A stretch of 64,000 nucleotides of DNA from Phytohabitans houttuyneae. GTDB taxonomy: Bacteria; Actinomycetota; Actinomycetes; Mycobacteriales; Micromonosporaceae. A program made the translations under genes and the position numbers. Of this stretch, positions 1 to 64,000 are shown piece by piece. The DNA lies in the NCBI RefSeq assembly GCF_011764425.1, contig NZ_BLPF01000002.1, positions 434,997 through 498,996 of the forward strand, in the 5' to 3' direction. Position 1 is the stretch's first letter, and each line of letters opens with the position of its first letter. The notes beneath the pieces are model-generated. The model had not been told where the DNA came from, made no database searches, and worked only from the letters and a program-made list of their open reading frames with translations.

Positions 1-228
1 CCGGCGCGGACCACCGGTGAGGTCGCGCTGGCGGGCGGCGCGGCGGGCGCGCTGCCGGCTCTGGCGGCGGCCGTGGACCGGGCGGCCTACGCCCCGGAGG
101 AGCCCGACCCCGGGCTGCGCGACCAGGCGTGGGTGGCCGCGGCGCACGTGCGTGCCCAGGTGCGTGCCGGGATGCCGTGGCTCCGTCGCTTGTGGGCGGT
201 GCTCGACCCGCGGCCGCTGCTGCGCTGA
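1..228 (+). CDS. C-terminal fragment of a transglutaminase/DUF4129-type membrane protein
   Basis: This frame is open from the left edge and stops at 226-228, so only the last 75 residues are visible. The tail is rich in Ala and Arg and ends in WLRRLWAVLDPRPLLR. That amphipathic, Trp- and Arg-containing ending resembles the cytoplasmic C-terminus of actinobacterial transglutaminase-like (TgpA/DUF3488-DUF4129) proteins, in which an integral-membrane protein carries an external transglutaminase domain. None of the membrane or catalytic domain lies in this window, so the assignment rests on the tail alone. The next gene lies on the opposite strand, 12 bases away, and is convergent. Confidence 0.45.
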   Translation, partial: PARTTGEVALAGGAAGALPALAAAVDRAAYAPEEPDPGLRDQAWVAAAHVRAQVRAGMPWLRRLWAVLDPRPLLR

Positions 229-240
229 ACGGGGCAGCCG

Positions 241-1212
241 CTACAGCGCCGGCGGAAGGCCGAACGCCTCGAAGTGCTCCGCGCCCAGAAACGAGACGAT
301 GTCCGAGATCAGGTCGCCGTCGAGGGTGAGCACGGTGATCGACCAGGCGCCGTGTTCGGCGCCGGCGTGCGGGCCGACGTAGAACGCGACCGCCGGCTGG
401 CCGTTGGCGCTCACCGGCCGGTACCGCCAGCTGGGGCAGAGGGTCATCGGCACGGCGACGGCGAAGCCGGCCACGGCGGCCCGTCCCCGGTACCAGTGCC
501 GCAGCGGCGGCATCGACCAGGTGACGTCCTCGGTCAGCAGGGCGACGAGGCCGTCGACGTCGCCGTGCCGCAGCGCGCCGGCGAACTCGGTCGCGATCCG
601 CCGCAGGCGTGCGTCGTCAAGCGTGCGGGCGGCGGCTTGCCGGCTCGGCTCGGGCGCCTTCTCCGCCAACACCCGGCGGGCGCGGGCCAGTGCGGAGTTC
701 ACCGACGTCGTGGAGGTCTCCATCATCGCGGCGATCTCGCTCACCGTGAAGCCGACGACGTCGAAGAGCACCAGCGCGGCCCGCTGGTTGCCGGGCAGGT
801 GCTGCAGCGCCGCGACGAATGCCAGCTCCACCGCCTCCCGCCGCTCGTACGTGGCGTAGGGGCCGAGCCAGGCGACCTCGGTGACCGGCTCGTTGCCCTC
901 GACGACCGGGTGGGCGCTGGCCGGGCCGAGGTCGACCGGCAGCGCCCGCCGGCCACGCCGCGCGGCGAGGTCCAGGCTGGTGCGGGTGGCCACCGTGTAG
1001 AGCCACGACCGCAGGCTGCTGCGCCCCTCGAACCCGGTCAGCCCGCGCCAGGCCCGCAGCAGCGCGTCCTGGAGCGCGTCGTCGGCGTCGTGGCTGGAGG
1101 CGAGGATGCGGTAGCAGTGGGCGTGCAGCTCACCACGCAGCGGAGCGACGAGCCGGGTGAACGCCGCGTCGTCCCCGGCCCGGGCCCGGACCAGATCAGA
1201 ATCCTCGTTCAC
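241..1212 (-). CDS. ECF sigma-70 factor with C-terminal SnoaL-like domain
   Basis: The protein has 323 residues and starts at a GTG (VNEDSDLVRA). The long upstream extension of this open frame is GC-driven and lacks codon logic. Region sigma-2 lies at about residues 10-80 (DADDALQDALLRAWRGL, then RSWLYTVATR) and sigma-4 at about 130-185 (LPGNQRAALVLFDVVGF, SVNSALARARR). The last 120 residues form a SnoaL-like cone domain (LLTEDVTWSMPP, ending at FGLPPAL). This layout matches the TIGR02960-type ECF factors, which have no membrane anti-sigma and are thought to be controlled by their own SnoaL tail. It is divergently transcribed from the MDMPI-family gene with 39 bases between the starts, suggesting a shared promoter region. 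Confidence 0.88.
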   Translation of the reverse strand: MNEDSDLVRARAGDDAAFTRLVAPLRGELHAHCYRILASSHDADDALQDALLRAWRGLTGFEGRSSLRSWLYTVATRTSLDLAARRGRRALPVDLGPASAHPVVEGNEPVTEVAWLGPYATYERREAVELAFVAALQHLPGNQRAALVLFDVVGFTVSEIAAMMETSTTSVNSALARARRVLAEKAPEPSRQAAARTLDDARLRRIATEFAGALRHGDVDGLVALLTEDVTWSMPPLRHWYRGRAAVAGFAVAVPMTLCPSWRYRPVSANGQPAVAFYVGPHAGAEHGAWSITVLTLDGDLISDIVSFLGAEHFEAFGLPPAL

Positions 1213-1251
1213 GAGCGACGATTGTGCCCCATCGCCGCGGTCACCATTCGC

Positions 1252-1899
1252 ATGACAACCGATCGCATGACAACCGACGACATCTGGCCGCTCGTCCACG
1301 CCGAGCGCGCCGCACTCGCCGACGATCTCGCGCGGCTGGCCGAGCCGGACTGGGCGACGCCCTCCCTCTGCTCCGCCCTCACCGTCCGCGAGGTGCTGGC
1401 CCACCTGACCGCCGCGGCGAGCCTCACGCCGTTGCGCTGGCTCGCCGGCGTGATCCGCTGCCGCTTCGACTTCGACCGGCAGGTCGCGATGCGGCTCGCC
1501 GAACACCTCGGCACGACCGGCGCCGAGACGCTGGAGAGGTTTCGGGCCGTGGTCGAGAGCACCACCAAGCCGCCGATACCGGTCGTGGCGATGCTGGGCG
1601 AGACGGTGGTACACGGCGAGGACATCCGCCGGCCGCTCGGCATCCGCCAGGCCTACCCGACGCCGACGCTGACCCGCCTCGCCGAGTACTACCGCGGCTC
1701 CGACATGATGGTGCTGGCCAAGGGCCGGATCGGCGGCCTGCGCCTGGAAGCGACCGACGGCCCGTTCCGCACCGGCGAGGGCCCGCTCGTCACCGGGCCG
1801 ACGCTGGCGCTGGTCATGGCGATGACCGGCCGGGGCGCCCACCTCGACGACCTCACCGGCGAGGGACTGGCCACCCTCCGCGAACGCTGTCAGCGCTGA
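1252..1899 (+). CDS. maleylpyruvate isomerase (MDMPI)-family mycothiol-dependent enzyme
   Basis: The product has 215 residues. The N-terminus carries the DinB/MDMPI pattern WATPSLCSALTVREVLAHL, followed later by GETVVHGEDIRRPLG, which supplies the metal-ligand region of the family. These proteins use mycothiol as thiol cofactor in isomerase or thiol-transfer reactions; the substrate here is not known. The start is ambiguous because the first ten codons read MTTDRMTTDD: the same MTTD-encoding string occurs twice, so translation could start at 1252 or 1267. The gene is divergent from the ECF sigma gene, which may control it. Confidence 0.75.
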   Translation: MTTDRMTTDDIWPLVHAERAALADDLARLAEPDWATPSLCSALTVREVLAHLTAAASLTPLRWLAGVIRCRFDFDRQVAMRLAEHLGTTGAETLERFRAVVESTTKPPIPVVAMLGETVVHGEDIRRPLGIRQAYPTPTLTRLAEYYRGSDMMVLAKGRIGGLRLEATDGPFRTGEGPLVTGPTLALVMAMTGRGAHLDDLTGEGLATLRERCQR

Positions 1900-1934
1900 T
1901 CGACGGGTGGCGCCGCCCTGCCACCATCGGCGCC

Positions 1935-3170
1935 ATGCGCAAGATTGTCGTGGCGTTGGTCGGCGTCCTGGTCGTGTCGGGGTGCACCGGTGGCGATCCC
2001 GGCCCGAGCGCCTCGACATCACCCCCGGGACCGTCCCCGAGCACCGGGAGCGGGTCGCCCGAAGCCGCCGTCACCGGCGCACCGGCACCGGCCTGGCGCC
2101 TTGCCGCGCTGCCGGAGCTGGCCGGGCCGACGAGCGTGCTGTGGGACGTCGCGTCGGTCGACGCCACGCACGCGTGGGCCGTCGGCAGCGAGGCGTACTC
2201 GCCCGATCGGCCGGACGACACCGGCACCCCGCTGGTCCTGCAGCGGGACGGGACACGCTGGACCCGCGCGGCGCTGCCGCCGATCGCGTGGCGGGGTCGC
2301 TTCGACCTTGTCGCGGCCGACTCGCCCTCGAACGTCTGGGTTGTCGGCAGCACCGCCGCTCCCCGTCCCGAGGACCAGGTGACGCACGTCCTGCACTACG
2401 ACGGGACGGCCTGGCGCGAGGTGCCGTTTCCGCGGGGCAAGGGCGAGAGCTACGTGCTGATCACCGGGCTCACCGTCGTGAGTGGACACCCGTGGGTGGT
2501 GGGCAACCGCCAGAGCGACGTGATCGTCGAGCAGTGGGACGGCCGCTCGTGGCGGTCGCACCGCTCGCCCGCCGAATGCCGCACCGGCGGCGCGTCCTTC
2601 GGTGGCATGCCGAACTTCTGCACCTTCGCCGCGATCAAAGCCTTTGCCCCGAACGACGTCTGGGCCGCCGGCAACGGCGCGTGGAAGGGCTTCAAGGGCC
2701 CGCTGCTCTTCCACTGGAACGGCGCGGACTGGCGCACCGTCAAGGTAGGCCTCAACGAACGGGACTCGATGTTCCGAGCCCTCGCCGGCCGCTCGTCCGG
2801 CGAGCTGTGGGCGGTCGGCGACGGCGGGCTGGCCGTGCGCGGCGGCAGCGGTTCCTTCGAGGTGCTCCGCGACGCGCCGGAGGGCGAGCTGCCCGACCTG
2901 GCGACGGACCCGGCCGGACTGCCGTGGCTGATCGCCAACTCCCAGGCCTCGAGCGCGGCGCTCGCCGCGTACAGCGCGGGCGCGTGGGTCGGCACGCCCG
3001 CGCCGCAGCCGCCGGACGCGGCCGGCATGAGCCTGCACGGGATCGCGGGCACCCCGGGCAGCCCGCTGATGTTCGCGGTGGGCGCGGCCGATCTGCCCAC
3101 CACGCCGCGCTACCTCAAGGCGGTCGTGCTCGAGTACGCGCCGGACCCCTCGACCAGTTCGCGGGTATGA
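1935..3170 (+). CDS. secreted lipoprotein with WD/Kelch-like repeats
   Basis: The protein has 411 residues. The N-terminus is a lipoprotein signal (MRKIVVALVGVLVVSGCTGG, lipobox VSGC), followed by a Ser/Pro/Gly-rich spacer to about residue 50. The rest contains several degenerate blade-like repeats of the form D-A/S-THAWAVGSE, SNVWVVGST, NDVWAAGNG and GELWAVGDG, each followed by a W-rich strand. That is typical of actinobacterial surface beta-propeller lipoproteins of unknown role. It starts 35 bases after the MDMPI-family gene, on the same strand. No catalytic motif is visible. Confidence 0.7.
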   Translation: MRKIVVALVGVLVVSGCTGGDPGPSASTSPPGPSPSTGSGSPEAAVTGAPAPAWRLAALPELAGPTSVLWDVASVDATHAWAVGSEAYSPDRPDDTGTPLVLQRDGTRWTRAALPPIAWRGRFDLVAADSPSNVWVVGSTAAPRPEDQVTHVLHYDGTAWREVPFPRGKGESYVLITGLTVVSGHPWVVGNRQSDVIVEQWDGRSWRSHRSPAECRTGGASFGGMPNFCTFAAIKAFAPNDVWAAGNGAWKGFKGPLLFHWNGADWRTVKVGLNERDSMFRALAGRSSGELWAVGDGGLAVRGGSGSFEVLRDAPEGELPDLATDPAGLPWLIANSQASSAALAAYSAGAWVGTPAPQPPDAAGMSLHGIAGTPGSPLMFAVGAADLPTTPRYLKAVVLEYAPDPSTSSRV

Positions 3171-3271
3171 CGGGGAAGAGCCGTTCGGATAGTGCCGCCG
3201 AGCCTCGGACATGTTTGGATCGATGCGACCTGGCTCAAGGCCGGTCTCTTTTCGTGTACGGGGGCCCTGGG

Positions 3272-3430
3272 ATGCGCACGCCTTTTCGTGCCGGTATCAC
3301 TGTGCTGGCGCTGACTTGTGGTTCCCTGCTGGGCGTGGTGGGCTACGTCTGTGCCGAAAGCGCCGGCGCCAAGCCGCTGATCGCCAATCGCGGGGCCATC
3401 GGCCCCTGGGAAAAGTTCGTTCTCGGCTGA
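3272..3430 (+). CDS. small secreted peptide resembling the last strand of a fascin-like domain
   Basis: This 52-residue frame begins MRTPFRAGITVLALTCGSLL, a convincing signal or anchor segment, and ends AKPLIANRGAIGPWEKFVLG. The block PLIANRxAIGPWEKF is the hallmark of the fascin/actin-crosslinking-like beta-trefoil domain found in secreted actinobacterial proteins, but only one strand-turn unit is present. A signal peptide attached directly to the repeat end suggests an internally deleted remnant. It could also be a genuine short exported peptide. It lies 13 bases before the start of the membrane-protein gene. Confidence 0.4.
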   Translation: MRTPFRAGITVLALTCGSLLGVVGYVCAESAGAKPLIANRGAIGPWEKFVLG

Positions 3431-3443
3431 GCGGCGGTCCACA

Positions 3444-4301
3444 GTGATCAGTGAAACCATGCCCACCCTTGCCGAGCGGCCGGCTCGCCCGCGGCGGCCG
3501 GCGTCGGTGACAGTCGCCTTCTGGCTCCAGGTCGCGGCGGTCCTGGCGCTGCTCGTCATGGTGGGGTTGACCGTGGCGTACGCGGTGTACTTCGACGGGC
3601 AGATCTCCCGCGTCGCCGAAATGGTCCCGGATGCCGACCCGGACGAGGTGAGCGCCGAGCGGACCGGCAACGTCGTCACCTCGGTGGTCACCGGCGCCCT
3701 GATCCTGGTCGTGGCGGTGTGCCTGGCGGCAACCGCGGTGCCCATGTTTCGGGGCAGCAACGTGGCACGCATCATGGTCTTCGTCGCGGCCGGCGCCCAC
3801 ATCCTGCTGTGTGCCGCACCGTGCATAGGCGGCGCGGCGGTCGCCCCGATCTTCCTGGCGTCCGCCCCCGAGGAGCCGTACCTCGGCGAGGAGCCGTGGG
3901 AGGAGTCGCGGTTCCTCGAAACGCTCTACTCCGAGAGCTTGCCGTTCGAGGACGGCTATTTCCTCGGCATGGCCGCCGGCACCGGCCTCGAGTTGATGCT
4001 CGTCATCGCGGTCGTGGTACTCCTGGTTGTCCCGCCGGCCAACCGCTATTTCGTCCCTCGCCCGCCAGCGCCGGCCTGGGCCGGTGGTTACGTCCTGCCG
4101 GCGGGGACGCTCGTGCCGGCACAGGCGTACCCGCCACCGGCGCCGTGGCCAGCCGGGCCGCCGTGGCCTCGGGCGCCGGCCGGTCCGCATCCCGGGCTCA
4201 CCTACGTCATCTGCCCGGACCCGTCCGCGCACCTGCCACCCCCACCGCGCGACCCCTCACCCATCGATGAGAAGCAGCCCGCTCCCGACAGTGAAGCCTG
4301 A
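3444..4301 (+). CDS. four-helix membrane protein with proline-rich tail, unknown function
   Basis: The protein has 285 residues from a GTG at 3444; an in-frame ATG at 3459 (MPTLAERPARP) is an alternative. Hydrophobic segments are visible at about residues 22-48 (VTVAFWLQVAAVLALLVMVG), 75-97, 105-130 and 170-192. The cytoplasmic or external tail from about 200 is very rich in Pro and Ala (PPAPWPAGPPWPRAPAGP). No family is recognised. Similar short tetraspan proteins with Pro-rich tails are common in actinomycetes and often uncharacterised. There is no clear operon partner: the next gene starts 95 bases later. Confidence 0.6.
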   Translation: MISETMPTLAERPARPRRPASVTVAFWLQVAAVLALLVMVGLTVAYAVYFDGQISRVAEMVPDADPDEVSAERTGNVVTSVVTGALILVVAVCLAATAVPMFRGSNVARIMVFVAAGAHILLCAAPCIGGAAVAPIFLASAPEEPYLGEEPWEESRFLETLYSESLPFEDGYFLGMAAGTGLELMLVIAVVVLLVVPPANRYFVPRPPAPAWAGGYVLPAGTLVPAQAYPPPAPWPAGPPWPRAPAGPHPGLTYVICPDPSAHLPPPPRDPSPIDEKQPAPDSEA

Positions 4302-4396
4302 GCGCGCGGGCCGCTTTCATCGATGTCCCGTCCGTGGTCGAGAATCGACGTGTTCCGGCGCGGTCCTGGGAACGTGAACATGTATCAGGGGTTTGC

Positions 4397-5104
4397 ATGA
4401 AGCTGTCGATCTTGATGCCCGTCTGCAACGAGGCGAAGACGATCGAGGTCGCTGTCAAGCGGGTGCTCGGCGTCGCCTACCCGGTTGACTTCGAGCTGGT
4501 GATCGTCGATGACGGCAGCGGCGACGGTACCGCGGACGTGCTGGCCGCCATCGCCGACGCCCGGGTTCGGGTGATCTCCCATGACCGCAACCGCGGCAAG
4601 GGAGCCGCGATCCGCACCGCCGCCGAGGCGGCGTCCGGCGACTACATGATCATCTGTGATGCCGACCTGGAGTACGCGCCGGAGGAGATCCCGGGCCTGC
4701 TGGCTCCGGTGATCGCGGGCGAGGCGGAGATCGTCTACGGCACCCGCACGTTCGGCAGCCACTCCTCGTTCTCGTTCTGGTACGTCATGGGCAACAAGTT
4801 CGTGACGACCTTCGCCAACGTGATGTTCAACTCCTACATCAGCGATCTGGAGACCTGCTTCAAGCTGATGCCGCTGGAGCTCTACCGCCGGCTCGACATC
4901 AGGTCCGCCGGCTTCGGCATGGAGGCCGAGGCGACGGGCAAGCTGCTGCGGATGGGCCACCGGCCGTACGAGGTCCCCGTCTCGTACCACGCCCGCGGGC
5001 GGGAGCAAGGCAAGAAGATCACCGCCTGGGACGGCATCGAAGCTTTGTGGATCATCACTCGCACGCGGATGGCCCGGCGCCGAATCGCCGCCGTGGCGAA
5101 GTGA
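4397..5104 (+). CDS. family 2 glycosyltransferase, dolichol/polyprenyl-phosphate type
   Basis: The product has 235 residues starting MKLSILMPVCNEAKTIE. It has a GT-A fold with the nucleotide-binding DDGSGDGT, the metal-binding ICDADLEY (DxD-type) and a conserved R-x-F/GSH region. It resembles the soluble DPM1-like enzymes that transfer a hexose from a nucleotide sugar to polyprenyl phosphate on the inner membrane face. The protein ends in a basic helix (TRTRMARRRIAAVAK) rather than a membrane anchor. It is followed 12 bases later by a multi-spanning GT-C-like protein. That pairing fits a system in which this enzyme makes the lipid-linked sugar and the neighbour transfers it outside the cell. 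The sugar is not identifiable. Confidence 0.85.
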   Translation: MKLSILMPVCNEAKTIEVAVKRVLGVAYPVDFELVIVDDGSGDGTADVLAAIADARVRVISHDRNRGKGAAIRTAAEAASGDYMIICDADLEYAPEEIPGLLAPVIAGEAEIVYGTRTFGSHSSFSFWYVMGNKFVTTFANVMFNSYISDLETCFKLMPLELYRRLDIRSAGFGMEAEATGKLLRMGHRPYEVPVSYHARGREQGKKITAWDGIEALWIITRTRMARRRIAAVAK

Positions 5105-5116
5105 CGTAGGCCCGCG

Positions 5117-6760
5117 ATGGACACCGTCTCCGCCACCCGGAGCGATCCGGCGGCGTCACCGGCCGCGGAGCGTGGCCGGTGGTCCGCCCGCGCCCTGGCC
5201 GGCATCCGCCCGCGCATCGCCGACGCCGCCGCCGCGGTGCTGACCGTCGTGCTGCTGCTCGCCGTCCACGACATCCCCGCGATGATCCGCGCCCACTACT
5301 GGCTGGACGAGGCATGGGTCGCCCTGTCGGTGCGGTTGCCGTTGGCCGACCTGCCCGCTGCCACCGCCTCCACGCCGCTCGGCTGGACGGCCCTGCTCCG
5401 CCTCGTGCCAGGCGTGGAACGCCTGCGGCTGCTCCCGTTCGCCTTCCTGGTGGCCGCGGTCCTCATCGCGTACGCGTTCGGACGGTCCCTCGGCTGGGCG
5501 TCCAAGCCGGAGGGTGTGCTCGCCGGCCTGGCCGCGGCGGCTGGTGTGATCATGCTTCCGGCCGGGCACCTGCGGCACGACCTCAAGCAGTACACGGCCG
5601 ACGCCGCGGTCGCACTCGCCCTGATCACGCTGCTCTCCGTCACCGAGCGCCGCTGGTCGCGCCGGCGCCTGGCGGCGATCGTCGCCGTCATCGCTGCCGG
5701 CATGCTGATCAGCCACCCGACCGCCATCATGGCGATCTGCGTGGCCAGTGGACTGATCATCACCACACTGGCCCGCCGGCAGTGGCGCCGGCTCGTCGAA
5801 GCGCTGGTCACCACGGCAGCGGCGGGCGCGGCGGTGCTGCTGGTGTACCTGGGCGTCACCACCCGCGGCCGCAACCAGTCGCTGCAGTCCTACTGGGCCG
5901 ACTACTTCCCCGACCTCGACGACCTGGGGGAGTACCTCGGCCTGCGCATGTCGGAGCTGCAGCACTTCCTCGGGATGCCCTGGCCGCTGCTGCTCGTGCT
6001 CGCCGCCGCGGGCGTGCTCGTGATCGCCCGGACCGGCCGGCCGGCGACCGCGGTGGCACTCGCGCTGCTGCCGGTGGCCCTGGTCGTGCTCGGCCTCACC
6101 GGGGCGTACCCCCTCCTCGACCTGCGCACGTCCCACTTCTTCCTGGTGCTCCTCGCGACTCTTGCCGGCCTCGGCGTGGCGGGTGCCGCGATGGCGGTCG
6201 CGCGGGCGTTCGGTCGCTCCCGGCCGGGGCCGCGGACCGTGGCTGCCGCCGTCGTGGTGGTGGCGGTGTTCCTCACGTTCGCGAACGCCAACCGCGACTG
6301 GCTGCGGCTCGACGACCCCGACAAGAAGACGCCCGCCCACGAGACCGCCCAGGGCGACATCCGGGCCGGGGTCCGCTACATCGAGGCCCACCGGCAGGCC
6401 GGCGACGTCATCGTGGTCAACACGCTCGGCAGCTTCGGCTTCGCGCTCTACTGGACATCCGACCGGCCCGTCCTGGAGCGCAACGCCTACCTCGCGGTCG
6501 GATGGACACCCGGGTACCCAGACAGGTCCAGGATCGTGGTCGTGGCGGACCGTACCGGCGAGGCAACCCAGGCGGCCGTGGCCCGCGCCCAGAAACTCGC
6601 CACCGAACCGGACGCCACCGGGCGAATCTGGCTGGTGCGGACCCACGTCATCCCCGACGAGAAGCACATGTGGAAGGCGGCACTCGCGACCTACGTCGTC
6701 GAGCCCCATCCGGAAGCCGGCGGCCAGGGCGTGGTGGCCACCATCCGGCGCCGCGGCTGA
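5117..6760 (+). CDS. GT-C type integral-membrane glycosyltransferase-like protein
   Basis: The protein has 547 residues with about ten hydrophobic helices. After the first membrane segment comes the GT-C signature region HYWLDEAWVALSVRL, in which the Asp-Glu pair sits in the first external loop, as in PMT/ArnT-type enzymes that use polyprenyl-phosphate sugars. A soluble C-terminal domain follows from about residue 395 (DIRAGVRYIEAHRQAGD). It forms a two-gene unit with the upstream GT2 enzyme, which would supply its lipid-linked donor. The acceptor (protein or cell-wall glycan) cannot be told from sequence. Confidence 0.75.
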   Translation: MDTVSATRSDPAASPAAERGRWSARALAGIRPRIADAAAAVLTVVLLLAVHDIPAMIRAHYWLDEAWVALSVRLPLADLPAATASTPLGWTALLRLVPGVERLRLLPFAFLVAAVLIAYAFGRSLGWASKPEGVLAGLAAAAGVIMLPAGHLRHDLKQYTADAAVALALITLLSVTERRWSRRRLAAIVAVIAAGMLISHPTAIMAICVASGLIITTLARRQWRRLVEALVTTAAAGAAVLLVYLGVTTRGRNQSLQSYWADYFPDLDDLGEYLGLRMSELQHFLGMPWPLLLVLAAAGVLVIARTGRPATAVALALLPVALVVLGLTGAYPLLDLRTSHFFLVLLATLAGLGVAGAAMAVARAFGRSRPGPRTVAAAVVVVAVFLTFANANRDWLRLDDPDKKTPAHETAQGDIRAGVRYIEAHRQAGDVIVVNTLGSFGFALYWTSDRPVLERNAYLAVGWTPGYPDRSRIVVVADRTGEATQAAVARAQKLATEPDATGRIWLVRTHVIPDEKHMWKAALATYVVEPHPEAGGQGVVATIRRRG

Positions 6761-7002
6761 GCCGCGCTGTCACGCCGCGCGGCGCCGCCAGATCACCAGC
6801 AGGCACGCGCCGAGAACGTGCACGACCGCGGCTGTGCGCGGGCTGCCGCTCAACGGGCGCGTGCCGTCGCCCGCGCCGATCCGGCTCCCGACGCATCGGA
6901 CAGCCGTGGCGGACCCGCGACGGCGGCGTGCCCGCCCGCGCCGTAGATCCGCCCCACCAGCACTCACTGCCGTCCACCAATCCGAGGTCCGTACCCAGAA
7001 CT
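6761..7002. other. intergenic region without a convincing gene
   Basis: No convincing gene is seen here. A minus-strand frame at 6770-6967 ends in a short hydrophobic stretch with an RRRAA tail (VVHVLGACLLVIWRRRAA), which could be the decayed end of a membrane protein, but nothing upstream supports it. The right-hand end leads into the promoter and operator of the GntR gene. Confidence 0.4.
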
Positions 7003-7019
7003 TACTACAGTATGTAGTA
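7003..7019. promoter_or_regulatory. palindromic operator TACTACA-GTA-TGTAGTA
   Basis: This is a perfect 7+3+7 inverted repeat. Its right arm overlaps a TATGTA-like -10, so a bound repressor would block the promoter. It is AT-rich compared with its surroundings and lies 112 bases before the GntR start. YtrA-type GntR proteins normally bind such palindromes in their own promoters, so autoregulation is the simplest reading. Confidence 0.65.
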
Positions 7020-7035
7020 GGTAGCCAGCCGTGTT

Positions 7036-7134
7036 ATGACTCATCTTGTTGAGACGATGCTTGCGACATTGGGAGATGGTGGCATGGGCGAGGCTGACCG
7101 CTCGGCGGCGCGGCGTGCGCGGGCCAACCGATGA
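7036..7134 (+). CDS. possible 32-residue leader peptide overlapping the GntR start
   Basis: An ATG 17 bases after the palindrome opens a frame reading MTHLVETMLATLGDGG and ending in RRARANR. Its TGA stop overlaps the ATG of the regulator (ATGA), the classic arrangement for translational coupling. There is no homology evidence, and such frames arise by chance in GC-rich DNA. The position and exact overlap are the only support. Confidence 0.3.
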   Translation: MTHLVETMLATLGDGGMGEADRSAARRARANR

Positions 7135-7496
7135 TCGTCATCGACGCGGCCTCGCCGACGCCGCCGTACGAGCAGCTCCGCGTCCAGCTCGCGAGCCAGA
7201 TCCAGGACCGCTCGCTCGCCGTCGGCACCAGACTGCCCACGGTCCGCCGGCTCGCCGCTGACCTCGGCCTCGCCGTGAACACCGTCGCTCGCGCCTACCG
7301 GGAGCTGGAGGAGGCTGGCCTGATCGAGACACGCGGACGGGCCGGCTCATTCGTCTCGGCCGCCGGCGAGCACGCGCTCGAGCAGGCCCACCGCGCCGCC
7401 CGCGACTACGCGGCGGTCGTCACCAGCCTCGGCATCAACCCCACCGAGGCCATCCGCATCGTCGCGGCGGCACTGGGTCAAGCTTCAATGCCATGA
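7131..7496 (+). CDS. GntR-family (YtrA subfamily) transcriptional regulator
   Basis: The protein has 121 residues with the winged helix-turn-helix at the N-terminus (PYEQLRVQLASQI, LPTVRRLAADLGLAVNTVARAY, ELEEAGLIETRGRAGSFV). Only about 45 residues follow it, too few for a FadR or MocR effector domain, which defines the short YtrA subfamily. YtrA regulators usually control neighbouring ABC exporters. Here the adjacent ABC/two-component operon lies downstream on the opposite strand, convergently, so it is not obviously co-transcribed. The palindrome at 7003-7019 is the likely operator. Confidence 0.85.
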   Translation: MIVIDAASPTPPYEQLRVQLASQIQDRSLAVGTRLPTVRRLAADLGLAVNTVARAYRELEEAGLIETRGRAGSFVSAAGEHALEQAHRAARDYAAVVTSLGINPTEAIRIVAAALGQASMP

Positions 7497-7572
7497 CCAT
7501 CAGGGGTACGGCTCCGAAGTGCTCGCCGGCCCGACGACGACGAGGAACCCCAGCGCGGCGTGCGGCCGGCCG

Positions 7573-8241
7573 TCAGGAGGGGGAGCGGGCGAAGCCGGTC
7601 TGGTAGGCGAGTACGACGAGTTGGGCCCGGTCCCGCACACTCAGCTTCGCCATGATCCTGTTGACGTGCGTCTTCGCGGTCAGTGGGGACACGTAGAGGC
7701 GTGCGGCGATCGCGTCGTTGGAGAGTCCGGCGGCGACGAGGGTGAGCACCTCGCGCTCGCGTTCGGTCAGGGTGGCCAGCGCGGCCGGTGCGTCGCCGGC
7801 GGCCGGTTCGGGACTGGCGAGGTACCGGGCGATGAGCGCCTTGGTGGCCTTCGGCGACAGCAGTGCCTCGCCACCGGCGACGACCCGGATGGCGTCGAGC
7901 AGGTCGGCCGGCTCGACGCCTTTGCCGAGGAAGCCGCTGGCCCCGCTGCGCAGAGCCTGGAACACGTACTCGTCGGCCTCGAACGTGGTCAGGATCAGCA
8001 CCCGTACCCCGGCCAGGGTCTCGTCGGCGGTGATGGCCCGGGTGGCGGCGAGGCCGTCCAGGTCGGGCATGCGGATGTCCATCAGGACGACGTCGGCGTG
8101 GGTCTCGCGGGCCAGCCGCACCGCCTCGTGCCCGTTCGTCGCCTCGCCCACGACCTCCAGGTCGGGTGCGTTCTGGATCAGCATGCGGAACCCGGCCCGG
8201 ATGAGGGTCTGGTCGTCGGCGAGTAGCACGCGGATGCTCAT
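7573..8241 (-). CDS. NarL/LuxR-family response regulator
   Basis: The protein has 222 residues. The receiver domain starts MSIRVLLADDQ, with the phospho-acceptor Asp in DVVLMDIRMPDLDG and the conserved Lys in GFLGKG. A LuxR-type DNA-binding domain occupies the last 65 residues (LTEREREVLTLVAAGLSNDAIAARL, TAKTHVNRIMAKL). Its start overlaps the stop of the kinase gene by four bases (ATGA), so the pair is translationally coupled. It is the last gene of a four-gene operon and probably controls the ABC transporter genes at its head. Confidence 0.92.
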   Translation of the reverse strand: MSIRVLLADDQTLIRAGFRMLIQNAPDLEVVGEATNGHEAVRLARETHADVVLMDIRMPDLDGLAATRAITADETLAGVRVLILTTFEADEYVFQALRSGASGFLGKGVEPADLLDAIRVVAGGEALLSPKATKALIARYLASPEPAAGDAPAALATLTEREREVLTLVAAGLSNDAIAARLYVSPLTAKTHVNRIMAKLSVRDRAQLVVLAYQTGFARSPS

Positions 8242-9446
8242 CCGGTGGCCTCCACGGCGGCGGTGTGGCTGGCGGCCGGTAGCTCGGGCAAGGGGAGTCG
8301 GGCGTCGAGGCGGAACGTGCCGTCCGGCTGCGGCCCCACGTCCAGGGTGCCGCCGGCGGCGTGGGCGCGTTCGCGCATGCCGGCCAGCCCGTTTCCGGTG
8401 CCGGCGGTCGTGGACGGGTGGGAGGGCACGGCGTTGCGAATCTCGATGTGCAGCGTGTCCGGGCGGTAGTCGACCAGCAGCCGCGCCCCGCCCGCGCCGT
8501 GCTTGTGCGCGTTCGTCAGCCCTTCCTGGATGATCCGGTACGCGGCCAGGTCGGTGGCGATCGGCACCGGCCGCGGCTGGCCGGACTGCCGGTGCTGGAC
8601 CCGCAGTCCGGCGGCGGTCAGCGTCTCCACGAGGTGGCCGAGCCGGGACAGGCCCGGGATGGGCTCGGTCGGCTGTGGCTCCTCCCCGGACTGGCGCAGC
8701 ACGTACAGCAGGGAGCCCAGCTCGTCCAGGACCGTGCGGCCAGCCTCGCGGATGTGGCCGAGCGCCTCGTCGGCCTGGTCGGGCTGGCTGCGCAGGACGT
8801 GGCTGGCCACCCCGGCCTGGACATTGATCAAGGCGATGTGGTGGGCGATCACGTCGTGCAGCTCGCGGGCGATGCGCAGTCGCTCCTCGGCGACCCGGCG
8901 CCGGGCCTCTTCCTCCTTGGTCGCCTCGGCGCGAAGCGCGCGTTCCTCGGTCGCGGCGAGGTAGTCGCGCCAGGTGCGGACCGTCCCGCCGATGGCGGCG
9001 GCCATCCCGGTCCAGGCGATCGCCCCCAGGCTCTCGGGGTGGTTGAGCGAACCGATCGAGACGGCGTTGATCGTGTAGAGGCTGGCGGCCGTGGCGAGGG
9101 CCGCGAGCAACGCGGTCCGCCGGCTGGCGGTCCGGGTGACGGTGTAGACCGCGATGAGCGCGGTGGCCTCGAGTATCGGCGTCTCGTCGCCGGACGTGGC
9201 GGTGACCACGATCAGGCTGAGGATCGCGAGTGACAGCACGGCCAGCGGCGCCCGGCGCCGGGCCAGCAGCAGCGCGAACGCGATCCCGGCGGCCACGGCG
9301 TCGGCGTCGGTCGCCTGGGCTTCGTCGGGGCCGAATCCGAACACCAGCGGCAGCACGCCGACCCCCGCCACAAAGGTGGCGAGGGCAGCGTCGAGCAGGT
9401 GCGGGTGCTCGCGGTTCACCCGCCGCAGCCACGCCGGGCCGATCAT
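8238..9446 (-). CDS. sensor histidine kinase, NarL-type (HisKA_3)
   Basis: The protein has 402 residues. Four to six hydrophobic segments occupy residues 15-160 with hardly any external loop, suggesting intramembrane sensing. A coiled-coil (TEERALRAEATKEEEARRRVAEE) leads into the phosphorylation site RIARELHDVIAHHIALI, and the HATPase_c domain includes YRIIQEGLTNAHKHG and GTGNGLAGMRERA. It is cognate to the overlapping response regulator. Together with the upstream ABC genes it resembles actinobacterial drug- or stress-responsive exporter modules; the signal is unknown. Confidence 0.92.
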   Translation of the reverse strand: MIGPAWLRRVNREHPHLLDAALATFVAGVGVLPLVFGFGPDEAQATDADAVAAGIAFALLLARRRAPLAVLSLAILSLIVVTATSGDETPILEATALIAVYTVTRTASRRTALLAALATAASLYTINAVSIGSLNHPESLGAIAWTGMAAAIGGTVRTWRDYLAATEERALRAEATKEEEARRRVAEERLRIARELHDVIAHHIALINVQAGVASHVLRSQPDQADEALGHIREAGRTVLDELGSLLYVLRQSGEEPQPTEPIPGLSRLGHLVETLTAAGLRVQHRQSGQPRPVPIATDLAAYRIIQEGLTNAHKHGAGGARLLVDYRPDTLHIEIRNAVPSHPSTTAGTGNGLAGMRERAHAAGGTLDVGPQPDGTFRLDARLPLPELPAASHTAAVEATG

Positions 9447-9461
9447 GTAGTCACCGTACTG

Positions 9462-10253
9462 TCACGCGTCGCGGCGCTTCAGCAGGATGGCGGCGCCGGC
9501 CAGCAGCACGGCGATGTAGCCGGCGAAGACGGCCAGCCCGGGCCAGGCGGAAAGTGACGGGCTGGCGGCTTCGACCGCCATGAACGACCCGGCGGCGTTC
9601 GAGGGCAGGTACGGCGAGATGGCGTCGTTCCAGCTGGCCGGAAGGAGCTGGATGAGTACCGGCAGCACGAACAGCGCGCCGACCACGGTCGTGATCGCGC
9701 CCGCGGTGTTGCGCAGCAGCGCGCCCACGGCCAGCCCGATCAGCCCGGCACCGGTCAGGTAGACCGCCGCGCCGACAACCGCCCGGAACACCCCCGGATC
9801 GGAGAGGGCGACGCTACTGAAGCCCCGGGAGGAGAGGATCGCCTGGCCGGCCAGAAAGGCCGCCAGCGAGGTGGCGAGCATCAGGATGAAGCTCACCGCG
9901 GCGAAGACGATCGCCTTGGCCCACAACACAGGCAGGCGCGCCGGTACCGCCGCCAGCGTGGCCCGGATCATCCCTGAGGCGTATTCGCCGGTACTCATCA
10001 GCACGCCGAGCGCCGCGATGGCGAGCGCGGCGAGCATCACGCCGCTCAGGCTGATCGAGGCCGGATCGCTGAAGTCGTCCTGGCCGGGCCCGTCGTCCCC
10101 GGTGCCGATGACGGCGCTGATGAGCGTCCCTATCCCGATCGTCAGCAGCGCGGTGATCGCCAACGTGTAGATCGTGGAACGCAGCGACCAGAACTTGATC
10201 CACTCCATGCGGACGACTCGCGGTGGCGTGACCCGCAGTTCGGCGGTGGTCAT
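9462..10253 (-). CDS. ABC-2 type transporter permease
   Basis: The protein has 263 residues and six hydrophobic segments. It starts with a short cytosolic N-terminus (VRMEWIKFWSLRSTIYTL), a pattern typical of ABC-2 export permeases. A GEYASGMIRATLAAVPAR motif follows the second membrane pair and corresponds to the coupling helix region. Its start overlaps the ATPase stop by four bases (ATGA). The kinase follows 16 bases later. It most likely exports a drug or lipid-like compound with the adjacent ATPase. Confidence 0.88.
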   Translation of the reverse strand: MTTAELRVTPPRVVRMEWIKFWSLRSTIYTLAITALLTIGIGTLISAVIGTGDDGPGQDDFSDPASISLSGVMLAALAIAALGVLMSTGEYASGMIRATLAAVPARLPVLWAKAIVFAAVSFILMLATSLAAFLAGQAILSSRGFSSVALSDPGVFRAVVGAAVYLTGAGLIGLAVGALLRNTAGAITTVVGALFVLPVLIQLLPASWNDAISPYLPSNAAGSFMAVEAASPSLSAWPGLAVFAGYIAVLLAGAAILLKRRDA

Positions 10254-11188
10254 CGGCTCGTCCTTCCGGCGGTGGCCAGCGTGCCGGTGGTGGCGTGGTA
10301 CTCGACGGCGTCGCGGGTGAGCTCCATGAACGCCTCTTCCAGGGATGCCTCCCGCGGCGACAGCTCGTGCAGCACGAGGCCGGCGGCGGCCGCGCGTTCA
10401 CCGATGTCCGCGGGATCAAGCCCGGTGACCTCCAGCACGCCCGGCTCCGCGTTGGTGACCGTGACGCCGTCGCCGAGCAGCACACCGCGGAGGGCGGCGG
10501 CCTGCGGCGAACGCACCAGCACGCTGCGGCTCGACGCCTGCGCGATGAACTCGGCCATCGGGCCGGCGGACAGCAGCCGTCCCCGCCCGATCACGATGAG
10601 GTCCTCGGCGATCAGCGCCATCTCGCTCATCAGGTGCGAGGAGACGAACACCGTCCGCCCCTGCCCGGCAAGGCTCTTGAGCAGGTTGCGGATCCACAGC
10701 ACCCCTTCGGGGTCGAGCCCGTTGACCGGCTCGTCCAGCATGACGATCCGCGGGTCGCCGAGCAGTGCCGAGGCGATGCCCAGCCGCTGCCCCATGCCGA
10801 GCGAGAACCCGCCGGCCCGCTTGCGCGCCACCTCGGTCAGACCGACCATGTCGATGACGTCGAGCACCCGCCCCTTGCCGATGCCGTTGCTCGCCGCCAA
10901 GGACAGCAGATGGTGGTACGCCGAGCGGCCGGGGTGGATCGCCTTCGCCTCCAGCAGCGCCCCGATCTCCTGCAACGGGGCCTTGAGCTGCGCGTACGAG
11001 CGGCCGTTGACACGCACCCGCCCCAGCGTGGGCCGGTCCAGCCCCATGATGATCCGCATCGTCGTCGACTTGCCCGCCCCGTTGGGCCCCAGAAAGCCGG
11101 TGACCACGCCCGGCCGTACGGCGAAGCTCAACGAGTCGACCGCGAGCTTCTCGCCGTACCGTTTGCTGAGGTCGTTCACCTCGATCAT
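10250..11188 (-). CDS. ABC transporter ATP-binding protein (export type)
   Basis: The protein has 312 residues starting MIEVNDLSKRYGEKLAVDSL. The Walker A motif is GPNGAGKSTT, the ABC signature is the slightly unusual FSLGMGQRLGIASAL, the Walker B motif is IVMLDEPVNGLDPEG, and the switch His is in SSHLMSEM. A C-terminal extension of about 90 residues (ending TLATAGRTSR) is common in DrrA/BcrA-type exporters. It is the first gene of the four-gene minus-strand operon, so the promoter should lie in the region just upstream, at 11189-11300. Confidence 0.93.
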   Translation of the reverse strand: MIEVNDLSKRYGEKLAVDSLSFAVRPGVVTGFLGPNGAGKSTTMRIIMGLDRPTLGRVRVNGRSYAQLKAPLQEIGALLEAKAIHPGRSAYHHLLSLAASNGIGKGRVLDVIDMVGLTEVARKRAGGFSLGMGQRLGIASALLGDPRIVMLDEPVNGLDPEGVLWIRNLLKSLAGQGRTVFVSSHLMSEMALIAEDLIVIGRGRLLSAGPMAEFIAQASSRSVLVRSPQAAALRGVLLGDGVTVTNAEPGVLEVTGLDPADIGERAAAAGLVLHELSPREASLEEAFMELTRDAVEYHATTGTLATAGRTSR

Positions 11189-11380
11189 GTGCCACCTCCG
11201 GCTGTTTTCCTGCGATGGCCCAAGACTCGCCAAGGACGGCGCGGGCAACATCGTCCAGCCGCAGACACTGGCGCGTACTGCGATCGCGGTACGCCCCCTA
11301 CGGGTACGACGCGGGTTTCTATTCGGGTACCGAGAATGTGTTATGGATGGCCGGCTTCGAAAGTCGCCTTGCCTCGGCTG

Positions 11381-11412
11381 GAAACAATCTGGCAATCTCA
11401 CGTGTATCGATG
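11381..11412 (+). promoter_or_regulatory. promoter-region element shared with the xylanase gene at 53841
   Basis: The 19-base string GAAACAATCTGGCAATCTC, then six unmatched bases, then ATCGATG, occurs here. The same string with the same six-base gap occurs at 53708-53739. Here it lies 67 bases before the GTG of the beta-helix protein; there it lies 101 bases before a xylanase. Conservation of both sequence and spacing suggests a binding site for a common sigma factor or regulator. Confidence 0.55.
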
Positions 11413-11478
11413 CCTGGTGTCGCATCCGTTCTGACTGCCCCGGCCAGGACCGCCCGGTGCAACGTGGAAGGAAAGCGC

Positions 11479-14178
11479 GTGAAGTCAGCCGTTTCCAATG
11501 CCGCAATGTCACTGCTGGCCGTCGCGGTGCTCGCCTCCGCCGCAATGGCGGCCGCGGTGGCACGTCCATCGCCCGCCTCGGCCGCGGTCCAGGCGACCTA
11601 CTACGTCGCTCCCGACGGCAGCGACACCAACCCCGGCACCATCGCGTCGCCATTCAGGACCGTGCAACGCGCGCGCGACGCCGTTCGCACGATTAATGCC
11701 AACATGACCGGCGACATCTACGTGTATCTGCGCGGCGGAACGTATCCGGTGACCAGCGCGATACAGTTCGGGCCGAGTGACTCCGGCACCAACGGCTACC
11801 GCGTTGTCTATGCCGCGCATCCCAACGAGACGCCGGTCCTCGACGGCGGCACCCAGGTGACCGGATGGACCCAGCACAGCGGCAACATCTGGAAGGCCCC
11901 ACTCGACAGGGCAAACAAGTTGCGCGCGCTCTACGTCAACGGCAAGCGGGCGTACATGGCCTCGAAGACGATCAGCTCGGCGGGATGCCACGGGACGTAC
12001 AACATCACGGCGGGGCAGGCCGCATGGGCGTGGGAGTCAGGCTCACAGTGCGACGGTGCGAGGTACAGCCTCGCCGACTTCCCCGTCGTCCCGCGCAACC
12101 AGGACGATATCGAGATTGAGACGGCGACCACGTGGACCACCGCGATCGTGGGAGTCCGCCAGGTGACCACGACCGCCGACGGCGCGAGCCGCGTGGCGCT
12201 GTTTCAGCAGCCCGGTGCCGCCATCGCCCAAGGCGCGTTCAACGGCAACGCTCAGGTCGGCGGCAGCCACAAGGTTATGAATGCCTATGAGTTCCTGGAC
12301 ACGGCGGGCGAGTTCTTCTTCGACAAGACCGCCCGAACCTTGTACTACTACAAGGCCAGCGCGGAAAACATGGCGACCGCGACGGTCTTCGCGCCGAACA
12401 ACGTTTCCACTGTGTTGCAGGTCGCCGGCACCTCGACGAGTAGTCACGTCCGCAACATCACGTTTTCCGGCCTCACCGTGCAGCACTCGGACTGGAACCT
12501 CTTCAACGTTGCCGGCTCCGCGTTCAAGCAGGCGCAACAGGGCAACCTGGGAGCACTCGCATACGCGAAGGGAAACTTCCACGTCTACTACTACCGCAAC
12601 GTCGACGTCGCCCCCGGCATCGTCCAGATCCAGAACGCCGACGGGCTGATCCTCGAGCGCAACCGCATCCAGCACACCGGCGCCGACGGCATCAGCATGG
12701 TAAACGACGTGCAGAACACGCAGCTGATCGGCAACTTCACCAACGACATCGCCGGATCCGCCGTGGTCGTGGGCCATCCGCAGCACGTCTACATCGGCGA
12801 CCACACGTCGACCAACCGCGAGAAGTACACCGCCCAGGTCGAAGGGCTGCCGAAGAACATCGAGATCAAGAACAACTACATCTACGACAGTGCCGTGCTC
12901 TTCAACGGGCACAGCCCCATCTCCGCGTACTTCGCCGACACTCTCACGATCCAGTACAACCGGATCGAGAAGGCGCCGTGGTCGGGCATCACGCTCGGCT
13001 GGGGATGGTGGAACTTCGACGGGTCGTCGGGCTCGATCGCGCCCAACAGGCCGACCACGACGGCGAGAAACAACACCATCAGCCACAACCACATCATCGA
13101 CACGGTGCAGCGCCTCAGCGACACCGCTCCCATCTACACACTGGGCAGCCAGCCGGGGACCACGGTCCACAGCAACTATCTCCAAGGTGTTCCGGCCGGT
13201 CACAAGTACGGACTTCACCCCGATGAGGGCTCGGCGTACATGACATTCCGCGACAACGTCCTGAGCGTCGACAAGAATGTCACGTGGCTCATCAACTCGG
13301 ACGACTTCGGTCGCAAGCACGACCTGAGCATCACGCAGATCTACGGCCCCATCAACAAGGTCTCCAACAAAAATTTGCCGAACAGCACCATCCAGGACAT
13401 TGTCGTTTCCTCCGACTATGTGTGGCCGGCGGCGGCATATGGCATCGCCGTCAACTCCGGACTCGAGGACGCGTTCCGTGGCATCGTCCCGGCGAGCAAT
13501 TTCTCCGTGGCCGACCACGTGCTGCCGGCCAGCACGTTCGTCACCAGCGCGAGTGCGACGATCCCGGTCCGCAGCACCGGCGATGCGACCAGGACGATCT
13601 GGTTGGCCCCCTCCGGCACCAGCACGTTCACCGCGGGCCCGACGATGACCCGAGCGGACGGCACCGCCCGGTCCATCGCCGTTCCAGCGACGCAGGGGGA
13701 GTACCGCCTCTTCGTCGTCGACGCTCAAGGGAACCGATCCCCTGAGTCCAAGTCGATCGTGCGGCAGCAAAGCGGTGGCGGCAGCCAGCAAGCCGGCCAA
13801 CTCGCCGGCGGGCAGTCGGGCCGCTGTGTCGACGTGCCCAACTCCACGACCACAAACGGCACCCAGGTGCAGCTGTGGGACTGCGCAAGCGGCGCGAACC
13901 AGCGGTGGTCCTACACCGCGGGCAAGCAGCTCACCGTGTACGGAAACAAGTGCCTTGACGCGTACGGCGCGGGCACGGCCAACGGCACCGTCGTGGCCAT
14001 CTGGGACTGCCACGGCGGGCTGAACCAGCAGTGGAACTTCAACGCCAACGGCACGGTCACGAACGTCCAATCCGGACTCTGCCTCGATGCCAACGGCGCC
14101 GCCACCGCAAACGGTACGAAGATCATCCTCTGGTCCTGCAACGGCGGCGCGAACCAGCAGTGGAGCCTACGCAACTGA
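11479..14178 (+). CDS. secreted right-handed beta-helix protein with C-terminal ricin-type CBM13
   Basis: The protein has 899 residues from a GTG preceded by GGAAGGAAAG. A signal peptide ends near ARPSPASAA (residue 36). The catalytic-type region starts with YYVAPDGSDTNPGT and continues as a right-handed parallel beta-helix (many N-x-I/N-N-x-I turns such as EIKNNYIYDS and ARNNTISHNHI). This is the layout of beta-helix glycoside hydrolases (GH141- or GH120-like) or polysaccharide lyases; the exact family is not decided. An Ig-like segment lies near residues 690-760. The last 125 residues are a CBM13 trefoil with three QxW-type repeats (NQRWSY, NQQWNF, NQQWSL). It is paralogous to the proteins at 40295 and 47957. 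Its stop overlaps the convergent gene by 12 bases. Confidence 0.82.
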   Translation: MKSAVSNAAMSLLAVAVLASAAMAAAVARPSPASAAVQATYYVAPDGSDTNPGTIASPFRTVQRARDAVRTINANMTGDIYVYLRGGTYPVTSAIQFGPSDSGTNGYRVVYAAHPNETPVLDGGTQVTGWTQHSGNIWKAPLDRANKLRALYVNGKRAYMASKTISSAGCHGTYNITAGQAAWAWESGSQCDGARYSLADFPVVPRNQDDIEIETATTWTTAIVGVRQVTTTADGASRVALFQQPGAAIAQGAFNGNAQVGGSHKVMNAYEFLDTAGEFFFDKTARTLYYYKASAENMATATVFAPNNVSTVLQVAGTSTSSHVRNITFSGLTVQHSDWNLFNVAGSAFKQAQQGNLGALAYAKGNFHVYYYRNVDVAPGIVQIQNADGLILERNRIQHTGADGISMVNDVQNTQLIGNFTNDIAGSAVVVGHPQHVYIGDHTSTNREKYTAQVEGLPKNIEIKNNYIYDSAVLFNGHSPISAYFADTLTIQYNRIEKAPWSGITLGWGWWNFDGSSGSIAPNRPTTTARNNTISHNHIIDTVQRLSDTAPIYTLGSQPGTTVHSNYLQGVPAGHKYGLHPDEGSAYMTFRDNVLSVDKNVTWLINSDDFGRKHDLSITQIYGPINKVSNKNLPNSTIQDIVVSSDYVWPAAAYGIAVNSGLEDAFRGIVPASNFSVADHVLPASTFVTSASATIPVRSTGDATRTIWLAPSGTSTFTAGPTMTRADGTARSIAVPATQGEYRLFVVDAQGNRSPESKSIVRQQSGGGSQQAGQLAGGQSGRCVDVPNSTTTNGTQVQLWDCASGANQRWSYTAGKQLTVYGNKCLDAYGAGTANGTVVAIWDCHGGLNQQWNFNANGTVTNVQSGLCLDANGAATANGTKIILWSCNGGANQQWSLRN

Positions 14179-15519
14179 CCGGGGTACGGAGGAGGCGACC
14201 GCCGCGGCCACGGCGGTCGCCTCCATCGCGTGGGCCCATGCGACCATCGCCTCGCGTGACAGGTACCACGTGTCCGCCTCGAGGGTCATGCGGAACGAGC
14301 CGGGTAGCTCCTCGACGGCGGCGAAGAGCCGCTCGCTGGCCCGGGCCAGTGGCTGCTGGTCGACAGCGCACGCGGACCGAGCCGCCAACACCTGGCTCGA
14401 CGCGGGTGGATGGACGACCGGCCGGTCCTCGATGCTCAGCCTGCGGTCGTTGTAGTAGCAGTGGATGTCCAGCTCCTCGCCGCGCTCGCGGCCGATGCGC
14501 TCGACGAGCTCGGCTACCCGCACAGGGTCGTAGTAGGCGTTCTTGAAGGCCGGAATCACCCGGCGGCTGACCCGGTCCAGCGCCTCGTCGAAGGTGACGC
14601 CGGCGAGGTCGACCAGGCACAGGCCGTACTGCGTGGTGACGCTGACCGAGTCGGCCAGCCCGCGCCGGAACCGGTTGTTGACCGCGACGCGGGCGACCGA
14701 CGGGTTGATCCCGGTCACCCGCGCGAGCGACATCAGAAATAGCGTGAGGATCACCTGCGCGCTGCCGGCTCGCGTGCGGTGCCGGATGGCCTGAACCGCC
14801 AGGCCGATGGCGGGTGAGACGAGCTCCACCAGCCAGTGCCGCGGTTCGCCGCAATCGACCGGCGCGGGAAACCGCTGGGCCGGCATCTGCCGCAACAGTT
14901 GCGCCCAGTGCCGCAGCACGTTCTCGTTGTGCTGCCGCCCGGCGGCCGAACTCTGCCAGCGGGCCTGCTCCAGCGGCTGCATCGCGGTGGTCGGCCCCGG
15001 CGACGTGCCGCCGTCGGTGTCGCGCCGTCGCAGGTCGGCGAGCATCGTGAGCGCGCCGTGGGCATCCCAGACGATGTGGCACACGGCGATGACCCGGTGG
15101 ACGGGAACCCCGTCCTTCAGGACCGAGGCCACCAGGATCGGCCAGTCGCGGGCGAGGTCGAACTCGTGCTCGAAGTACCGCTCGTATCGACTGACCACCC
15201 GTTGAGCCACGTCGGCCGGATCCTCGTCCCCCGCCTCGACGACGTCCACCGCGATGTCACCGGAGCCGTACAGCACCTGCTGGACCGAGCCGTCCGCGCC
15301 GAACCGCAACTTGGTACGCAACACCTGGTGCGTGCCCATCAGGTACCGCACCCAGTCCGCGACGTCCGCGAGCGTCGTGCCGGCCGGCAGCGGCTGTGCG
15401 TCGGGCAGCGGCATCCAGGTCCGCTGCCGCTGCATGGCGCCCAGGATCTCGCGCTGCCCCCAGCTCAGGTCTGCGACACCGGACCCTTCACCCGCGAAAC
15501 GAACCACCATCCGCCGCAT
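14167..15519 (-). CDS. stand-alone condensation-domain protein (NRPS C-domain-like acyltransferase)
   Basis: The product has 450 residues if started at the ATG at 15519 (MRRMVVRFAG, GGTGG upstream); a GTG at 15528 is possible. The N-terminus LSWGQREILGAMQ matches the C1 motif (LSxxQ) of non-ribosomal peptide condensation domains. The active-site motif HHxxxDG reads CHIVWDAHG: the second His and the Asp are kept, while the first His is Cys and the Gly is Ala. The NNRFRRGLADSV region corresponds to the C5 (RN-type) motif. No adenylation or carrier domain is nearby, so this resembles free-standing acyl- or amide-forming C-domain enzymes. The partner substrates are unknown. Confidence 0.75.
   Translation of the reverse strand: MRRMVVRFAGEGSGVADLSWGQREILGAMQRQRTWMPLPDAQPLPAGTTLADVADWVRYLMGTHQVLRTKLRFGADGSVQQVLYGSGDIAVDVVEAGDEDPADVAQRVVSRYERYFEHEFDLARDWPILVASVLKDGVPVHRVIAVCHIVWDAHGALTMLADLRRRDTDGGTSPGPTTAMQPLEQARWQSSAAGRQHNENVLRHWAQLLRQMPAQRFPAPVDCGEPRHWLVELVSPAIGLAVQAIRHRTRAGSAQVILTLFLMSLARVTGINPSVARVAVNNRFRRGLADSVSVTTQYGLCLVDLAGVTFDEALDRVSRRVIPAFKNAYYDPVRVAELVERIGRERGEELDIHCYYNDRRLSIEDRPVVHPPASSQVLAARSACAVDQQPLARASERLFAAVEELPGSFRMTLEADTWYLSREAMVAWAHAMEATAVAAAVASSVPRSVA
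14191..14224. terminator. perfect hairpin serving as probable terminator
   Basis: A 14-base-pair stem (GGAGGCGACCGCCG and its complement) with a six-base loop begins 13 bases after the stop of the beta-helix gene. It lies inside the C-terminal coding sequence of the convergent condensation-domain gene, where it encodes an Ala/Thr/Val-rich run. A role as rho-independent-like terminator for the plus-strand gene is inferred from position. Confidence 0.55.
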
Positions 15520-15563
15520 GACGTCCACCCTTGACCTGGTCGCTCGAACATCGCCAGGAAGCC

Positions 15564-15622
15564 GTTCGAACCACGCCGACGGATTGACCTTCTCGGGCCG
15601 CCCCGGTCATGGTGGTTCGAAC
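15564..15622. promoter_or_regulatory. two GTTCGAAC palindromes in the divergent promoter region
   Basis: Perfect GTTCGAAC palindromes lie at 15564-15571 and 15615-15622, 51 bases apart (about five helical turns), in the intergenic region between the condensation-domain gene and the NB-ARC regulator. They share an 11-base core GTGGTTCGAAC in opposite orientation. A third, partial copy (CTCGAAC) lies near 15543. The adjacent Xre-type regulator is the obvious candidate to bind. Confidence 0.5.
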
Positions 15623-15657
15623 AGGCAGGATCGGAACGGCAAGAGATTGAGTAGCGG

Positions 15658-17937
15658 ATGAGCGGACCGAACCGCTTCGGGCTGCTGCTGCGGCGGCAGC
15701 GCGTGGAGGCTGGCTTCACGATCGAGGAGCTGGCCGCGGCGGCGCGGGTCAGCGTCCGGGCCATCAGCGACGTGGAGCGCGGGCGCAGCCTCGCGCCGCA
15801 TCAGCGCACCGTCGACGCTCTGGTCCGGGCGCTGGCGCTGCCTGACGCGGCGGCGGCCGAGCTGCGCCAAGCCGCCCGTAGCGGCCGGCGGGCACCGCGC
15901 CAGGCCGCGGCGTTCGCACCGCCACGGGCGGTCGTCGACTTCACCGGCCGCGACGGCCAGCTGCGCCGCCTGGGCCAGCTCGTCGAGCACCAGCCGGGCG
16001 CGGTCGCTGTCGTCTCGGGCGCCCCCGGCCTGGGCAAGACGGCACTCATGCTCCAGGTCGCCAGCCGGTACGCCGAGTCGTTCCCGGATGGTGTGCTCTT
16101 CCTCGACCTGCGGGGCCTGGACGCCGAGCCGCCGCGCCCGGCCGATCTGTTGCTGCGCGTGCTGACCGCCCTCGGCCTGAAGGAAAGTCAGGTGCAGAGC
16201 GACGAGGACGCGCGAAGCGCCCAGTACCGCGCCATGCTCAGCGGGCGGCGCCTCCTGCTGCTTCTCGACAACGCCGCGAACGAGGCACAGGTCCGCCCGC
16301 TGCTGCCCGGGGCCGGGGCGACCCTGACGATCGTTACCAGCCGCCGCGGTCTCGCCGGCCTGGAGGCGGTCGAGCGGCTGGCGCTGCCCACCATGACGCG
16401 CAGTGAGGCGGTCGCGCTCCTGCAACGGATCATCGGCCGGCCGCGGACCGGGGACGAGCCCGACGCGGCCCTGTTCCGCCTCGCCGACATCTGCGGCAAC
16501 CTGCCGCTGGCGCTGCGGATCGCGGGCAACAGGCTGCTGAGCCGCCCCGACTGGAGCATCGAGTACCTGCTGCGCCAGCTCGCCGACCAGGACGAGCGGA
16601 TGGGACGGCTCGTCGCCGGGGATCTGCAGGTGGCGGCCCCGTTCATGCTCTCCTACCGCCAGCTGTCCCCGGACGCCGCGCGGACCATCCGCCGGCTGTC
16701 CCTGGTGCCCGGACCGGACTGCGACCCGCAGCTGGCCGCTCAGCTGACCGGGCTGAGCGTCCGCGAGACAGCGGCGGCGCTGGAGGAGCTGACCGAGCTC
16801 GGGCTGCTCCAGCCGGGAGCCGGCGACCGCTACCGGCTCCACGACCTGATCAGGCTCTTTGCCAAGGCGCGCCTGGAGGAGGAGGCGCCGCTGGAACGGC
16901 GGCGGGCCGAGGACGCCATGGTCAGCTGGTTGCTCGACACCGCCATCGCGGCCGGGCGATGGTTCGATCCCACCTACGCCGGCCGCGTTCCCGCCGCGGC
17001 GACGCCCGGCGCCCCGGCCTCCGCGGAAGAGGCCGGCCGTTGGCTGGAACAGGAGAGCCTGAACTGGCTCGGCGCGCTGCGCCTGGCGTACGGCGCGGGC
17101 CGGCACGCCGACGTGATGGCGGTCGCCCACGCCATGCACTGGTTTTCCGAGCGGTGGAGGCACTGGGGATCCTGGCTCGAGGTCTTCCAGATGTCGGCGA
17201 ACTCCGCCGAGGCACTGGGCGACTGGCGCGGCCGGGCGATCCACCTCAACTACCTGGCCTGGGCGCACACGACCTTCGCGTTGCGGCACGAGGCCGCCGT
17301 CGCCCCGGCGCGTGAGGCGATGCGGCTGGCCCGCGAGGTGGGCGACCTCCGGGAGCAGGGCTGGTCCTGGCTGTGCATCGGATCCGCCGCCCGGCGACTC
17401 GGCGACGCGGCGCGGGCGCAGGAGGCCGCCCGGCACACGCTGCCGCTGTTCGAAGCGGCGGTGGAGTGGGACGGGTACTCGCAAGGGCTCTCGCTGCTGG
17501 CCGCCAGCCTCGCCCAGGCCGGGCGGCACCGCGACGCCATTGACCAGTACCGGCGGCTGGATGCGCTGCTGGCCGATCCCGGTCGTGCGCCGTCCCCGCT
17601 GGTCAGCGACATCACCGCCGCCCACCTGCGGCTGAACATCGGCCTGAGCCTCCTCGCGCTCGGCCGCTGGAAACCCGCGGCGGACAGCCTCCAGACCGCG
17701 TTGCCCATGGTCCAGCGCTCCGGTGTACGCCAGAGCGAGGCACGCTGCCAGTACGGGCTCGGTAACGCGTTGACCCGGCTGGGGCGGGTGGACGAGGCAC
17801 GCGCCCACCTGCGGCGCGCCGTGCGGCTCGCCCGGCAGGTCGGCCCCGCGGAGGTGGTCGACCAGTCGCTGGCCCGGCTCGCCGAGATCGGCCTGAGAGG
17901 GGCGCCCTACCCCTCTCAGGAACAAGCCGTCACGTGA
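15658..17937 (+). CDS. Xre-HTH/NB-ARC/TPR (STAND) transcriptional regulator
   Basis: The protein has 759 residues. An Xre helix-turn-helix lies at residues 5-65 (LRRQRVEAGFTIEELAAAARVSVRAISDVERG). The NB-ARC ATPase domain runs from about 95 to 400, with the P-loop SGAPGLGKTAL, Walker B LLLLLDNA and GNLPLALRIAG (GxP motif). A C-terminal array of TPR-like helices follows (for example GNALTRLGRVDEARAHLRRA). Such STAND switches bind a ligand or protein through the repeats and oligomerise on ATP binding. In actinomycetes they often act as pathway activators. It is divergent from the condensation-domain gene and may regulate it. Its 3' end overlaps the convergent subtilase gene by eight bases. Confidence 0.88.
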   Translation: MSGPNRFGLLLRRQRVEAGFTIEELAAAARVSVRAISDVERGRSLAPHQRTVDALVRALALPDAAAAELRQAARSGRRAPRQAAAFAPPRAVVDFTGRDGQLRRLGQLVEHQPGAVAVVSGAPGLGKTALMLQVASRYAESFPDGVLFLDLRGLDAEPPRPADLLLRVLTALGLKESQVQSDEDARSAQYRAMLSGRRLLLLLDNAANEAQVRPLLPGAGATLTIVTSRRGLAGLEAVERLALPTMTRSEAVALLQRIIGRPRTGDEPDAALFRLADICGNLPLALRIAGNRLLSRPDWSIEYLLRQLADQDERMGRLVAGDLQVAAPFMLSYRQLSPDAARTIRRLSLVPGPDCDPQLAAQLTGLSVRETAAALEELTELGLLQPGAGDRYRLHDLIRLFAKARLEEEAPLERRRAEDAMVSWLLDTAIAAGRWFDPTYAGRVPAAATPGAPASAEEAGRWLEQESLNWLGALRLAYGAGRHADVMAVAHAMHWFSERWRHWGSWLEVFQMSANSAEALGDWRGRAIHLNYLAWAHTTFALRHEAAVAPAREAMRLAREVGDLREQGWSWLCIGSAARRLGDAARAQEAARHTLPLFEAAVEWDGYSQGLSLLAASLAQAGRHRDAIDQYRRLDALLADPGRAPSPLVSDITAAHLRLNIGLSLLALGRWKPAADSLQTALPMVQRSGVRQSEARCQYGLGNALTRLGRVDEARAHLRRAVRLARQVGPAEVVDQSLARLAEIGLRGAPYPSQEQAVT
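17892..17920. terminator. hairpin inside the 3' end of the NB-ARC gene
   Basis: An 11-base-pair perfect stem (CCTGAGAGGGG and its complement) with a seven-base loop lies just before the overlapping stops of the convergent NB-ARC and subtilase genes. It encodes LRGAPYPSQ in the plus-strand gene. It is a likely bidirectional terminator that is also coding sequence. Confidence 0.55.
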
Positions 17938-20900
17938 GCTGGTACGCCCGCAGCACCGTGGTGGTGACCGAGTTGCCCTTCGCGTCCACGGCGGTCGCCC
18001 GCAGCGAGACGAAGCCCGACCTGCCTCGGGGGTGCGAGACAGCCGCCGTGTACGTCCCCAGCAGGTTGACCGCCGGCACCGCCGACCACGTCGCACCGCC
18101 GTCGAACGAGACGGACACCGACACCGACCTCACCTTGGCCGCGGTCGCCTGCTGGGCGAAGGTCAGCGGCACGGCGACGGTGCTCCCGGCCCGTGCGCTG
18201 TTTTCCAGCCCCAGCGAGGGCCGGAAGCCCACCGAGGTGAGCGGCAGCTCGTTCTGCTGCTCGGCCGAGCTGGTGAACGTCCACACCGACTCCACGCGCG
18301 ACGACAGCCGGAACGGTGCGGGCAGGTCCGCCGAGTAGCTCATCCGGTAGGTCGCCGGCTCGGCGCTCACGTCCCAGTTGCCGAAGTTGCCGAACGTGCC
18401 GGTGAACTCACCCAGCAGGACGTCGCCGCGGTGCAGGCTGAGGTGGTGGTTGGTCACCGGGTAGGGGAAGCCCACATGACCCTCCCCGTCCGCCCACGCG
18501 CCGAAGTTCGCCCAGAAGGTGTCGCCCTGGCGGACCACCGCCGGCGAGCCTTCGTACAACGGTGTCAGCGTGGTGTTGAGCACCGCGCCGTTCCACCGCT
18601 CGCCGTACCGGCGGCCCGACCGGTAGCTCGGCTCCTTCGCCTGCATGAGGTCGTGCACGAGGGAGTCATCCACTGTGGACTGGAAGCGCAGCGTGGACCG
18701 CCACCGCAGGTCGCCGGTGTAGTACTCGGTGCGCCGAGCTGGTGCCACCACCGGCGGCAGGTCGCTGGTGAGCGGGAACGCGCCGCCCAGCGACGGCTCG
18801 TAGATGGCGTTGGTACGCCAGGCCCGCACATCTGTCGCGTTCCGCGCGTACCCGACGTCCACTGTGGCGAGTTCCCGGCGTTTCACGTGCTTGACGAGCC
18901 CGGTGATGAACGACCCTTCGGTCCGCCAGCCCACCTGGTAGACGGAAGGAGCGCGACCCTTCTCGGGCCTGGCCTGGAACACCGCGTGGACCTGGGTGAT
19001 GACGCCCGGCAGGCCCTTCGGGCCGATATCCGCGGTGCGCAGGGCGCGAAGGTCGCCGGAGATGCCGCTGTGCGTGTAGAGCCCGTCGGCCGTGCGGTTG
19101 ACCACCGCGGCGGCGTTGTACGCGCTCGCCCGCGGATCCGGGACCGTGATGTCCAGCGGCCGCGCCTTGCGCGCGTCGAGGACCACCTCCATGTCGCCGG
19201 TGATGACGACCTTGTTGCTGGTCACCATGGTGGTCGTACCGTCCTCGTCCACGATGTACGCCGTGATGTGCCAGGTGCTGTTCAGCGGTGCCCGGCGCGA
19301 TCTGCTCGCGGTGTAGTAGACGGCGTCTTCGGCGCTGGACGGATCGGGCTTGATGAGCGTCATCATCACGTTGGCCGGCGGGCTGCCGTTGCGGTCGATC
19401 GCGGTGACCCGCAGCGTCGCCGCCGGCGGCTCGAGGTACACGCTGAACGGGGTGCGCAGCGACACCGCACCACCCGTCGCCACGATCCGTCCACTGTAGA
19501 ACCCATAGGCATCGGACGCGGTCTCGTCGACGACGACGTCCACGCTCGCGTCGCCGCCGGCCGGTACGGTGACCGTCGTCGCGCTCAGCGCCAGCAGGCC
19601 GTCCGGCGCGTTGCCGTCCAATGCCAGGTCGAGCGTGAGCGGCGCGTCGCCGCGGTTGTGGTACGTCATCGTCCGCGCCGTCGGCGCCTCGGTGTGCGGC
19701 CACGCCAGCGCCCCGACGCTCAGCGAAGCCGGTGTGACCGTGACCTGCTGGCCGAGCGCCCGGGCCACGTTGACGATGCCGGCGCCCTGGGCGAAGACGT
19801 CGAGGTCGGGGGCGGTCACGGCGCTGGCCATCAGCGTCTCCTTGAGCTGCCCACCCTTCCAGTCCGGGTGGGCGTGCGCCAGCAGGGCGGCGGCGCCCGC
19901 GACGTGCGGACTGGCCATCGAGGTACCGGTGAGCGGCACGTACGGACCCTCGGGCATGTGCGCGAGCGCGCTGGGGGAGCGGGCAGCGTAGATGTCCGTG
20001 CCGGGCCCTCCGATGTCGGGCTTGACCGCGTAGTCGCCGATCCGCGGACCCTGCAGGGAACTCCAATGCAGAGCGCCGGTCTTGTCGAAGTTCGCCACCG
20101 ACAGCGCGGCGTCCGCGGTGGACGGCGAACCGACCGGGATCGGCTTGAGCGGTACGTTGCCGGCGGAGCAGACGAACAGCGTGCCGTACTCGGCCGACAG
20201 GTCGTTGATGGCCTGCTCCAGCGGATCCACGCCGATCTCGTCCGGCCCGCCCAGGCTCAGGTTGACCACCTTGGCACCGGACTCGGCCGCCCACTGCATC
20301 GCGGCCAGGATGGCGGAGTCCGAGCAGTTGCCGCGACCCTGGACGTTCCAGCACACCTTGCCGTCCAGCAGGTCCACGCCGGGCGCCACACCCTTGTACC
20401 TCCCACCCGAGGCGGCGCCGCTGCCGGCGATGGTCGACGCGACGTGGGTGCCGTGCCCGTTGAGGTCCAGGCCGGTCTCCATCTCGGTGACGAAGTTGCG
20501 CCGGGCCACCACCGAGCCGGCGAGGTCCGGGTGGGTGTCGTCGACGCCGGTGTCGAGCACCGCCACGGTGACGCCGGTGCCGTCGTAGCCCGCCGCCCAC
20601 GCGGCCGGTGTGCCGATCATCGGCACGCTGACGTCCAGCGTGGACTCGCGTACGCCGTCGAGCCAGATTTTGCCTCCGGTCAGGGACGCCTTGGTGGTCT
20701 GCCACGTCGTGGCCAGGTCGGTGACCGGGACCTTGGTGGCGAAGCCGTCCACAGCCGCCAACCGCTGCTCGGTGGCCAGTCCTCGCACGGCCGCGGCGTC
20801 CGACACCACAAGGGGCAGGTACGAGAGCTTGTCGAACTCGAAGTCCAGCAGCGCGCTCACGTTGAACAGCCGGTCGTCCAGCCGGTCCGCCTTCAGCAGG

Positions 20901-21196
20901 GCAATGGCGTCGGACGGGACGATGTAGTCCGCCTCGTCGCGCCGGAAGCGCAGAAACTGAACGCCGGCCCGGGGGCTGACGGTGAGCTGTCCGGCGGTGA
21001 CCGAGACCCGGTCGCCGGTGAGCAGGGTGACCACCCGGGTCTGCCCCGGTTCGGTGGAGACCGGCGTCGCGGCTGGGGCCGCGGCGGTGCTGACCGGTGC
21101 GGTGGGTCGGGCGCCAGCGGGCTCACCGGCGATGAGCTGCGTCGCCAGCACGGCGCCGAGCGTGCCGAACGCCAGAAGACGGCGGTGTCGCAACAT
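17930..21196 (-). CDS. secreted S8 subtilisin-like serine protease
   Basis: The protein has 1088 residues. The signal peptide is MLRHRRLLAFGTLGAVLATQ with cleavage near AGARP. A propeptide-like region follows to about residue 165. The S8 catalytic triad is Asp in VAVLDTGVDDTHPDL, His in DLNGHGTHVASTIAG and Ser in TGTSMASPHVAGAAALL. The remaining 600 residues hold Fn3/E-set-like beta domains and end with an Ig-like segment (VSVSVSFDGGATWSAV). It is probably an extracellular, possibly cell-surface, protease. It is transcribed on its own; the upstream 347 bases separate it from the sugar-transporter operon. The start is the ATG giving MLRHRR; longer upstream frames lack a signal peptide at their start. 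Confidence 0.9.
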   Translation of the reverse strand: MLRHRRLLAFGTLGAVLATQLIAGEPAGARPTAPVSTAAAPAATPVSTEPGQTRVVTLLTGDRVSVTAGQLTVSPRAGVQFLRFRRDEADYIVPSDAIALLKADRLDDRLFNVSALLDFEFDKLSYLPLVVSDAAAVRGLATEQRLAAVDGFATKVPVTDLATTWQTTKASLTGGKIWLDGVRESTLDVSVPMIGTPAAWAAGYDGTGVTVAVLDTGVDDTHPDLAGSVVARRNFVTEMETGLDLNGHGTHVASTIAGSGAASGGRYKGVAPGVDLLDGKVCWNVQGRGNCSDSAILAAMQWAAESGAKVVNLSLGGPDEIGVDPLEQAINDLSAEYGTLFVCSAGNVPLKPIPVGSPSTADAALSVANFDKTGALHWSSLQGPRIGDYAVKPDIGGPGTDIYAARSPSALAHMPEGPYVPLTGTSMASPHVAGAAALLAHAHPDWKGGQLKETLMASAVTAPDLDVFAQGAGIVNVARALGQQVTVTPASLSVGALAWPHTEAPTARTMTYHNRGDAPLTLDLALDGNAPDGLLALSATTVTVPAGGDASVDVVVDETASDAYGFYSGRIVATGGAVSLRTPFSVYLEPPAATLRVTAIDRNGSPPANVMMTLIKPDPSSAEDAVYYTASRSRRAPLNSTWHITAYIVDEDGTTTMVTSNKVVITGDMEVVLDARKARPLDITVPDPRASAYNAAAVVNRTADGLYTHSGISGDLRALRTADIGPKGLPGVITQVHAVFQARPEKGRAPSVYQVGWRTEGSFITGLVKHVKRRELATVDVGYARNATDVRAWRTNAIYEPSLGGAFPLTSDLPPVVAPARRTEYYTGDLRWRSTLRFQSTVDDSLVHDLMQAKEPSYRSGRRYGERWNGAVLNTTLTPLYEGSPAVVRQGDTFWANFGAWADGEGHVGFPYPVTNHHLSLHRGDVLLGEFTGTFGNFGNWDVSAEPATYRMSYSADLPAPFRLSSRVESVWTFTSSAEQQNELPLTSVGFRPSLGLENSARAGSTVAVPLTFAQQATAAKVRSVSVSVSFDGGATWSAVPAVNLLGTYTAAVSHPRGRSGFVSLRATAVDAKGNSVTTTVLRAYQLT

Positions 21197-21543
21197 GGCT
21201 CTCCAACTCGGCGTGTGATCAAAGATTTGGTGCCCTGAGTGTGCGCATCCGCTGTTTTCACAGCGATAGCGGCACCGTTTCGGCCTCCCCGGCGGTCGAC
21301 CGAGCAGCGGGAGTAAGCGCAGGTCAGAGCCGAGACCGCGGCATGCCGTGTGAGATTCGTCGCCCCGCGGTGGGCAGTTTCCCGCCGGCATTTCTGCCTG
21401 TGGTTCTGCCGGTGGGCCGGGTGTGGGCCGGCGTGGAGCTGGCTAGGCCCCACGCCGGCCCGGCCGGGCCACCACGGCGCGCACATCGGCGTCGTGCCGC
21501 TGCCGTATCTGGTGGCCCGGAATTCCAACCTGTTCTCGCCCTC
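21197..21543. other. intergenic region between subtilase and sugar-importer operon
   Basis: No gene is seen on either strand. The left part should carry the subtilase promoter. The right part holds the hairpin at 21425-21461. The spurious C-terminal extension of permease 1 (see 22425) runs into this region because no stop occurs in its shifted frame. Confidence 0.6.
21425..21461 (-). terminator. hairpin downstream of the sugar-importer operon
   Basis: GGGCCGGCGTGG pairs with CCACGCCGGCCC across a 13-base loop, about 80 bases past the stop of the last permease gene. It is a probable terminator for the minus-strand operon. Confidence 0.5.
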
Positions 21544-22428
21544 CTACCTCAACCCGCCGACGGACAGCCCACCGCGCCAGTGGCGTTGCAGGGTGAAGAA
21601 GGCGACGATGAGCGGGATCACCGATACGAGCGCGCCCAGGATGATGAGGCTCCACAGCGAGGTACTGCCGGCGTTGTTCGCCGAGGCGATGCCCTGCCAC
21701 ATGCCCAGTCCCACCGTCACCGGAAACAGGCGGTTGTCCGACAGCATCGCGAGCGGAAGGAAGTAGTTGTTCCAGGACGCCACGACGGACAGCAGCAGCA
21801 CCGTGACGATCGCGGGTCGCATCAGCGGAAGGGCGATCCGCAGGAACGTGCGCGCTTCGCCCGCGCCGTCGACCCGGGCCGCGTCCAGCAGCTCGGTGGG
21901 CACGGCGTCGCGCGCGTACACGTGGATCAGGTAGACGCCGAACGGGTTGAGCAGTGACGGGAGTATCACCGCCCAGATCGTGTTCGTCAGGCCGAGCTTC
22001 GAAAACATGATGAACGTGGGGATCACCAGGGCGGTCGCCGGGACCATCACCGCGCCCAGCATGACGGCGAAGCTGAACCGCCTGCCGCCGAACCGGAACT
22101 TGGCGAACCCGTAACCGGCCATCACGGCGAGGACGGTGGCACCGACGCCGCCGGCGACGGCGTACAACGTGGAGTTCAGGATCCACCGGGTGTAGATCCC
22201 TCCGTTGTAGGTGAACAGCTCCCTCAGGTTTCCGATGTAGTCGATCTCGCCGGAGAACCAGAGTGTGTTGCCACCGCCGAAGAGCCCGGGAGCGTCTTTC
22301 GAGCTGTTGACCACGACCCACCAGAACGGCATCACGAAGTAGACGAGCAGGAAGCCGAGGAGGATCTGCAGGGGCAGGTGCCGCCGCGGGGCGCGGTTGC
22401 GTGCGGTGCTGCCAGCGGGGGCGGTCAT
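21544..22428 (-). CDS. carbohydrate ABC transporter permease 2 (MalG-type)
   Basis: The protein has 294 residues, beginning MTAPAGSTARNRAPRRHLPL, with six hydrophobic segments. The EAA loop typical of MalG/LacG permeases reads ELLDAARVDGAGEARTFLRIALP, where the cytosolic ATPase docks. A GGGG/GGAG ribosome-binding site precedes the ATG, which overlaps the inferred stop of permease 1. It is the last gene of the importer operon. No ATPase is encoded here. Confidence 0.93.
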   Translation of the reverse strand: MTAPAGSTARNRAPRRHLPLQILLGFLLVYFVMPFWWVVVNSSKDAPGLFGGGNTLWFSGEIDYIGNLRELFTYNGGIYTRWILNSTLYAVAGGVGATVLAVMAGYGFAKFRFGGRRFSFAVMLGAVMVPATALVIPTFIMFSKLGLTNTIWAVILPSLLNPFGVYLIHVYARDAVPTELLDAARVDGAGEARTFLRIALPLMRPAIVTVLLLSVVASWNNYFLPLAMLSDNRLFPVTVGLGMWQGIASANNAGSTSLWSLIILGALVSVIPLIVAFFTLQRHWRGGLSVGGLR

Positions 22429-23368
22429 GACAGGAAGCTCCCCTCTTGCGGGTCAGGAACATGAAGACGTACACGCAGATGAAGACCACCCCGCCGAGCG
22501 CGAACGAGATCGTCGACCCGTAGTTGAAGTTCGCGAGCGCGAACGCCTGCTGGTACGCGTACATGTTCGGGGTGAAGTCCGGTCCGATCGTCCCCGCGGC
22601 CAGGTAGCGCAGGATCTGCGGCTCGTTGAAGAACTGCAGGGTGCCGATCAGCGCGAAGACAAGGATCAGGATCAGCGCCGGCGCGATCAGCGGGACCTTG
22701 ATCCGCAGCGTGACCTGCCATCCGCTTGCGCCGTCGATGCGCGCGGCCTCGTACAGGGTGGGATCGATGCCCTGCAGTGCCGCGTACAGGATGATCATGT
22801 AGTAGCCGGCCCATTGCCACGTGACGATGTTCAGCAGGCCGTAGAAGATCAGGTGGCTACTCAGGAAGTCGGGCGCGCTGGCGCCGAACAGCCCGAAGAT
22901 GTCGGTGAGCGGCCCGAAGTTCTTGCTGTACAGGAATCCCCACATGACCGCGCCGATGATCGTGGGAATCGCGTAGGGCAGGAAGATCATGAGCCGCGAG
23001 AAGCGGGCGAACGCCGACGTGACGGCGTCGAGGATGAGCGCCATCGCGAGCGCGACGAGAATCTGGACCGGGATGGCGACGAGGGAGAAGCGGATGACGA
23101 ACCACGATCCCTCGAGGAAGCTCGGGTCGGTGAACGCCTTGGCGTAGTTGTCCAGGAAGACGAAGCTCGTGCCGCCGATGAGCTTTTTCTGAAACAGGCT
23201 GAGGTACAGCGCGTACCCGAGGGGCGCGATGAGCAGTGCCACGAACACGATGCCGAACGGCCCGACGAAGAGCCAGCCGGCCACGTGCTCCCGCAGGGGT
23301 ACCTTGCCGCGGATCTGTCGGGTCTTGTCTCGGACGCGCCTTTGATCCTTCGAGATCGAGATGGTCAT
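22425..23368 (-). CDS. carbohydrate ABC transporter permease 1 (MalF-type), 3' end frame-shifted
   Basis: The protein starts MTISISKDQRRVRDKTRQ and has about 314 residues with six membrane segments and the EAA motif LYEAARIDGASGWQVTLRI. At the 3' end the reading frame is wrong: after FLTRKRG it continues as ASCHDRPR through the whole next gene to 21443, giving 641 residues without family logic. Adding one C to the run at 22440-22443 would give FLTRKRGSFLS and a TGA that overlaps the ATG of permease 2. That is the normal tail and spacing for this family. The stop at 22425 given here is therefore a reconstruction. It is either a sequencing error or a recent mutation. Confidence 0.8.
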
Positions 23369-23444
23369 CTGAGCTCCGGGGGAGTGGTGAATGCCAACGC
23401 GGGAGCGGTGGGCCGGCCCGTCGTGGGTTGGCCCACCGCTGTTG

Positions 23445-24794
23445 TCACTGGACCGTGAACCCCTGTTCCTTGGCGTACTTCGTCACGTCCTCCTGGACCC
23501 GGTCAGCGGCTTGCGAGCCGGTGACGGAACCCTTGATGAGCTCGCCCAGCTGTTTGGTCATGGCGTCGAAGTAGTACTGGCCGAACGGGCTGTAGGTGAC
23601 CCCCTTGTAGGCGTTCGCGGCGGGGACGTACACCTCCTTGTTGGCCTGCTGGCCGTTGAAGAAAGCCACCTTCAGGTCGATGAACTTCGGGTCCTTGAGC
23701 GCCTTCTCGTTCAGCGGGAAGATGATCTGGTTCGTCCAGCCGTCGGTCAGCGACTTCTCGTCGGCGTAGACGCCGTACGCCGCCTTGGCCGCCAGTTCGG
23801 GCTTCTTCGACTGGCGGGTCACCGAGAAGGCCGATCCGCCCCAGTTCACCTGGACCGGGTTGGCGGCATCCCACTGCGGCAGCGGCGCGACGGCGAACTT
23901 GCCGGTGTCCTGGCCCTGGCCGACGCCCGCGCCGGTGAGGTAGCCGGGCGCCCACGCCGCCGAGACGTACGTCGCGTAGTTGCCGTTGATGACACCCGAG
24001 ATGTACTCCGGTGTGAACTGGTCCTGCGTCCCGATCAGGCCCTTCTTCACCAGCCGCCCCCAGTAGTCGAGGACGTCCTTGGAGGCTTGGTCGTTCAGCT
24101 TGACGCCGATCGTCTGCGGCTGGGCGGGATCGTAGGTGTACGGCGTCGCGCCCTTCTGGATCTGAAGGGCCATCATGAGCGCCGGCACGTTGGCGCCCAG
24201 GTCGCCGAAGAGCGGGCCGCCCGCGTCCTTAACCTTCTGTGCCGCCTGCTCGTACTCGTCCCACGTCCGCGGCGGTGTGACGCCGTACTTGGCGAATACG
24301 TCCTTCCGGTAGATCAGCGCCAGCGGGCCGCCGTCGATCGGCACGCCGTAGACCGCGTTGCCCACGGAGACGTCCTTCCAGGGGCCCGGCCCGAAGTCGT
24401 CTTTGACGTCGGCATAGCCGAAGTCGCTGATGTCCACGAGCGCGTCCTGGATCTGGAAGGTCGGGATCCGGTCCATCTCGATCATGACGACGTCGGGCGC
24501 ACCGGTCCCGGCCGAGATCGCGGTCTGGAACTTGTCGTACGCGTCGCCGCCCTGGCCCACGTTCGTCCAGCAGACCTGCACCTCGTTGTTCTGCTGGTTG
24601 AAGTTGTCGATGACCCGGTCCATGTTCGGGTACCAGGCCCACATCGTCACGACCGGCAGGTCCTTCTTGGGAATGGCATTCGTGCAGTTGCTGGCGTTGG
24701 CGCCGCCACCGTCGTCCCCGCCGGAGGAACACGCGACGAGCGCGGAGGAAAGAGCCAGCGCGGAGACCGCGGCACGCAGTGGTTTGCTGTTCAT
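23445..24794 (-). CDS. sugar-binding lipoprotein of an ABC importer
   Basis: The protein has 449 residues. The start MNSKPLRAA is preceded by AAAGGAAA; an upstream in-frame start adds an unneeded leader. The lipobox is SALVACSSG, so the mature protein is anchored to the outer membrane face. The body is a family 1 extracellular solute-binding protein (for example VVTMWAWYPNMDRVIDNFNQ, PDVVMIEMDRIPTF, VYGVPIDGGPLALIYRKD). It probably binds an oligosaccharide. The gene lies between the double esterase and the permeases in one transcription unit, suggesting that its ligand is the esterase product. Confidence 0.93.
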   Translation of the reverse strand: MNSKPLRAAVSALALSSALVACSSGGDDGGGANASNCTNAIPKKDLPVVTMWAWYPNMDRVIDNFNQQNNEVQVCWTNVGQGGDAYDKFQTAISAGTGAPDVVMIEMDRIPTFQIQDALVDISDFGYADVKDDFGPGPWKDVSVGNAVYGVPIDGGPLALIYRKDVFAKYGVTPPRTWDEYEQAAQKVKDAGGPLFGDLGANVPALMMALQIQKGATPYTYDPAQPQTIGVKLNDQASKDVLDYWGRLVKKGLIGTQDQFTPEYISGVINGNYATYVSAAWAPGYLTGAGVGQGQDTGKFAVAPLPQWDAANPVQVNWGGSAFSVTRQSKKPELAAKAAYGVYADEKSLTDGWTNQIIFPLNEKALKDPKFIDLKVAFFNGQQANKEVYVPAANAYKGVTYSPFGQYYFDAMTKQLGELIKGSVTGSQAADRVQEDVTKYAKEQGFTVQ

Positions 24795-24849
24795 CGGCGA
24801 AATTTCCTTTCGCACCGGCGGCGCGTGGTTCGAGCGTCGCCTTTCCTTG

Positions 24850-27066
24850 CTACCTCTGGTCGTGTTTGAACAGACGGGGCGCGAAGTCGATGAGATTCTT
24901 CTGCCACACGTCCCAGCCGTGCGGGCCCGTGGTGACCCCGGCGAACTCGTACTCGATACCGAGGGCGTCGAAGGTCGCCAACGTGGCGAGGACCGCGGGG
25001 TAGACGAAGTCCGTCACGTCCCCGGTGTACACACGCAACAGCTCGGTGCCTTCGTTGACCGCCGCCACGTCGACTCCCGAGGCGCCGCCGAAGCCGGCGG
25101 AGAAGGTGCCGATGTAGGCGAACTGACCCGGATGAGTCCTGAGCACCTGATAGGTCTGGCCGCCGCCCATCGAGAGACCGGCGAGGGCTCGCTGTGCCGG
25201 GTCGGTGGACACGTTGTAGGCGGCACGTACCGCCGGATCGAGGTTTTCGAGCAGCTCGGCCGTGAAGTTGGGTACGTTGCCGTTACCCATCACGACCACC
25301 ATGGGCTCGATGTCCCCACGGAGATACTGGTTGTCGAGGATCTGCTTGGCGCGGCCCATCTCCACCCAGTCGGTGTAGTTCTGGCCGCCGCCGTGCTGCA
25401 GGTAGAAGACGGGATAAGGCGTCGCGCGATCGGGCTGGTAGCCGGGCGGCGTCCACACGTACGCCGTTCGTTGCTGTCCGACCACCGCGCTGTCGTAGGT
25501 GAGTTTCCCGAGTGTGCCGCCACGACCTTCGGGCACGTTGGTGAGTAGTCTGGCCGCCTTGCCGGGCACCAGGAACGTGCTCCACGTCGGTTCCGTGGTG
25601 ACCGAGGTCGGATTAGACGTGTCCTTCACCGAGACGCGGTCCACGATGAACTTTTGGTAGTAGAACCAGGGGTCGAGGGGCCCGAGGGTCACCCGCCACC
25701 GGTCGCCGTGACGGGTGGTCGGGATGCGCAGCCAGCTTCCGCCCGGCGCCCAGTTGCCCCACACGGTGACGTGCTGAGCGGTCGAGTAGGCGGTGCTGGT
25801 TTCGAAGGTGACGAAGGTGTCCCCGTTGGCCTGCCTGGTGAGCCACGGCGTCGGCGTGGTGCCGGTGGGCGGCAGCCTGAACTCTCTGTCCAGACTCGAG
25901 TGACCGCGGCTAGGGCCGTGGTCGCGGACCGGCCTGAACAGCCGGGGCACGAAGTCGATGAGGTCTTCCTGCCATGCTTTCCAGGTGTGGCCGACGTCGG
26001 GATTGACGCCGTCGAACTCGTACCTGACTCCCGCCCTGTCCAGGGTCCGCATCAGCCGGTACGTGGGGTTGTACGCGGGGTCGGTCACGTTTCCGGTGTA
26101 GAGGCGCAGGAGCTTGGTCGCTCTGTTGACCGCCCTGGGGTCCACGCGCCCGGGGGTGTCCGACACCAGGCCGGCGAAGGAGCCGACGTAAGCGAAGTCT
26201 CCCGGGTGAGCCAGCACCAGGCGCAGCACCTGGGATCCTCCCGAGGACGTTCCGGCGAGCGCCTGGCGCGCGGGATCGGGGGAGATGTGGTAGCCGAGGC
26301 GGGCCGCTCGCATGAGGGCCGCCAGCTCGGCGCGGTGGTCCGCCCCGCCACCGTCGCCCATCACCACCACCATTGGCTCCATGGCGCCACGGAGGAAGAG
26401 GTTGTCGAGGATCTGCTTGGCCCGCCCGAGCTCGACCCAGTCGGCGTGGCCACCGCCTTCGCCGGCCTGCAGGTACAGCACCGGATAGGGCCTGCCGCGA
26501 CCGGCGGCGTACCCCGGCGGCGTCCACACCGTCGCGGACCGTTCGGCCGCCCCGCCGCTGTGGTACCGAAGGACGTCGACCGTGCCGCCCCGCCCCGCCG
26601 GCACATCGGCGAGCAGCCGTGCTGAGTCACCGGAAACGAAGAAGGTGCTCCAGGTCGGCTGCGAGGTGACTCGCGTCGGATTCGTCGGGTCCTTGATGGT
26701 CTTCGTGTCGTCCGCGGTGAGTTCGTAGGTGTACGACCCCGGCCCGAGCGGGCCGATCGTAGCGCTCCAGGCGCTGCCCCGGCGCGTCAGTCCGAGCTCC
26801 GCCCAACTGGAGGAGGGGCCGAAGTTTCCCTCGACGACGAGCTGCGAGACCTCGCCGAGGTTGCTTTGGACGTAGTCCGTCGGCACGGCGAACGACGCGT
26901 AACCGTCCTCGGACACGGTGAGCCAAGGTGTCTGCGCCAGCGCCGGTGTCGCCACGACCATGGATGCCGCGAGTACCGTGCCCGCGACCGCCACCGCGGC
27001 GGTGACAAGGACCGGCACGCGCGTCCGCTGCCGGCGGTTTCGCCAGTGTTGAGGGGTGGACACCAT
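24850..27066 (-). CDS. secreted tandem double esterase (two CE1/esterase-D domains, each with an E-set domain)
   Basis: The protein has 738 residues with a signal peptide ending near TPALAQ (residue 45). It consists of two copies of an E-set/CBM48-like domain plus an alpha/beta-hydrolase of the XynZ/Fae1A type: residues 46-385 and 400-738. Copy 2 has the standard motifs LQHGGG, Ser632 in GLSMGGG and His716 in GPHGWDVW. Copy 1 has Ser274 in GTSSGG, His360 in VGHTWKAW, but LQAGEGGG where copy 2 has the oxyanion LQHGGG. These enzymes hydrolyse feruloyl or acetyl esters on arabinoxylan. The gene starts 100 bases after the LacI gene and precedes the importer genes; the GGAAGGAGCG site fixes the start. 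Confidence 0.85.
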   Translation of the reverse strand: MVSTPQHWRNRRQRTRVPVLVTAAVAVAGTVLAASMVVATPALAQTPWLTVSEDGYASFAVPTDYVQSNLGEVSQLVVEGNFGPSSSWAELGLTRRGSAWSATIGPLGPGSYTYELTADDTKTIKDPTNPTRVTSQPTWSTFFVSGDSARLLADVPAGRGGTVDVLRYHSGGAAERSATVWTPPGYAAGRGRPYPVLYLQAGEGGGHADWVELGRAKQILDNLFLRGAMEPMVVVMGDGGGADHRAELAALMRAARLGYHISPDPARQALAGTSSGGSQVLRLVLAHPGDFAYVGSFAGLVSDTPGRVDPRAVNRATKLLRLYTGNVTDPAYNPTYRLMRTLDRAGVRYEFDGVNPDVGHTWKAWQEDLIDFVPRLFRPVRDHGPSRGHSSLDREFRLPPTGTTPTPWLTRQANGDTFVTFETSTAYSTAQHVTVWGNWAPGGSWLRIPTTRHGDRWRVTLGPLDPWFYYQKFIVDRVSVKDTSNPTSVTTEPTWSTFLVPGKAARLLTNVPEGRGGTLGKLTYDSAVVGQQRTAYVWTPPGYQPDRATPYPVFYLQHGGGQNYTDWVEMGRAKQILDNQYLRGDIEPMVVVMGNGNVPNFTAELLENLDPAVRAAYNVSTDPAQRALAGLSMGGGQTYQVLRTHPGQFAYIGTFSAGFGGASGVDVAAVNEGTELLRVYTGDVTDFVYPAVLATLATFDALGIEYEFAGVTTGPHGWDVWQKNLIDFAPRLFKHDQR

Positions 27067-27166
27067 CGACTTTCGCTCCTTCCTGGCGCCGACAACCGAC
27101 CCGCACGACGGCGGGCGGGTGATCGGTGGAGGTGGCCGCGGGGTCACTCAAGGCCCCTTGCGGCTG

Positions 27167-28186
27167 TCACAGGTGTGTGGTTCCGGGGGGTGCGGTGGAA
27201 CCGCGGACGACGAGCTTGACCGGGAGGAGCACCTGGTGCGCTCCTTCCGGTGCGCCGGTGACCAACGCGGTGAGCAGACGTGCCGCCTCGTAGCCGAGCT
27301 GGTACATGGATTGGTCGACGGTGGTCAACGCCGGCTGCGCCAGCGCCGACTCCGGTACGTTGTCGAAGCCGACGATCGAGAGATCGTCAGGGACGCTGAG
27401 CCCGAGCTCCCGGGCGACGTCGAGGACTTTCAGGGCCATGCCGTCGCTCGCCGCGAAGATCGCGGTCGGGCGGTCCGGCGAGTCGAGTAGTGCGCGCGCC
27501 AGCGGCACCGCCGTATCGGGCTGGAAGTCGCCCCGACGCACCAGACCAGGGTCGACAGCGATACCCGCCCGGGCGAGCGCCCGGTGGTACCCCTCCTCCC
27601 GCGACGACGCGGCCTGCAGGCTGGATCGGCCCGCGATGAACCCGATGCGCCGGTGGCCGAGACCGATCAGGTGCCCGACCGCGGCCGTGGCGCCGGTGAG
27701 GTTGTCCGCGGTGACCGAGGGGATCGTCGAGTCCTTCACCGGGTCGATGGCCACCACAGGTGTGCTGCTGTGCACTGTGCTCCACGGCGTGACAAGGATG
27801 CACCCGTCCGTGAGGGTGCCCGACAGCCGGTTCAGGTGCCGCTGCTCCCAGCCGTCCGCGTCCGTGCCGTAGACATCGCTGTTGACGTAGATGATCAGGT
27901 CGTAGCCGGATCCCTTCAGCGCCTTCATCACGCCTTTGAGGACCTCGGCCGTGTACGACTCGAAGCTGTGCGCCACGAGGCCCAGAACGTTGGTGCGGCT
28001 GCGACGAAGGCTCGTGGCGACAAGACTCGACTCGTAGCCCAGCTCCTCGATGGTCGCGCGGACATGCGCGACCGTGCTGGCGCTGACGCCGTAGTGACCG
28101 TTCACGACCCGCGAGACAGTGGCGGTGGAGACGCCCGCGACCCGCGCGACGTCACTCATCGTGACGGCGACCTTGATCCTGTCCAC
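27167..28186 (-). CDS. LacI-family transcriptional regulator
   Basis: The protein has 339 residues from a GTG preceded by AAAGGGGG at six bases; an ATG at 28159 (MSDVARVAG) is an alternative. The LacI helix-turn-helix and hinge read MSDVARVAGVSTATVSRVV and TSLRRSRTNVLGLVAH. The periplasmic-binding-like effector domain carries DGCILVTPW, RRIGFIAGR and LSIVGFDNVPES. It is probably the repressor of the esterase/importer genes that follow in the same direction and of itself. Its upstream region holds LacI-type boxes, one of which recurs upstream of the GH51 gene. Confidence 0.92.
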   Translation of the reverse strand: MDRIKVAVTMSDVARVAGVSTATVSRVVNGHYGVSASTVAHVRATIEELGYESSLVATSLRRSRTNVLGLVAHSFESYTAEVLKGVMKALKGSGYDLIIYVNSDVYGTDADGWEQRHLNRLSGTLTDGCILVTPWSTVHSSTPVVAIDPVKDSTIPSVTADNLTGATAAVGHLIGLGHRRIGFIAGRSSLQAASSREEGYHRALARAGIAVDPGLVRRGDFQPDTAVPLARALLDSPDRPTAIFAASDGMALKVLDVARELGLSVPDDLSIVGFDNVPESALAQPALTTVDQSMYQLGYEAARLLTALVTGAPEGAHQVLLPVKLVVRGSTAPPGTTHL

Positions 28187-28209
28187 CGTCGCCCCCTTTG
28201 TGGGGATGC

Positions 28210-28266
28210 AAACGTTACCGATTACGTTTCCGATGTGTGTCCTGAACGTAACCGTTCGCGTTAACA
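28210..28266. promoter_or_regulatory. LacI-type operator boxes upstream of the LacI gene
   Basis: Two elements are seen. AAACGT and ACGTTT arms flank eight bases at 28210-28229. The 12-mer TTCGCGTTAACA lies at 28255-28266. Its exact reverse complement, TGTTAACGCGAA, occurs at 37059-37070 before the GH51 arabinofuranosidase gene. TTAACG-type boxes are typical of actinobacterial LacI regulators, so autoregulation plus control of GH51 is likely. Confidence 0.6.
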
Positions 28267-28409
28267 TTGTCAATGAATCGCAGCGTAACGGCATTATGTG
28301 ACGCTCCGTGTCGGCATCGCGCGCTCCTTGATCGTCTCTGGGCCTTCCGGACCCGCCTCGGCCGACGGCCGAACGCTCGCGGACGCGCCGCTTGGTGCAA
28401 GCTGGCCAG

Positions 28410-29366
28410 ATGCGTGGTCGTGTGGCGACGGACAACATCGATGTCCCGCGGGTGCAGGCCGGGCCGAACCCGCAGCACCTGCTGGCCACGATCCTCGGGG
28501 AGTACCTCGAGTCCGCCGACGCCGACCTGCCGTCGGCGGCGGTGGTCGCCGCGCTGCGGGAGTTCGGCATCACCGAGGCCAGTGCGCGGGCAGCGCTGTC
28601 GCGGCTGACCAAGCGCGGGCTCGTCGCGGCTCGGCGTCCCGGCCGGCCGGCGGTGTACCACCTCACGCCCGCGGCCATCGCCCGGCACCGATCGCGGATG
28701 AACCACTTCCTGACCTTCGGTGCCCGCCCGCCCCGATGGACCGGTGACTGGACGGTCGTGACCTTCTCCCTTCCGGAGTCCCGGCAGGGGCAGCACGTCG
28801 GGCAGGCGCAGCGACACGACATCCGCAAGACACTCAGCTCCTTGGGCTTCGTGCGGCTCTACGACAGCGTATGGATCAAGCCAGGACGCGACCTGTCGGT
28901 CGCGAGCCAAGCTGTGCGCGAGGTCCTTGGCGGCACCGGCCAAGGGCGGTGGTCGGTCATGTGCGCCCAGTTCGAGGACGAGGCCGGTCCGCACGGGCCG
29001 ACCGCCGCGTACGATCTCGCGGGACTGGCCGCGGCGTACTCGGCCTTCATCGACCGGTACTCGCCGCTGCTGGCCTCCGTCCGCAACCGGGACATCGGCG
29101 CGGCCGAGGCGCTCGTCGCGCGTACGTCCATCATGGACTCCTGGCGAACCTTCGCTGACACCGATCCGGACCTCCCTGAGCACCTGCTGCCCACACCGTG
29201 GCCGCGCCGGGCCGCGAGGGACGTCTTCCTCGAGATTCACTCCGCGCTCGGCCCGCTCGCCGAGGCCCGGCTGATCGAGGTCGTCCGGCCGTACTGGCCG
29301 GAGGCAGCGTCATGGATCACTCACTTTCAGGCGGCGGAAGAACCGGTTCGCGCCGACGGGGATTGA
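28410..29366 (+). CDS. PaaX-family transcriptional regulator
   Basis: The protein has 318 residues starting MRGRVATDNIDVPRVQAG. The N-terminal winged helix (LLATILGEYLESADADLPSAAVVAALREFGI, SARAALSRLTKRGLVAARR) is followed by the PaaX central domain (WTVVTFSLPESRQGQ, LGFVRLYDSVWIKPG) and the C-terminal PaaX_C region (RTFADTDPDLPEHLLPTPWPRRAARDVFLEIH). PaaX proteins classically repress phenylacetate catabolism and respond to aryl-CoA. No paa genes are present here. The gene immediately downstream is a CBM2 esterase, so the aromatic ligand could come from ferulate. A second PaaX gene lies at 33381. Confidence 0.88.
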   Translation: MRGRVATDNIDVPRVQAGPNPQHLLATILGEYLESADADLPSAAVVAALREFGITEASARAALSRLTKRGLVAARRPGRPAVYHLTPAAIARHRSRMNHFLTFGARPPRWTGDWTVVTFSLPESRQGQHVGQAQRHDIRKTLSSLGFVRLYDSVWIKPGRDLSVASQAVREVLGGTGQGRWSVMCAQFEDEAGPHGPTAAYDLAGLAAAYSAFIDRYSPLLASVRNRDIGAAEALVARTSIMDSWRTFADTDPDLPEHLLPTPWPRRAARDVFLEIHSALGPLAEARLIEVVRPYWPEAASWITHFQAAEEPVRADGD

Positions 29367-29376
29367 CGGTCATCAC
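29363..29376 (+). promoter_or_regulatory. TTGACGGTC-type box shared with two other esterase promoters
   Basis: TTGACGGTCATCAC overlaps the PaaX stop codon and lies upstream of the CBM2-hydrolase gene. Near-identical strings occur before the esterases at 33260 (TTGACGGTCGTCAC) and 40105 (TTGACGGTCGACAC). Here the -10 at the usual distance is poor (TGTGTC), so the box may act as operator rather than -35. Confidence 0.45.
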
Positions 29377-29413
29377 TTGACTGTTTGTGTCACTGGCGCA
29401 AGGATAACTGTCA

Positions 29414-29429
29414 TACCCATCTATGGGTA
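29414..29429. promoter_or_regulatory. palindrome TACCCAT-CT-ATGGGTA
   Basis: A perfect 7+2+7 inverted repeat lies in the 160-base gap between the PaaX gene and the CBM2-hydrolase gene, 98 bases before the ATG. It is a candidate operator. No second copy was noticed in the window. Confidence 0.45.
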
Positions 29430-29526
29430 GGCAGCACGCACCCCACCGCAGGTGCCACGACGCTCGTCCGCGTCGCCCAGTCCAGATGCGCAGGCCGGCA
29501 CCTCCACCAATCAAACGGAGTACCAG

Positions 29527-30783
29527 ATGCAACGTTCCCACCATCGGTACCGGGCGGTGATTGCCGGCGCGGCCGGCCTCGCCGTCGCGGCCGCGGCCGG
29601 CGTGCTGGCTACGACCGCACACGCGGCCGCCGGATGCCGTGTCAACTACACCGTCTCGAGTTCCTGGCCGGGCGGCTTCGGCGCCAACGTGACCATCACC
29701 AACCTTGGCGACCCGGTCTCCAGCTGGCGACTGAGCTGGTCGTTCGCCGCCGGGCAGAGCATCACCCAGCTGTGGAACGGCACGCACGCCCAGGCCGGTG
29801 CCCAGGTCACGGTCAGCAACGCCGCCTACAACGGATCCATCGCCACCAACGCCACCGCCTCCTTCGGCTTCAACGGCTCGTGGACAGGGTCGAACCCGGT
29901 GCCGACCGCCTTCACCCTCAACGGCACCGCGTGCACGGGCGCCGTCGGCGAGTCGCCGTCGCCGACCACGCCAACAAGCTCGCCGAGTCCCACCGTCAGC
30001 CCTAGCGTCAGTCCCACTGTCAGCCCGACCACCAGCCCTGGCGGCAGCGACGGTCCGTACCCCGCGGGCTACGAGACCTCCGGCGGGCTGCCCAACCACA
30101 CCATCTACCGGCCCGACAGCCTTCCCTCGTACCGGATGCCGATCGTCGTGTGGGGCCAGGGCGGCTGCAGCGCCAACGGCACGAGCGTGCTGCCGTTCCT
30201 GCGGTACATCGCCTCGTACGGCTTCCTCGTGCTGGCCAACGGCAGCCCGAACGGCTCCGGCACCACGACCTCTGCCATGCTCACCCAGTCGATGGACTGG
30301 GCTGTCGCGGAGAACGCCCGCCAGGGCGGCAAGTACTACGGCAGGCTCGACACCAGCAAGATCGCCGCAGCCGGCTTCTCCTGCGGCGGCCTTGAGGCGT
30401 ACGACGTCTCCACCGACCCGCGGGTCACCACGACCGGAATCTTCAGCAGTGGCTACCTGAACGCCTCCGACCGGGCCAAGCTGCGGCTGTTGACCAAGCC
30501 GATCGCGTACATCATCGGCGGACCCAGCGACATCGCGTACAGCAACGCCATGGCCGACTGGGCCCAACTGCCGGCGGGCCTGCCCGCGTTCATGGGCAAC
30601 CTCAACGTCGGGCACGGCGGGACGTACACCCAGCCGGACGGTGGTGAGTTCGGTCGGGTGGCGGCGCTGTACTTCAGGTGGCGCCTCAAGGGTGACCAGA
30701 CCGCCGGCAGGTACTTCGTCGGCGCGAACTGCGGCCTGTGCAACACCCAGTGGAGCGTGCAGCAGAAGAACCTGACGCTCTGA
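29527..30783 (+). CDS. secreted CBM2-linked alpha/beta-hydrolase (chlorophyllase/cutinase-like fold)
   Basis: The protein has 418 residues. The signal peptide ends near TTAHAA (residue 35). A CBM2 cellulose/xylan-binding module spans about 37-137 between two Cys (GCRVNYTVSSSWPGGFG to LNGTACTG). A Ser/Thr/Pro linker follows to about 176. The catalytic domain has an oxyanion segment VWGQGGCSANG, nucleophile Ser in AAGFSCGG, Asp in GGPSDIAY and His in LNVGHGGTY. The fold resembles the chlorophyllase/PETase-type hydrolases found in actinobacterial CBM2 proteins; the substrate is unknown, plausibly an ester on plant wall polymer. It is downstream of a PaaX regulator and followed by a terminator-like hairpin. 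Confidence 0.8.
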   Translation: MQRSHHRYRAVIAGAAGLAVAAAAGVLATTAHAAAGCRVNYTVSSSWPGGFGANVTITNLGDPVSSWRLSWSFAAGQSITQLWNGTHAQAGAQVTVSNAAYNGSIATNATASFGFNGSWTGSNPVPTAFTLNGTACTGAVGESPSPTTPTSSPSPTVSPSVSPTVSPTTSPGGSDGPYPAGYETSGGLPNHTIYRPDSLPSYRMPIVVWGQGGCSANGTSVLPFLRYIASYGFLVLANGSPNGSGTTTSAMLTQSMDWAVAENARQGGKYYGRLDTSKIAAAGFSCGGLEAYDVSTDPRVTTTGIFSSGYLNASDRAKLRLLTKPIAYIIGGPSDIAYSNAMADWAQLPAGLPAFMGNLNVGHGGTYTQPDGGEFGRVAALYFRWRLKGDQTAGRYFVGANCGLCNTQWSVQQKNLTL

Positions 30784-30788
30784 GAACA

Positions 30789-30839
30789 GCCCCGCTGCGC
30801 ACCGCGAACACGGACGTGGAAGCGGCCGCGCAGCGGGGC
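30789..30839 (+). terminator. inverted repeat downstream of the CBM2-hydrolase
   Basis: GCCCCGCTGCGC pairs perfectly with GCGCAGCGGGGC over a 27-base loop, starting six bases after the stop. A probable terminator, with an unusually long loop. Confidence 0.5.
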
Positions 30840-30870
30840 AACCCCGAGTGGAAGCTGTTAGGTTGCATCT

Positions 30871-31896
30871 ATGTCCATGAATGTCTTGAAGACGGGTGCC
30901 GTCATTGGCGCCACCTGCCTGCTGCTCGGCGCCGCGCCCGCGGGCGCCGGGACGATCCCCGCGACCACCCTCGAAACCCCGCCCGGGGCGCCGCCCGGAG
31001 TCTGCGACGCCGGCACCGGCTGGGGACCGCCGCTGCCCGGGACCACCCTCTCCGCGCAGCGCGTCCAAAGTGGATTCCAGTTCCTCGAAGGGCCGGTCTG
31101 GGTCGCCGACCCTGGATACCTGCTCGTGTCCGACCTCGGCCGGGCCAGCGGCGCCGAGCAGGTGCAGCCGTCGACGATCCACCGCCTGGTCCCACCGGCC
31201 GCGGCGGAGACGTTCGTCGCCGGCGCCGGCAGCAATGGCCTTGCGCTGAGCCCGGACGGGCAGCAGATCATCGCCGCGACCCACGACAACCGCACCGTCT
31301 CGGCGTTCAGCCTGTCCGACCGGGCCCGCACCGTGGTCGCCGGCAGCTACCAGGGGCGGGCCTTCAACTCGCCGAACGACGTCGCGGTCCGCGCGGACGG
31401 CGTCGTCTACTTCACCGACCCCTCCTTCCAGCGGGGCCGCCGGCCCGACCAGATGGGTGGACGGACCGGCGTCTTCCGGGTCGTGAACGGGCAGGTCGAC
31501 CTCGTCGACGACACGGTCCGCCAGCCGAACGGCATCGCCCTGTCGCCCGACGGCAGCATCCTGTACGTCGGTGCGTTCGCGGAGAACCGCATCTACGCGT
31601 ACCAGGTGCGGCCGGACGGCAGCACCGGGGAGCGGACAGTCTTCGCCACCATCGCCAGCCCGGACGGTGTGACCGTGGACTGCGCGGGCAACGTCTACTG
31701 GGTCTCGCACAGCGCGGGCCGGGTGCACGTGTTCTCGCCGGGCGGCGAGACGCTCGGCACGATCTCGTCGGGCCTGCAGGCCACCAACGCGGCCTTCGGC
31801 GGACCCGACCGCCGCACCCTGTACATCACCGCTGGCCAAAGTGGCAACTACGGGATCTACAGCATCGCGCTCGCCGTTCCCGGCTACCCGTACTGA
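30871..31896 (+). CDS. secreted SMP-30/gluconolactonase-like beta-propeller
   Basis: The protein has 341 residues with a signal peptide (MSMNVLKTGAVIGATCLLLG, cleavage near AGAG). The propeller shows the SMP-30/gluconolactonase pattern: FLEGPVWVADPGYLLVSDL, NGLALSPDGQQIIAA, FNSPNDVAVRADGVVYFTDP (metal-ligand Asn/Asp), and QPNGIALSPDGSILYVGAF. These enzymes hydrolyse sugar lactones with a divalent metal. Export is unusual and would suit extracellular sugar oxidation by the secreted dehydrogenase at 59744. It stands alone between terminator structures and a convergent esterase 26 bases away. Confidence 0.85.
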   Translation: MSMNVLKTGAVIGATCLLLGAAPAGAGTIPATTLETPPGAPPGVCDAGTGWGPPLPGTTLSAQRVQSGFQFLEGPVWVADPGYLLVSDLGRASGAEQVQPSTIHRLVPPAAAETFVAGAGSNGLALSPDGQQIIAATHDNRTVSAFSLSDRARTVVAGSYQGRAFNSPNDVAVRADGVVYFTDPSFQRGRRPDQMGGRTGVFRVVNGQVDLVDDTVRQPNGIALSPDGSILYVGAFAENRIYAYQVRPDGSTGERTVFATIASPDGVTVDCAGNVYWVSHSAGRVHVFSPGGETLGTISSGLQATNAAFGGPDRRTLYITAGQSGNYGIYSIALAVPGYPY

Positions 31897-31922
31897 GGCT
31901 CCGCTCCCGGTGCTGCCATCGG

Positions 31923-33260
31923 TCAGGCGACGGTGCATGCGGCTCCGTTGAGGGTGAACGACGTCGGCCTGGCGGTGTTGCCTGTGTGTGTTGCCTGGAA
32001 GCCGATCGTGATTGAGGCGTTGGGTGCGATGGCCGCGTTGTAGGAGACGTTCCGCGCGGTCACCTGGCCGGAGGCGGGCGAGTAGCTGGCGTTCCAGCCC
32101 GAGGTGATGCTCTGCCCGCTGGGCAGGGTGAAGACCAGCGACCAGCCGTTGACCGCGGCTCCGCCGGTGTTGGTGACGGTGAGGTTCTCCGTGAGGCCGT
32201 TGTTCCACGCGTTTACCGTCGCCGTCACCCGGCACGCCCCGGTGCCTGGCGTCGGCGTGGTGGGTCCGGGGGTGGGCGTCGTCGGCCCCGGCGTGGGCGT
32301 CGAGGGTCCGGGCGTGGGCGTCGAGGGTCCGGGCGTCGGGTTGCTTTGGAACTGCGTGAAGAACGACCACGTCTCCTGCGGCAGCCAGGCGCGGTTGCCC
32401 GAGTCGGTCGGCGTGGGGGTGTGGCCGCCGTCGAACGCGTACCAGATGAGCGGGTAGGCGGCGGAGCAGCCGGAGTAGACGACCTTGGTGTGCGTGCCGC
32501 TGCCCGCCGCCGGATCGGGCGGGTTCTGTGCGGTACAGCCGTTGTTCCTGGCGAACGTGTTGCGCATCGTCCGCGCGCCGGAGATGGACAGGACGTTGTC
32601 GCTGATCCCGTGCGCCTGCAGGTACGCGATGGGCTGGGTGCCACCGCTGCATCCGCTGATGATCCCGCCGGAGTAGATGGCGACCGCGCGGAAGACGGTG
32701 GACCTGGCGCAGGCCAGCGCGTAGCTCATGCCACCGCCGTAGCTGAAGCCGAGCGAGAACAGTTGGGTCGTGTCGACGCAGAGCGCGTTCTGGATCGTCT
32801 GGATCATGTTGTCGACGAAAACGACATCCTCGCCGCCGGAGTTGGCCCAACCGTTGTTGAGACCTTCGGGCGCGACGAAGATCGTGCTGTTGCCCGACAG
32901 CGGCAGCAGGCCGTAGTAGTTTCCGCTCGTCACGTTGCCGGCGTTGCCGCCCAACCAGTGAAACCCGAAGACCAGGCGGTACGCGCGGTTGTTGTCGTAG
33001 TTGTCCGGGAGCCTGAGCACGTAGCTGCGGCTCCTGCCGCCGCTCTGCAGCGTGTGGGTGCCGCTCGTCAACGTCGGGGCCCTGCCGCACCCGGCCGTCG
33101 TGGCGAGGACGCCAACATCAGCGCCGGCCACGCCTTCGCCGCGCGCTTCGACGGCCGCGCCCGACGGTAAGGCCGTGGCGACCAACATGGCGGCGCCGAC
33201 GGCGGCGGCCAAGGCGGCCGAAATCGCCACTGTTGACCTGCGACCTGCTGTCGTTATCAA
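31923..33260 (-). CDS. secreted feruloyl/acetyl esterase (CE1, PHB-depolymerase-like) with C-terminal CBM2
   Basis: The protein has 445 residues from a TTG start (LITTAGRRST) preceded by GGGAGGAACG; a longer frame from an ATG at 33293 would bury that site in the coding region. The signal peptide ends near ALPSGAA. The catalytic domain starts at GCGRAPTLTSGTHTL, with nucleophile Ser173 in LGFSYGGG, Asp in HGISDNVL and His in FDGGHTPTP. A linker made of PGPSTPT/PGPTTPT repeats (32251-32338) leads to CBM2 (ACRVTATVNAWNNGL to NGAACTVA). It is a close paralogue of the genes at 56935 and 63308. Expression probably starts from the TTGACG-N17-TACCGT promoter at 33313-33341. Confidence 0.87.
   Translation of the reverse strand: MITTAGRRSTVAISAALAAAVGAAMLVATALPSGAAVEARGEGVAGADVGVLATTAGCGRAPTLTSGTHTLQSGGRSRSYVLRLPDNYDNNRAYRLVFGFHWLGGNAGNVTSGNYYGLLPLSGNSTIFVAPEGLNNGWANSGGEDVVFVDNMIQTIQNALCVDTTQLFSLGFSYGGGMSYALACARSTVFRAVAIYSGGIISGCSGGTQPIAYLQAHGISDNVLSISGARTMRNTFARNNGCTAQNPPDPAAGSGTHTKVVYSGCSAAYPLIWYAFDGGHTPTPTDSGNRAWLPQETWSFFTQFQSNPTPGPSTPTPGPSTPTPGPTTPTPGPTTPTPGTGACRVTATVNAWNNGLTENLTVTNTGGAAVNGWSLVFTLPSGQSITSGWNASYSPASGQVTARNVSYNAAIAPNASITIGFQATHTGNTARPTSFTLNGAACTVA
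32251..32338 (-). repeat. PTPGPST/PTPGPTT-encoding tandem repeat (21-base unit)
   Basis: About four in-frame copies encode the linker joining the esterase domain of the 31923 gene to its CBM2. Two adjacent units are nearly identical in DNA sequence, which suggests recent unit duplication. Confidence 0.8.
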
Positions 33261-33312
33261 CGTTCCTCCCTTAGTTTGGTGCCAATAACCCATTGACAGC
33301 TATCGTTGCCGT

Positions 33313-33361
33313 ACGGTAGGCGCTTTCGTGACGACCGTCAAGACAGTGCCGAACATCGATG
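33313..33361 (-). promoter_or_regulatory. promoter plus 34-base element shared with the esterase at 40105
   Basis: On the minus strand, TTGACG (33336-33341) is separated by 17 bases from TACCGT (33313-33318), placing transcription about 46 bases before the esterase start. The segment 33328-33361 matches 40128-40161 at 29 of 34 positions, including the -35 and the upstream string TCGATGTT. The divergent PaaX gene starts at 33381, so this is a probable PaaX-family operator. Confidence 0.6.
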
Positions 33362-33380
33362 CCGCTATCCTGGGTCGGTG

Positions 33381-34208
33381 ATGTTGCCGGACAGCCAATC
33401 CACCGAGGTGCGGCCACAGACCCTGCTGCTCACCTTTCTCGGCAGGGCGGTCCTCGGACACGACATCGCGGTGTTCTCCGGCACCTACCTGACCGTGATG
33501 GACCGGCTGGGCGTCTCCGAGCAGGCCACCCGCTCCACGTTGAGCCGCATGGTGAGCCGCCAGCTGCTGACGCGTCACCGCCGCGGGCGCAAGATGTACT
33601 TCGGGCTCACCGCGCAAGCCGAGGCGGTGCTGACCGAGGGCGCCCAGCGGCTGTGGAAGGTGGGCGCCGTCAACCGCGATGCCGACGAGCACTGGACGCT
33701 GCTCGGCTTTTCGCTGCCGGAGTCCCGCCGCGACGAGCGGCACCTGCTCCGATCCCGGTTGCGCTGGGCCGGCTTCGGCCCGCTGCGCAGCGGCCTCTGG
33801 ATCGCGCCCGGCACCGTCGACGTCACCGAGCTGCTGCCCGAGCAGGTGCGCGAGCACGTCCACGTGTTCCACGCCCGGGCGGCGGAACCCGCCGCGATCG
33901 ACCAGATGATGCGCGACGCGTACGACCTGCCGGCGATAGCCGCGCGATACCAGCGGTTTCTGGACCACTGGGGCGCGCGGCGGCCGCACCCGGCCGCGGG
34001 AGACGACCTGACCCGCCAGCTGTGGCTGGTCAGCGAGTGGCTGCTCATCCTGCGTGACGACCCGCGGATACCGGTGCGGCACCTTCCGCGGGACTGGCCG
34101 GCCGAGGCCGCCGAGGCGCTCTTCCACCGATGCCACGAGCGCCTCTCGGGGCCAGCCCAGCAGATCCTCGACGAGATCCTCGACGCGGTCGAAATCCAAG
34201 AGCCATAA
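33381..34208 (+). CDS. PaaX-family transcriptional regulator
   Basis: The protein has 275 residues starting MLPDSQSTEVRPQTLLLTFLG; a GTG one codon earlier is possible. The winged helix (GTYLTVMDRLGVSEQATRSTLSRMVSRQLLTRHRRG), the central domain (WTLLGFSLPESRRDERHLLRSRLRWAGFG) and the PaaX_C region (LPRDWPAEAAEALFHRCHERL) are all present. It is divergent from the CBM2-linked feruloyl esterase and shares the intergenic region carrying the 34-base repeated element. It is distinct from, but related to, the PaaX protein at 28410. Confidence 0.88.
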   Translation: MLPDSQSTEVRPQTLLLTFLGRAVLGHDIAVFSGTYLTVMDRLGVSEQATRSTLSRMVSRQLLTRHRRGRKMYFGLTAQAEAVLTEGAQRLWKVGAVNRDADEHWTLLGFSLPESRRDERHLLRSRLRWAGFGPLRSGLWIAPGTVDVTELLPEQVREHVHVFHARAAEPAAIDQMMRDAYDLPAIAARYQRFLDHWGARRPHPAAGDDLTRQLWLVSEWLLILRDDPRIPVRHLPRDWPAEAAEALFHRCHERLSGPAQQILDEILDAVEIQEP

Positions 34209-34231
34209 CCCCAACCTCCAGATGGGGTGCC

Positions 34232-34280
34232 GACCTCGCCGGGCGATCGTCGCGGACGCGATCGAAGGCCCGGCGAGGTC
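34232..34280. terminator. bidirectional terminator between PaaX and xylanase genes
   Basis: GACCTCGCCGGGC (34232-34244) pairs with GCCCGGCGAGGTC (34268-34280), a 13-base-pair perfect stem. The loop contains a second small palindromic stem (GATCG/CGATC). It lies exactly between two convergent stops. Confidence 0.75.
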
Positions 34281-34287
34281 TGTGCCG

Positions 34288-36633
<2,346 letters not shown>

Positions 36634-36642
36634 CTATCGCGT

Positions 36643-36656
36643 TGTTAGCGTTAACG
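36643..36656. promoter_or_regulatory. LacI-type palindrome TGTTAGCGTTAACG
   Basis: The core GTTAGCGTTAAC is nearly symmetrical and closely resembles TGTTAGCGCTAACG at 53793, before the second GH10 xylanase gene. It lies 100 bases upstream of the GH10-fusion start. Confidence 0.6.
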
Positions 36657-36790
36657 TCACTGGTGGTCGCCGCATCTGCCGCGCTTCGTCGAGGACTGTG
36701 CCGACCAGATGTGGCCGCAGGCCGGCGAAACTACCCCGCCGGACCTGCACACATGGACTGTGACCGATGTCGTGTGGAGCCGTCAAGACG

Positions 36791-36809
36791 TTCCGAAAAT
36801 ATTTCGGAA
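36791..36809. promoter_or_regulatory. perfect 8+3+8 palindrome TTCCGAAAATATTTCGGAA
   Basis: A perfect inverted repeat that is strongly AT-rich in the centre. Its CGAAA...TTTCG arms resemble the palindromes described upstream of actinomycete xylanase genes, but with a three-base rather than one-base spacer. It is a likely operator for xylan-responsive control. Confidence 0.6.
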
Positions 36810-36992
36810 GGTTACGTAGCGATGGGATCTGGTGGCCCCGCACCCCGGACCGCCGGCTCGGCGCGGAGCGCGCTGATCACGCCCTGCACCAGGTGCTCCT
36901 GGATGGCCTACGATCCTGGGTAAATCGGTTCGGCTTGGCGGCCACGCGAAAACGGACGTGTCCGCGGCCAGGCGTGGCCCGGCCCGCAAACT

Positions 36993-37013
36993 GTTCCGGA
37001 AAGCTTGCGGAAC
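36993..37013. promoter_or_regulatory. inverted repeat GTTCCG-N9-CGGAAC
   Basis: It shares the TTCCG/CGGAA arms of the palindrome at 36791, with a nine-base spacer, and lies 128 bases before the GH51 start. Possibly a second, weaker site for the same protein. Confidence 0.4.
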
Positions 37014-37058
37014 GATTGACGGTTCAGGTGGTCGTTGGGGATACTCCGGACCGCCGGA

Positions 37059-37070
37059 TGTTAACGCGAA
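37059..37070. promoter_or_regulatory. LacI-type box TGTTAACGCGAA before GH51
   Basis: This 12-mer is the exact reverse complement of the box at 28255-28266 in front of the LacI gene. It lies 70 bases before the GH51 ATG, in the right place to block transcription. Confidence 0.55.
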
Positions 37071-37140
37071 CCTGTGCGGCCATCGCGGACGCGCGGCGGC
37101 GCGCCGACAAGCGCCGCGGTGCTGCCAAAGGGAGCTGCTC

Positions 37141-38649
37141 ATGACGAACGCCGCTGTGACGATCGACCGCAAGCTGCGCGTGGCGCCGGTGCGGCGCCGC
37201 CTGTTCGGGTCGTTCGTCGAGCATCTGGGCCGTTGCGTGTACACCGGAATCCACGAGCCGGGCCATCCCACCGCGGACGCGGAAGGCTTCCGTCGCGACG
37301 TCCTGGACCTGGTCCAGGAGCTGGGCGTCACCACGATCCGGTACCCGGGCGGTAACTTCGTGTCGTCCTACCGATGGGAGGACGGGGTCGGACCGGTGGC
37401 GCAGCGCCCGGTGCGGCTGGACCTCGCGTGGCACAGCACGGAGCCGAACACGGTGGGCGTCAACGAGTTCATGCGCTGGTGCCGGCTGGCCGGCGTCGAG
37501 CCCATGCTGGCGGTCAACCTCGGCACCCGGGGCATCCAGGAAGCGGTCGACCTGCTCGAGTACTGCAACATCGAGTCCGGGACCCACCTTTCCGACCTGC
37601 GCCGCGAGCACGGTGCCAAGGACGCCCACGACGTGCGCATGTGGTGCCTGGGCAACGAGATGGACGGGTCGTGGCAGGTGGGGCGCCGCACCGCGGTCGA
37701 GTACGGCCGGCTCGCCGCACAGACCGCACACGCGATGCGGCTTGTCGATCCCAAGCTGGAGCTGGTGGTCTGCGGCAGCTCCAGCTCGAGCATGTCCACC
37801 TTCGGCGCGTGGGAAGCGGACGTGCTGGCGGAGACCTACGACGAGGTCGACTACATCTCGGCGCACGCCTACTACGAGGAGCACGAGGGCGACACCGCGA
37901 GCTTCCTCGCCTCGGCCGTCGACATGGACTACTTCATCGACTCGGTCGTCGCCGCGGCGGATCTGGCGCGCGCGAAGAAGAAGGCCAAGAAGCGGATCGC
38001 GATCTCCTTCGACGAGTGGAACGTCTGGTACCTGTCGCGCACACCCGCGCAGATGCCCACCGCCTCCTGGCCCGTGGCACCGCGCCTGCTCGAAGACCGG
38101 TACTCCGTGGCGGACGCGGTCACGGTCGGCGGGCTGCTGATCTGCCTGCTACGGCACAGCGACCGGGTGCACGCCGCGTCGCTGGCTCAGCTGGTCAACG
38201 TCATCGCACCGATCATGACGGAGCCGGGCGGCCGCGCGTGGCGGCAGACCACGTTCCATCCCTTCGCCCTGACGGCCCGGTACGCCACCGGCGACGTCCT
38301 GGCCGTGCAGCCGACCTCGCCCCAGCAGGAGACCCGCCGGTACGGCGACGTGCCGGTCCTCGACGCGGTGGCCACGGTGGACGGAGATGGCCAGGTCGCG
38401 GTGTTCGCGGTCAACCGCTCTCCGGCCGAGCCGCTCACGCTCACCGTCGACGCCCGCTCGCTCGGCGAGACCCGGATCGTCGAGTGCGTCACGCTTTCCG
38501 ACCCGGACATCTACCGGTTCAACACCGCCGACGAGCCCGATGCGGTCACGCCGCGACCCAATCGCAGCGCCCGGATGGAGCAAGGCCGTGTCGAGCTCGT
38601 GCTGCCCGCGGTTTCCTGGACCATGCTGCGCCTGTCGCCCGCGCGGTAG
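37141..38649 (+). CDS. intracellular GH51 alpha-L-arabinofuranosidase
   Basis: The protein has 502 residues with no signal peptide, as usual for bacterial GH51 enzymes acting on imported arabino-oligosaccharides. AAGGGAGCTGCTC precedes the ATG. The N-terminus matches the family ([20 protein letters not shown]). The TIM barrel carries the acid/base Glu173 in WCLGNEMDG and the nucleophile Glu292 in [10 protein letters not shown]. The C-terminal beta-sandwich begins near residue 395. It releases terminal arabinofuranose from arabinoxylan oligomers taken up by the importers in this window. It is divergent from the xylanase-polyesterase and ends at a strong hairpin. Confidence 0.95.
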
Positions 38650-38665
38650 CGTCGAGTCCGGCGCG

Positions 38666-38698
38666 CGACACCCGCCCCGGTCATCGGGGCGGGTGTCG
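38666..38698. terminator. bidirectional terminator between GH51 and CE1 esterase
   Basis: A perfect 14-base-pair stem (CGACACCCGCCCCG and its complement) with a five-base loop GTCAT lies between two convergent genes. Confidence 0.8.
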
Positions 38699-38710
38699 AC
38701 AATGGATACC

Positions 38711-40105
38711 TCAGCTGGTGCAGGCCGCGCCGTTGAGCGTGAAGCGGGCCGGTGCCTGGTTCGTGCCGCTGTACGTCCCCTGGAACCCGAAGGTCACGCT
38801 GGCGCCGGGGGCGATCGTGGCGTTGTACGAGACGTTGCGGGCGGTGACGTCGGCGCCGGACTGGGTGACGGTGGCGTTCCACGCGTTTGTCACCCGCTGG
38901 TTGCCCGACCAGCTCCACTGGACCGTCCAGCCGTTGACCGCGCTGGCCGACGTGTTGGTGACGGTCACGTTGGCGGTGAAGCCGTTGTTCCAGGTGTTGG
39001 CGGTGTACCCGGCCCGGCAGGCGCCCACCGGCGGCGGGGTCGTCGGGGAGCGCTGGTTGGGGATTGCTGGTTGGGGAGCGCTCGTCGGGGTGTGGTCGGC
39101 GGCGTCGTCGGTGGCCGCGGGGTGTTGGTGGTCGGCGGTGGGCTGGTCGGGCCGCCGGTGATGCCGAAGAACTGGATGGCGGCCATGGCCATGCCGCTGG
39201 AGGGCAGGCTGTGGCCGGCGCCGTTGACCGCGATCGCCTCGACGAGCACGCTGCCGTTGGCGAGCCAGCGGCGGCGGTTCCAGTTGGCCTGGGGGTGTCG
39301 GTGGTCGACGGGGTGAGGCTCAGCCCGTGCACGTTGGTCCACTGGTCGACGGACTCCTGCAGCAGCTGGTACGGCACGAGAGTGTCCGCGGTGCCGTGCC
39401 AGAGCTGGATCGGTGGCCGCGGGCCGGTGTAGCCCGGGTAGGCCTGGCGGACCGCGTCACCCCACTGCTGGGGGTGCGGTCCATCCGGCCGCCGGTGCAC
39501 TGGCTGGCGCCGGGCGGGTAGTCGGCGGCGTTGGCGAAGCAGTTGAAGGGCACGCCCATGAAGGAGGCGCCGGCTTTGAAAAGGTCGGGGTAGACGGCGA
39601 GCATGTGCTGGGTCATCATGCCGCCGGAAGAGCTACCGGTGGCGTAGACGCGGTTGGGATCGCCGCCGTAGGTCCGCTGGACGTAGCCGACCATTGAGGC
39701 GATCGACACCGGGTCGCTGCCGCCGCCGCGACGCTTCGAGGCGGCCGACCAGGTGTCGAAGCAGCGGCCGAAGCCGGCCTCCTGCATGGCACTGGGGTAG
39801 ATGACGACGTACCCGTACCGGTCGGCGAGGGAGGCGAACTCGCTGCCGGAGTAGAAGCCGGGTCCGGAGCCGCCGCAGCCGTGCATCGCGACCACGATCG
39901 GCGGGTTGGCGGGGCGGTTGTCGGGGGCGTACACGTGCATGCGCATGCCACCCGGGTTGTCGCCGAAGTTGGTGACCTCGACCAGTGATGCCGCGGACGC
40001 GGGGGAGGGCAGGGCCAATCCGCCGGCGGCGGCGAGCGCGGCAGCGGCCATGGCGACGAGGGCGCCGCGCACGCCGGGCCGTCGCCATCCATTGACAGTC
40101 GTCAT
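38711..40105 (-). pseudogene. secreted CE1 acetylxylan esterase with CBM2, interrupted by three apparent frameshifts
   Basis: The reconstructed product has about 465 residues: signal peptide (MTTVNGWRRPGVRGA, cleavage near SPASA), a CE1/PHB-depolymerase-like domain (VVAMHGCGGSGPGF, nucleophile Ser in [10 protein letters not shown], Asp in HGTADTLV, His in NGAGHSLP) and CBM2 ([15 protein letters not shown] to NGAACTS). The frame changes three times, each explained by one missing C on the coding strand: at runs 39470-39474, 39291-39295, and in the linker (best candidate 39087-39090). Each piece aligns with the intact paralogue at 58281 or with other CBM2 modules, with no residue loss. A real pseudogene is possible, but homopolymer sequencing error fits better. 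Its promoter element matches that at 33328. Confidence 0.8.
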
Positions 40106-40112
40106 TTCATAG

Positions 40113-40161
40113 AAGTTAGTCACTGTTGTGTCGACCGTCAACAGAGTGCCCAACATCGAGG
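40113..40161 (-). promoter_or_regulatory. promoter and 34-base element of the CE1 esterase
   Basis: On the minus strand, TTGACG (40136-40141), a 17-base spacer and TAACTT (40113-40118) place the transcription start at about 40106, next to the ATG, so the mRNA may be leaderless. Segment 40128-40161 matches 33328-33361 at 29 of 34 bases. Confidence 0.6.
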
Positions 40162-40232
40162 GTGTGCGCGAGCGGATGGATCGACGGTCCTCGCTTGACG
40201 AGGCGGGTGTCGCAACTTAGAGTGCGCTCTGA

Positions 40233-40249
40233 TGACGTCATACGTCATA
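40233..40249. promoter_or_regulatory. operator TGACGTCATACGTCATA, copy 1
   Basis: This 17-mer is identical to 43519-43535. It lies 46 bases before the ATG of the beta-helix protein. On the minus strand it reads as two direct TATGACG units followed by TCA. The FadR-type GntR regulator encoded between the two copies is the likely ligand. Confidence 0.75.
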
Positions 40250-40294
40250 TGAATCCTGGGGTCGCACCGCGCCTAACCCACGTGAGGAGAACCC

Positions 40295-42670
40295 ATGTTC
40301 GTCACCTCGTCCTTCGCGGTGCGAAGGCGGGCGCTGGCCGCACTCGCCACAGCGGGAATGGCGGCCGCCACCGTGCTCACCTCCGCGACTCCCGCGCTCG
40401 CCGCTCCCACGACGCTCTACGCGTCGCCGGCCGGCAGCGGCACCGCCTGTTCAAGCGCGCAGCCGTGCTCGCTGACACAGGCGCAGACGACCGTGCGGTC
40501 GCTGAACGACGCCATGTCCGACGACATCGTGGTGCAACTGGCCGACGGCGTGTACCGGCTCTCGGCCCCGCTGCGGTTCACCGCCGACGACTCCGGCTCC
40601 AACGGGCGCACCGTCGTGTGGCAGGCCGCACCCTCGGCGCGTCCGGTGATCAGCGGTGCCCGGGCGGTCACCGGCTGGTCCCAGGTCGACGCGGGCCGCA
40701 ACATCTGGCGGGCCAGCGTCCCCACCGGGATGGACGCGCGGCAGCTGTACGTCAACGGTGCCGTCGCCACTCGGGCGCGCACGCAGGTGAACCGGGCCGA
40801 CTTCACCGCGTCCAGCACCGGGATGCGGTTTACCAGCAGTGCCCTGAGCTACCTCAACAACCTGGCCAACCAGAGCCGGGTCGAGATGGAGAGCGTCAAC
40901 TCCTTCACCGACCGGTACTCGCCGGTGCAGAGCATCAGCGGAAACCTCATCACGATGCAGCAGCCGGCCTGGAACAACAACAACTTCGGCTACGACACCT
41001 TCACCAGCCCGCACCGGGCCGGTCCGCTGTACCTGACAAACGCGTACGAGTTCCTCGACGCGGCCGGGGAGTGGTACCTCAACCCCGGCGCCGGAGCGCT
41101 GTTCTACATCCCGCAGGCCGGGCAGAACATGAGCAGCGTCAGCGTGGAGCTGCCGGCACTGCAGTCGTTGGTGAGCGTGGGCGGCACGTACGGCGCGCCG
41201 GCGCACCACCTCACGTTCAGCGGGATCACCTTCACCGGTACGAGCTGGCTCGGGCCGAGCAGCAACCAGGGCTTCGTCGACCAGCAGACCGGCGCCTACA
41301 TCGCGGGCAACTGGAGCTGGCCGAGCTTCACCTCGTGCCACAACGGCTGCCCGCAGTTCGAGGCGAGCAGGCCGAACTGGTCGCAGATGCCCGCCGCCGT
41401 CCAGGTCTCCGCCGCGAACACCATCACCTTCAGCGACTCCCAGTTTGTCAACCTCGGCCAGACCGCCGTGGGGATCGGCAACGACGCCAACGGGCACACC
41501 AGCGGTGTCGGCCTTGGCGCCAGCAACATCACGATCACCCGGTCGGAGATCGCCCGCAACTCGGCCGGCGGCATCGTGGTCGGCGGTGTGCGTGCCGACG
41601 CGCACCATCCCAGCGACCAGCGGATGGTCAACCGGGACATCACCGTCAGCAACAACCGCATCCACGACCTCGGCCTGGAGTACCGGGGAATCGTCTCGGT
41701 GCTGACCACCTACGTCACCAACGCCACCATCTCGCACAACGAGGTCTACAACATGCCGTACACCGGCATGTCGATCGGGTACGGCTGGGGCTCCAACGAC
41801 GCCGGCGGCAGCAACCACTACGCCGACCGCGGCCTTTACAACTACCAGCCGCGCTACACCACGGCGACCACGGCGTCGAACAACCGGCTTGTCGGCAACT
41901 ACGTGCACGACGTCATGCAACAGATGAACGACGGTGGCTGCATCTACACGCTGTCCGCGAACCCCGGTGCGGTGATCAGCGACAACTACTGCCTGCGGAC
42001 CAACGGCTACTTCGGCGTCTACTTCGACGAGGGCTCCCGGTACTACACCGCGCGGAACAACGTCTTCTCCGCCATCGGCACCTGGGCCACCGCCAACTAC
42101 TGGTTCGCCGAGAACATGGGCAACTTCACCGTGACAAACAACTGGACCACCAACTCCAGTACGAACGTGACGAACGGCGACCGCGGCAACGTCGTGAACA
42201 ACAACGTCACGGTGACCAATGGAAACTGGCCCGCGGGTGCGCAGGCGGTGATGGCGGCCGCCGGGCCGCAAACCGGCACGCCGCAGGGCGGCGCGATCGT
42301 CGGTGTGCCGTCCGCCCGCTGCCTGGAGATCCCGAACAGCTCGACCACCAACGGCACGCAGGCCCAGCTGTGGGACTGCACCGGGGGCGCCAACCAGAGC
42401 TGGACCTACACCTCGGGCAAGCAGTTGATGGTGTACGGGAACAAGTGCCTGGACGCCAACGGGCAGGGCACCAGCAATGGCACGACGGCGATCATCTGGG
42501 ACTGCAACGGGCAGGCGAACCAGCAGTGGAACGTCAACGCCAACGGCACGATCACCGGCGTGCACTCGGGGCTCTGCCTCGATGCCAGCGGCTACGGCAC
42601 CGCCAACGGCACGAAGGTCCACCTGTGGTCCTGCCACGGCGGCACGAACCAGCAGTGGACCCGCCGGTGA
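40295..42670 (+). CDS. secreted right-handed beta-helix protein with CBM13
   Basis: The protein has 791 residues; GAGGAGA precedes the ATG. The signal peptide ends near ATPALAA (residue 35). The N-terminal segment TLYASPAGSGTACSSAQPC is followed by DIVVQLADGVYRLSAPLRF and then a long parallel beta-helix (for example TVSNNRIHDLGLEYRG, ATISHNEVYNMPYTGMSIGYGWG, DNYCLRTNGYFGVYFDEGS). The family is probably a beta-helix glycoside hydrolase or lyase; the substrate is unknown. The last 120 residues form CBM13 (ARCLEIPNSSTTNG, three NQxW repeats). It is preceded by the operator at 40233 and is closest to the protein at 47957. Confidence 0.82.
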   Translation: MFVTSSFAVRRRALAALATAGMAAATVLTSATPALAAPTTLYASPAGSGTACSSAQPCSLTQAQTTVRSLNDAMSDDIVVQLADGVYRLSAPLRFTADDSGSNGRTVVWQAAPSARPVISGARAVTGWSQVDAGRNIWRASVPTGMDARQLYVNGAVATRARTQVNRADFTASSTGMRFTSSALSYLNNLANQSRVEMESVNSFTDRYSPVQSISGNLITMQQPAWNNNNFGYDTFTSPHRAGPLYLTNAYEFLDAAGEWYLNPGAGALFYIPQAGQNMSSVSVELPALQSLVSVGGTYGAPAHHLTFSGITFTGTSWLGPSSNQGFVDQQTGAYIAGNWSWPSFTSCHNGCPQFEASRPNWSQMPAAVQVSAANTITFSDSQFVNLGQTAVGIGNDANGHTSGVGLGASNITITRSEIARNSAGGIVVGGVRADAHHPSDQRMVNRDITVSNNRIHDLGLEYRGIVSVLTTYVTNATISHNEVYNMPYTGMSIGYGWGSNDAGGSNHYADRGLYNYQPRYTTATTASNNRLVGNYVHDVMQQMNDGGCIYTLSANPGAVISDNYCLRTNGYFGVYFDEGSRYYTARNNVFSAIGTWATANYWFAENMGNFTVTNNWTTNSSTNVTNGDRGNVVNNNVTVTNGNWPAGAQAVMAAAGPQTGTPQGGAIVGVPSARCLEIPNSSTTNGTQAQLWDCTGGANQSWTYTSGKQLMVYGNKCLDANGQGTSNGTTAIIWDCNGQANQQWNVNANGTITGVHSGLCLDASGYGTANGTKVHLWSCHGGTNQQWTRR

Positions 42671-42689
42671 GGGCGGGGTTGTGAAAGGG

Positions 42690-43460
42690 CTAGCGCTGCA
42701 GCCGGGTCGGCTCGCCCGGCCCGCTGCGGCGCACCACCCACGCCTCGGTGATGTGAGTGAACATCGCTTGGGCCGCGCCGTCGGGGTCGCGGGCGGCGAT
42801 GCGCTCGTAGATGCGCCGATGCCCCTTGTTGGACGCCACGCACAGGGCGCGCTCGGTCCGGCCCATGTACCGGGCGGTGTTGACGACCTGGCTCTCCAGG
42901 GCGCGCACGACGGCTCGTGCGATGCGGTTGCCGGACGCCTGCATGACGGTGTCGTGGAAGGCGCGGTCGTGCTCGTGGTACGAGTCGGTGTCGTCGACGA
43001 GCTCGTCCATCCGGTCGACCAGGGCGCGCAGCTGCTGGATCGCCGCGTCGTCGGCCAGGCGGGCGGCCACGTTTGCCATGTCGGACTCCAGCACGCGGCG
43101 GGTCACGACAAGGTCGTCGAGGATCGCGAGGCTTTCGTCGTCGGCGATGGCGGCGCCCAGAACGAGCTCGTCCAGCATGTTCCACATCGCCGGCGGGTTG
43201 ACGACGGTGCCAGTGCCCTGGCGCACCTGGACCAGTCCCTTTTCCTGGAGGACCTTCACCGCCTCCCGGACGACCGTGCGGCTCACCGAGAAGGTCTCGC
43301 AGAGCACCGGCTCCGGCGGCAGCGATGACCCCGAGGGATGGACTCCGCGGACGATGCGCTCCACGAGCTCGCTCGTCACCGCCGTGGCGAGGTTGGCCGG
43401 CCGCCTGGTCCAAGCGGGCGGAACGGAAACGCCCGCGACCGGCCGTGCTGCTGCCGTCAT
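42690..43460 (-). CDS. GntR-family (FadR subfamily) transcriptional regulator
   Basis: The protein has 256 residues starting MTAAARPVAGVSV, with GGAGGGTGAT upstream. The winged helix reads SGSSLPPEPVLCETFSVSRTVVREAVKVLQEKGLV, and the all-helical FCD effector domain follows (VTRRVLESDMANVAARLADD, DRAFHDTVMQASGN, GHRRIYERIAARD), with Asp and His residues typical of metal-dependent ligand sites. FCD regulators commonly respond to sugar acids. It is divergent from the importer operon and convergent with the beta-helix gene. Both neighbours carry the identical 17-base operator, so it probably controls both. Confidence 0.92.
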   Translation of the reverse strand: MTAAARPVAGVSVPPAWTRRPANLATAVTSELVERIVRGVHPSGSSLPPEPVLCETFSVSRTVVREAVKVLQEKGLVQVRQGTGTVVNPPAMWNMLDELVLGAAIADDESLAILDDLVVTRRVLESDMANVAARLADDAAIQQLRALVDRMDELVDDTDSYHEHDRAFHDTVMQASGNRIARAVVRALESQVVNTARYMGRTERALCVASNKGHRRIYERIAARDPDGAAQAMFTHITEAWVVRRSGPGEPTRLQR

Positions 43461-43518
43461 ATCACCCTCCGTGGCTCGCGGCGTGACCACGAGCGCTCCT
43501 GACTATACGTCACTGTGT

Positions 43519-43535
43519 TGACGTCATACGTCATA
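43519..43535. promoter_or_regulatory. operator TGACGTCATACGTCATA, copy 2
   Basis: Identical to 40233-40249, placed between the GntR gene and the importer operon. A further half-site CTATACGTCAC lies just to the left (43503-43513), so up to three half-sites may be bound here. Confidence 0.75.
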
Positions 43536-43604
43536 CGAGTTACGTTCCCGTGTGATCCTCCACCAACGGCCGGGCAGCCGGCCACCCCCGGGAGAGTGAC
43601 AGCA

Positions 43605-44873
43605 ATGAAGCAGCGAGCACTGTGGTCGGTGGTCCTGGTCGCGGGGCTGGCCTTGGCCGGCTGCGGTAGCGCCTCAGACTCGGACTCCTCGCCTGGTGGC
43701 TCGGACGGCAAGCTCGTCGTCTGGGACTGGAAGTCGGGCGACGTGTCCGCGGCCTCATACATCGAGAAGGCGAAGGCCGACTTCGCCAAGAAGCATTCCG
43801 GCGTGACGGTCGAGTTCGTCGCGCAGCCCTTCGAGCAGTACTACACGCTGCTCGGTGCGGCGATCCAGGCCGGCAAGGGGCCGGACGTCATGCTCTTCAA
43901 CGGCGGCGGGCAGATCCGCGACAGGGTGGACGCGCTCCTGCCGCTTGACGAGTACATCGGCGATGACAAGCAACGGCTGGCCGGGTGGGAAGCCTTCACC
44001 AAGGACAGCAAGACGTACGCCGGCCCGGTGACCCTGCAAGGCCACCCGATCTACTACAACAAGTCGCTCTACCAGAAGGCGGGACTGGATCCCGAGCGCC
44101 CGGCCACCACCTGGAGCGAGTTCGTCGCCAACTGCGAGAAGATCGCGAAGGCGACCAAGGCCAAGTGCTTCGCACAGGGAAACAAGGAAGGCATCGGCAT
44201 CCAGTTCTTCCTGTCCGGCCTCGGCTCGGGAATCCTCTCGCCGCAGGAGTACGACGACTGGATCGCCGGCAAGCGCAACTGGAACTCACCGGCCGTCAAA
44301 CGCGTCTTCGCGCTCTGGAAAGAGGTAAACGACAAGGGTTTGAACAACGAAGGCGCCAACTCGACGGCGATGTTCAACGACGCGTTCGCGGTGTTCCAGT
44401 CCAGCAAGGCCGCACACGTCATCGGGCTGATGTCCGACATCGGGCACTGGAAGGACTTCGCTGAGTTTCTTGAGGCCGGCAACGTCGGCGTCATGAAGGC
44501 GCCGGTCGTGACGGCCGGGACCACGCCGAGCCTTCCCTACGACGGCGGCATCGGCTACGCGGTCGCGAAGTGGACCAAGGATCCGAAGGTCGCCGCCGAC
44601 CTCGTGCGGTCGCTCACGTCCACGGAGGCACTGAAGGCGTTCTACGCCGACGCGGGCGCCATCGCCTCCGACAAGACGATCGACGTGTCGACAGCCGGAC
44701 CGGCCGTCTCCACCATCGTGTCCGATCTCGACGGTGGAAAGCCGGCTCTGCACGTGGCCCTTTCCTCCAAGACGATCGAACTGATGGGCCGCCTGTCCCA
44801 GCAGCTGCTCAGCGGATCGGTCACCGTCGACAAGGCGGTGGAACAGCTGGCCGCGTCCGACCAGGCGGGTTGA
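43605..44873 (+). CDS. sugar-binding lipoprotein of an ABC importer
   Basis: The protein has 422 residues. The lipobox is LALAGCGS. The family 1 solute-binding body includes KLVVWDWKSGD, VEFVAQPFEQYYTLLGAAIQ, PDVMLFNGGGQIRD and a carboxy-terminal lobe with DGGIGYAVAKWTKDP. It captures a sugar or oligosaccharide outside the cell for the two permeases that follow. It is the first gene of a seven-gene operon ending at 53537, under the FadR-type operator. Confidence 0.93.
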   Translation: MKQRALWSVVLVAGLALAGCGSASDSDSSPGGSDGKLVVWDWKSGDVSAASYIEKAKADFAKKHSGVTVEFVAQPFEQYYTLLGAAIQAGKGPDVMLFNGGGQIRDRVDALLPLDEYIGDDKQRLAGWEAFTKDSKTYAGPVTLQGHPIYYNKSLYQKAGLDPERPATTWSEFVANCEKIAKATKAKCFAQGNKEGIGIQFFLSGLGSGILSPQEYDDWIAGKRNWNSPAVKRVFALWKEVNDKGLNNEGANSTAMFNDAFAVFQSSKAAHVIGLMSDIGHWKDFAEFLEAGNVGVMKAPVVTAGTTPSLPYDGGIGYAVAKWTKDPKVAADLVRSLTSTEALKAFYADAGAIASDKTIDVSTAGPAVSTIVSDLDGGKPALHVALSSKTIELMGRLSQQLLSGSVTVDKAVEQLAASDQAG

Positions 44874-44877
44874 TCCA

Positions 44878-45846
44878 GTGCCGGTAAGCAGTTCATCGTC
44901 GGTCCGCCTCGCCGAGGCGGGGCGGACCGACGGGACGGCGTCGGCGGCGCGGGCGGCGACGAGCCGCCGCCGGCCCCGGGACGGCCGGCGCGCCGAACGC
45001 CTGGCTCCCTACGTCCTCGTCGCTCCGGCCCTACTCATCATCGTGGTGTTGCGGCTGTGGCCGCTGGCCCTGGGCGTCAACTTCTCCTTCACCGGCGACG
45101 GCGACCGCAACGGCACGAGCGTCGGGTTCGACAACTACTCCGAACTCCTGCAGGACCCGCTGTTTCGCACCGCGCTGCGCAACGTCGGACTGCTGGTCCT
45201 GCTGCTACCCATCGCCGTCGCGATCCCCGGGCTGCTCGCCACGTTCATCTACCTGCGCGTGCCCGGACACCGCGTCTTCCGGAGCGTCTACTTCTTCCCG
45301 GCCGTGCTGTCCCCGGTCATCGTCGGCGCCATCTTCAACCTGCTGCTCGCCTTCGACGGCCCGCTGAACACGGTGCTCGGCGGCGTCGGCATCCAGCCCG
45401 TCGACTGGCTGGGCAACCCGGATGTGGCCATCTTCGCCGTCGTCGGCGTGCACATCTGGGCGACGTTCGGCATGGCGCTGGTGGTGTTCCTTGCCGGGTT
45501 CGCGACGCTGGACGCCGCGCTGATGGACGCCGCCCGCGTCGACGGCGCCTCGCTGCCGCAGACGATCTGGCACGTCATCATCCCCGGCCTGTCCCGCACG
45601 ATCCAGTTCGTCTTCGTCACCACGATGATCGGGATGCTCACCTCGATGTTCGGGCTGCTCTACATCATGACCAGCGGTGGACCGGAAGGGTCGACCTACC
45701 TGCCGGAGTACTACATCTGGTTCCAGCAGGGACATATGAACCGCCCCGCGCTGGCCTCGGCCGCGTCCACCGCGCTGTTCGTGATCATGCTGGTGGTGGG
45801 TCTGCTGCAGGTCAGCCTGCTGCGCCGCGCGGGAAGGGAAACCTGA
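44878..45846 (+). CDS. carbohydrate ABC transporter permease (MalF-type)
   Basis: The protein has 322 residues from a GTG five bases after the binding-protein stop. A basic, Ala/Arg-rich N-terminus precedes six hydrophobic segments. The EAA motif reads ALMDAARVDGASLPQTIWHVIIP. It ends by overlapping the next permease start (TGATG). It works with the adjacent lipoprotein and second permease; the ATPase must come from elsewhere in the genome. Confidence 0.93.
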   Translation: MPVSSSSSVRLAEAGRTDGTASAARAATSRRRPRDGRRAERLAPYVLVAPALLIIVVLRLWPLALGVNFSFTGDGDRNGTSVGFDNYSELLQDPLFRTALRNVGLLVLLLPIAVAIPGLLATFIYLRVPGHRVFRSVYFFPAVLSPVIVGAIFNLLLAFDGPLNTVLGGVGIQPVDWLGNPDVAIFAVVGVHIWATFGMALVVFLAGFATLDAALMDAARVDGASLPQTIWHVIIPGLSRTIQFVFVTTMIGMLTSMFGLLYIMTSGGPEGSTYLPEYYIWFQQGHMNRPALASAASTALFVIMLVVGLLQVSLLRRAGRET

Positions 45847-46673
45847 TGCCCCGCGCACGCCTGGGCCGGTGGCTCGTCGCGCTGCCGATGGCGGTCCTCG
45901 CCCTGGCCACGATCTACCCGCTGATGTTCACCGCCAACGTCGCCATGAAGACCCGCCGCGAGTACATCCTCGACCGGTTCTCCCTGACGAGCACGCTGCA
46001 CTGGGAAAACCTCACCACGGCGTGGAACAGCGTCGGCATGGCGCGGTACTTCCTCAACTCGGTCATCGTGGTCACCTGCGCCGTGGTCCTGCTGCTGCTC
46101 ATCGGCTCCATGGCCGGGTTCGCGCTGAGCCAGCTGCGCTTCCGCGGCTCGTCGGCGCTGTTTCTGGTGTGCCTCGCGGCGCTGTTCATCCCGTTCCAAG
46201 TGATCATGGTGCCGCTGGCCAGGATCATGGCGGACATCGGCCTGATCGACACCTACCCCGGGCTGATCCTCGCCTACGTCGCGCAGTTCCTGCCGTTCAC
46301 CGTCTTCTTGATGACCACCTACTACCGGGCGGTGCCGGCGGAGATCATCGACGCGGCCCGGATCGACGGAAACTCGCCGTACGGCGTCTACCGGCGCATC
46401 ATGCTGCCGATCGGTGCGCCCGCGCTGCTCTCGGTGGGCATCCTCAACGCGCTGTTCTGCTGGAACGACGTGCTCATCTCGCTGCTCATGATGCCGTCGG
46501 CCGACCATCGCACGCTCATGGTTGGCGTGACCTCACTGCGGGGCCAGTACTCCGACGACATCCCCACCTTCGCGGCCGGCGTCCTCATCGCCGCGGTGCC
46601 GGTCCTGGTGACCTACCTGTTCCTGCAGCGACAGATCGCCGACGGTGTGACCGCCGGCTCGACGAAGGGCTGA
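45846..46673 (+). CDS. carbohydrate ABC transporter permease (MalG-type)
   Basis: The protein has 275 residues starting MPRARLGRWLVALPMAVLAL, with six membrane segments and the EAA loop EIIDAARIDGNSPYGVYRRIMLP. Its start overlaps the preceding stop by one base, and the enolase gene begins one base after its own stop, so the three are tightly coupled. Confidence 0.93.
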   Translation: MPRARLGRWLVALPMAVLALATIYPLMFTANVAMKTRREYILDRFSLTSTLHWENLTTAWNSVGMARYFLNSVIVVTCAVVLLLLIGSMAGFALSQLRFRGSSALFLVCLAALFIPFQVIMVPLARIMADIGLIDTYPGLILAYVAQFLPFTVFLMTTYYRAVPAEIIDAARIDGNSPYGVYRRIMLPIGAPALLSVGILNALFCWNDVLISLLMMPSADHRTLMVGVTSLRGQYSDDIPTFAAGVLIAAVPVLVTYLFLQRQIADGVTAGSTKG

Positions 46674-46674
46674 C

Positions 46675-47898
46675 ATGCGGATCACCGGATACCGGACCCT
46701 GAGGACGGCACAGCGGTGGGGGCGACCCGTCGGTGACGCCAACGGTGTCTTCCCCGATGGCGTCATGCCGGTGCCGATCATCCTCGTCGACACCGACGAA
46801 GGGATCACCGGAGTCGGCATGGGGCCGCACGTGGAAGCCGACGCCGTCTTCGCCGCCATCGACGGTCAGGACCCGCGCGGGGTGGTGGCGCTTTACGACC
46901 GCATGCTGCGGCACACGTTCAAGGCCGGCCACGCCGGCGTCGTGTTCGGCACGATCGGTGCCTTCGACACGGCGCTGTGGGACATCAAGGCGCAGGCGGC
47001 GGGCGAACCGTTGTGGCGGCTGCTCGGCGGCAGCGACCGCACCGTGCACGCCTACGCGTCCGGCCTGGACATCGCCCTCACCGACGACGAGCTCGTCGCC
47101 GCCTACGAGGCGTACGGGCAGCTGGGGCTGCGCGCGGCCAAGCTCAAAGGTGGCCTGGACATCGAGCGCGACCGCCACCGGCTGACGCTCGTGCGGGACG
47201 TGCTGACCCACGCGGCGCGCGGTATGCGCCCCGGACTGATGCTGGACGCGAACGAGTCCTGGACCCGCAAACAGGCCGTCCGCCACGTCTGCGAACTCGA
47301 GCGCACGATCGACCTGACCTGGATCGAGGAGCCGGTGCGGCGGTGGGACGCCGACGGCCTCGCCGCGGTCAGCCGCGGCGTACGCGCGTCGGTCGCCAGC
47401 GGGGAAAACCTGACCGGACTCGAACAGTTCGCCCCGCTGCTCGCCGCCGGCGGCCTGGACATCGTCCAGACGGCGGCGGTCTGGGGAGTCACCCACTTCC
47501 TGCGCGTCGCCGCCCTTGCCCACGCCCACGACCTGCCCGTCAGTCCGATCGGCAACACGCCCGTCGCGCTCCTGCACGCCGCGACGTCCGTGCCCAACCA
47601 CCTCGCCAGCGAACTGCAGGATCTGCGCGCCCCCGTCGGGCTGCACCTGGACCTGCACGTGGAGGACGGCGCGTTCATCCTCGGAGACTCGCCGGGGCTC
47701 GGCATCCGGGTCGACGAAGGCGTGATAGCCGCCGCGCAGGACGGCCGGTCGACGGCGCCCACCGGACCCCACGTGCGACCTGAGCAGGCCGGCCGGCGGC
47801 TGCTCGCAGTCAGCGAGCGCGACGGGCGTCAGCCGCAGCCGCATCCCGTCGACGTCCGTCAGGCACCGGCGGCCGCCGAGACATCGCAGGTCGCCTAG
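46675..47898 (+). CDS. enolase-superfamily enzyme (mandelate racemase/muconate lactonising type), probable sugar-acid dehydratase or epimerase
   Basis: The protein has 407 residues. The barrel carries the KxK base Lys156/Lys158 (AAKLKGG) and metal ligands Asp191 (LDANES), Glu218 or Glu219 (IEEPVRRWD) and Glu244 (SGEN). In most acid-sugar dehydratases a His follows at the end of strand 7 (SPHG-like); here that position reads SPIGNTP, so the usual catalytic His seems to be missing. This favours a one-base reaction or a divergent specificity. The C-terminal 40 residues are low-complexity. Its place directly behind the importer suggests it acts on the imported sugar or its acid. Confidence 0.82.
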   Translation: MRITGYRTLRTAQRWGRPVGDANGVFPDGVMPVPIILVDTDEGITGVGMGPHVEADAVFAAIDGQDPRGVVALYDRMLRHTFKAGHAGVVFGTIGAFDTALWDIKAQAAGEPLWRLLGGSDRTVHAYASGLDIALTDDELVAAYEAYGQLGLRAAKLKGGLDIERDRHRLTLVRDVLTHAARGMRPGLMLDANESWTRKQAVRHVCELERTIDLTWIEEPVRRWDADGLAAVSRGVRASVASGENLTGLEQFAPLLAAGGLDIVQTAAVWGVTHFLRVAALAHAHDLPVSPIGNTPVALLHAATSVPNHLASELQDLRAPVGLHLDLHVEDGAFILGDSPGLGIRVDEGVIAAAQDGRSTAPTGPHVRPEQAGRRLLAVSERDGRQPQPHPVDVRQAPAAAETSQVA

Positions 47899-47956
47899 GT
47901 CTGAGACGCCCGGCTGTACCGACCCGGATCGGCCCCACAGGAAGGAAACCCTCGCT

Positions 47957-50896
47957 GTGCGCCCCTGGCTGGCCCATCAACGAACAGTCGCCGTGGCCGC
48001 GGCCCTGACCGTGACTGGAGTATTCGGCATGCCCACACCGGCTGCGCAGGCCGCACCGCCAGAACTTGTCATCGTGGTCGCACCACCGGGTACCGGCAAC
48101 GCCAGCGACGACGGCCCTGGTACCTTCGGCCGGCCGCTGGCGTCGTTGCAGGAAGCGCAGCGCCGCGCCCGTCAGGCCGCCGCCAAGGCAAACCGTGACG
48201 TCGTCGTACACCTGCGCGGCGGAACGTACCGGCTGGATGCGCCCCTGCGGTTCGACGCCGCGGACTCCGGCCGCGACGGGCGCACCGTCACCTGGCGCGG
48301 AGCCCGGGACACCACCGTCCTCAGTGGAGCACAGCCGGTCACCGGCTGGCAGCTCGACGACGAGGCGACCGGGATCTACAAGGCGGAGGTCGGCACCGGC
48401 TTCGACACCCGGCAGCTCTACGTCGACGGGGTACCGGCACAGCGGGCCCGGCTCCGCCTGGCACGTACCGACATCACGCTCAACGCCGAGGGCTTCACGC
48501 TCAACAACCCGGATCTCGCCTACCTCGCCACGCTGCCGGACCAGCGGCGCATCGACCTGCAGGCGATGCTGTCGTTCACCAACCGGTTCGCACCGGTGCA
48601 GAGCATCACCGGCAACACCGTGCTCATGCAGCAACCCGCCTGGGACAATAACACCTACGGCTATGACACCATACAGTCTCCACTGCGGACTCCGACGTTC
48701 TTCCTGTTGAACGCCAAGCGGTTTCTGGACGAGCCGGGGGAGTGGTACCTGGACACCACCGCCGGAACTCTTTACTACAAACCGCTACCCGGCCAGGACA
48801 TCCAGCGCGCCCGGGTCGAGCTGCCGAGGCTGGAGTCCCTGCTCCAGGTCGGCGGCACCTACGACGCCCCCGCCCGCAACCTCCGCTTCGAAAATCTGAC
48901 CTTCACCGGCACCACGTGGCTGCACCCCAGCACACCGAACGGCTACGCCAACCAGCAGACCGGCGTGTTCATCACCGGAGTGCAGCCCGACCGGCCCGCC
49001 GACGCGTTCACCTCGTGCGCGTTCGGGTGCCGCGGCTTCGAGGGCTCCCGCAACCAGTGGGCGCAGGCCGCGGCCGCCGTGCAGGTCTCGGCGGCGGACG
49101 GCATCACGTTCCTGGACAGCGCATTCGTCAACCTCGGATCGGTCGGGCTCGGTATCGGCAACGACGCGAACGCCCACGCCACCGGCGTCGGGCTCGGCGC
49201 CCGAAACATCTCGGTCGTCGGCAGCACCTTCACGGCGAGCGCCGGCGGCGGCATCGTGGTCGGCGGTGTCCGCCCGGACGCGCACCATCCGTCCGACCCC
49301 CGGATGGTCAACAGCGACATCCGGATCAGCAACAACCGCGTCTTCGCCACCGCACTCGAGTACCTGGACCAGGACGCCATCTTTGCCAGCTACGTCGCGC
49401 GGCTGAGCATCGAGCACAACTACGTCTCCGACATGCCGTACACCGGAATCGGGCTCGGCTACGGCTGGGGTGCCAACGACCCGGGCGGCAGCCCAGAGTA
49501 CCTCAACCGCGGCCTGTACGACTTCCAGCCGATCTACCAGACCCCGACGACCGCCAGCGACGTGCGCGTGGTCGGCAACCACGTACGCAACGTCGTGCAG
49601 ACAATGTTCGACGCCGGCTGCATCTACACGCTCTCGGCCATGCCACGTAGCACGATCGAGGAGAACTTCTGCGAAAACAGCGGCCAGCTCGGCCTCTACT
49701 TCGACGAAGGCTCCCGATACCTGACCGCCAGCCGCAACGTCTTCATCAGCACGGCCGGGCAGTGGGCGCACGCCAACAACCAGAACGGCAACCACACCGG
49801 CGACCTGACCCTGACCGAGAACTACGCCACCAACCCGGCCATCACGGGCATCGTCAACGGCAGCCGCGGCAACGTCACCCGCGCCAACCTCACGATCACC
49901 GCGGGGAACCCGCCGATCGAGGCCAGCCGCGTCATCTACAACGCCGGACCGGCAGGTGCCTACCGTGACCCGGTCGACCCCAACCGCCCACCGGTCGGGG
50001 CGGTCCTGGCGGCCGATCCGGCCAGCCTGAGCGCCGGCGGCACCACCACGGTCACCGCCACCGTCCACAATGTCAGCGACAAGGCGGTGTCCGGACTCAC
50101 CGCGGCGATCACGGTGCCGGACGGCTGGCAGGCCGTGCGCGCCGGACCTGCCCTGCGGCCACGGCTCGCCCCGGACACCGCGCAGACCGCCTCCTGGCGC
50201 GTCACCGCGCCCGCCTCGGTCACCACCCCGGTCGCCCGGGCGGCCGTAACCGCCGTGCTGGAACTCCGGGCCGGCCAGACACCGTACAGCGTCACCAGGA
50301 CGCTGAACGTCACCGCCGTCAACCCGCTGACCTCCCTGCCCGGCTACGGGTCGGTGCCGAGCCAGTTCGGCGAGGCGGGCGGCAGCTACGCCATCCTGAC
50401 CTCCGGCACCGACATCTGGCAGGACGGCGGCGGCTCGTTCGACGAGTACGGCACCATCTACCGCGACGGCGCGGTGACCGCCTCCTCGACGGTGACCGCG
50501 CGGGTCACCGCGATGGACAACACGAATCCGTGGGCCAAGGCCGGTGTGGCCATCCGCAACGACCTCACCGGCGCCGGGGTGTCGCCCGGCTACGCGGTGG
50601 TGGTCGTGACACCGGGCAACGGGGTCGCCTTCCAGTGGGACGCCAACGGCAACGGCTACCTCGACTCCTTCAGCGGTGCCAGCGGCATCAGGGCACCCGC
50701 CTGGGTACGGTTGGTCCGCTCCGGCGACACGGTCAGCGGCTACTACTCCACCGACGGCGACACCTGGACCAAGGTAGGCCCCACCGTCACCCTGGCCGGC
50801 ATCTCCGCGACGCAGGACGCCGGACTGATCGCCACCTCGCACGCCGCAGGGGTGACCGGACAGTTCAGCTTCAGCGACTTCACCGTCACCCCCTAA
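47957..50896 (+). CDS. secreted right-handed beta-helix protein with C-terminal beta-sandwich domains
   Basis: The protein has 979 residues from a GTG with GGAAGGAAA ten bases upstream. The signal peptide ends near AAQAAPP (residue 33). The N-terminal DVVVHLRGGTYRLDAPLRF and the beta-helix (EHNYVSDMPYTGIGLGYGWG, CENSGQLGLYFDEGSRY) parallel the protein at 40295. Instead of CBM13 it ends in an NPCBM-associated/NEW3-like domain (about 680-770) and a DUF1349/laminin-G-like domain (about 790-979, NPWAKAGVAIRND). It is encoded within the importer operon, so its product is probably the sugar imported. The family (GH141/GH120-like or lyase) is not resolved. Confidence 0.82.
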   Translation: MRPWLAHQRTVAVAAALTVTGVFGMPTPAAQAAPPELVIVVAPPGTGNASDDGPGTFGRPLASLQEAQRRARQAAAKANRDVVVHLRGGTYRLDAPLRFDAADSGRDGRTVTWRGARDTTVLSGAQPVTGWQLDDEATGIYKAEVGTGFDTRQLYVDGVPAQRARLRLARTDITLNAEGFTLNNPDLAYLATLPDQRRIDLQAMLSFTNRFAPVQSITGNTVLMQQPAWDNNTYGYDTIQSPLRTPTFFLLNAKRFLDEPGEWYLDTTAGTLYYKPLPGQDIQRARVELPRLESLLQVGGTYDAPARNLRFENLTFTGTTWLHPSTPNGYANQQTGVFITGVQPDRPADAFTSCAFGCRGFEGSRNQWAQAAAAVQVSAADGITFLDSAFVNLGSVGLGIGNDANAHATGVGLGARNISVVGSTFTASAGGGIVVGGVRPDAHHPSDPRMVNSDIRISNNRVFATALEYLDQDAIFASYVARLSIEHNYVSDMPYTGIGLGYGWGANDPGGSPEYLNRGLYDFQPIYQTPTTASDVRVVGNHVRNVVQTMFDAGCIYTLSAMPRSTIEENFCENSGQLGLYFDEGSRYLTASRNVFISTAGQWAHANNQNGNHTGDLTLTENYATNPAITGIVNGSRGNVTRANLTITAGNPPIEASRVIYNAGPAGAYRDPVDPNRPPVGAVLAADPASLSAGGTTTVTATVHNVSDKAVSGLTAAITVPDGWQAVRAGPALRPRLAPDTAQTASWRVTAPASVTTPVARAAVTAVLELRAGQTPYSVTRTLNVTAVNPLTSLPGYGSVPSQFGEAGGSYAILTSGTDIWQDGGGSFDEYGTIYRDGAVTASSTVTARVTAMDNTNPWAKAGVAIRNDLTGAGVSPGYAVVVVTPGNGVAFQWDANGNGYLDSFSGASGIRAPAWVRLVRSGDTVSGYYSTDGDTWTKVGPTVTLAGISATQDAGLIATSHAAGVTGQFSFSDFTVTP

Positions 50897-50913
50897 CTCT
50901 GGACGGAGGATCG

Positions 50914-51960
50914 ATGGAGGCGGTCGTCTACCGCGGCGCCCGTACGCTCCGGATCGAGAGCCGCGACGCCGACCCACCCGGACCCGGCCAGGTGGCGATC
51001 GAGGTCGCCTACACCGGCATCTGCGGTACCGACCTGCACATCTACCGCGGCGACCTGGACGCGAGGGTAGGGACGGAGGCGGTGATCGGCCACGAGATGT
51101 CCGGCCGTGTCGCCGCGGTAGGCGAGGGCGTCGCCGGCTGGAGCGCCGGGCGGGCGGTCACCGTGATGCCGACCCGTTCGTGCACCCGGTGCGCGGCCTG
51201 CCTTCGCGGCCACTACCACATCTGCCACGCCCTGGACTTCCTCGGCATCGACTCGCCCGGCGCCATGCAGTCGACCTGGAACGTCCCCGCGAACCTCGTG
51301 TTTCCCCTTCCGGCATCGCTGCCGTTGAAGCACGCCGCGCTCGTCGAGCCGGTCGCGGTGGCCGTACACGACGTGCGCCGGGCCCGCGTCGGCACGGGGG
51401 AGCGTGTCGTGGTGGTCGGCGGCGGGCCGGTGGGGCTGCTCATCGCCATGCTCTGCAGCGCCCGTGCGGCGCGGGTGTTGCTCGTCGAGCCCAACCCGTT
51501 CCGCCGCGCGGTCGCCGAGCAGGCCGGGATCGAGGCCGTCGACCCGCAGGCCACCGACGTGGTGGCGCTGGTCAACAGGCGCACCGCCACCGCCGGCGCG
51601 GACGTCGCCTTCGAGGTCTCCGGCTCCGCCGGCGGTTTGGAGACCGCGGTCGACGTCCTGACCACGCGCGGCCGCCTGGTCATGGTGGCCATCCATCCGC
51701 AGCCCCGCCCGGTCGACCTGCACAGGTTCTTCTGGCGCGAGCTGGAGCTGTTCGGGGCCCGCCTGTACCGCCGTGACGACGTCGCCGAGGCCATCCGGCT
51801 GATCGAGACCGGCGCGATCCCCGCCGAGAGGTTGATCTCCCAGACGCTGCCGGTCCAGGATGTGGACGCGGCCTTCGCGGCCCTTGAGAAGGGCGGCGAC
51901 GTCATGAAGGTCCTACTCGACTGGCACGGCGGCGCCCGGGACGCAGGGGTGGGCCGATGA
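50914..51960 (+). CDS. zinc-dependent medium-chain dehydrogenase (sorbitol/L-threonine dehydrogenase type)
   Basis: The protein has 348 residues; GGAGGATCG precedes the ATG. Catalytic zinc ligands are Cys in GICGTDLH, the GHE motif and Glu later in VEPVAVAVHD. The structural zinc loop has four Cys (CTRCAACLRGHYHIC). The Rossmann motif is GGGPVGLL. Such enzymes oxidise polyols or sugar derivatives with NAD(P). Its stop overlaps the sigma-factor ATG by four bases. Together with the enolase-family enzyme it suggests a short oxidative route for the imported sugar. Confidence 0.88.
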   Translation: MEAVVYRGARTLRIESRDADPPGPGQVAIEVAYTGICGTDLHIYRGDLDARVGTEAVIGHEMSGRVAAVGEGVAGWSAGRAVTVMPTRSCTRCAACLRGHYHICHALDFLGIDSPGAMQSTWNVPANLVFPLPASLPLKHAALVEPVAVAVHDVRRARVGTGERVVVVGGGPVGLLIAMLCSARAARVLLVEPNPFRRAVAEQAGIEAVDPQATDVVALVNRRTATAGADVAFEVSGSAGGLETAVDVLTTRGRLVMVAIHPQPRPVDLHRFFWRELELFGARLYRRDDVAEAIRLIETGAIPAERLISQTLPVQDVDAAFAALEKGGDVMKVLLDWHGGARDAGVGR

Positions 51961-53537
51961 TGCGAGCCGGCATGACCGAAGAGACCAGCCTCGTCGCCGC
52001 CGCCCAGGCCGGCGACCGGCAGGCACTGGACAGCCTCGTCGGCGCCTACCTGCCATTGGTGTACGCCATCGTGCGCAGAGCACTGGACGGACGTCCCGAC
52101 GCCGACGACGTCGTGCAGGAGACGATGCTGCGGGTCCTGCGGGAGCTGCGGACGCTGCGCAGTCCGGAGAGCTTCCGGCCCTGGCTGGTAACGATCGCCA
52201 CCCGCCAGGTCAGCACACACCTGCACCGGCGGCAGGCCGAGGCCGATCGCTCCGCCGCCCTCGACGAGGTCACCGACCCGCCGGCCGCCGACGCCGAAGA
52301 CTGGGCCGTGCTCCGCGCGGAGCTGTCCGGGCACCGGCGTCAGGTGACGCGCGCCAGCCGCTGGCTGGACTCGGACGACCGCGCGCTGCTGTCGCTGTGG
52401 TGGCTGGAGACCGCGGGCGAACTGACCAGGACGGAGCTCGCGGCGGTACTGGGTGCGAGCGTGGCGCACACCGGCGTGCGGGTCCAGCGGATGCGCCACC
52501 AGCTGGAGCTGAGCCGTTCGCTTGTCGCCGCCCTGGACGCGCGGCCCCGGTGCGCCCAGCTGGACGCCGCGTTGCAGGAGTGGGACGGCGTGCCGAGTCC
52601 GCTGTGGCGCAAGCGCATCACTCGGCACACCCGCGACTGTCCGATGTGTACCCGCGCGGCCGCCGGCCAGCTTCCCCTCGAGCGGCTGATCGTCGGCCTG
52701 GCGCTGCTGCCCGTCCCGCTGGCGCTGTCGGCCGCGGTGCTGGGCAAGGCCGCACTGGCCGGAGCGACCGGTGGCGCGGGCACGGCGATGGCGGGCGCGA
52801 CCGGCACGGGAGCGGTCGCGGCCGGCGTCAAGGCCGGACTCCTCAGCCAGCTGGCGCAGGCGGTGAGCGCGCACCCGGTCGCGGCGACCGTTGCCGCGGG
52901 CGCGCTCGTCGCCGGAGCGACGGTCACCACGGTCACCTGGTCCACGCCGACCCCACCGGGCCGGCCGGTGGTCGCGGCGCCGACAACGGCACCCGCGGCG
53001 CGGCCGGTGGGCGCGGCGCCGGCGCTGGCCCCGGCGTCGGCCGCACCGCACGCGCGGCGCCCGAGCCCGACGGTCGTCAACCCGTCGACCACGGCCCCGT
53101 TCGCGTTGGGGCTGGCGTCGTTGGAGTCCATCAACCAGGTCGGATTCGTGATAACGACGAGGGACGACCTCGGTGTGCTCGAGTTCGTGGACGCCGGTGC
53201 CGACGCGCCGTCGCGGGAGCGGGCGACGTTCGAGGTGGTGTCCGGTCTGGCAAACCCGAGATGCGTCTCGTTCCGGGTCAAGGACGGCCGGTACCTGCGC
53301 CACGCCTCCTGGCGCCTGAGGCTGGATCCGGACGAGGGCACCGACCTGTTCCGCGGCGACGCGACGTTCTGCGTCCGCGAGGGCGCGGCCCCGGACTCGG
53401 TCTGGCTGGAGTCCGGCAACTATCCGGGTTGGTTCCTGCGCCATCGAAACCACGAGCTGTGGGTGGACCAGTCCGACGGCACCCCGCTGTTCGGCGCCGA
53501 CGCCTCCTTCCGGCCGCGGGCGGCACTTGCCCGGTAG
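51957..53537 (+). CDS. membrane-tethered ECF sigma factor with zinc-binding anti-sigma-like motif and extracytoplasmic AbfB domain
   Basis: The protein has 526 residues; starts at 51957, 51960 or 51972 are possible. Sigma-2 lies at 15-93 (DADDVVQETMLRVLREL, RPWLVTIATRQ) and sigma-4 at about 135-192 (LLSLWWLETAGELTRTELAAVLG). Residues 199-231 hold Cys199 and the exact zinc-binding anti-sigma pattern His224-x3-Cys228-x2-Cys231 (RHTRDCPMC). Hydrophobic segments follow at about 244-262 and 305-327, then a Pro/Ala-rich spacer to 380. Residues 385-520 form an AbfB/CBM42 arabinofuranose-binding trefoil (RYLRHASWRLRLDPDEGTDLF, ESGNYPGWFLRHRNHELWVD). It is the last gene of the importer operon. Inference: ligand binding outside releases or activates the cytoplasmic sigma part. 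Confidence 0.85.
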   Translation: MMRAGMTEETSLVAAAQAGDRQALDSLVGAYLPLVYAIVRRALDGRPDADDVVQETMLRVLRELRTLRSPESFRPWLVTIATRQVSTHLHRRQAEADRSAALDEVTDPPAADAEDWAVLRAELSGHRRQVTRASRWLDSDDRALLSLWWLETAGELTRTELAAVLGASVAHTGVRVQRMRHQLELSRSLVAALDARPRCAQLDAALQEWDGVPSPLWRKRITRHTRDCPMCTRAAAGQLPLERLIVGLALLPVPLALSAAVLGKAALAGATGGAGTAMAGATGTGAVAAGVKAGLLSQLAQAVSAHPVAATVAAGALVAGATVTTVTWSTPTPPGRPVVAAPTTAPAARPVGAAPALAPASAAPHARRPSPTVVNPSTTAPFALGLASLESINQVGFVITTRDDLGVLEFVDAGADAPSRERATFEVVSGLANPRCVSFRVKDGRYLRHASWRLRLDPDEGTDLFRGDATFCVREGAAPDSVWLESGNYPGWFLRHRNHELWVDQSDGTPLFGADASFRPRAALAR

Positions 53538-53707
53538 CGGGCTCGCGGCCGTCACGACCAACGGACACCGGTCGTCATAACAGAAACTTCGTGTGACCTT
53601 TCGCGCCCTGGCCTCGAATTGCGGCAGAGAAATCTGTTACGGATCGCGGCTGCAGAAGGTCCGCCCATCAGGAGAGCACGTATCGACGTTTCCCTCTTGA
53701 ACGCGTC

Positions 53708-53739
53708 GAAACAATCTGGCAATCTCCCAACCATCGATG
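53708..53739 (+). promoter_or_regulatory. promoter-region element shared with the beta-helix gene at 11479
   Basis: GAAACAATCTGGCAATCTC followed after six bases by ATCGATG, identical in sequence and spacing to 11381-11412. It overlaps the CebR-like box at its right end. Confidence 0.55.
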
Positions 53740-53751
53740 GAAGCGTTCCCA
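53738..53751. promoter_or_regulatory. CebR/CelR-like box TGGAAGCGTTCCCA
   Basis: Read on the minus strand (TGGGAACGCTTCCA), it matches the well-known actinobacterial cellobiose-repressor site TGGGAGCGCTCCCA at 12 of 14 bases. This suggests cellobiose-responsive control of the downstream xylanase by a regulator encoded elsewhere. Confidence 0.6.
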
Positions 53752-53792
53752 CAGCCTGAGCCGCGCAAGCGGAAACCCATGCGGGCCAGCGA

Positions 53793-55247
<1,455 letters not shown>

Positions 55248-55404
55248 GACATGACGGTGCGGCAAGCGGGCTCAACCGGCCCACGCCGAGCAGCCGCACC
55301 TGCCACCCGGTAGCGCCGGGGCAAACCCGGGCTCCGCTTCCAGGGCACTGACGCGCCGGCGGCATGACGCCGACATGCTGCCGCCGCCCCAGTGAGCTGG
55401 AAGA

Positions 55405-55440
55405 GGGCCGGCGCGGATTGGGGCAACTCCGCGCCGGCCC
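55405..55440 (+). terminator. hairpin between GH10 and GH43 genes
   Basis: GGGCCGGCGCGGA pairs perfectly with its complement over a ten-base loop, 157 bases after the xylanase stop and 61 before the GH43 start. It may be a terminator or an attenuator. The rest of the 254-base gap shows no gene. Confidence 0.55.
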
Positions 55441-55501
55441 GGCGACCACGGCCACTCCACGAAAACGCGTCCGCGCAGAGGCGGGCCATGAGGAGGGAAC
55501 A

Positions 55502-56881
55502 GTGCAGTACGTATCGTCCGGTCGTGCCGCGGGCAGGCGGGGCATCGCCTGGCTCACCGCGCTGCTGTGCCTCGTGGTGCTGGTGCCCGGGGTGGCACGA
55601 GCCGACAATCCGATCGTCCAGACCATCTACACCGCTGACCCGGCACCTCTGGTGCACAACGGCCGCGTCTACCTCTACACCGGACACGACGAGGACGGCT
55701 CGACGTGGTTCACGATGCGCGAGTGGCGCGTCTGGTCCTCCGCGGACATGGTCAACTGGACCGACCACGGCTCGCCGATGAGCCTGTCCACGTTCAGCTG
55801 GGCCAGCGCCGACGCGTGGGCCGGGCAGGCGATCCAGCGCAACGGCAAGTTCTACTGGTACGTGCCGGTCAAGAACCGCTCGACCGGCCGGATGGCCATC
55901 GGCGTCGGTGTTTCGGACAGCCCGACCGGGCCCTTCCGCGACGCTCTGGGGCGCCCGCTCGTGGAAAACGGCGAGATCGACCCGTCGGTCTTCATCGACG
56001 ACAACGGCCAGGCGTACCTCTACTGGGGCAACCCCAACCTGTGGTACGTGCGGCTGAACGCCGACATGATCTCGTACTCCGGCGGTGCGACGCAGATCCC
56101 GCTGACCGCGGCCGGATTCGGCGCCCGTAGCGGAAACACCAGCCGTCCCACGCTGTACGAAGAAGGCCCCTGGGTCTACAAGCGCAACGGCCTGTACTAC
56201 AACGTCTTCGCGGCCGAATGCTGCTCGGAGTTCATCGGTTACTCGACCGCCACCGGGCCGACCGGACCGTGGACCTACCGCGGGACCGTCATGCCACGGC
56301 AGGGCAGCAGCTTCACCAACCACGCCGGGATCATCGACTTCAATGGCGGCTCGTACTTCTTCTACCACAACGGCGCCTTGCCGGGCGGCGGTGGCTTCAC
56401 CCGCTCCGTGGCGGTGGAGAAGTTCAGCTACAACGCCAACGGCACCATACCGACCATCAACATGACCACGTCCGGAGCTCCTCAAGTCGGCACGCTGAAC
56501 CCCTTCGGCCGGCAGGAAGCCGAGACGATCGCCTGGGAAAGCGGCGTGGAGACCGAGCCGTCCGGCGACGGTGGAATGAACGTCGGCTGGATCGAAAACG
56601 GCGACTGGATCAAGGTCAAGGGCGTCGCGTTCGGCGGCGGTGCCAGGTCCTTCACCGCTCGGGTCGCCTCGGGCACCAGCGGCGGCCGCATCGAGCTGCG
56701 CCTCGGCGGCACCAGCGGCACCCTCGTCGGCACCTGCACCGTGCCGGGCACCGGCGGCTGGCAGACCTGGACCACCGTCAGCTGCCCGGTCAGCGGCGCC
56801 ACCGGCACGCAGGACCTCTACCTGCGCTTCGCCGGCGGCAGTGGCTACCTGCTCAACGTCAACTGGTGGCAGTTCACCTGA
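55502..56881 (+). CDS. secreted GH43 (arabinofuranosidase/xylosidase) with CBM6
   Basis: The protein has 459 residues from a GTG preceded by AGGAGGGAACA. The signal peptide ends near GVARA (residue 34). The five-bladed propeller carries the catalytic base Asp46 (YTADPAPLVHNG), the pKa-modulating Asp in NGEIDPSVFIDD and the acid Glu in TLYEEGPWVYKRNG. CBM6 spans about 335-459 (RQEAETIAWESGVETEP, NVGWIENGDWIKVKG, LYLRFAGGSGYLLNVNWW) and would bind xylan chains. It resembles the GH43 subgroups acting as arabinoxylan arabinofuranohydrolases. First of four same-strand genes with short gaps (53, 32 and 140 bases), possibly one transcript. Confidence 0.92.
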   Translation: MQYVSSGRAAGRRGIAWLTALLCLVVLVPGVARADNPIVQTIYTADPAPLVHNGRVYLYTGHDEDGSTWFTMREWRVWSSADMVNWTDHGSPMSLSTFSWASADAWAGQAIQRNGKFYWYVPVKNRSTGRMAIGVGVSDSPTGPFRDALGRPLVENGEIDPSVFIDDNGQAYLYWGNPNLWYVRLNADMISYSGGATQIPLTAAGFGARSGNTSRPTLYEEGPWVYKRNGLYYNVFAAECCSEFIGYSTATGPTGPWTYRGTVMPRQGSSFTNHAGIIDFNGGSYFFYHNGALPGGGGFTRSVAVEKFSYNANGTIPTINMTTSGAPQVGTLNPFGRQEAETIAWESGVETEPSGDGGMNVGWIENGDWIKVKGVAFGGGARSFTARVASGTSGGRIELRLGGTSGTLVGTCTVPGTGGWQTWTTVSCPVSGATGTQDLYLRFAGGSGYLLNVNWWQFT

Positions 56882-56934
56882 CCCCCTGAACCCCACCACC
56901 GACAGCACGACACGGACGACATAGGAGTTTTGTG

Positions 56935-58248
56935 ATGTCAAGGCATCGCCCCTTCTTCGGGGCCGTCGCGGCCGCGTCATTGCTGGCGCTCGTCGCGGCC
57001 GGCGTGACGGTGAGCGGCGCTCTCAACGGTGCCGCTTCCGCCGCGGACGTGGGCGTCGCCGCCGCGACCGCCGGATGCGGTAGGGCGCCGACCCTGCAAA
57101 CAGGTACGCACACCATCCAGAGCAACGGAAAGAGCCGCAGCTTCATCCTGCGGCTCCCGGCCAACTACAACAACAGCAACCCGTACCGGCTCATCTTCGC
57201 CTTCCACTGGCGGGGCGGTACCGCCAACGAGATCGAGTCGGGCGGGACGAGCGGCCGGGCGTGGTCGTACTACGGCCAGCTCGAGCAGTCGAACGGCACG
57301 GCCATCCTGGTAGCGCCGCAGGGCCTGGGCAACGGCTGGGCCAACTCCGGCGGTGAGGACGTCACGTTCGTCGACGACATGCTCCGCCGGATCGAAGCGG
57401 ACCTGTGTGTCGACACGACCCAGCGCTTCGCCACGGGCTTCAGCTGGGGCGGTGGCATGAGCTACGCGCTCGCGTGCGCCCGGCCGACCGTCTTCCGCGC
57501 GGTCGCGGTCATCGCCGGCGCGCAGATCAGCGGTTGTAGCGGCGGCACCCAGCCGATCGCCTACTTCGGACTGCACGGCATCACCGACAACGTCCTGAAC
57601 ATCTCCCAGGGCCGTGCCCTGCGCGACACCTTCGTGCGCAACAACGGCTGTACGCAGCAGAGCCCGCGCGAGCCGGCGGGCGGCAGCCGCACGCACATCA
57701 CCACCGCCTACACCGGCTGCCGGGCGGGCTACCCCGTGCAGTGGGCCGCGTTCGACAACGGGCACATGCCGGGGCCGGTCGACGGGACCTACACCGAAAG
57801 CGGCGTGACGACCTGGACCAAGGGGGAGATCTGGAGGTTCTTCGCCCAGTTCCAGAACACCACGCCGAACCCGACCACGCCTCCGCCGACCACGACGCCC
57901 CCGCCTTCCTCGCCGCCACCCTCCTCGCCTCCGCCGTCCTCGCCCCCGCCGGGCGGTGCCGGCTGCTCGGCTTCGGTGTCGCTCAACTCCTGGACGGGCG
58001 GCTTCGTAGCCACGGTGCGGGTGACCGCCGGCACGAACGGGACCAACGGCTGGACCGTCAGCCTCACCCTGCCGAGCGGTGCGAGCATCACCAACACCTG
58101 GAGTGCGTCGGCCAGCGGGAGCACCGGCAGCGTGCGGTTCACGAACGTGAGCTACAACGGCCGGCTCACCCCGGGCCAGGTCACGGAGTTCGGATTCCAG
58201 GGCAGCGGCAGCGGATCCGGCATGACGCCCACCTGCACCGCCACCTGA
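56935..58248 (+). CDS. secreted feruloyl/acetyl esterase (CE1-like) with C-terminal CBM2
   Basis: The protein has 437 residues, with AGGAG seven bases before the ATG (a GTG one codon earlier is possible). The signal peptide ends near GAASA. The catalytic domain begins GCGRAPTLQTGTHTI, with oxyanion region FAFHWRGG, nucleophile Ser170 in TGFSWGGG, Asp in HGITDNVL and His in FDNGHMPGP. A Pro/Ser linker leads to CBM2 (GCSASVSLNSWTGGF to PTCTAT). It is the paralogue of 31923 and of the truncated gene at 63308. It removes acyl or feruloyl groups that block xylanases. Confidence 0.88.
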   Translation: MSRHRPFFGAVAAASLLALVAAGVTVSGALNGAASAADVGVAAATAGCGRAPTLQTGTHTIQSNGKSRSFILRLPANYNNSNPYRLIFAFHWRGGTANEIESGGTSGRAWSYYGQLEQSNGTAILVAPQGLGNGWANSGGEDVTFVDDMLRRIEADLCVDTTQRFATGFSWGGGMSYALACARPTVFRAVAVIAGAQISGCSGGTQPIAYFGLHGITDNVLNISQGRALRDTFVRNNGCTQQSPREPAGGSRTHITTAYTGCRAGYPVQWAAFDNGHMPGPVDGTYTESGVTTWTKGEIWRFFAQFQNTTPNPTTPPPTTTPPPSSPPPSSPPPSSPPPGGAGCSASVSLNSWTGGFVATVRVTAGTNGTNGWTVSLTLPSGASITNTWSASASGSTGSVRFTNVSYNGRLTPGQVTEFGFQGSGSGSGMTPTCTAT

Positions 58249-58280
58249 ACGATCCCAGACCCTCCGAACGGAAGCCGCGC

Positions 58281-59603
58281 ATGAAACTCAGGACCACCCT
58301 GCTGGCCGCCGCGGCGGCCGTGGCCGTCGCCTCGGCGGCGGCCACGGTCGCCGTACCGGCTCCGGCGTCCGCCGCCACGCTCACCCAGGTGACCGGCTTC
58401 GGCACCAACCCGAGCAACCTGCAGATGCACCTGTACGTACCCGATCGGGTGGCCTCCCGGCCGGGCCTGCTGCTCGCCCTGCACTACTGCACCGGCAGCG
58501 GACCCGCTCTGCACACCGGCTTCCCCCTGAGCTCGCTGGCCGACCGGTACGGCTACATCGTGATCTACCCATCCGTCACCCGCAGCAGCAAATGCTGGGA
58601 TGTCTCGTCCCCGCAGGCGCTGCGGCGGGACGGCGGCAGCGACCCCGTCGGCCTCAAATCCATGATCGACTACGTGCGGCAGCGCTACCCCGTCGACGCG
58701 AGCAGGATCGTCGCGGCCGGCTTCTCGTCCGGCGCCATGATGACCAACGTCATGCTCGGTCTCTACCCCGACCTCTTCGCCGCCGGGGTGAGCTCGTCGG
58801 GCGTCCCGTTCGGCTGCTTCGCCACCACCAACGGCTCGGAGTGGAACAGCGACTGCTCCGGCGGCCGGATCACCAGGACCCCGCAGCAATGGGGTGACCT
58901 GGTACGCGCCGCGTATCCCGGCTACACCGGCGCACGGCCACGGATACAGATCTGGCACGGCACCACGGACACCACGCTGAGCTACGTCAACTTCGGCGAG
59001 CAGATAAAGCAGTGGACCAACCTGCACGGCGTGTCACAGACTCCCGCTTACACCGACTACCCGCAGACCAGCGCCACCCGCACCCGGTACGGCGGCACCG
59101 GCGGCACGGCGCCCGTCGAAGCCATCAGCTTCCAGGGCTACGGCCACTCGATCCCGTTCGACGGGGCGCAGGCCATCCGCTTCCTCGGACTGGACACCGA
59201 AGGTCCGAGCCCGGCGCCGAGCGGGCGCGTGGTGGGCGTGCCGTCGGGGCGGTGCCTGGAGGTGCCGGGCAGCAGCACCACCAACGGCGCGCAGACCCAG
59301 CTGTGGGACTGCACCGGTGCCCCCAACCAGGGCTGGACCTACACCTCCAACAAGCAGCTCATCGTGTACGGCACCAAGTGTCTGGACGCCTCCGGGCGAG
59401 GCACCAGCAACGGCACGGCAGCCATCATCTGGGACTGCAACGGCCAGAACAACCAGCAGTGGAACGTCAATACCAACGGCACCATCACCGGAGTCCACTC
59501 CGGACTTTGCCTGGACGCCAGCGGCGCGGGTACCGCCAACGGCACCAGGATCCACCTCTGGTCCTGCCACGGCGGCAGCAACCAGCAATGGGCCCTGCGT
59601 TAG
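58281..59603 (+). CDS. secreted acetylxylan esterase (CE1) with CBM13
   Basis: The protein has 440 residues starting MKLRTTLLAAAAAVAV; the signal peptide ends near PASAA (residue 32). The hydrolase has LALHYCTGSGP, nucleophile Ser149 in AAGFSSGAMM, Asp in HGTTDTTL and His in QGYGHSIPF. CBM13 begins near residue 318 (GVPSGRCLEVPGSSTTNG) and ends with three NQxW repeats. The catalytic domain is orthologous to that of the frame-shifted gene at 38711, which carries CBM2 instead, while the CBM13 is nearly the same as that of the beta-helix protein at 40295. Confidence 0.9.
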   Translation: MKLRTTLLAAAAAVAVASAAATVAVPAPASAATLTQVTGFGTNPSNLQMHLYVPDRVASRPGLLLALHYCTGSGPALHTGFPLSSLADRYGYIVIYPSVTRSSKCWDVSSPQALRRDGGSDPVGLKSMIDYVRQRYPVDASRIVAAGFSSGAMMTNVMLGLYPDLFAAGVSSSGVPFGCFATTNGSEWNSDCSGGRITRTPQQWGDLVRAAYPGYTGARPRIQIWHGTTDTTLSYVNFGEQIKQWTNLHGVSQTPAYTDYPQTSATRTRYGGTGGTAPVEAISFQGYGHSIPFDGAQAIRFLGLDTEGPSPAPSGRVVGVPSGRCLEVPGSSTTNGAQTQLWDCTGAPNQGWTYTSNKQLIVYGTKCLDASGRGTSNGTAAIIWDCNGQNNQQWNVNTNGTITGVHSGLCLDASGAGTANGTRIHLWSCHGGSNQQWALR

Positions 59604-59623
59604 CCCTTGTCGGCCGACGAGCT

Positions 59624-59662
59624 GCGGTGGGGCCCGGCGCGCGCGGCGCGGGGTCCCACCGC
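59624..59662 (+). terminator. imperfect hairpin after the acetylxylan esterase
   Basis: GCGGTGGGGCCC pairs with GGGTCCCACCGC with one mismatch, in the 140-base gap before the ThuA-domain gene. It could end transcription from the GH43 operon or only reduce it. Confidence 0.4.
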
Positions 59663-59743
59663 CTCTCCAGAGGCAACTCACCCGGGCGTGGTCGGCGCAC
59701 GCCTGTCATTTAGGTCGCACGACAGGAAGCGAGAACACCGATC

Positions 59744-62700
59744 ATGTTCCGAAGATTGGCCCTCTGCCTTGCCACGGTTGTGGCGGCAGTGGGCTTCACG
59801 GCGGTCCCGGCGCGGGCCGCAGCCGACTTCAACGTCCTGGTCTTCAGCAAGACCGCCGGCTTCCGGCACGACTCGATCCCGGCGGGCATCGCGGCGATCC
59901 AGCAGCTCGGTGCCGCCAACAACTTCACCGTCGAGGTCACCGAGGACGCGGCGCAGTTCAACGCCAGCAACCTGGCGCGCTTTCAGGCGGTCATCTGGTT
60001 GTCCACGACCGGAGACGTGCTAAACGCGACGCAGCAGGCGGCGTTCGAGGCGTACGTCCGGGCCGGTGGTGGCTACGCCGGCGTCCACGCGGCGTCCGAC
60101 ACGGAGTACGACTGGCCGTGGTACGGCAACCTCGTCGGCGCGTACTTCGCCAGCCACCCGGCGAACCAGAACGCCACGGTGCGGATCGAGGACACGACGC
60201 ATCCCTCGACGGCCGGTCTGCCGACGGCGTGGTCGCGGTTCGACGAGTGGTACAACTTCCGGACCAACCCGCGCTCCCAGGTGCGCGTGCTGGCCGCCCT
60301 GGACGAGAGCTCGTACACCGGTGGGTCGATGGGCGGTGACCACCCGATCGCGTGGTGCCGTGGCTACGACGGCGGCCGTTCCTGGTACACGGGGATGGGT
60401 CACACGAACGAGAGCTTCAGCGAGGCGAACTTCCGTACCCACCTGCTGGGTGGCATCCGGTACGCGGCGCAGGGCACCGGCAACTGCTCGACCACTCCGC
60501 CGCCGCAGGCCGGCTACAGCCAGGTGAACCTGGCCAAGGGCATCGCCGAGGTGGGCGAGCCGATGGGGCTCACCGTCCTGCCGAACCGGGGTGTGCTGCA
60601 CACCGCGCGGGAGGGCACGGTCCGGTACACGGACGCGGCTGGCAACACGAAGGTGGCACTGACGCTCTCGGTCTACACGCACGACGAGGAGGGGGTGCAG
60701 AGCATCAAGGCCGACCCCAACTTCGCCACCAACCGGTGGGTCTACCTGTACTACTCGCCGCGCCTGTCCACTCCGGCCGGTGACGCGCCGGCGACCGGTA
60801 CGGCGGCCCAGTTCGCGCCGTTCAACGGCGTCAACCGGCTGTCCCGGTTCACCGTGAACGCCGACTTCACGCTGAACGCGGCGTCGGAGGTGACGATCCT
60901 GGAGATTCCGACGAGCCGGGGCATGTGCTGCCACGTGGGTGGCGACATCGACTTCGACGCGGCCGGCAACCTCTACCTGTCCACAGGGGACGACACGAAC
61001 CCGTTCGACTCCAGCGGGTACACCCCGATCGACGAGCGCGCGGACCGCAACCCGGCCTTCGACGCCCAGCGTTCGGCGGGCAACAGCAACGACCTGCGCG
61101 GCAAGCTGCTGCGGATCAAGCCCGGCGCGACCGGCGGCTACACGATCCCGTCAGGCAACATGTTCGCGCCGGGTACGGCCAACACCAAGCCGGAGATCTA
61201 CGCGATGGGGTTCCGCAACCCGTTCAAGATCGCCGTGGATCGGGCGACCGGCGTGGTGTACCTGGGCGAGTACGGACCGGACGCCGGCTCCAGCAATCCG
61301 AGCCGCGGCCCGGCGGCAAACGTCGCGTTCGAGCGGATCACCCAGCCGGGCTTCTACGGCTGGCCGTACTGCTCGAACTACAACACGCCGTACATCGACT
61401 TCACGTTCCCGTCGGGTCCGTCGGGTTCGGCGTTCAACTGCTCCGGCGGTCCGGTGAACAACTCGCGCAACAACACCGGCATCACCCAGCTGCCACCGTC
61501 GCAGCGGGCCTGGCTGCCGTACGGCGGCGAGCAGAACCCGCCGGCGTTGGGCAGCGGCGGCCTGTCGCCGATGGGTGGCGTGGTCTACAGCTACAACGCC
61601 TCGCTCGCCTCGGACGTCAAGTTCCCGGCGTCGATGAACGGCAAGGTGTTCCTCGGTGAGTTCGGCCGGCGCTGGATCAAGACGGTGACCGTGACGAGCT
61701 CCGGCGGGGTGGGCACGATCGAGGCGTTCCCGGCGTACACCGGCACCCAGGTCATGGACCACGAGTTCGGACCGGACGGGGCGCTCTACGTGCTCGACTA
61801 CGGCACCGGCTGGTACGGCGGCGACGCGAACTCGGCGCTGTACCGCATCGAGTACAACTCCGGCGGTGGGCGCTCACCGATCGCGGCGATCTCGGCGAAC
61901 CCGACGAGTGGGAACGCACCGCTGACCGTGCAGTTCAGCTCGGCCGGCTCCAGCGACCCGGACGGCGATGCGATCACCTACGCGTGGGACTTCACCACCA
62001 ACGGCAGTACCGACTCGACGGCGGCGAACCCGTCGTTCACGTACACGTCCAACGGTGACTTCACGGCGACGTTGACAGTCCGGGACAGCACCGGCCGTAC
62101 GTCGACGGCGAGTGTGGTGATCGGCGTCGGGCGGGCGACCGTCGTGTTGAACCAGCCGGTCAACGGCCGGTTGTTCAACTTCGGCGACGCCATCCCGTTC
62201 CAGGTCACGGTCACCGACCCGAGCGGGGCGGCCGTCGACTGCTCGCGGGTGCGGGTCAACTACATCCTCGGGCACGACAGCCACGGCCACCCGATGACCA
62301 GCGCGACCGGCTGCTCGGGCACGATACAGACCACGGTGGACGGTGAGCACGACGCCAACGCGAACATCTTCGGTGTCATGGTCGCCGAGTACACGCCGGT
62401 CGGCTCGACCACGCCGGTGACCTCGTCGCAGGCGGTCATGCAACCGCGGACCCGGCAGGCCGAGCACTACAGCGGCCAGTCGGGCACGACGGTCGTGGCG
62501 AAGCCGTCCGCCAACGGCGGCAACGCGGTCGGGTTCATCGAAAACGGCGACTGGATCTCGTTCAACCCGTACAACCTGGCCGGCGCCGCGACGTTCTCGG
62601 CGCGGGTCGCGTCCGCCGGCTCGGGGGGCACGATCACCCTGCGCGCCGGCTCGGCCACCGGAGCGGTGATCGGCACGGCCACGGTCGCACCGACCGGCGG

Positions 62701-63256
62701 GTGGGAGACCTGGACCACGGTCACCGGCACGGTCACGCCACCGTCCGGGACGCAGAACCTGTTCCTGGTGTTCACCGGCGGCTCGGGCTACCTGCTCGAC
62801 ATCGACGCGTTCACCCTGGGCGGCACGCCGCCGCCGACCACTCCGCCCCCGACGACCCCGCCGCCGACCACTCCTCCGCCCACGACCCCTCCGCCCACGA
62901 CCCCTCCGCCCACGACTCCGCCGCCGACGACCCCGCCCCCCACGACCCCGCCGCCCGGCAAGTCGTGCACGGCGGCGTACACGGTGACGAGCCAGTGGAG
63001 CGGTGGCTTCCAGGCTGAGGTGCGGATCACGGCCGGCACATCGGCGATCAGCGGATGGACGGTCACCTGGACGCTCGGCAGCGGTCAGAGTGTCACCCAG
63101 TCCTGGAACGCCACGGTTACCACGAGCGGCACCGGCGTGACCGCGCGGAACGTCTCGTACAACGGGTCGCTCGGCGCCGGCGCCAGTACCGCGTTCGGTT
63201 TCATCAGCTCGGGGAGTGCCGGCAGCGCGCCGTCGCTGACCTGCACCGCCAGCTGA
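59744..63256 (+). CDS. secreted five-module protein: ThuA, PQQ-type sugar dehydrogenase-like propeller, PKD, CBM6, CBM2
   Basis: The protein has 1170 residues. The signal peptide ends near PARAA (residue 26). Modules in order: ThuA-like glutamine-amidotransferase fold (about 28-245; NVLVFSKTAGFRHDSI, GGGYAGVHAASD), six-bladed sugar dehydrogenase-like propeller (about 260-705; CCHVGGDIDFDAAGNLYLSTGD, MGFRNPFKIAVD, YGWPYCSNYN), a PKD domain (about 710-790), a short beta domain, CBM6 (about 905-1025), a PPPTT linker and CBM2 (about 1075-1170). Catalytic His and Arg positions of glucose dehydrogenase cannot all be confirmed by eye. It may oxidise sugar ends outside the cell. Such ThuA-propeller fusions occur in actinomycetes without a proven function. 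Confidence 0.8.
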   Translation: MFRRLALCLATVVAAVGFTAVPARAAADFNVLVFSKTAGFRHDSIPAGIAAIQQLGAANNFTVEVTEDAAQFNASNLARFQAVIWLSTTGDVLNATQQAAFEAYVRAGGGYAGVHAASDTEYDWPWYGNLVGAYFASHPANQNATVRIEDTTHPSTAGLPTAWSRFDEWYNFRTNPRSQVRVLAALDESSYTGGSMGGDHPIAWCRGYDGGRSWYTGMGHTNESFSEANFRTHLLGGIRYAAQGTGNCSTTPPPQAGYSQVNLAKGIAEVGEPMGLTVLPNRGVLHTAREGTVRYTDAAGNTKVALTLSVYTHDEEGVQSIKADPNFATNRWVYLYYSPRLSTPAGDAPATGTAAQFAPFNGVNRLSRFTVNADFTLNAASEVTILEIPTSRGMCCHVGGDIDFDAAGNLYLSTGDDTNPFDSSGYTPIDERADRNPAFDAQRSAGNSNDLRGKLLRIKPGATGGYTIPSGNMFAPGTANTKPEIYAMGFRNPFKIAVDRATGVVYLGEYGPDAGSSNPSRGPAANVAFERITQPGFYGWPYCSNYNTPYIDFTFPSGPSGSAFNCSGGPVNNSRNNTGITQLPPSQRAWLPYGGEQNPPALGSGGLSPMGGVVYSYNASLASDVKFPASMNGKVFLGEFGRRWIKTVTVTSSGGVGTIEAFPAYTGTQVMDHEFGPDGALYVLDYGTGWYGGDANSALYRIEYNSGGGRSPIAAISANPTSGNAPLTVQFSSAGSSDPDGDAITYAWDFTTNGSTDSTAANPSFTYTSNGDFTATLTVRDSTGRTSTASVVIGVGRATVVLNQPVNGRLFNFGDAIPFQVTVTDPSGAAVDCSRVRVNYILGHDSHGHPMTSATGCSGTIQTTVDGEHDANANIFGVMVAEYTPVGSTTPVTSSQAVMQPRTRQAEHYSGQSGTTVVAKPSANGGNAVGFIENGDWISFNPYNLAGAATFSARVASAGSGGTITLRAGSATGAVIGTATVAPTGGWETWTTVTGTVTPPSGTQNLFLVFTGGSGYLLDIDAFTLGGTPPPTTPPPTTPPPTTPPPTTPPPTTPPPTTPPPTTPPPTTPPPGKSCTAAYTVTSQWSGGFQAEVRITAGTSAISGWTVTWTLGSGQSVTQSWNATVTTSGTGVTARNVSYNGSLGAGASTAFGFISSGSAGSAPSLTCTAS
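62828..62955 (+). repeat. PPPTT-encoding tandem repeat (15-base unit, about eight copies)
   Basis: In-frame repeats encode the linker between CBM6 and CBM2. Units vary synonymously, so this is a maintained protein linker rather than a DNA repeat element. Confidence 0.85.
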
Positions 63257-63267
63257 GAGCACGCAAA

Positions 63268-63297
63268 GGGCGCGGCACCCTTGCGGGTGCCGCGCCC
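63268..63297. terminator. strong bidirectional terminator
   Basis: GGGCGCGGCACCC and its exact complement form a 13-base-pair stem with a TTGC loop, followed by ACCTTTT on the plus strand and preceded by CAAAG, between two convergent stops. Confidence 0.85.
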
Positions 63298-63307
63298 ACC
63301 TTTTGCC

Positions 63308-64000
63308 CTACGCGCGGGCCCAGCGCTGGTTGGCGCCGCCGTGGCAGCTCCACACGATCACCGCGGAGCCGTTGGCGGTGGCGCCGCCGTTGACGTCCAG
63401 GCACAGCCCGTTCTGCGCGTTGCTGATCGAACCGTTGCTGTTGAGGTTCCACCGCTGGTTCGCACCCGAGTTGCAGTCCCAGATCTGCACCCGCGTACCC
63501 GCGGCAGCGTTCGGCGCCACATCCAGACACTTGCCCATCACCCGCAGCTCCTGCCCGTTCTGAGCGAACTGCTGGTTGGCATTGGTGTGGCAGTCCCAGA
63601 TCTGCCCCTGCGCACCGTTCGCCGAGCTCGCGTTCGCGATGTCCAGGCACCGCCCGGACGCTTCACCGCGCAGCCGGAAGCCGGTCGGGTTCGGCGTCGA
63701 CGACGACGTCGGGCTCACGGTCGGGCTGGTGGTCGGCGTCGTCCCCTGGAACTGCGCGAAGAACCGCCACACCTCCGCCTTGGTCCAGGTGCGGGCGCCG
63801 TCCTCACAGCCGGAGCACCCGTCCACCGGAGCCGGCCCGTGGCCACTGTCGTACGCGGCCCACTGCACCGGGTAGCCCGCCCGGCACGAGTAGAGGGTGG
63901 TGAAGTGTTGCCCGCTGCCCTGCGACGGCTCGCGCGGGCTCTGGGCGGCGCAGCCGTTGTTGCGCACGAAGGTGTCACGCAGCGAGCGGCCCTGGGAGAT
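63308..64000 (-). CDS. C-terminal part of a secreted feruloyl esterase-like protein with CBM13
   Basis: The gene runs off the right edge, so the signal peptide and nucleophile are missing. The visible part starts within ISQGRSLRDTFVRNNGC and continues through AAYDSGHGPAPVDG (catalytic His) and WTKAEVWRFFAQFQ, closely matching the protein at 56935. A Ser/Thr/Pro linker then leads to CBM13 ([19 protein letters not shown], three NQxF/W repeats), which closely matches the CBM13 of the xylanase at 53841. So a CE1 domain of one gene and a CBM13 of another are combined here. It is convergent with the ThuA-domain gene. Confidence 0.88.
   Translation of the reverse strand: MSQGRSLRDTFVRNNGCAAQSPREPSQGSGQHFTTLYSCRAGYPVQWAAYDSGHGPAPVDGCSGCEDGARTWTKAEVWRFFAQFQGTTPTTSPTVSPTSSSTPNPTGFRLRGEASGRCLDIANASSANGAQGQIWDCHTNANQQFAQNGQELRVMGKCLDVAPNAAAGTRVQIWDCNSGANQRWNLNSNGSISNAQNGLCLDVNGGATANGSAVIVWSCHGGANQRWARA

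What the first reader, a model, noticed from the sequence alone, without database searches (positions are those of the whole stretch)
51957..53537. One-protein transmembrane sigma factor sensing arabinose polymers
One chain combines an ECF sigma factor, an exact H-x3-C-x2-C zinc-binding anti-sigma motif with an additional upstream Cys, membrane segments and an external AbfB (arabinofuranose-binding) domain. Sigma factors with fused anti-sigma-like or membrane extensions are known in actinobacteria, but a CBM42-type sensor at the end of a sugar-import operon suggests a complete carbohydrate-sensing transcription switch in one polypeptide.
Basis: partly seen in the sequence, partly recalled or inferred. 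Interest (0 to 1): 0.88.

Follow-up and report, generated by a model that had tools for sequence, protein, structure and literature searches.

The report
Membrane-tethered sigma factor sensing arabinoxylan
A soil-type actinobacterium encodes one protein that joins a gene-switching sigma factor, its own zinc-type brake, a membrane anchor and an outside arm of a kind that grips arabinose-decorated plant polymers; related proteins carry other arms, and a matching DNA start signal sits before nearby plant-cell-wall-degrading genes.

Summary
Confirmed: 51957-53537 (+) encodes 526 aa: ECF sigma (23-184), Cys199-x24-His-x3-Cys-x2-Cys zinc motif, hydrophobic region, Pro-rich linker, AbfB/CBM42 trefoil (389-519, E 1e-38). 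This architecture is published for ECF52/ECF53, so it is not a new kind. New here: (1) the outside arm is exchangeable: three paralogues in the same genome share the inside half (43-49% identity) but end in GH128, an unnamed domain or a PL9-like helix; of 67 family proteins 18 end in AbfB, 17 CAP, 10 GH128, 7 unnamed, 4 PL9-like, following the sigma tree. (2) Arm fits neighbourhood: AbfB beside GH10/GH62/GH43/GH54, PL9-like beside pectinases. (3) An ECF-type promoter, RWAWSYGTTAY-N15-VRRGTC, precedes these genes; a matrix trained outside the window finds it between this sigma gene and the adjacent GH10 xylanase. The 11.3-Mb genome has four exact copies (reversed control 0), leading to GH141-like, GH10, ThuA-GSDH/GH54 and GH95 genes. 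Sister classes have a related promoter with another -10 before their own genes. Best reading: a one-polypeptide counterpart of clostridial SigI/RsgI. Probably one membrane crossing. Co-occurrence beyond the training genomes is weak; binding, zinc and proteolysis are untested. New variant of a known kind.

The parts
51957..53537 (+). whole gene: ECF sigma - zinc anti-sigma-type domain - TM - Pro-rich linker - AbfB (526 aa)
52035..52235 (+). sigma region 2 (residues 27-93)
   Evidence: Pfam Sigma70_r2 E 1.3e-16
52365..52538 (+). divergent sigma region 4-like helices (residues ~137-194; family signature LWWLETAGEL)
   Evidence: TIGR02937 match runs to residue 184; no Pfam Sigma70_r4 hit; helices 139-152, 158-165, 169-194 in the model
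52551..52649 (+). zinc anti-sigma-like motif C199-x24-H224-x3-C228-x2-C231
52677..52742 (+). first hydrophobic stretch (residues 241-262), family motif ERLLAGLALLPVP; probably not a membrane crossing
52878..52946 (+). single predicted transmembrane helix (residues ~308-330)
   Evidence: low confidence in the model
52947..53108 (+). Pro/Ala/Thr-rich linker (residues ~331-384)
   Evidence: pLDDT under 50 over 267-379
53121..53513 (+). AbfB / CBM42 beta-trefoil (residues 389-519); H449, D468, C436, C472 invariant in 18 of 18 AbfB family members
53628..53663 (+). predicted promoter of the AbfB-class sigma, AGAAATCTGTTACG-N14-AAGGTCCG, GTTA 205 nt before the GH10 ATG
   Evidence: matrix trained outside the window, score 21.4 (ten shuffled windows: 0.1 per window at 18 or more); exact pattern match
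53841..55247 (+). GH10 xylanase with ricin-type lectin domain, predicted target (ORF opens at GTG 53832)
   Evidence: Pfam Glyco_hydro_10 E 4e-106
11332..11367 (+). second predicted promoter of the same type
11506..14178 (+). secreted-type GH141-like beta-helix protein with ricin lectin domain, predicted target
   Evidence: Ricin_B_lectin E 3e-31, Beta_helix E 5e-8, GH141_M E 7.5e-7
43605..51960 (+). same-strand genes ahead of the sigma gene: SBP, two permeases, MR_MLE enzyme, GH141-like helix protein, Zn-dehydrogenase
   Evidence: second permease by eye
55502..58248 (+). further cell-wall genes: GH43-CBM6 and a CBM2 protein (feruloyl-esterase-like by eye)

Best explanation
The gene encodes a one-polypeptide transmembrane sensor-regulator. 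The N-terminal ECF sigma is held inactive by its own zinc anti-sigma-like domain and by tethering to the membrane; a single helix carries a Pro-rich stalk and an AbfB/CBM42 trefoil to the outside, where it binds arabinofuranosyl side chains of arabinoxylan or arabinan. Binding leads to intramembrane proteolysis that frees the sigma part, which then drives RWAWSYGTTAY-N15-VRRGTC promoters ahead of secreted arabinoxylan-degrading enzymes (here the adjacent GH10, a GH141-like protein, a ThuA-GSDH/GH54 unit and a GH95 gene), and in some relatives ahead of its own gene. It belongs to an actinobacterial family in which the inside half is kept and the outside arm is exchanged together with the regulon. 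Shown by computation: domains, zinc-ligand pattern, fold of the AbfB part, exchange of arms, gene neighbourhood, promoter motif. Inferred: zinc and sugar binding, topology, proteolysis, direct control of the promoters.
For: Domains and fold. Zinc ligands: 66 of 67 and 65 of 66. H449, D468, C436, C472 kept in 18 of 18, aligned to the same residues of CBM42 in 1wd3. Topology: K/R before the second helix exceed those after it in 17 of 17 CAP, 7 of 7 X, 7 of 10 GH128 and 3 of 4 PL9 members. Exchange of arms. Neighbourhood: seed arabinoxylan genes within 10 kb in 14 of 20 AbfB loci against 0 of 38 others (biased seeds); GH10 9, GH62 7, GH43 7, GH54 3, GH11 2 among 105 neighbours by Pfam; Pectinesterase 3, Pectate_lyase_4 3, Pectate_lyase 1 among 43 neighbours of PL9-like members. 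Promoter; target domains.
Against: No biochemical data. AbfB members show no K/R bias of their own around the helix (7 pre>post, 6 pre<post, 5 ties of 18), so their topology is borrowed from sister classes. 6 of 20 AbfB loci have no seed arabinoxylan gene nearby. 5 of 12 AbfB-bearing genomes have no exact promoter match and 4 of 49 without the protein have one; leaving out the five genomes whose sites shaped the pattern, presence is 2 of 7 against 4 of 49, p 0.16. In named genomes the one new site (P. durhamensis) is near GH10 but wrongly oriented, and P. rishiriensis, A. subtropicus and S. prunicolor have no exact site. The two one-mismatch sites in the own genome precede no polysaccharide gene in the right orientation. 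4 of 21 matrix hits in AbfB loci have no gene behind them and 1 precedes a cold-shock gene. A LacI-type palindrome also lies before the GH10 gene. The window's sigma gene has no good site of its own upstream (best 8 of 11 over 1500 nt).
Confidence: 0.6

Rival explanations
1. Same architecture and regulon, but no proteolysis: ligand binding outside changes the zinc domain through the helix, and the sigma works while still at the membrane.
For: No protease or cleavage site was examined here; the SCO4117 paper cites a proposal that names both a proteolytic cascade and conformational change (passage).
Against: The fused membrane ECF with evidence (IutY) is cut by Prc and RseP, as reviewed in PMC8999054 (passage); clostridial RsgI is also cut (PMC12203970 passages).
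Confidence: 0.15
2. AbfB is a tether, not a sensor: it holds the cell on plant polymer, and another signal (envelope stress, starvation, redox at the Cys ligands) frees the sigma.
For: CBM42 domains are usually targeting modules (recalled); two relatives have a frame break in the linker that would cut the arm off; Cys-rich zinc domains can be redox-responsive (recalled).
Against: Arm type follows sigma clade (9 changes against a shuffled mean of 33.2) and goes with neighbouring substrate genes; PL9-like arms lack the catalytic Lys in 4 of 4.
Confidence: 0.13
3. Both hydrophobic stretches cross the membrane, so AbfB is inside and senses imported arabino-oligosaccharides.
For: The first stretch is strongly hydrophobic in this protein (0.2 on the scale, better than the second at 2.0); the gene ends a sugar-import operon.
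Against: First stretch broken in the model and not among the two best segments in the AbfB members L031 and L077; the Lys/Arg excess before the second helix in 17 of 17 CAP members would lie outside; an invariant Cys pair in AbfB suits the outside.
Confidence: 0.06
4. The promoter-like motif is read by another regulator, and the AbfB sigma merely sits in the same gene clusters.
For: Genome-level association outside the training genomes is weak (2 of 7 vs 4 of 49); a LacI-type operator lies nearby.
Against: Motif is bipartite, non-palindromic and oriented; divergent GH43 and GH27 genes in L091 each have their own oriented copy; it precedes AbfB-ECF genes themselves in L100, L026 and L089, and sister ECF genes carry the same GTTAT element with a different -10.
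Confidence: 0.14

Closest known systems
ECF52 sigma factors (SCO4117, Streptomyces coelicolor)
   Same: ECF sigma, zinc finger, TM, Pro-rich stretch and carbohydrate-binding domain in one chain; proteolytic release proposed (PMC5826349 and PMC8999054, passages seen)
   Different: SCO4117 carries smart00776 as its carbohydrate module and affects antibiotics and development; here AbfB/CBM42, a plant-polymer neighbourhood and another promoter (theirs: CSGYN-17-SRHA)
ECF53 sigma factors (actinobacteria)
   Same: fused zinc anti-sigma and one to two TM helices; some ECF52/53 members are said to carry glycosyl hydrolase or carbohydrate-binding domains, not validated (PMC10766802, PMC8999054, passages seen). 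The GH128-fused paralogues found here fit that description
   Different: no AbfB member, promoter or regulon in the passages seen; the group's own models could not be run here
SigI/RsgI biomass sensing of Clostridium thermocellum
   Same: an array of membrane sensors (CBM3, CBM42 in RsgI5, PA14, GH10) paired with sigma factors; SigI6 and SigI3 matched to xylan and pectin genes (PMC4711584, PMC12203970, passages seen); the RsgI5 CBM42 is among the closest solved relatives of the AbfB part
   Different: two proteins, SigI and RsgI, of other families; here one polypeptide
IutY (ECF243, Pseudomonas putida)
   Same: sigma and membrane anti-sigma fused, released by proteolysis (PMC8999054 passage)
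   Different: iron-siderophore cell-surface signalling, no sugar-binding domain named there

Membership tests
ECF sigma factors | sigma region 2 | tested here: met
   Pfam Sigma70_r2 60.6 bits vs 24
ECF sigma factors | sigma region 4 helix-turn-helix | tested here: inconclusive
   TIGR02937 covers 23-184 above cut-off and helices are predicted, but no Pfam region 4 model matches
zinc anti-sigma (ZAS) domain | H-x3-C-x2-C plus an upstream His/Cys ligand about 25 residues before (spacing recalled) | tested here: met
   66 of 67 and 65 of 66; no Pfam zinc-finger hit in this protein; zinc itself not testable
AbfB / CBM42 | Pfam AbfB above cut-off and beta-trefoil fold | tested here: met
   132.9 bits vs 22.8; CBM42 chains 3kmv, 9fnk, 9nxi with target TM-score 0.84-0.86
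AbfB / CBM42 | arabinofuranose binding | not testable with these tools
   His and Asp of the second repeat kept in 18 of 18; their role is recalled, not tested
ECF52 | fused zinc finger, TM, Pro-rich extension and carbohydrate module | tested here: met
   against the description in PMC5826349; zinc finger by motif, not by Pfam model
ECF52 | smart00776-type carbohydrate module, as in SCO4117 | tested here: not met
   the only C-terminal Pfam match is AbfB
ECF53 | fused ZAS, one to two TM helices, long C-terminal extension | tested here: met
   against PMC8999054
ECF53 | match to the ECF53 group model | not testable with these tools
   group models and reference sequence not at hand; the two classification papers I asked for by DOI are not held
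SigI/RsgI | separate SigI sigma and RsgI anti-sigma with RsgI N-terminal domain | tested here: not met
   single ORF; no such domain among its Pfam matches

The most novel reading that the evidence does not exclude
Actinobacteria hold a plug-in array of one-polypeptide sigma sensors: one conserved inside half (sigma, zinc brake, helix) joined to exchangeable outside arms (AbfB, GH128, an inactivated PL9 pectate-lyase fold, CAP, an unnamed domain), each arm matched to a polymer, to genes for that polymer and to a clade-specific promoter: GYGTTAY-N15-VRRGTC for AbfB, TGTTATC-N15/16-SGTCTCC for several others. It would be a convergent, single-chain answer to clostridial SigI/RsgI.
Probability: 0.48. 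Interest if true: 0.82.

Novelty: new variant of a known kind. Interest (0 to 1): 0.67.

Why it matters
A 2024 review states that hydrolase- and CBM-bearing ECF52/53 proteins still lack experimental validation (PMC10766802, passage). This work supplies for one such class a likely ligand, a predicted promoter, four predicted target units in the same genome and a sister-class comparison, so signal and regulon can be tested with a handful of constructs. If right, it offers single-gene, exchangeable polysaccharide-to-transcription switches and a way for soil actinobacteria to tell one plant polymer from another.

Tried and rejected
Chance arrangement or mis-framed ORF: rejected; the parts recur in order in AbfB family members carrying nine genus codes (own included), plus Streptomyces prunicolor. 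Several membrane crossings: considered, disfavoured (see rivals). Unnamed C-terminal domain X (7 of 67): AlphaFold2 on one sequence gave mean pLDDT 40.8, so no fold search was made. ECF52 comparison by sequence: a search of one Streptomyces genome for a SCO4117 counterpart gave a different zinc-motif ECF (L150), not recognised by eye as SCO4117-like; left open. Promoter of pectinase genes beside PL9-like members: a regex scan of four loci gave no site. The first neighbourhood count used 11 seed proteins, every one taken from AbfB loci, a bias; the Pfam recount found 4 GH43 proteins among 66 neighbours of GH128 members that the seeds had missed, so '0 of 38' holds only for close relatives of the seeds at E 1e-20. 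The pectin theme is not exclusive: 2 Pectinesterase matches also occur among 52 neighbours of X members. The best single dyad (7 of 41 against 1 of 409, p 2e-7) does not survive correction for about half a million possible dyads; the claim rests on the later matrix, genome and held-out tests. One unclassified family member in G026 was checked late and has no AbfB match. Wider distribution searches (family, 300 and 100 genomes asked) failed on the server.
Full report
What is there. The ORF at 51957-53537 (+) encodes 526 aa. Pfam and NCBIfam find sigma region 2 (27-93), an ECF match over 23-184 and AbfB at 389-519. Between them lie C199-x24-H224-x3-C228-x2-C231, two hydrophobic stretches and a Pro/Ala/Thr-rich linker. 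The gene overlaps the stop of a Zn-dehydrogenase gene by 4 bases and ends a run of same-strand genes: SBP, two permeases, MR_MLE enzyme, GH141-like helix protein, dehydrogenase (the second permease by eye). No NCBIfam equivalog listed for the MR_MLE enzyme or the dehydrogenase reaches its cut-off, so the sugar or sugar acid handled is not named. Downstream come GH10 with a ricin domain, GH43-CBM6, a CBM2 protein and an Esterase_PHB-ricin protein.

Structure. AlphaFold2 on 24 sequences (mean pLDDT 75.0, pTM 0.37) gives mostly confident helices over 1-245 (low at 102-110) and a mostly confident trefoil over 385-522 (low at 452-459); 267-379 is below pLDDT 50, so the membrane helix is not modelled with confidence. 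Foldseek against the PDB puts arabinofuranosidase and CBM42 chains in ranks 1-19, including 9fnk, named as the anti-sigma-I factor RsgI5, then sigmaE-RseA and AlgU-MucA. AbfB residues aligned to CBM42 are kept: H449, D468, C436 and C472 in 18 of 18 AbfB members. That such His and Asp bind arabinofuranose in AkAbfB, and that the Cys pair is a disulphide, is recalled. The third repeat keeps its His less well and the first lacks the His-Asp pair, as seen in the alignment.

Membrane. One search scored segments with a home-made weighting of the Hessa scale (values recalled), so numbers are rough. In this protein the first stretch scores 0.2 and the second 2.0 (lower is more hydrophobic), which by itself favours two crossings. 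Against that: the first stretch carries the family motif ERLLAGLALLPVP right after the zinc motif and is broken in the model, and class means (unweighted) are 4.8-9.1 for the first against 0.8-2.1 for the second. More Lys/Arg stand before the second helix than after it in 17 of 17 CAP, 7 of 7 X, 7 of 10 GH128 and 3 of 4 PL9 members; the AbfB class shows no bias (7 against 6, 5 ties). Outside-AbfB with one crossing is therefore an inference, mainly from relatives.

A family with exchangeable arms. The window's genome (11.34 Mb, 5 contigs) holds three paralogues with 43-49% identity over the inside half and other C-termini: Glyco_hydro_cc/GH128 (E 3e-50), Pel9A-like helix (E 1e-12) and a domain without Pfam match. 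Sixty-seven family proteins were extracted (L050 and L066 are one gene). By C-terminal similarity: AbfB 18, CAP/YkwD-like 17 (one member scanned: TIGR02909 E 1e-34, below its cut-off), GH128 10, X 7, PL9-like 4, one GH71/99-like (L039, by eye, truncated contig) and one transglycosylase-like (L078, by eye); nine without a usable C-terminus (truncated, frame-broken or the double) were dropped. On a quick tree of the sigma and zinc part of the other 58, CAP (95*) and PL9 (99*) are each one group, 16 of 18 AbfB fall together (93) with L024 (S. prunicolor) and the long-branched L077 outside, and all labels need 9 changes against a shuffled mean of 33.2 (0 of 200 as low). GH128 member L027 sits beside the AbfB clade (97*), which suggests exchange of arms; near-copies inflate the clustering test. 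The PL9-like arm of L004 matches pectate lyase 1ru4 (E 1.6e-42); at the position of the catalytic Lys (role recalled) the four arms have His, Val, His and Thr: likely inactivated enzymes kept as binders. The GH128 arms keep both Glu motifs in 10 of 10.

Neighbourhood. With 11 seed proteins at tblastn E 1e-20 within 10 kb, arabinoxylan genes (GH10, GH43, GH62, GH51, two esterases) occur in 14 of 20 AbfB loci and in 0 of 11 GH128, 0 of 7 X, 0 of 4 PL9 and 0 of 16 CAP loci; Fisher against GH128+X+PL9 p 7e-7. Loci are not independent and all seeds come from AbfB loci. The Pfam recount: among 105 proteins within three genes of AbfB members (19 loci, 110 to under 1300 aa), GH10 9, GH62 7, GH43 7, GH27 5, GH54 3, GH11 2; among 43 within six genes of PL9-like members (4 loci), Pectinesterase 3, Pectate_lyase_4 3, Pectate_lyase 1 (a protein may match more than one family); among 66 within four genes of GH128 members (10 loci), GH43 4 and Glyco_hydro_cc 1, no clear theme; among 52 within five genes of X members (7 loci), Alginate_lyase 3, Pectinesterase 2. 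CAP neighbours were not scanned with Pfam. Only the first 25 families are listed per call, so rarer ones are unseen.

Promoter. Dyads upstream of 41 cell-wall genes in AbfB loci against 409 control upstreams gave GTTA-N19-GTCG first (7 against 1); in context this is an ECF-type -35/-10 pair. A matrix from eight sites outside the window (two of them from a same-genus genome) scores the window at 36.0 (11340) and 21.4 (53636); ten shuffled windows gave 0.1 hit per window at 18 or more. The 11340 site had been in the discovery set; the 53636 site had not. Leave-one-locus-out matrices (threshold 15) give 21 hits in the 20 AbfB loci (425 kb, window included) against 3 in one shuffle; 17 of 21 lie within 420 nt upstream of a gene in the right orientation: 13 before polysaccharide enzymes, 3 before the AbfB-ECF itself, 1 before a cold-shock gene; 4 have no gene or lie in a CDS. 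For the window GH10 I set the start by hand (53841), and the L088 GH95 gene is reached past a 100-aa called ORF. In P. rishiriensis L026, unused for training, sites precede the sigma gene, a divergent GH27 and a GH62. The 38 other loci (691 kb) give 7 hits against 1 in a shuffle; 6 precede their own ECF gene or its operon, with GTCTC or GATCTC in place of AGTCG.

Genome scale. RWAWSYGTTAY-N15-VRRGTC has four exact copies in the window's genome and two with one mismatch; the reversed pattern has none. The exact four lead to the GH141-like gene 11506, GH10, a ThuA-GSDH-PKD-CBM6 gene followed by GH54, and GH95 (domains; placement). The last two were not used to make the pattern. The two one-mismatch sites precede no such gene in the right orientation. 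In 61 related genomes, 7 of 12 with an AbfB-type protein (G004 counted though its copy is truncated before the arm) have 17 sites, 4 of 49 without have 4; reversed control 1. Fisher p 4e-4, but leaving out the five genomes that shaped the pattern 2 of 7 against 4 of 49, p 0.16. Of the eight sites in AbfB genomes not used for the pattern, one search places two before GH10 (G036; G021, there 575 nt or more), two before the ThuA gene (G000, G003), one before GH95 (G000), one before a secreted protein with a PA14-like start (G034), one before an FAD oxidoreductase (G029) and one at a contig end (G021); outside G000 these names are by eye. The four in genomes without the protein lie in or beside unrelated sequence. 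In 22 named genomes P. durhamensis has two sites (GH62, used in training; and one near GH10 in the wrong orientation), one Streptomyces has one without a gene behind it, 20 have none, among them the AbfB carriers P. rishiriensis, A. subtropicus and S. prunicolor. The sister pattern TGTTATC-N15/16-SGTCTCC has 7 sites in the 61 genomes, control 0; 4 of 7 sit directly before family members, 3 do not. Before the ECF genes themselves a 7+4 consensus scored 9 or more in 27 of 67 against 6.2 expected from simple shuffles; near-identical CAP strains inflate that count, and the window's own gene scored 8.

Mechanism. The simplest account is regulated release: zinc domain and tether silence the sigma, the AbfB arm samples polymer outside, and a protease frees the sigma to switch on enzymes for that polymer. 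Proteolysis is by analogy to IutY and to what authors propose for ECF52/53 (PMC8999054, passages; PMC5826349, passages). No protease was examined here.

Known and new. ECF52 and ECF53 already describe sigma, zinc finger, TM and carbohydrate module or hydrolase in one chain. Searches for an ECF with AbfB or CBM42 and for this family in the held open-access library showed no such report in their listings; one search listed 20 of 119 and 10 of 21, and subscription papers on the ECF classification were not read, so an AbfB member may be listed there. The closest functional parallel is SigI/RsgI of C. thermocellum (PMC4711584, PMC12203970, passages), where arms include CBM42, a pectin-binding PA14 pair and a GH10 of very low activity. 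Verdict: a new variant of a known kind, raised in interest by the matched arms, the clade-specific promoters and the short list of predicted targets. On re-checking, confidence was lowered slightly (0.62 to 0.60, novel case 0.50 to 0.48, interest 0.68 to 0.67) because all seeds proved to come from AbfB loci and the one-mismatch sites gave no support.

Noticed in passing
window 34288-36504 (-): A single protein joins a GH10 xylanase domain (E 1e-111) to a PETase-like hydrolase domain (PF12740, E 3e-87).
   Followed up: no
window 53794-53805: Perfect palindrome GTTAGCGCTAAC, LacI-operator-like, between the predicted sigma promoter and the GH10 start; suggests dual control.
   Followed up: no
L088 9110-10671 (G003) and L103 9544-11417 (G005): In two same-genus relatives (AbfB type and GH128 type) the reading frame changes in the linker, separating sigma-TM from the arm; PMC5826349 reports a stop in the Pro-rich region of the S. 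clavuligerus ECF52 protein. Sequencing error or a real on/off site: unexplained.
   Followed up: partly
L004, L059, L063, L086: PL9-like pectate lyase folds on sigma factors with the catalytic Lys position replaced (His, Val, His, Thr); pectinase genes among their neighbours: likely enzymes turned sensors.
   Followed up: partly
L003, L041, L055, L056, L057, L060, L062: An unnamed ~200-aa C-terminal domain on seven family sigma factors, no Pfam match in L003; alginate-lyase-like genes nearby, in L041 directly upstream; fold prediction failed.
   Followed up: partly
G000:C3:193058-193636 (L006): An AbfB-like protein with a hydrophobic N-terminal segment but no sigma domain (about 275 aa) in the same genome.
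   Followed up: no
window 49005-49102: ARAGORN reports a tRNA-Ser inside the GH141-like coding sequence; probably a false positive.
   Followed up: no
L124 6094-8960: The GH95 gene behind one predicted promoter seems to change frame near its end: the catalytic-domain match stops at 327 of 408 and an ORF goes on in another frame.
   Followed up: no
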